A stretch of DNA of 20,214 nt, taken from a virus. The translations under genes were made by a program, and so were the position numbers. The DNA lies in the IMG/VR virus record IMGVR_UViG_3300035698_026233, positions 1 to 20,214 of that record, one strand, 5' to 3'. Positions within the stretch are counted from its first letter, which is position 1. The number at the start of each line of letters is the position of its first letter. Below the pieces are notes generated by a model. The model made no database searches. It was given only the letters and a program-made list of their open reading frames with translations, and was not told where the DNA came from. Shown piece by piece: positions 1 through 20,214 of the stretch.

Positions 1-3000
1 ATCTATCTCATTAAGAGAATATTCATAGGCAAAGTTACGAATTCCTAGTGGATTTGCTCGCTTGTAGAAAAACTTACCTTTACTTCTGTAGTTAAACTCA
101 AAAAGTTCGAAGCCTTTCTTTCCATAATGTCTAACGAAAGGAACTGGCTCTAGCGTACTAGTTTTAAAGCTACTACTTCTAGTTGATATAGCTAACTCTG
201 ATTGATTATAGTAAGGCTTATTATCAACTTGTAATAATTGAGCTTCAGTAATTGTAGGAACAGTAGAATTAGCTTCAGTAAAAGTATTACGAACAAATTG
301 GTTAGCAAAGTCTGTCCCTGTAAGTTCAACGTTTAACTGAAGTAATTCATTTCTAATGGCTTCAATTGCACGATACTTTCCGTTACCTGTCCAATGATAC
401 ATCTTAGGATGTACTAAAGATCTTAATGTAAACGGTGTGGTATTATACTGAGCCGTTAGCATCACATACTTAAGTAGGTCTTCAGCTACACTACTATACT
501 TTGAGTTAGAGTCTTGTAACATAGCATACCATAGTTCTCTAAAGAAGTCCACATTGGTTTCATCAAAAGAGGTTAAATCTAATACTAATCGATTTAAAAC
601 TCTACCATCTTCACCAGCTTTACTAAGAGCTTTAATCTTTTGGATAAAAGGAGTATAATCACCGGCTCCTTCTTTTTGAAGATCTAGTACTTTTAAGTAT
701 GTTTTCTCTAAGAATTCTTTTCGGTTAGTAGTTTCACTTACAAAAGGATGCTGAGCTATCCAGAAACTCATTATATGATCATTGACTTTTGCAATTTGTT
801 CAACTTTTAAATTACGACCTTCAGGCATTTGAGCTTGAATGCTATTTTTTAAGTCCATAAATGTATCTCGAAGCTCTGGATAAAACTTACTAAAGATTTG
901 ATGCACTGGTTCATGAGCTATTCTATAAAACATACCAGGAATTCGAGCTCCATCCTTACTAAAGAACTCGGAGGTACCTATAAGTGTTTTAAATCCTTCA
1001 GTTTGTGCTTGTTTTACAGCTCGTATTTGAACTTCAATAGCAGCAGTATTACTAGCAGCTGGGGTAGCGTCTGTTTTAGTAGCGGAGATTAGACGGGAGA
1101 GATCCGCCCCAGTCTGCTGTAATACTTTTAAGGTCTTAATTACTGTTTGATTATTTTCATTTGTATCAGCAAATAATTCTTGAGCGGAGTAATCTAAAGT
1201 TCGACCACCTTCAGATTCTAAAGCATCATTAATTATAACAGCTAATGGTTGATTTTCATTAATTGCTTTATTGGTAAGATTCCTAACCGTTCTGTTAGTT
1301 AAGAAAGCTGTAACATATTCGATAGACATACCTAAACGAATCATAAGTAATGCTATGTCAGCAGTGTGTGTGTTAAAGTTTAAGAATGGGGCAATAGGAT
1401 TTTTTCCATTATCTACCATAGCTGCTGAAAATTCAGCTAAGTTTTTAGTAATAGAACCAGATGCTCCCGTAATTAAATTTAATGCCTTATAAGCTATTCC
1501 ATTAATCGTGATAGGCTCATTTAATGATAATGAAGTATCCTGAGACTTTATTGCATGCATACTATGATTAGCAGTAACCCCAATCATTGCTTCACCAGTA
1601 ATTCCTCTTTCGTGAAATTCTGCTTGTGTCTGAGGGTAAGCTGCATTAAATTTGATATTCTCTGCGGCTTCAATACTTTTCTTCTTATTTGCTTTATCTA
1701 AAAGCTTTTCAAATGAATCGTTCGGGAACTCTTTTCGTAGTAATGTAGCATGAGCAGCGTTTTCTAAACGAACAAAGTTACCGGTTCCTAAAACATCTTC
1801 AGTATGATGAGGGCTAGTCATCACTGCTCTCATAATATCAATTAAAGCATTCTGCTTAGCTTTTTTATCTTGTTTAATTGTAAACTCCCCTTCAGCATTT
1901 TGAGAATAATCAAACTCGGTTTTGACAACTTTCCCTTCTTCTACTGTATGGTTAGGAGTAAATAAAAATAGTTTATCAATATCAAAGTCTAAACCGGCAA
2001 TCTTAGTTATTTCTTTAGGTAAAATAATAGATCCTCCAACAGAAGCTGGTAAGAATCCTTTTACTTTAATATTAAATACGGAGTATCGACTTTCAGTTGG
2101 GATACGGTACCCAATTAACTCGAGAACTTTACTATCAATATTATCACTATTTTTTAGAAGAGCTTTAGTCCATGCTGGTAAGTATGCTTCCATATGGACA
2201 ACGTTATTCTCACCTACTTCATACTTTAAAGTTTCACTCATACCATAAGAGGAAACATTTACAAACTGACCACCTGGCATCTTTTGAGTAAATACATTAC
2301 GCTTGTATGCTGATGATACTAAAGATTGGGTGACTTCTTTAACTGCGGATCCATTTAGATTAAAGATCTCATTTCCTTTAGCGTCTACGATAGTATCGTT
2401 AAGAGCTTCAATCGTGCTAGCTGGAAGACCTCGATCATAAGCCATAGCTCTAATCTTTTCCATTATAACTTCGATGTCACCGTTTTCAATATCCATATTA
2501 GCTTGTAAGCTATTTAGATCTTCTTGTAATAATGATTCGTTTAGATCAAAGTATAGTTTTTTTAATGCTTCTCCATTAAGCTCTAAACCGTCAATGTTGT
2601 AACTGTTTTCTGCATTAATTCCACTAACAATTATATTACGTAACTGAGATCCAAAACGAATAGCATACTGAAACCAGTGAGGAGGGTTATCTTGTTGCCA
2701 TCTTAAATCACTTAAATTTATATCGATGATAGCTTGATCTAATCCTTCTTCTTCAATATCTCCTAATGTTTTAAACGAAGCGTCTGAGTTTACTTTAGGA
2801 GCTCCCACTTTAATTGTACTATCAAACGTGATCATTCCTATTGTTTGACCATCTTCAGCTTGAGAGTTTAAAATTTCCCAAGCTTTTGCTAACTTAGGGT
2901 TAGTAGGATTTATTGCAACAATACCTTCATGAAGAACATGTACTGAGTTCTTCATCTGCATTGGTACTTTCTCTCCCCCATAGTTGTACTCACTAAAGTA

Positions 3001-6000
3001 GTAAGGCTTAATAGGTGGAAATAAGTTAACTAACTCTTGATTAGATAAAGGCTGAGAAGCTTCCCATTTATTGTAAGCTACTTCTTGTTCAGGTGTCCAC
3101 TTACCTAATGCATCGCTGAACTCTTTATAAGCTGCAGGAGACATGTATGTAAAGCCATCGGATGTATTATTATCGTCTTTCCAAAGATTCTGAATTACTT
3201 CATCCTGGTAAGCCATGGCTAAAATACGTGCTTCTCTTTCTTTTTGAGCTTCATATTCTTGCGGTTCTAGCGTAGGGCTAGCATACACATTAGCTACTTC
3301 TTCATCAGCTAAAATAACTGCTTTTAACTTACTGTGCGTATTCGCTCCACTTGTCATTCCTGGGGATCCTAATTGCTTGTAACGTTTAAAAGCATCCCCT
3401 ACACTTTTATAAAAAGAAGGGTCTTTAGAAAACATTGCAATTGTCTGAGTACTATAGTAAAAACTATTTAAAAAGTATAACTCAATTTCTGCAGCAGTAT
3501 AATTATCAGTTGGAAAATTTGTTTTATAATACTCTTGAAGTGCTTTTATTTCACTAGCTAGGTTTTTTTCAATAAGTTCTTTAACTCGAGCTTCATTACC
3601 AGCAACACTTGAAACTTTTCCGTTTAAGAATTTAAGATACTGAAACTTATCAGCTTGCTCACTGTAATGACGAAGATTAGATAATAAACTTTTGTTCTTT
3701 TCTAAGTTGTTCATTCTTCGTTCTTCCATGATAGCTACCTGAACTAGCTTATCTAAAAGTTGACTTCGATCAGTTAATTTACGATACGAAATAAAAGGAA
3801 GCATTGAAGAGTCAGCAGGAATCGGAATTGGAAATAAACCAAAGTTTTGTTTACGATTTCTGTAAGCGTCTAGTAATACTTTAGATAAGTCCTTCTTAGA
3901 TAAGTCTTTATACCCTTTGCGGTTACCGTCTATGTTAGCTCCATCTAGTACTTTAATACCGAAATCTGATAACATTGATAAAAGATCTTCTTTAATAGGA
4001 GCAGCTTCTAATGTTCCAGTAAAGAAATCATCAATGAATGCTTGTTTACCTTCTTTTATTTGAGCAATTTTTTGAGACAAGTAGGTTGGTTCTGTAATAC
4101 CAAATGTTCGCTTATTCTTCATATTCATGAAGACTTGTTGTACTTGTTCTCCCCATGCCGTTCTAAAGTACTTACCTATGTTTTGCCAAATACTTCTCGT
4201 GTAGTTGTTACTATCAATATTAACAAAAGGATTGTTATCTTTCGAAAGTTCGTTTACTAAAGTAAAGATTCCTTTCTTGTTTTCATTAAATAGAATATCA
4301 AAGAAACTCTGAGGAGTTTGACTTAAGAACAAAGATTGAAGTACATCACTACTTAAGTTGATATAGTTACTTTGTAGTAGAGCACTGAACTCATCTAAGT
4401 AAACTGCAGCTGTCTTACCATCTAAAGTTACACCGTTTAAGTCTTTAGTTTTCTTAAGCTCGGGTAACATTCTGTCAAAAATACCTTTGAAGACTACATA
4501 GTTTGCAGTAAACTTAGCTACTTTATCTTTATTAATAGCATCGTTACTCGAGTTAACTAAAGGGTTAGCTGGGTTTAAGAACGCTGCGACTAATTCTTCT
4601 TTTAAAATATGGAGAATGTCTCTTCGGTTAGACTCATAAGCATTGCCACTTCTAGCTATTCCGAAGTACTCGACTTGCCACATACCTCCGATACCTAACC
4701 ATAAATCTTTAATATAGTTCTTATCGTTAACAGCATCTTTATAAAGCTCTCTCGCCCACGCATGTTGAACTCCTAACTTACGTAACTTCTTCATCATTGA
4801 AGCTTGGTTACTCGAGTTTGAAATATTTCTTTCAAGAATAGACATTAACTGTCCGGGATCCTCTTTCAAAGTAATACCGAAGATGTTAGCCCCAGCAGGG
4901 TCACCGTTAAGTCCTTCTTTAGTAAAGAAAGCTAGTCTTCGTCTAAGTGAGTCTCTAAGTTTAGCTCTATTATCTTCAGTCCCTCTGTCTCTAAGGAAAG
5001 CCTCTTTTTCATAAACTTTGTCACTGAATAAATCAACTTCACCTTCTTCATCTCTAGATTGCCCAACAAAGTCTTTTGTAGCTAGGTTAACTTCTAACCC
5101 GAATCGTTTAAGATTAATGAGCGTAGCATTTAGTCTAGGAGTAGGATTAATTACTTTTCTGTAACCTGGAGTACTACTATCAATATTTTCATTTCCACCA
5201 AAATAAGCAATGACTGCTTGAGTGTATAACCTCTCAGCATTCTCATGACCATCTTGTCGTAATTTTTTTCTAAGTTGTAAAGTTCTTAGAAGAAGTGTAT
5301 CACGTAAGTAAGGTACTGGAATCGCTTTACCAGCTTCATTTACGTAACCACTAGCAGCAGCTGCTCTTCCAATTAATTGAGCATCTGATAAACTTCCTTT
5401 AATAGATTTGTTTAAGAAGTCACTTGTTCTAAGTTTTTCAACTAACTTATTGTATTGATCAAATAATACTTCTTGAAACGCTATTTCTTGAACAGGAGAT
5501 AAAGGAGCAGCTGTAGACATTGCTTTAGCAAACTGAGTTACATCTCGATTAAAAGAAACTTTACCTTGATAAAGTCCTTGGTTCATATCTCGGAATAACT
5601 TGTTTACGGAAATAGGACTTTCTACATTAAAGAATCCTTTAACCATTGTCCATAAATCAAGTAAGCTATCTTTAATTTTTTGACTTAAAGATCTATCTTG
5701 AAATAATAATGCTTCCTTTCTAAACTCTTCAGCTAAGTACTCTTCAGCTTCTAAGTCAGTCATTTCTGAGTTATCAAGGGAAGCTTTAACTTCATTGATC
5801 AGTTCTCGTTGTTGTACATTATTTAAAGCTAATGTAAACACAGCATGAAAAGCTTCATGGTATCCACGCCCTACTGTTCCAGCTGTTCGTAAATAGATAG
5901 CTGCATTAGTAAAGAGACCTTCAATATTTTTTCCTTTACTACGAACATTATTAATAAGTTCGGTCATCTGCTCTGAAACAGGAAGTCCTGTTTCGTCACT

Positions 6001-9000
6001 GAATTCTTTAACAGCTGTACTAGACCCTAGGATACTAGCAACATAAACTTTTTCAGCTTCAATGTTTTCAACAGTATTATCACTAACATTAAATGTAGAA
6101 GGCTTAATAGTACCATCAGCATTCATGTCATCTGGAATATCTAAGTCACTGTCATCTAGATAGTCAGGGTCTGAACTTTCAGTTTCATTTGAAGTTTCAT
6201 CTAAGTTATCATTTAGAGCTCGTTTACCTAAAGCCATAAAAGCGTTATCAAACTCTGGATTAGTTCGACCATTTTCATCTTGATCTTGTACAGCAGGCTT
6301 AGTATCTATTTTAGGATCAGGTTTCGTAACTGCTTCTTTAGATGCAGGTTGAATACTAAACCCAGTAGAGTGTACAGGATAATCAATGTTTAAATCAGTT
6401 TGTAAGTAGTCATTTACTGAGTCGTTATAATTACCATTGTTTAATCTTTCAGCTTCAATATAAAAGATTGTTTTATCTAATTCAGCTTTTAACTCATCTG
6501 CAGTAACAGGTTTACTTTTAGTAGCTTCACCGGCACGGCCAGTTTTCCAATGCATACTTCCGTCAGGCATAGGAATAATATGACGATTCGAAGAATCATA
6601 ACCAACGTGAAGAAGTGCACTTATTTCTGCAACCATATCCATTTTCTTTTGGACATCAGCCTCAGCATAAATACGATCTACAAGATCATATATTTCTTGT
6701 TGCTTCTCTGGAACTTGTTCTAAATATTTAGTAAATAATTGAGTAGTAATGTGATCTCCGTTTGCAGACTTAACTAACATAAATATTTTACCACCGATGT
6801 AATGTTCATCTTCTTGATTTAAACCGGCATGTTTAAAAGGATCTAAACCTTCAACATCTTTAACTACTTTTTCATCAGCAATTGTTTCTATTCCTTTCCA
6901 TGCTACATCAGTACCATTATTAACTACAGTTGTTAATAAATATAATGGAGCACCTTTTAAAATTTCTTTAGGAGTATGTACATTCTTAGGATTATTAGCA
7001 TCTAGAGTATATAAGTTTCCGGGCTTTTTACCGTCAACTTCAAATGAAGAAGAAAACTCAAAAACATCAGTATTAGATTCTCTACTTTTATATTCTTGAA
7101 GAACTGCGTTTCTTAATGATTTAATTTTTGAATTTCGATCAGCTCTTTGAATATGACCTAAAAATATTTCTTCCTGAGTAGCGGGATTAATTGTCCAAAT
7201 TTCTAACGCTAAAGTGTTATCAGAAGCATTTTTATTCCACGTACGTAAAGGATTAATTCGAATAACTGCTTTCCATCCAGGAGTAACTTCGCCAAATTCG
7301 TTGGTTCTTCTTTGAGGAGTAAACTCAGGATCATCTAATAAATTATAATTTAAAGTAGGATCATCCGGATGAGCATTAGTTGCTGGAATATACTTACCTG
7401 TGTCTGGATCTACTTGAGGAGTATTAGCAGTTTTACGATTACTACTGTTCCATTTAAATTGTGTACCGACTACAGGAAATGAAAAAGTACTTTCTTTAGT
7501 TGTAGAGTTTGGAGCTCCTTCTACTTTATCTTTTAGATCTGAGCTTACACCAGATTTTTCTTTAGGGCCATTAGGAGTCACCTTACTACCATTCTCATTA
7601 GTACGGTAGTACTCTCGAATCTTAACCAGAGCTTCTGGTTGGTTAGCCATTAAGTTAGCTACTTCAGCACTAAACGCATCTATCTCAGCTGGTAATGCTA
7701 TGCCTAGCTTTTCTTCTAGTGCAGCTTTATCGCTTTCAAAATTAGCAACATGAGTAGGCTCTGAATAAAATTCTTTTAATCGGTCAGCATATGCAGTTTC
7801 GATTTCTTCAGTACCTTGAGGTACTTCAAGGTTATTCCAAGTTAAAGGATCTTCATTAGCTCTGTCTTGAATAGCTTTACTAGTTTTTGTAGTATCCCCA
7901 GTAATGTCTTTCTCAGCTGCTTTAGCGTCAGCAATATCTGCGGTAGTCTTAGCCGTACGAATAGCTTCTGCTTGAGCTTTAACTGCTGCTTTCTTACTAT
8001 CTTCTCGAACTTTTTCACGCTGCTTCATAAGATCTTCGTCTCCTTTTAGGATTCGATTGCCTTTTTCTTGTGCATCAGCTCGAGTAAGTTTATTGAAAAT
8101 ACCAGCAAGCTCAGCTTCGTAAGCTTGATTACCTAGAAAGTCAACGTTTCCTGGAACAGCAGGAAGTTCTTTACTTGCTTCTTCTAAAGTAATAAGTTCT
8201 TTTTCTAAGGCTTGAAGTTCGTTAACTATAGCAGTAGTTTCCTTATTTCTTTTTCGAGAAGGAAATTTAGATAATGCTTTCTTAATAGCAGAAATTCTGT
8301 GCTTATTAATAAAAGCTTGACGCTGATCTTGGCCATCTTCTACTTTAAGTTTCTTTTGCTGAACTGCTTTATCAGCAGCTTGTAAAGCCATATCTGCATG
8401 ATAATCTTGTTCAAATGCAGATACTTGCTCAAGATAACTTTGTTCTAAATAATCAGCTATTTGAGGTTTAGTGTACCCTTGTGTTTTTAAAAAGTCAGCT
8501 TCATTTTGTAATCCTTTAATAATAGGTAAGACAGACTTAGAAACTTCATTAGCATCATTATCACCTGCTACAGCTTCAATAGCTTCGACACGTTTAATAA
8601 TACCGTTTAAGTCTCCGAAATCTTTTCCTTCACCGGCTTGTATGTAACTACTTTTTATTTGACTGCCTCCTTTTATAGCTCGCTCTTTAGAAAGCTTAGT
8701 AAAGTTATATAAGTTTTTTGCAGCAACAATATCAGACATTTGACGTCCGACCATATTAGTAATCTTACTTAAGCCTGGGCCAGCAGCTTGAAAACCGGCT
8801 CCCATAACGGCTCCCATTAACATAGCTGATTGCATTTCATCTTCAGCTAAGTATTTATCTAATCTTTCACTGAAACCCTCACCAAACATTTCTCCAGAAT
8901 TCTGAGCCTCTTGAGAAACAACATATTGGTAACCTTCTTCAATTGCTTCACTACCGGCTACAGCTGCTAATTTACCTGCTTGCTTTAAAGCTTTTTGACT

Positions 9001-9963
9001 GTAGTTACCAAACTTAGAAGCTTTGCTTCCGATATTAGGAACTGAAACAGCTTTAACTTTTCCTATTCCTCTAAAGCTTTTAAATATAGTAGCAAATTGT
9101 ACAGCATCTTGAATAGCTGCTCCCCAGTTCCAACGAACAGTTTTAGCAGCGTTATCTGCAGCTTGCATGTATGCTTCTGCGTACGGGCCACTCATAGCTT
9201 GCTCAGGATTCTGAGCTAGTAAAGTTGTTAAGTTGGCTACTTCATCAGCCTTAACTCCTTGGTCTAGTAAGCCAGCTGATAAAGATTCTTGAAACGTTCC
9301 GTATCCTTCTAGCATGTTTTCCATGTACCTAGAAGTTGTAGTTGCAGCTACTAGTTGTCCAGTAGCACTTGCAGCTTGCATAGCTTTAGCTCCTAACTGA
9401 AGCCCTTTAGCTATTCCTCCAGCTATCTTAGCTCCAGCCATACCTGCACCTAAACCAGGTAACATTAGTGATAGAGTAGAACCAATTGAAGGAGCATTAA
9501 CTGCCCAAGACATAGCATCAAAAGGATTAAAGTATTGTTCTTCTTCTGTAGCGTAGATAGGGTTACCTGCTTGGATAGCTTCTTTCTTTTCTCTTAAAGC
9601 AGTTGAAAAAGAGTTCTGTCCTTCTAAGTATTCGTTCTCATTGTTTTCAAATAGTTGCTCTAAAAAGTAACCAGCTGTTTCAGCCATTTCGATAGGCACA
9701 GCAGTAGCAACATTAGTCATGGCATTAGAAAAAACATCCCATTGAGTTTGATTTCCTCTTCGTAAAGATTCAATGTTCATTCCTGGTTGGTATCCTTTAT
9801 CATACTCAGGTTCAGGAGCATTTTCAATACCAGAGTTAATAGAAAAACTTAATGCATTTTTTCTATCATTGTTATAGGAATCAGAGGGTGCATTTGCATT
9901 TGCATTCGCATCTAAAGAATCTTGGAAGGCTTTCCAGTCTCCTAATTTTGGATCTTCTGCCAT
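1..9963 (-). CDS. Giant virion protein: zincin-like protease plus crAss-like RNA polymerase (3' end outside window)
   Basis: The frame starting at ATG 9963 has no stop codon down to base 1, giving at least 3321 residues; the C-terminus lies outside. In order it shows: a short ANANANA run (19-25); Gly/Ala-rich hydrophobic segments near 142-201 and 378-400; charged coiled-coil-like stretches near 520-600 and 635-690; an Asp/Glu-rich linker near 1255-1282; HEAFH at 1369-1373 with a Glu cluster at 1405-1413, as in zincin metallopeptidases; and DFDID at 2659-2663, the metal-binding triad of crAss-like virion RNA polymerases. From family knowledge, such proteins are packaged and ejected, and the polymerase transcribes early genes in the host. 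The protease may process the chain or act during entry; that is inference. The start follows the previous stop by 34 bases. The polymerase call is strong, the protease call good, and other regions are unassigned. Confidence 0.93.
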   Translation of the reverse strand, partial: MAEDPKLGDWKAFQDSLDANANANAPSDSYNNDRKNALSFSINSGIENAPEPEYDKGYQPGMNIESLRRGNQTQWDVFSNAMTNVATAVPIEMAETAGYFLEQLFENNENEYLEGQNSFSTALREKKEAIQAGNPIYATEEEQYFNPFDAMSWAVNAPSIGSTLSLMLPGLGAGMAGAKIAGGIAKGLQLGAKAMQAASATGQLVAATTTSRYMENMLEGYGTFQESLSAGLLDQGVKADEVANLTTLLAQNPEQAMSGPYAEAYMQAADNAAKTVRWNWGAAIQDAVQFATIFKSFRGIGKVKAVSVPNIGSKASKFGNYSQKALKQAGKLAAVAGSEAIEEGYQYVVSQEAQNSGEMFGEGFSERLDKYLAEDEMQSAMLMGAVMGAGFQAAGPGLSKITNMVGRQMSDIVAAKNLYNFTKLSKERAIKGGSQIKSSYIQAGEGKDFGDLNGIIKRVEAIEAVAGDNDANEVSKSVLPIIKGLQNEADFLKTQGYTKPQIADYLEQSYLEQVSAFEQDYHADMALQAADKAVQQKKLKVEDGQDQRQAFINKHRISAIKKALSKFPSRKRNKETTAIVNELQALEKELITLEEASKELPAVPGNVDFLGNQAYEAELAGIFNKLTRADAQEKGNRILKGDEDLMKQREKVREDSKKAAVKAQAEAIRTAKTTADIADAKAAEKDITGDTTKTSKAIQDRANEDPLTWNNLEVPQGTEEIETAYADRLKEFYSEPTHVANFESDKAALEEKLGIALPAEIDAFSAEVANLMANQPEALVKIREYYRTNENGSKVTPNGPKEKSGVSSDLKDKVEGAPNSTTKESTFSFPVVGTQFKWNSSNRKTANTPQVDPDTGKYIPATNAHPDDPTLNYNLLDDPEFTPQRRTNEFGEVTPGWKAVIRINPLRTWNKNASDNTLALEIWTINPATQEEIFLGHIQRADRNSKIKSLRNAVLQEYKSRESNTDVFEFSSSFEVDGKKPGNLYTLDANNPKNVHTPKEILKGAPLYLLTTVVNNGTDVAWKGIETIADEKVVKDVEGLDPFKHAGLNQEDEHYIGGKIFMLVKSANGDHITTQLFTKYLEQVPEKQQEIYDLVDRIYAEADVQKKMDMVAEISALLHVGYDSSNRHIIPMPDGSMHWKTGRAGEATKSKPVTADELKAELDKTIFYIEAERLNNGNYNDSVNDYLQTDLNIDYPVHSTGFSIQPASKEAVTKPDPKIDTKPAVQDQDENGRTNPEFDNAFMALGKRALNDNLDETSNETESSDPDYLDDSDLDIPDDMNADGTIKPSTFNVSDNTVENIEAEKVYVASILGSSTAVKEFSDETGLPVSEQMTELINNVRSKGKNIEGLFTNAAIYLRTAGTVGRGYHEAFHAVFTLALNNVQQRELINEVKASLDNSEMTDLEAEEYLAEEFRKEALLFQDRSLSQKIKDSLLDLWTMVKGFFNVESPISVNKLFRDMNQGLYQGKVSFNRDVTQFAKAMSTAAPLSPVQEIAFQEVLFDQYNKLVEKLRTSDFLNKSIKGSLSDAQLIGRAAAASGYVNEAGKAIPVPYLRDTLLLRTLQLRKKLRQDGHENAERLYTQAVIAYFGGNENIDSSTPGYRKVINPTPRLNATLINLKRFGLEVNLATKDFVGQSRDEEGEVDLFSDKVYEKEAFLRDRGTEDNRAKLRDSLRRRLAFFTKEGLNGDPAGANIFGITLKEDPGQLMSILERNISNSSNQASMMKKLRKLGVQHAWARELYKDAVNDKNYIKDLWLGIGGMWQVEYFGIARSGNAYESNRRDILHILKEELVAAFLNPANPLVNSSNDAINKDKVAKFTANYVVFKGIFDRMLPELKKTKDLNGVTLDGKTAAVYLDEFSALLQSNYINLSSDVLQSLFLSQTPQSFFDILFNENKKGIFTLVNELSKDNNPFVNIDSNNYTRSIWQNIGKYFRTAWGEQVQQVFMNMKNKRTFGITEPTYLSQKIAQIKEGKQAFIDDFFTGTLEAAPIKEDLLSMLSDFGIKVLDGANIDGNRKGYKDLSKKDLSKVLLDAYRNRKQNFGLFPIPIPADSSMLPFISYRKLTDRSQLLDKLVQVAIMEERRMNNLEKNKSLLSNLRHYSEQADKFQYLKFLNGKVSSVAGNEARVKELIEKNLASEIKALQEYYKTNFPTDNYTAAEIELYFLNSFYYSTQTIAMFSKDPSFYKSVGDAFKRYKQLGSPGMTSGANTHSKLKAVILADEEVANVYASPTLEPQEYEAQKEREARILAMAYQDEVIQNLWKDDNNTSDGFTYMSPAAYKEFSDALGKWTPEQEVAYNKWEASQPLSNQELVNLFPPIKPYYFSEYNYGGEKVPMQMKNSVHVLHEGIVAINPTNPKLAKAWEILNSQAEDGQTIGMITFDSTIKVGAPKVNSDASFKTLGDIEEEGLDQAIIDINLSDLRWQQDNPPHWFQYAIRFGSQLRNIIVSGINAENSYNIDGLELNGEALKKLYFDLNESLLQEDLNSLQANMDIENGDIEVIMEKIRAMAYDRGLPASTIEALNDTIVDAKGNEIFNLNGSAVKEVTQSLVSSAYKRNVFTQKMPGGQFVNVSSYGMSETLKYEVGENNVVHMEAYLPAWTKALLKNSDNIDSKVLELIGYRIPTESRYSVFNIKVKGFLPASVGGSIILPKEITKIAGLDFDIDKLFLFTPNHTVEEGKVVKTEFDYSQNAEGEFTIKQDKKAKQNALIDIMRAVMTSPHHTEDVLGTGNFVRLENAAHATLLRKEFPNDSFEKLLDKANKKKSIEAAENIKFNAAYPQTQAEFHERGITGEAMIGVTANHSMHAIKSQDTSLSLNEPITINGIAYKALNLITGASGSITKNLAEFSAAMVDNGKNPIAPFLNFNTHTADIALLMIRLGMSIEYVTAFLTNRTVRNLTNKAINENQPLAVIINDALESEGGRTLDYSAQELFADTNENNQTVIKTLKVLQQTGADLSRLISATKTDATPAASNTAAIEVQIRAVKQAQTEGFKTLIGTSEFFSKDGARIPGMFYRIAHEPVHQIFSKFYPELRDTFMDLKNSIQAQMPEGRNLKVEQIAKVNDHIMSFWIAQHPFVSETTNRKEFLEKTYLKVLDLQKEGAGDYTPFIQKIKALSKAGEDGRVLNRLVLDLTSFDETNVDFFRELWYAMLQDSNSKYSSVAEDLLKYVMLTAQYNTTPFTLRSLVHPKMYHWTGNGKYRAIEAIRNELLQLNVELTGTDFANQFVRNTFTEANSTVPTITEAQLLQVDNKPYYNQSELAISTRSSSFKTSTLEPVPFVRHYGKKGFELFEFNYRSKGKFFYKRANPLGIRNFAYEYSLNEID
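1534..2976 (-). other. RNA polymerase catalytic core within the giant protein
   Basis: This covers residues 2330 to about 2810. Asp2659, Asp2661 and Asp2663 in GLDFDIDKLF match the DxDxD metal triad of the beta'-like double-psi barrel. RIPTESR at 2620-2626 lies 39 residues before the triad, like the RAPTLHR segment that precedes NADFDGD in cellular beta'. GGSIILP lies between them, where beta' has EGKAIQLHP. Upstream, Lys2338 (in VPMQMKNS) and Lys2385 (in STIKVGAPK) are candidates for the beta-like barrel lysines, 274 residues or more before the triad; that is inference. GSQ at 2438-2440 lies between the barrels. GEAMIGVTANHS at 2790 resembles the beta' GEAVGVIAAQS segment near the trigger loop and may be its counterpart. 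Confidence 0.88.
5719..5865 (-). other. Zincin-like metallopeptidase site within the giant protein
   Basis: Residues 1367-1415 hold GYHEAFHAVF followed by EAEEYLAEEF. His1369 and His1373 would bind zinc and Glu1370 would be the general base of a HExxH helix. A Glu among 1405-1413 is the likely third ligand, as in gluzincin-type or ImmA-like arrangements. Zincin domains have been reported in very large crAss-like phage proteins, which supports the reading. The site follows an acidic linker and precedes the polymerase core by about 970 residues. The substrate is unknown; cleavage of the giant chain itself or of a host barrier are both possible. Confidence 0.7.
9361..9540 (-). other. Hydrophobic Gly/Ala-rich N-terminal segment of the giant protein
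   Basis: Residues 142-201 run through SIGSTLSLMLPGLGAGMAGA and continue as Gly/Ala-rich sequence with few charges. A similar stretch, SAMLMGAVMGAGFQAAGPG, sits at about 379-397. Such segments are common in phage internal virion proteins that cross or insert in host membranes during DNA ejection. They could be one or two amphipathic or membrane-spanning helices; the function is inferred from composition only. Confidence 0.5.
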
Positions 9964-9997
9964 AATATATCTCTCGCTTTGCTACAAAAATACAGAA
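9964..9997 (-). promoter_or_regulatory. 34-base spacer before the giant gene with a TAnnTTTG-like box
   Basis: This is the longest non-coding gap in the window. On the sense strand it holds TATTTTTG (9992-9985), which fits the Bacteroidota -7 promoter consensus TAnnTTTG, ending 21 bases before the ATG. I do not see a clear -33 TTG element at the usual distance. GAGAGA lies about 8 bases before the ATG and could be a weak ribosome site. A separate promoter would let the giant gene be expressed apart from the upstream operon. In AT-rich DNA the match could be chance. Confidence 0.3.
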
Positions 9998-11986
9998 TTA
10001 ATTTAAATAGATGTTTAAATACTCTAATGGGTCTTGGAAGTACTTAATTTTCCCTTCAGATTGAACATATCTACGACCCGTAATTGGATCAGATGTGTAA
10101 AATTTATACCCTTCAACGGTTCTTTCGTAACCAACTTTAGCGTTAGAAGGAGCACTATCTGGAAGTAATTCATTTAACTCTCCAGAATTTCTAGGACTTT
10201 TTCTAATTTTAGACGCAGCTGAATGTACTCTTGTCTCTATACCATCAGCTAATCTATTATCTCCGGTATAGTATGTACTTTGAGCTCCTGTTGTTTTATC
10301 AGATACCACAATTCTTGTAGCGTAGGCAGAGTGTGTAGGATTACCTACTCCTGAAAAACCTGTAACAGTAATAGATTTATTTGTCCAATCGCCTGAGTCC
10401 ATAACTTTGTCAGATGTGGTTTCTTGTCCAGAAGGAGTATACCATTTAGTAGGCATATCTAAACTACCTAAAGTATATTTATTTTGCTCCGCAGCTCGAT
10501 CTCTTAACGAAGCCGGACTTGTCCCCCACTCTCGATATGTATTATTATGTATAGTAGCTTTATCTTTCATTTCTTCAAGAATAAGATTATTAAAAGATGC
10601 TTTATTATTATTATACATATTTTTTAAATCTTCTTTACTATAAGCTTCACCATAGTATGTTTGAAGATTATCTATCACATTGTTAATTTCTTCAGATGAG
10701 TAAAACTGAGAGTTTAAATTTTCACCATGTTTTACAAAGCCTACACTTTTTTCTAAGCCCTTCATTTCAGCAGGTGTAAGAGATTCTTTATAACGATCTT
10801 TAATCTTCGTTTGTAAATCATTTATTTTAACATCTCTAGTATATGAAGCTTTATCTGATTCAACATTCCAGTATAACATTTCTGTTAAGTTAGCTAAAGA
10901 AGCTACATCGTTTCCTATCTTTTTAAAGAAACTCTGCTTTTCCATATTTTTCATTTTGAGCTTTTGTTCTTCAGTGAGTCCAACAGCATCATAATACTTG
11001 TCTAATCTTTCTTCAGTAGTTAACCCAATTAGTGATGGCTCAGCAGGATCAAATGGATTCATCTGGGCTCCATCTTCAACTCTCAAAGTAGTCTCATCTA
11101 AAATATCTTTTTTAGTAGGAATTGCTTCAGGAGTGTTATGAAAACGAGTACTACTAGTATTACTTTCTTTTTTTGTAGTCTTCATACCGACCATAGCTTG
11201 AGCTCTCATCATCAACTGATTAGCATTTTCTCCTTTGTATGCCATAGATTTATTAAGCTCACTTCCTGGATCTGTTAATTCTGCATTCACATATGAAATT
11301 GCAGCTTCTAAACTTTTAATATTATTATCAGTTAAATCTTTGTAATCAACAATTTTAAGCATACCTCCGACATTAGTAATTCGGCTTCCCCCATCTTCAT
11401 TTAAAATATGTCCAGTAGCTTCTTTAAATGTATCACGTACGTAAGTATTTAAATCAACTCCTTTAGGAATATTAAATACTAAATTACCCTTATAGTCTAA
11501 CTGCTCCCCATCTTTTCCTATAGATCCCCACTTACCTTCAGCTTTAAGTTTATCTTGCTCTTCTCCCCATTTATTTTCTGCTTGTTCTCTACTAAAACCA
11601 GACTGCATTGAATTAGTTAAATAACTTGCTTTTGCATTATCAAATTGATTAAAAGCTTCTTGAGCTCTAAACCCTCTTCCTGTTGTTTTCCACGAATTAA
11701 TATCTTTCTGTAACTTAAATAAGTTACGAGATAAGTTAGGATCATTAGGATTACTTGCAATTTGATTAGCTACCTCTTCTGTTTGTTTCGAAAATTGGGA
11801 AATATCCTCTTGCACAAACGGATCATCTTGTTCAGTTCTATTAACATCTGTGTCTAAACCGGCTAGTAACTCATTCATTGTGTCTCTACGTCTTTGACGT
11901 TGTAGAGGCAAAGCAGTAGCTTCTTGAAGAGTTACTTCAGGAGTCGTAGGCTGTATTCTTATGTTGGTGTATCTTCCAAAACTCAT
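9998..11986 (-). CDS. Probable internal virion (cargo) protein, 662 aa
   Basis: I cannot assign a named family with certainty. The protein is soluble, highly charged and mostly helical in appearance, without a signal peptide or membrane segment. The N-terminus has an Arg-rich patch (QRQRRRD at about 30-36) followed by a low-complexity acidic stretch, then helical repeats rich in Lys, Glu and Asn. The C-terminal region (about 530-662) looks more beta-rich, with Gly, Thr and Tyr. Its place between the 607-aa protein and the giant polymerase gene matches the internal 'cargo' proteins of crAss-like phages, which are packed in the head and tail and ejected. It starts 2 bases after the previous stop and has a Shine-Dalgarno-like site (AAGGA). 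A structural scaffold for the polymerase is possible but unproven. Confidence 0.6.
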   Translation of the reverse strand: MSFGRYTNIRIQPTTPEVTLQEATALPLQRQRRRDTMNELLAGLDTDVNRTEQDDPFVQEDISQFSKQTEEVANQIASNPNDPNLSRNLFKLQKDINSWKTTGRGFRAQEAFNQFDNAKASYLTNSMQSGFSREQAENKWGEEQDKLKAEGKWGSIGKDGEQLDYKGNLVFNIPKGVDLNTYVRDTFKEATGHILNEDGGSRITNVGGMLKIVDYKDLTDNNIKSLEAAISYVNAELTDPGSELNKSMAYKGENANQLMMRAQAMVGMKTTKKESNTSSTRFHNTPEAIPTKKDILDETTLRVEDGAQMNPFDPAEPSLIGLTTEERLDKYYDAVGLTEEQKLKMKNMEKQSFFKKIGNDVASLANLTEMLYWNVESDKASYTRDVKINDLQTKIKDRYKESLTPAEMKGLEKSVGFVKHGENLNSQFYSSEEINNVIDNLQTYYGEAYSKEDLKNMYNNNKASFNNLILEEMKDKATIHNNTYREWGTSPASLRDRAAEQNKYTLGSLDMPTKWYTPSGQETTSDKVMDSGDWTNKSITVTGFSGVGNPTHSAYATRIVVSDKTTGAQSTYYTGDNRLADGIETRVHSAASKIRKSPRNSGELNELLPDSAPSNAKVGYERTVEGYKFYTSDPITGRRYVQSEGKIKYFQDPLEYLNIYLN

Positions 11987-11988
11987 AA

Positions 11989-13812
11989 TTATCCTTTTTT
12001 CTTTTTAGTAAAAGTCCAGCTCCTACCGTTAGCAAACTTACTTGGCATAATTGTATCAGGAGCTCCTTCTAAACCAGTACCAAACATATTAGCAAATTCT
12101 GATGGCATATCTCTACTATTAGATCCATAAATTTGCGGAGTTTGATTAGGCATAATAGTGTTAGGAGCTCCTTCTAAACCGGTACCAGACATGTTAGCAA
12201 ACTCACTTGGCATAGTAGTGTTAGGAGCTTCTTGTAATGGCATAATAGTGTTAGGAGCTTGTTGAGAATTAGTCAGTTCTTGACTATTATCTTTTTTCTT
12301 TTTAGTGAAAGTCCAGTTTCCACTATTATCAATTTGCTCACCTTGATTAATTCGATTAGCGTTTATTGTACTCTGCATCGTATTATTAGTACGTTGGTTA
12401 CGAGTTTCAGCTAATGTGTTTAACCAAACATTCATATCTTTATCGTTCCAATCTTGAAGAGCCATACTTCTAGTTAGATTGTTGGCTTCTTGATTAGATC
12501 GTACTTGATCCACATTCATATCGATACCGGCTTGTGCCTCTTGAGTTTTAGTATAAGCTTCAGCATTTTGTTTCTGAGTTCCTTGATTAAGAGCAATGTT
12601 ACTCGAAAGTATATCTCCAGCATCAGTAGCATTTTGTCCAATAGATCTACGAGCTCTTCCCTCAGCATTTTCGTTTGCTCGAAAAATAGATCGGTAATCA
12701 ATTTTAGGATTACGGATTTTACTATTATTATCAAACATTTTAAGATCTTTAGGAGTAGGCTTATTCTTTTTAAGATCTCGAATCATCCTTTGAGAACCTA
12801 GCATAGACGCTGCAGCATTTGCTCCATTCATTACTTGCATAGGATTCACACTAAACTCCATATCTCCTCCGCCGGCATAGTTTAATTTACCTCCCATAGC
12901 CATTTCTACCGCATCAAAAGCTTCATTAATCTGACTCATCTTACCTTTGTAAAGCTCTTGACCTTCCATTAGTTTATTAAGTTCTTGCTCAATTCCAGAT
13001 TGAACCACACTATCTTCTTTACGTTGTCCAGTAGGATCGTATTTCTTTTCAATAGCTTTAGAAATATCAGCAAAAGTTTTCTTGTGATACTTCTTATTAT
13101 CAAGTTTTAAAGCTTGAAGTAACCCTTTAGGAGCAACTATACGGTCAGAGAAAATATAATCTTTGGCTTTTATTTTAGTTTCACCTTCTTCAACGTTAGC
13201 ATTAGGCCCTTGAGCTATACCTCCGTTAGGATTAGCTTCGTGAGTTCCTCCTGCATCAAAGTTTGTAAGTTGTCCTCCGTCTGCGTAGCTTAGTTTACCC
13301 CCGTATTTCATTCCTCCCATTCCTCCAACAGAACTGTTGGCCATATTAAAAACACCTTGTGATACTCCACCTATAGCTTCCATTTGATCTTGATCTACAT
13401 CAGATTCACGACCATCGATAGAACTGTATATATCTTGACCAGCAGTGTAAGCTCCAGAAACAGCTTGACCAGCTTGAGGATTACCAGTAGCTATTGTTGC
13501 AGCCATGCCAGCTATTTGAGGGGCTACAGCACTTCGTATACCTACAGCAGTATCAGAAATTTTATCTATACCTCTTCCTACATCCGTTTTTTGTTCGTAA
13601 CCAACTAAGTCATCAAAGTCTTTACCGGTAACATTTCCGACAACAGCTCCGAGACCAGTGGAAGTTATTCCAGCCGAAACTGTATTCATCGCTAAATCAG
13701 ATGCTAAATCTTTACGGTAACCGTTTTTATTTTCTTTAACTTTTCTACCAGTTTCTGAAATTCTTCGACCTAGTTTAGTCTTACCTCCGCCTTTTCTGTT
13801 TAATAGTCCCAT
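11989..13812 (-). CDS. Probable internal virion or capsid-associated protein with GGKLxYAxGG motifs, 607 aa
   Basis: The N-terminus is strongly basic (MGLLNRKGGGKTKLGRR), followed by a Gly/Ala-rich, mildly hydrophobic region near 40-160. Two related motifs, GGKLSYADGG (about 172-181) and GGKLNYAGGG (about 306-315), flank a middle section with GGTHEANPNGGI and VEEGETKIKAKDYIFSDRI (about 185-225). From memory, this GGTHE...NP.GGI...EEGET..DYIFSDR pattern recurs in structural proteins of Bacteroidota phages, but its function is unclear. The part after about 330 is Asn/Gln-rich and helical. The last 110 residues hold repeats ending in WTFTKKKK (500-507 and 599-606). The gene lies 9 bases after the 190-aa gene and 2 bases before the 662-aa gene, so it probably belongs to the internal or cargo module. 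Coiled basic ends could bind DNA; that is inference. Confidence 0.65.
   Translation of the reverse strand: MGLLNRKGGGKTKLGRRISETGRKVKENKNGYRKDLASDLAMNTVSAGITSTGLGAVVGNVTGKDFDDLVGYEQKTDVGRGIDKISDTAVGIRSAVAPQIAGMAATIATGNPQAGQAVSGAYTAGQDIYSSIDGRESDVDQDQMEAIGGVSQGVFNMANSSVGGMGGMKYGGKLSYADGGQLTNFDAGGTHEANPNGGIAQGPNANVEEGETKIKAKDYIFSDRIVAPKGLLQALKLDNKKYHKKTFADISKAIEKKYDPTGQRKEDSVVQSGIEQELNKLMEGQELYKGKMSQINEAFDAVEMAMGGKLNYAGGGDMEFSVNPMQVMNGANAAASMLGSQRMIRDLKKNKPTPKDLKMFDNNSKIRNPKIDYRSIFRANENAEGRARRSIGQNATDAGDILSSNIALNQGTQKQNAEAYTKTQEAQAGIDMNVDQVRSNQEANNLTRSMALQDWNDKDMNVWLNTLAETRNQRTNNTMQSTINANRINQGEQIDNSGNWTFTKKKKDNSQELTNSQQAPNTIMPLQEAPNTTMPSEFANMSGTGLEGAPNTIMPNQTPQIYGSNSRDMPSEFANMFGTGLEGAPDTIMPSKFANGRSWTFTKKKKG
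11992..11996 (-). promoter_or_regulatory. Ribosome binding site AAGGA for the 662-aa gene
   Basis: AAGGA lies 5 bases upstream of ATG 11986. It overlaps the last Lys-Gly codons of the preceding gene, so the Lys-rich tail of that gene also supplies this site. It is the clearest Shine-Dalgarno match in the window and supports this start. Confidence 0.5.
12000..12320 (-). repeat. Degenerate in-frame repeats at the 3' end of the 607-aa gene
   Basis: The repeats encode four copies of AP(N/D)T(I/T)MP, three of MPS(E/K)FAN, two of GTGLEGAP and two of WTFTKKKK. At DNA level the two GTGLEGAP units (about 12034-12105 and 12150-12212) differ at scattered, mostly third-position bases, and the WTFTKKKK units lie about 297 bases apart. 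All spacings keep the frame. Such repeats arise by duplication and can change in number by recombination. Confidence 0.85.
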
Positions 13813-13816
13813 GTTA

Positions 13817-13824
13817 CAAAGTTA
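13817..13824 (-). promoter_or_regulatory. TAACTTTG box 4 bases before the 607-aa gene start
   Basis: TAACTTTG matches the Bacteroidota -7 consensus TAnnTTTG and includes the TAA stop of the 190-aa gene. The same octamer sits at the same 4-base distance before the 243-aa gene (20103-20110). No clear -33 TTG is visible. The octamer also occurs inside the giant gene (30-37 and 1773-1780), so chance cannot be excluded. Confidence 0.3.
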
Positions 13825-14394
13825 GTAATTTACGAAATTATATGTATACATGCAAGGATAAAGTTTAAATTGAAGAAAATCATCTCCAACTGGATCATTA
13901 TTATAAGTAAGTTTTAAGTAAACATACTCATTGCACATACGTTGTAAAGTTCTTCTAGAGTTTACATCTCGAGCAAACTGTGTTCTCCACATTCTCATAT
14001 GCTGATTAGTTCTTCTAGAATCGATAGCTAAATTAATACTACCTGTAGTCTGATACTCATTCCATGCTTCGTAAGTATCGAAATTTACATTTTCTACATT
14101 TTCCCCAGCTAAGTTACTTGCTTCTAGTTTATAACCAAATGTATAGAAATTTTTATTTACTTGAGGCTGTTGGTTATAGATCAATGTAACGTAAGAAGAA
14201 TTAGTTGCTCCAAAGTAAGAACCATATTCTCCTCTATTTTGAACATATAATCTGAATCTTGCAGGCCCTGTTGCAAAAAAGTTATAACTATCAGAGAACA
14301 TAATAACTGGACGATAGCTATGTCTAGATACAAAGCTTTCAGTAATTTCATTAAAACTGATTGTTATGTTAGTAGATGAAGATAAAGTTGCCAT
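13822..14394 (-). CDS. Neck/tail protein, 190 aa, possibly a detached C-terminal part of the muzzle
   Basis: Its start overlaps the stop of the 1208-aa muzzle-like gene by one base (TAATG), so the two are probably translated by coupling. It has no signal peptide or membrane segment. The protein is rich in Tyr, Phe, Asn and Thr and looks beta-structured. It opens with TISFNEITESFVSRHSYRP, a pattern that in related phage structural proteins follows a section like the LGYDPLTYNVYISIL near the end of the 1208-aa protein. That suggests the two once formed one muzzle polypeptide. The frames differ by -1, and the -1 frame upstream is closed by a stop at 14407-14409 with no slippery heptamer in between. 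A programmed fusion is therefore unlikely, and this reads as a separate gene. No enzymatic motif is visible. Confidence 0.75.
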   Translation of the reverse strand: MATLSSSTNITISFNEITESFVSRHSYRPVIMFSDSYNFFATGPARFRLYVQNRGEYGSYFGATNSSYVTLIYNQQPQVNKNFYTFGYKLEASNLAGENVENVNFDTYEAWNEYQTTGSINLAIDSRRTNQHMRMWRTQFARDVNSRRTLQRMCNEYVYLKLTYNNDPVGDDFLQFKLYPCMYTYNFVNY

Positions 14395-17300
14395 TATGAT
14401 ACTGGATTATCTGATTCAAAAGGAGCTGGAGTACCGGAACCACCATCAATTAATCCTCCAGTACCGTCATGAAGTATTGAAATATAGACGTTATAAGTCA
14501 AAGGATCGTACCCTAATCGAACACCGGTTCCGTTATTATATAAGTCATCCTCAATAGTCTTTGGAAGCTTTAATAGTAAGCTATGAATTCCTTTGTAATC
14601 TGAAACAGGATCATCATTTTGACTAATTCTTAAAAACTTCTTCTTACTGTAATCTAGTACATATACACCCTTAGCTCCGACAATTGATCCAAAAGGATAA
14701 CGTGATCCATACTTATCAGAAACAATAGTATAGTTATGAAGAATATCTCCTCGACCTAAACTTGTTTGTTGACCCGCTGCAGTGGAAACTGTAGCATTAG
14801 GGGAAACAGACCAGTAACCTGAACCGTATTCTTGAACCACAAATAACGTGTCATTGAAAATATGAAACGCTGTGATGTTTCCAAATAAAGCATCTACTGT
14901 TGATTGATTGCCGGCACGAAAGATAGCATGTCCGTCAATGTAAGAGTTATTGACATTTGTATCTGAGTATCTTGTTAAAATACCGTTGTTATCAATTTCA
15001 GTAAAACTAAAAGGTTTTACATAATACTTGAGAAAATTATCCTGAGTATGATAAACATTATTATATGGAGGGATTAATTCTTTAGTTTCAGTAGGAGTTT
15101 TATGTTGTTCAAACTTATTTTCTCCAGAAACTAAAGCTAAGTTAATATAAGACTCAATAGGAATTTCTACAAATGTTTTTGAAGATTGAATATTTGTTAC
15201 AGACCCTGATATATCTGTCGTTCCTGGATTAGTATAGACCGGGGTACTATAATCAGTATGAGTTAAAAATTCAGGATCAAAATTAAGAGGATCTCCGGAA
15301 CTGTTATTTACAACATCGTAATCCATAAGTAAGAACTTATATAATGCTGGAAAACAATCTCCATTGTAAGCTCGCATATTAATAACTTGTGTACTTGCTC
15401 CAATTTCTTGAGTTTCGCTACAAGCTATATAAGCTGTATTTTGACGGTTTAAATATCCGTTACCTCCGTAGTAAGTAATATTAGAAATGTCATTCCAAAT
15501 TTGAGCTACAACATAATGTTCTCTTGTGTCAGCTGCAATAATTACTGCTTGGTTACCTGTTACTTCAGTAACAAAGTCTCCTCTGCAATCTAATAAATAA
15601 CCATTAGTAGAATTAGCTCGTAGTATTAATAAGTCTGCAGGACTAGCAGAAAATGCTCCAGGAGCATATATATAATTTCGGTATTGGGTACCTGCAAAAA
15701 TAGAAGGAGTAGTTCCACTAGTAGCAGAAGTAGCTGCAATTTCATAAGCAGGAAAAAATACATCAGAGGGACTTAAGCCTGTACCAGTTCCTACATTAGA
15801 AGCACCTTGATTTAATACCCAATGATAACGTTCTACTCCGGCATGTGCATAAGCAAAAGCATCGAACCAGCTACTAGCCGTACTAGAGTAGGGTTCATCT
15901 GCATTAAAAAGGTCTGTCCAGTCTGCTAACGCTATATAACTTCCAGAATCATCGTCAAGAGCACTTTTAAAATAACCAGTTGCACTTATTCGAGCTCCGG
16001 CAATAACATGAATACTATCAGTATCAGTAGCAGATAATAAACTACTTGCATAGCTTCTTTCAGGACAATAAAAATTTAAAAAATCTCGGTTTATTAAAGC
16101 TTCTCCTGTGTTACTTCCACCTAGTTCTGTGTTTTGTGCAGTAGCTCTTAAATCAGTTTTTAACCAATTACCTGCATCTTGTGCACTACCATTTATTATG
16201 TGACGTAACATATACATTGGCATATATGTTTTTCTATAATCTTCGTTACCTGCTCCAGAATACAAATAAAATGTAGGGTTTAGTATTCCTTGAGATTTGA
16301 TGTATCTGTTCTCATGATTAGTTTCTGCTCTAACTATTCGAAAACTGTAGACATTATCAGGAAGAGTATCTAAGTTGTCAAATGTAAAACGAGGATACAA
16401 ATTTTTCATATTTGATCCATCGTATAAGTCTAACGATAAAGAGATCATGTTTTGTAATACTGGCATACGAATATCTCCTATCCATTTTACAAATAAAGCA
16501 TTTCCCCATTTATCAAAAAACTGAACTCCGAATCTGTAGATCTCTCCACGTTTGTAACCAGCATCTTTTATTTTATGCCCAGCTTTAAAGTTATCTGTTG
16601 CAATATCTTGTACACTATAGTTAATAGAAACATTAAGTCCTTCAGCTCCTAGTGTAGTTCCATTACTCTGAAACTTATTTAATTGGTACGTAGCATCTTT
16701 AGGGTCAGTATATAAGCCAGCATTAATTGTATCTAGTGTTTCATCAGTAGGATACTGTTTCGTAGGATCAGAAATATCAATAAGGTATTCGTTACTTCCA
16801 TTAGCATCGACTAGTTGAACCTCTCCTGCTGCAATAAACTGGTAAGCTCGAGCATCATAATCAAAAGTGACAGCTTGCGTAGACACATTTCCTATAAACA
16901 CTCTATTATCTTTAAACTCTAAAGTCTTTGGAAAGTACGGGCCACCTGGAGTAGTAAGTAAATTTTCAATATCGCCTTCTAAAGCAATGTTTGTAAAATC
17001 TCCTCGGTCTTTAAGTTTAAAAGAACTACTTTCAATTAATCCTTCATAGATAATGTGAGCAGTTGTATTTCGAGCTACTGCATCATCACGAGTGAATCGA
17101 TAAACTTCAATGTATTCAAAAGCTTGATCGATACTTGACATTTCTAAAGTGAACACACACGTACCTTTTTCACCTGATGGCACACCATGATTGTCTTTCG
17201 TAATTGCTGCTGGTAATGATAATGGAGACATTCTAGTAGCTGGGCCATGTTTAGTATATAATCTATAACCATACTGAACTGTACCTGCTCCTACGCTCCA

Positions 17301-18020
17301 TTCGCCGCCTCCTCCATCTGTAATAGTAACTTCAGGAGTAATAAAATCCCAAGCTGGTGTGGCATCAATAGTCTTTACAGGAAGGTTTAGTAAATTACTT
17401 CCCGCAACATTTAAGATACGCATCTGGTTTTGCCCGTTGTCTACCCAGTATAATTTTTGAACAGTTTCACTTTCATAAAGTCCAAAGATCTTTGTGATAA
17501 GATTCGCATCACTCATATTAGCAGTGGGCCCAAAATACACTAAAGACACTACTGTAGTAAAGTCTGTATCATAGTTTATTTTCCAAACAAATAAATGTCC
17601 TGCTCCTGCTGTGTCGGTTGAAATTACATAAATATCATCTTTAATAAATGATCCTCCTAGTATTGTTTGAGAAGTAATAGCTGGAGTTCCAGAATACCAA
17701 GAAGTATCAAATTGACTGCCAGGTAATAAACGTTGAATATGATCATCATTACCACTGTTAAAATCACCGACTGCTTCTGCATAACTTGTAGCAGTGGCAT
17801 TAACTAAAATAGTAGGATTACTGTTTAATAAAACATTTGGTAAGCTCATCATTAACTTGTTACCACGCTCATTAGATATAATATTACGAGATAACTCTCG
17901 GTTAAAGACAATAGTAATATTTTGAGCATCAAAGTAGAACTGATCCCTTTTAGGATCTTTGGCGTTCATATCTTGATCTAGTCCACCATACTGATTATAT
18001 GCTTCTCTAGGTTGTGGCAT
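14394..18020 (-). CDS. Muzzle/tail stabilisation-like protein of crAss-like phage, 1208 aa
   Basis: From family knowledge, the muzzle forms the end of the short tail barrel and gates ejection of DNA and cargo. The N-terminus carries the pattern typical of this family: NQYGGLDQDMNAKDPKRDQ (9-27), then a DAQNITIVFN segment and a SNERGNKLMMSLPNV segment near 32-61. The rest is a long beta-rich protein with many Gly, Thr, Ser, Asn and Tyr residues, resembling P22-type tail-needle-region or tail-hub proteins, and without transmembrane segments or catalytic motifs. The last 30 residues form a Gly/Pro-rich tail. The gene starts inside the stop of the 285-aa adaptor gene (TAATG), and the 190-aa gene starts inside its own stop. 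Its place right after the P22 gp4-like adaptor matches crAss-like gene order. Confidence 0.85.
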   Translation of the reverse strand: MPQPREAYNQYGGLDQDMNAKDPKRDQFYFDAQNITIVFNRELSRNIISNERGNKLMMSLPNVLLNSNPTILVNATATSYAEAVGDFNSGNDDHIQRLLPGSQFDTSWYSGTPAITSQTILGGSFIKDDIYVISTDTAGAGHLFVWKINYDTDFTTVVSLVYFGPTANMSDANLITKIFGLYESETVQKLYWVDNGQNQMRILNVAGSNLLNLPVKTIDATPAWDFITPEVTITDGGGGEWSVGAGTVQYGYRLYTKHGPATRMSPLSLPAAITKDNHGVPSGEKGTCVFTLEMSSIDQAFEYIEVYRFTRDDAVARNTTAHIIYEGLIESSSFKLKDRGDFTNIALEGDIENLLTTPGGPYFPKTLEFKDNRVFIGNVSTQAVTFDYDARAYQFIAAGEVQLVDANGSNEYLIDISDPTKQYPTDETLDTINAGLYTDPKDATYQLNKFQSNGTTLGAEGLNVSINYSVQDIATDNFKAGHKIKDAGYKRGEIYRFGVQFFDKWGNALFVKWIGDIRMPVLQNMISLSLDLYDGSNMKNLYPRFTFDNLDTLPDNVYSFRIVRAETNHENRYIKSQGILNPTFYLYSGAGNEDYRKTYMPMYMLRHIINGSAQDAGNWLKTDLRATAQNTELGGSNTGEALINRDFLNFYCPERSYASSLLSATDTDSIHVIAGARISATGYFKSALDDDSGSYIALADWTDLFNADEPYSSTASSWFDAFAYAHAGVERYHWVLNQGASNVGTGTGLSPSDVFFPAYEIAATSATSGTTPSIFAGTQYRNYIYAPGAFSASPADLLILRANSTNGYLLDCRGDFVTEVTGNQAVIIAADTREHYVVAQIWNDISNITYYGGNGYLNRQNTAYIACSETQEIGASTQVINMRAYNGDCFPALYKFLLMDYDVVNNSSGDPLNFDPEFLTHTDYSTPVYTNPGTTDISGSVTNIQSSKTFVEIPIESYINLALVSGENKFEQHKTPTETKELIPPYNNVYHTQDNFLKYYVKPFSFTEIDNNGILTRYSDTNVNNSYIDGHAIFRAGNQSTVDALFGNITAFHIFNDTLFVVQEYGSGYWSVSPNATVSTAAGQQTSLGRGDILHNYTIVSDKYGSRYPFGSIVGAKGVYVLDYSKKKFLRISQNDDPVSDYKGIHSLLLKLPKTIEDDLYNNGTGVRLGYDPLTYNVYISILHDGTGGLIDGGSGTPAPFESDNPVS

Positions 18021-18877
18021 TACTTACGAATATTTTTAAATCCACCTGGTTCGTGAATATGCTTAAAGAAAGTAGAATGATTAGACGGAGATTTAATAGA
18101 ATTCAGAGCATAGTTCTGCCAAGTAGCAGCTTGATCCGGAATCGGCATCTTACTAGTATTAACTGCTTGTGCAAAATACCATTCTTTATCTCGTTCGATT
18201 CTTTCTAGCATACGAGGTTGTTGATCACCACTGAAAGCAGCACGCATTAAAACACGGTAAGCAAGCTCGTACTCACATGCTTTTATCCACGATTCATTAT
18301 CCGGAATCTGAGGGTAGCCTTCTTCGTCTAGAGGAATTCTTAAGTAAGCCATTTCTACAAAGCCTTCTTCGAAGTTTGTAAAAATATAATTGTTGTTTAA
18401 TGTGTAGGTATTACCACAAGTTTCTCCATTACGAAAATCTAAGTCTAAGCAATGGTATCGCATTAGATGAGTATCTCCGGAATAGAACATTGGCTCAAGG
18501 TTATAGGAAGTACTATCATTACTAAGCTCCACATAAACTTCTGAAGTATCAGGGTAGTAAGGTTCTCCTTCAGCTACTACATCATTTTCCATAAAGAAAA
18601 AAGAAGGAGCTGCACCTAAAGCGGATCCGCCATTAGTGGAAGAAGATCTTTTAGCTGACTGGATAATAGAGTGTAAGTCACAAGGTAGTTTACCTCGACC
18701 GTCTTCTATTTGAATTACTTTAATATGTTTGTCTAACGTAAACGGAGAGTCAGCATGTGCTATTAAAGCACCGATCCATTCTAAAGCATCATGGAAATTA
18801 ATTTCATCAGCAATATTAAAATTTCTGTGAACATTTTCAAGTACTCGTTTAACCGATATGTATTTCCCGTTATGCAT
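18020..18877 (-). CDS. P22 gp4-like adaptor/ring protein, 285 aa
   Basis: The N-terminus (ISVKRVLENVHRNFNIADEINFHDALEWIGALI) and the stretch GRGKLPCDLHSIIQ near 80-92 match crAss-like tail-neck proteins. So does a later segment with AYLRIPLDEEGYPQIPDN (about 177-194), followed by a helical ACEYELAYRVLMRAA. These relate to the P22 gp4/tail tubular type, which forms a ring between portal and tail. The protein is soluble with no signal peptide. Its ATG overlaps the preceding gene by 8 bases (ATGCATAA), and its stop overlaps the muzzle start. The order adaptor then muzzle agrees with crAss-like genomes. The family is recognised by pattern only, and which of the numbered ring proteins it equals cannot be settled here. 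Confidence 0.7.
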   Translation of the reverse strand: MHNGKYISVKRVLENVHRNFNIADEINFHDALEWIGALIAHADSPFTLDKHIKVIQIEDGRGKLPCDLHSIIQSAKRSSSTNGGSALGAAPSFFFMENDVVAEGEPYYPDTSEVYVELSNDSTSYNLEPMFYSGDTHLMRYHCLDLDFRNGETCGNTYTLNNNYIFTNFEEGFVEMAYLRIPLDEEGYPQIPDNESWIKACEYELAYRVLMRAAFSGDQQPRMLERIERDKEWYFAQAVNTSKMPIPDQAATWQNYALNSIKSPSNHSTFFKHIHEPGGFKNIRK

Positions 18878-19370
18878 AACTTTTTTCGTAAAAATCTATA
18901 TTCAACTTAGAGTTTTTAGCACACGATGCTAAGAACCTTCCATGGCTTCTAGCGGGTCTAAACTTGTAACAACTTTTCCCTGGTAAGTTAGTTGTAAGTG
19001 TATCCCAGTATATTTTATAGATATAACCATCTGAATGCTTATTAGTGTAATAAACAATTGGTCTATCTTCAATCTTTTTAATTTCCTCCATAGTTAATCC
19101 AGGATACTTCTGGGCCCAAAGCTTACGAGTTTCTCCGAAATCAACTTTCATTGCTTTCTTATTTATGTTACCTTCTTCATCTAGTAAGGAAGGCTTAAAC
19201 TTTTTTATCTGCAGTGATCCCATCGAAGGTAACTTAAGAACTAAGTTTTCTAGAATCATTGCTCTCATTAGTGCTGCGTTACACTCGGTAATAAAAGCAC
19301 TGAATGTTTTATAATCTATTCCTGTGTCTTCTTCTTTATAAATATCTTTTACTCTATAGTCTGCGGTCAT
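18870..19370 (-). CDS. IHF/HU-like conserved crAss-like structural-cassette protein, 166 aa
   Basis: A helical start (DYKTFSAFITECNAALMRAM-like, about 19-38) leads into ENLVLKLPSMGSLQIKKFKP (41-60). This resembles the helix-helix-beta pattern of HU/IHF proteins, where V-x-L-x-G-F-G-x-F precedes the beta arms. Then come VDFGETRKLW (about 76-85), YYTNKHSDGYIYKIYWD (about 107-123) and a basic C-terminal part. Proteins annotated as IHF subunits are known between capsid and tail genes in crAss-like phages. Whether they bind DNA or form part of the tail rings is open; the position inside the neck operon favours a structural role. The start ATG overlaps the stop of the 243-aa gene (ATGA), and the end overlaps the next start by 8 bases. 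Confidence 0.6.
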   Translation of the reverse strand: MTADYRVKDIYKEEDTGIDYKTFSAFITECNAALMRAMILENLVLKLPSMGSLQIKKFKPSLLDEEGNINKKAMKVDFGETRKLWAQKYPGLTMEEIKKIEDRPIVYYTNKHSDGYIYKIYWDTLTTNLPGKSCYKFRPARSHGRFLASCAKNSKLNIDFYEKSYA

Positions 19371-20098
19371 TGTTGTCTACTTTGGCTACGTTGCTGAGGA
19401 GCTGCTCCAGGGTCAGACTTATCTGCAGCATCATTAGTATCATCAGAAGGCATTTGCATACGAGTGACTAATTGTTGAATCACTTGCGGTCTAATAAAGT
19501 TAAATAAACGCTCAGACAACGGATACTCATTCTCCATAGTCCAGCACTCACTCGCTGGAAGATTAAAACTAGCGGCCTCAACAGGATCTTCGAATACCCC
19601 TCGTATGTGTATTCCTTTAATATACTCGAAATCGTTAGAATTCGATGTGAGGTATAAACGATCATCATAATGAAATGCATGAGTAACATGCTTATTAAAT
19701 CGACCATTACCTGCATAGTTCAATTGAGAGAAAGGAATCACCGGATATTCTAACCCCTGTACATCCGGTGGCCCTACTCTTGTGTATAATAATCTACGTT
19801 TAGTTTCTACTGCTCTAGGAATCTCGAGTGTAGTTCTAATAAAATGTCCTTGTCCAGTAAAACCGAAACCTGTACCGTCAGAAGGTAGAATTGTATCTAC
19901 TCTTTCAGTAACCGTAATAGGTAAGTCTTGTAATAACTTAGAATCTATTAATGTTCCAATTTTGTTGTACTCATTAGTAACCCACAGAGATCTTTGCTGG
20001 TTAATTAATTGAATAATCAAACGCTCGTCAACTGTAGTATCATCAGAATTAATATTTAATTCTTCATAGATTTGGTATACTAATTCATTTCCGGTCAT
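19367..20098 (-). CDS. Ring-like neck protein of crAss-like phage, 243 aa
   Basis: The protein has a helical N-terminus (NELVYQIYEELNINSDDTTVDERLIIQLINQQRSLW, 4-39) of the kind that begins crAss-like neck proteins, then a beta-rich middle with short hydrophobic strands. IRGVFEDPVEAASF (about 165-178) is followed by ENEYPLSERLFNFIRPQVIQQL. This 'VFEDP ... YP(L/I)' layout is typical of phage ring or neck proteins. The last 25 residues are a low-complexity Asp/Ala/Gln/Ser tail. No catalytic motif is visible. It opens the overlapping neck operon, 17 bases after the previous gene, with a TAACTTTG box in between. The assignment to a ring protein is from pattern and position, not from a search. Confidence 0.6.
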   Translation of the reverse strand: MTGNELVYQIYEELNINSDDTTVDERLIIQLINQQRSLWVTNEYNKIGTLIDSKLLQDLPITVTERVDTILPSDGTGFGFTGQGHFIRTTLEIPRAVETKRRLLYTRVGPPDVQGLEYPVIPFSQLNYAGNGRFNKHVTHAFHYDDRLYLTSNSNDFEYIKGIHIRGVFEDPVEAASFNLPASECWTMENEYPLSERLFNFIRPQVIQQLVTRMQMPSDDTNDAADKSDPGAAPQQRSQSRQQ

Positions 20099-20102
20099 AC
20101 TG

Positions 20103-20110
20103 CAAAGTTA
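20103..20110 (-). promoter_or_regulatory. TAACTTTG box 4 bases before the 243-aa gene start
   Basis: The octamer fits the Bacteroidota -7 consensus TAnnTTTG and lies in the 17-base gap between two genes, 4 bases before ATG 20098. If it is a promoter, the message would begin at or next to the start codon. No clear -33 TTG is visible. It could also be a chance match. Confidence 0.3.
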
Positions 20111-20115
20111 ATAAA

Positions 20116-20214
20116 TTATTTAGGTAGTGAAACATGTAATGTACGCTTACCTCCTATTGGTGTATTTGTCTTACGTCCTCGAGAAAGATGTCCATGTTCA
20201 CAACGATACTCATC
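20116..20214 (-). CDS. C-terminal end of an unrecognised small basic protein (5' end outside window)
   Basis: The frame open at the right edge runs 32 codons to TAA at 20116-20118, ending in NTPIGGKRTLHVSLPK. It contains Cys-x-His-x-His (CEHGH) and many Arg/Lys. It ends 17 bases before the next gene, a spacing usual here. An alternative frame with ATG at 20213 stops after 19 codons and is less convincing. I do not recognise the family; position suggests a structural or capsid-near gene. Confidence 0.6.
   Translation of the reverse strand, partial: DEYRCEHGHLSRGRKTNTPIGGKRTLHVSLPK

Follow-up and report, generated by a model that had tools for sequence, protein, structure and literature searches.

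Virion packaging and early-gene transcription are known from the literature for the RNA polymerases of two crAss-like phages, phi14:2 and crAss001. In phi14:2 the polymerase is gp66 (PDB 6vr4; gp077 in the GenBank numbering of KC821624), the product of a separate gene of 2180 aa with an upstream partner, gp078 (1797 aa). In crAss001 (Steigviridae), the polymerase gp50 and the protein gp47 are encoded by two genes on opposite strands; virions of this phage contain gp45, gp46, gp47, gp49, and gp50, and the cargo proteins are thought to exit before the DNA, partly unfolded (PMC10172136). According to a review, the polymerases of crAss-like phages can be as long as about 6000 residues (PMC10136315). 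A different virion polymerase, the N4 vRNAP (gp50, Schitoviridae; a polyvalent protein), is a chain of about 3,500 residues in which a membrane domain at the N-terminus is combined with the RNAP and an HExxH domain; its C-terminal domain regulates it, and it is ejected as beads on a string (PMC12633501). It is packaged unprocessed, and its zincin has been tied to the Pro-Pro endopeptidase kind of protease (PMC5512222). Phage P23-45 gp96, a tape measure-vRNAP fusion, combines a two-barrel polymerase with an injected giant protein carrying metallopeptidase and membrane domains (PMC10770324).

The window analyzed here is a whole virus record of 20,214 b, and the protein described below is a divergent crassvirus fusion, a kind of protein that is already known. 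We read it as a Crassvirales cargo protein, gp47-type and gp50/gp66-type virion proteins joined in one chain, which would be ejected intact and whose zincin would act elsewhere than on the bond between the N-terminal part and the polymerase; we give this reading a probability of about 0.6. The giant ORF (1..9963, minus strand) runs from an ATG at 9963 to position 1 without a stop (3321 codons) and is open at the contig edge, as the preliminary description had reported, with its C-terminus beyond that edge. A stop-free run of the length observed, 3327 codons, has a chance of about 10^-95 at the base composition of the window. Its closest relative (L007) has a colinear giant ORF of 3794 codons, to which residues 3 to 2153 and 2163 to 3316 of the window protein align in order (BLAST, 27 to 32% identity), with about 40% identity in the polymerase core. 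The L007 ORF ends about 100 residues past the last codon of the window, and a separate gp49-type gene comes after it; from this end position, the window protein is predicted to have about 3420 residues, of which about 100 are missing. That L007 is colinear throughout speaks against a frameshift or assembly join within the frame, a possibility that the preliminary description had itself raised. A single contig with an open end might be taken for an assembly artifact or a missed frameshift, but L007 and its near-copy L008, assembled separately, carry the same colinear giant ORF, and dozens of relatives have a giant ORF too; such an explanation is hardly credible, and the giant phage protein, with 3,321 residues or more, is real. 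No model in Pfam or PHROGs matched the giant protein, and a direct search of viral contigs found no relatives of residues 2101 to 3321, for which alignments were needed.

The giant ORF adjoins cargo, muzzle, and ring genes, the late cargo block of Crassvirales, and all of these genes lie on the minus strand. The gene at 9998..11986 occupies the position of crAss001 gp46 (cargo protein 2) by synteny and has no family match; it is followed by cargo protein 1 of the crAss001 gp45 type (11989..13812; Pfam crAss_CARG1, E=2e-19), the muzzle C-terminal domain as its own gene (13822..14394; Pfam crAss_MUZ_C, E=4e-9), the muzzle (tail) protein (14394..18020; Pfam crAss_MUZ, E=2e-105), tail ring protein 1 (18020..18877; Pfam CrAss_Ring_1, E=7e-44), a phrog_12177 gene of no assigned function in an IHF-like position by synteny (18870..19370), and tail ring protein 2 (19367..20098; Pfam CrAss_Ring_2, E=6e-30). 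The muzzle is thus split over two overlapping genes (13822-18020, minus), a 1208-aa body and a 190-aa C-terminal domain with a one-base overlap at 14394.

The C-terminal two-fifths of the giant ORF is the polymerase. The core (residues 2142 to 2919; 1207..3540, minus) is of the phi14:2 gp66 type: the window sequence alone matches the phi14:2 polymerase structure 6vr4 with an E value of 6.6e-28, and the two are colinear over phi14:2 residues 870 to 1677 in a sequence alignment whose profile includes phi14:2. The DFDID catalytic motif (residues 2659 to 2663; 1975..1989, minus) lies in this core and is conserved in the alignment, DFDxDK being invariant in all 16 rows, so that the polymerase core placed at residue 2659 by the preliminary description holds up; in shuffled versions of the giant protein, 0.03 DFDxD motifs are expected. 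The giant ORF therefore carries what homology identifies as a two-barrel-type Crassvirales virion RNA polymerase. It shares with phi14:2 gp66 the homologous core, the DFDID motif, and neighboring virion genes, and differs from it in that gp66 is a separate gene; the core of crAss001 gp50 is homologous too, but only about 24% identical to that of the window. The polymerase, being of the phi14:2 type and not a T7-like single-subunit enzyme, places the protein outside the N4 vRNAP family.

Upstream of the polymerase, the preliminary description had noted a large N-terminal addition relative to gp66. The extra part is real, but it is not unexplained. It begins with a helical domain (residues 54 to 427; 8683..9804, minus) homologous to the N-termini of crAss001 gp47 (E=7e-23 in an iterated profile) and phi14:2 gp078 (E=2e-38). 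The profile matches proteins of crAss001, cr112_1, Dulem 41, and phi14:2, always at the N-terminus, and also fused giants. AlphaFold modeled residues 1 to 490 as entirely helical (mean pLDDT, 71). A motif conserved across the homologues, EAIEEGYQ (residues 339 to 346; 8926..8949, minus), has the general form EAxEEGxQ; E339, E343, and the downstream G384 are invariant in 67 homologues. A Foldseek search of this domain against the PDB gave no significant match, which is not evidence for a new fold, and in BFVD the best matches, all weak, were other crAss-like giant proteins. The hydrophobic N-terminal segments reported earlier are present, one at residues 166 to 184 (9412..9468, minus; mean Kyte-Doolittle, 1.24) and the other at residues 380 to 398 (8770..8826, minus; mean, 1.17), but both are rich in glycine and fall short of the hydrophobicity of a typical transmembrane helix. 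Judged by homology, then, the part before the polymerase is the virion protein that split phages encode separately (crAss001 gp47, phi14:2 gp078), and since it matches that protein piece by piece, the addition is a fusion of two known virion proteins.

The C-terminal end of this gp47-type part is a zincin domain (residues 1287 to 1487; 5503..6105, minus), preceded by an acidic low-complexity linker (residues ~1188 to 1306; 6046..6402, minus). It matches the C-terminal ends of the gp47-type proteins of crAss001, cr112_1, and Dulem virus 41 (BLAST, 30 to 32% identity over 117 to 142 residues); in crAss001 gp47, the HEAFH zincin lies 185 residues from the C-terminus, whereas in phi14:2 gp078, which has the same N-domain, no zincin is detectable. 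The HEAFH site at residue 1369 (residues 1369 to 1373; 5845..5859, minus), which the preliminary description had picked out, sits inside a domain conserved over alignments of 76 to 80 sequences, and shuffling of the giant protein gives an expectation of only 0.035 HExxH motifs. HExxH is present in 134 of 142 matched zincin stretches and is followed downstream by a conserved EExxAE, here EEYLAEEFR (residues 1407 to 1415; 5719..5745, minus), whose conserved glutamates would supply the third zinc ligand. Both histidines and the glutamate are conserved in nearly all lineages at a mean column identity of about 18%. An AlphaFold model built on 76 sequences (mean pLDDT, 80; about 90 to 96 in the core) has the expected topology, namely, a strand-helix-strand-strand order, an HExxH helix, and a later EExxAE helix. 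Plain Foldseek against the PDB returned no significant match for the domain, and in VIA-align the 17 best rows were all zincins (IrrE, Pro-Pro endopeptidases/PPEP, and M34) at modest Z scores of 4.9 to 5.8; a profile match to Pro-Pro endopeptidases (E=0.01) aligned both motifs, and when 80 zincins were scanned one by one against Pfam, the matches were only weak and scattered. A second HExxH in the giant ORF, HEPVH at residue 3017 in the polymerase part, has a proline after the glutamate and is probably a chance occurrence.

Fusions of this kind are widespread. We scanned IMG/VR twice, with a zincin seed (partly on YHEAFH) and with a polymerase seed (on DFDxDK), each scan being biased by its seed, and obtained 98 distinct polymerase cores, a few of them from named phages. 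Zincin and polymerase share one ORF in 60 of the 98, the zincin is on another ORF in 13, and no zincin was seen in the remaining 25, in some of them owing to a truncated contig. The longest fused ORF has 5714 codons, and in some ORFs gp49 is part of the fusion. Fused chains of 3 to 5.7 thousand residues are frequent, and those of classified Suoliviridae carry the annotation "hypothetical": cr1_1, cr4_1, and cr113_1 have the zincin within single CDSs of 13.0 to 13.7 kb, and the giants of cr1_1 (QOR58537, 4551 aa) and cr4_1 (YP_010112556, 4491 aa) show the same one-CDS fusion as the window, zincin then polymerase, in the same position, although their sequences are strongly diverged. The layout of gp47-type protein, zincin, and polymerase in one chain is therefore common in crAss-like phages. 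Split arrangements also occur: crAss001 has gp47, gp49, and gp50 as separate genes, and Dulem virus 41 has a matching gene order but encodes its gp47-type, gp50-type, and gp49-type proteins in three genes. A FastTree phylogeny of the cores requires only five changes between fused and split states, versus a shuffled mean of about 25; the window and L007 group together at full support within a mostly fused clade. Gene fusion and fission have occurred on both sides of the zincin.

Several polymerase genes in this set are unusual in other ways. In cr4_1 (L170) and cr113_1 (L172), the giant polymerase ORFs, each annotated as one CDS, break up into short ORFs when read with the standard code, which is consistent with a reassigned stop codon. 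The polymerase ORF of cr116_1 (L006) is interrupted right at the catalytic core, and a small gene lies between the two resulting ORFs, which fits the introns reported for crAss-like polymerase genes. A 229-kb contig from a bacterial isolate, Spirosoma oryzae DSM 28354 (L190; NZ_PVTE01000009), contains a 3367-codon ORF in which a polymerase core is accompanied by a zincin-like stretch lacking HExxH; this ORF adjoins a gp49-type gene and may belong to an integrated crAss-like phage.

The position of the zincin between the N-terminal part and the polymerase, with its motif intact, led the preliminary description to suggest that it cuts the polymerase free, and autoprocessing by the zincins of injected multidomain, polyvalent proteins has been proposed by Iyer et al. 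(PMC5512222); the cut could fall in the head or after ejection. If the zincin freed the polymerase, an intact site would be expected to track fusion, and it does not, so a release role is unsupported. All 13 sampled split lineages that have a zincin keep HExxH, as HEAFH, where no bond between N-terminal part and polymerase exists. HEAFH is also retained in four lineages (L009, L033, L053, and L105) in which the N-domain has its own gene and zincin and polymerase are joined. Conversely, a fully supported clade of triple fusions (L152, L155, L158, and L167), with N-domain, zincin, polymerase, and gp49 in ORFs of up to 5714 codons, shows WEAMR or WEAFR in place of the motif, and HExxH occurs nowhere along these chains; L157, with HEGFE, is a separate case. 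Among the polymerase-seeded set, which is free of bias for the zincin motif, we counted 37 fused intact, 5 fused dead, 9 split intact, and 29 with no zincin seen, near-copies included; these counts are of lineages rather than independent events, and the dead-site clade is one event. Searches by hhalign for a zincin in phi14:2 gp078, DAC15_61, cr116_1, L115, and L138 found none, the matches being near background. In the giant ORF itself, the acidic linker precedes the zincin and none was seen between zincin and polymerase, and the N4 vRNAP is packaged uncut (PMC5512222). As far as these sequences go, HExxH also occurs outside fused chains, and fused chains can do without it; cutting the polymerase free is not supported as a conserved function, and we consider it unlikely.

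Alternatively, the zincin might serve the cargo or polymerase chiefly as a structural or regulatory module, without any need for catalysis. The four-lineage clade and, separately, L157 have kept the domain although its site is destroyed, and the C-terminal domain of the N4 polymerase, which includes the HExxH subdomain, regulates that polymerase allosterically (PMC12633501). The loss of HExxH shows that catalysis is dispensable at least in that clade, as would be expected of a trans role that is not always needed but equally of a noncatalytic role. However, the conservation of both histidines and the glutamate amid such low column identity is difficult to account for unless the domain catalyzes or binds zinc, and we regard a mainly structural role as improbable.

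The gp49-type proteins have a zincin-like motif of their own: HEFGH in phi14:2-like phages and some fused lineages and, in most others, a widely conserved EExxH, such as LPEEFAHF at residue 233 of crAss001 gp49 (L004:13434-17483). Examples of this second motif include L146, L151, L153, L164, L137, and L161, among many others; in the EExxH form, the first zinc histidine is replaced by glutamate and the rest of the motif is undecayed. A rule that each cargo set has exactly one active zincin, in either gp47 or gp49, was considered and rejected: both are intact in L118 and L133, and neither is in L152, L155, L158, DAC15, and others. A more speculative idea, for which the odds are clearly against, is that the crassvirus cargo zincin, once a protease or still one part of the time, has been retained to support or regulate the virion polymerase; the triple fusions have lost its site, and the second zincin-like domain, that of gp49-type proteins, has EExxH instead of HExxH in most lineages. 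If true, injected polymerase complexes would use paired zincin-like domains for assembly or control, not for cutting.

We therefore return to the reading of a cargo protein ejected intact. The earlier proposal of an ejection-type N-terminal region, a zincin, and a polymerase in one Crassvirales virion chain is supported by homology and architecture. Within the gp47-type portion, a long middle stretch lies between the helical N-domain and the zincin. By analogy with crAss001 and phi14:2, in which both parts have counterparts and gp47 and gp50 are both in the crAss001 virion, the giant protein would be packaged in the virion and would leave it before the DNA, following cargo proteins 1 and 2, with the N-domain leading passage through the envelope. 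The polymerase would transcribe early genes while still in the chain, beads-on-a-string like the N4 vRNAP, and the zincin, predicted to be probably an active metallopeptidase, would act in trans on a host or virion protein. The N4 vRNAP, with its N-terminal ejection/membrane domain, polymerase, and HExxH zincin-like domain, offers the best functional parallel, and we infer that the window protein works likewise, uncut, although the N4 polymerase is of the unrelated T7 type and its zincin lies C-terminal of the polymerase. In P23-45 gp96, the polymerase is N-terminal and the protein is the tape measure of a long-tailed phage (PMC10770324).

A full-text literature search, whose reach did not extend to figures and closed papers, found no description of a zincin in crAss-like phages or Crassvirales; within the same text, neither the identity of the extra part as a gp47-type protein plus zincin nor the separability of the protease site from the fusion state was found described. 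The comparison of split and fused phages makes the question of whether the protease frees the polymerase directly testable with existing isolates such as crAss001.
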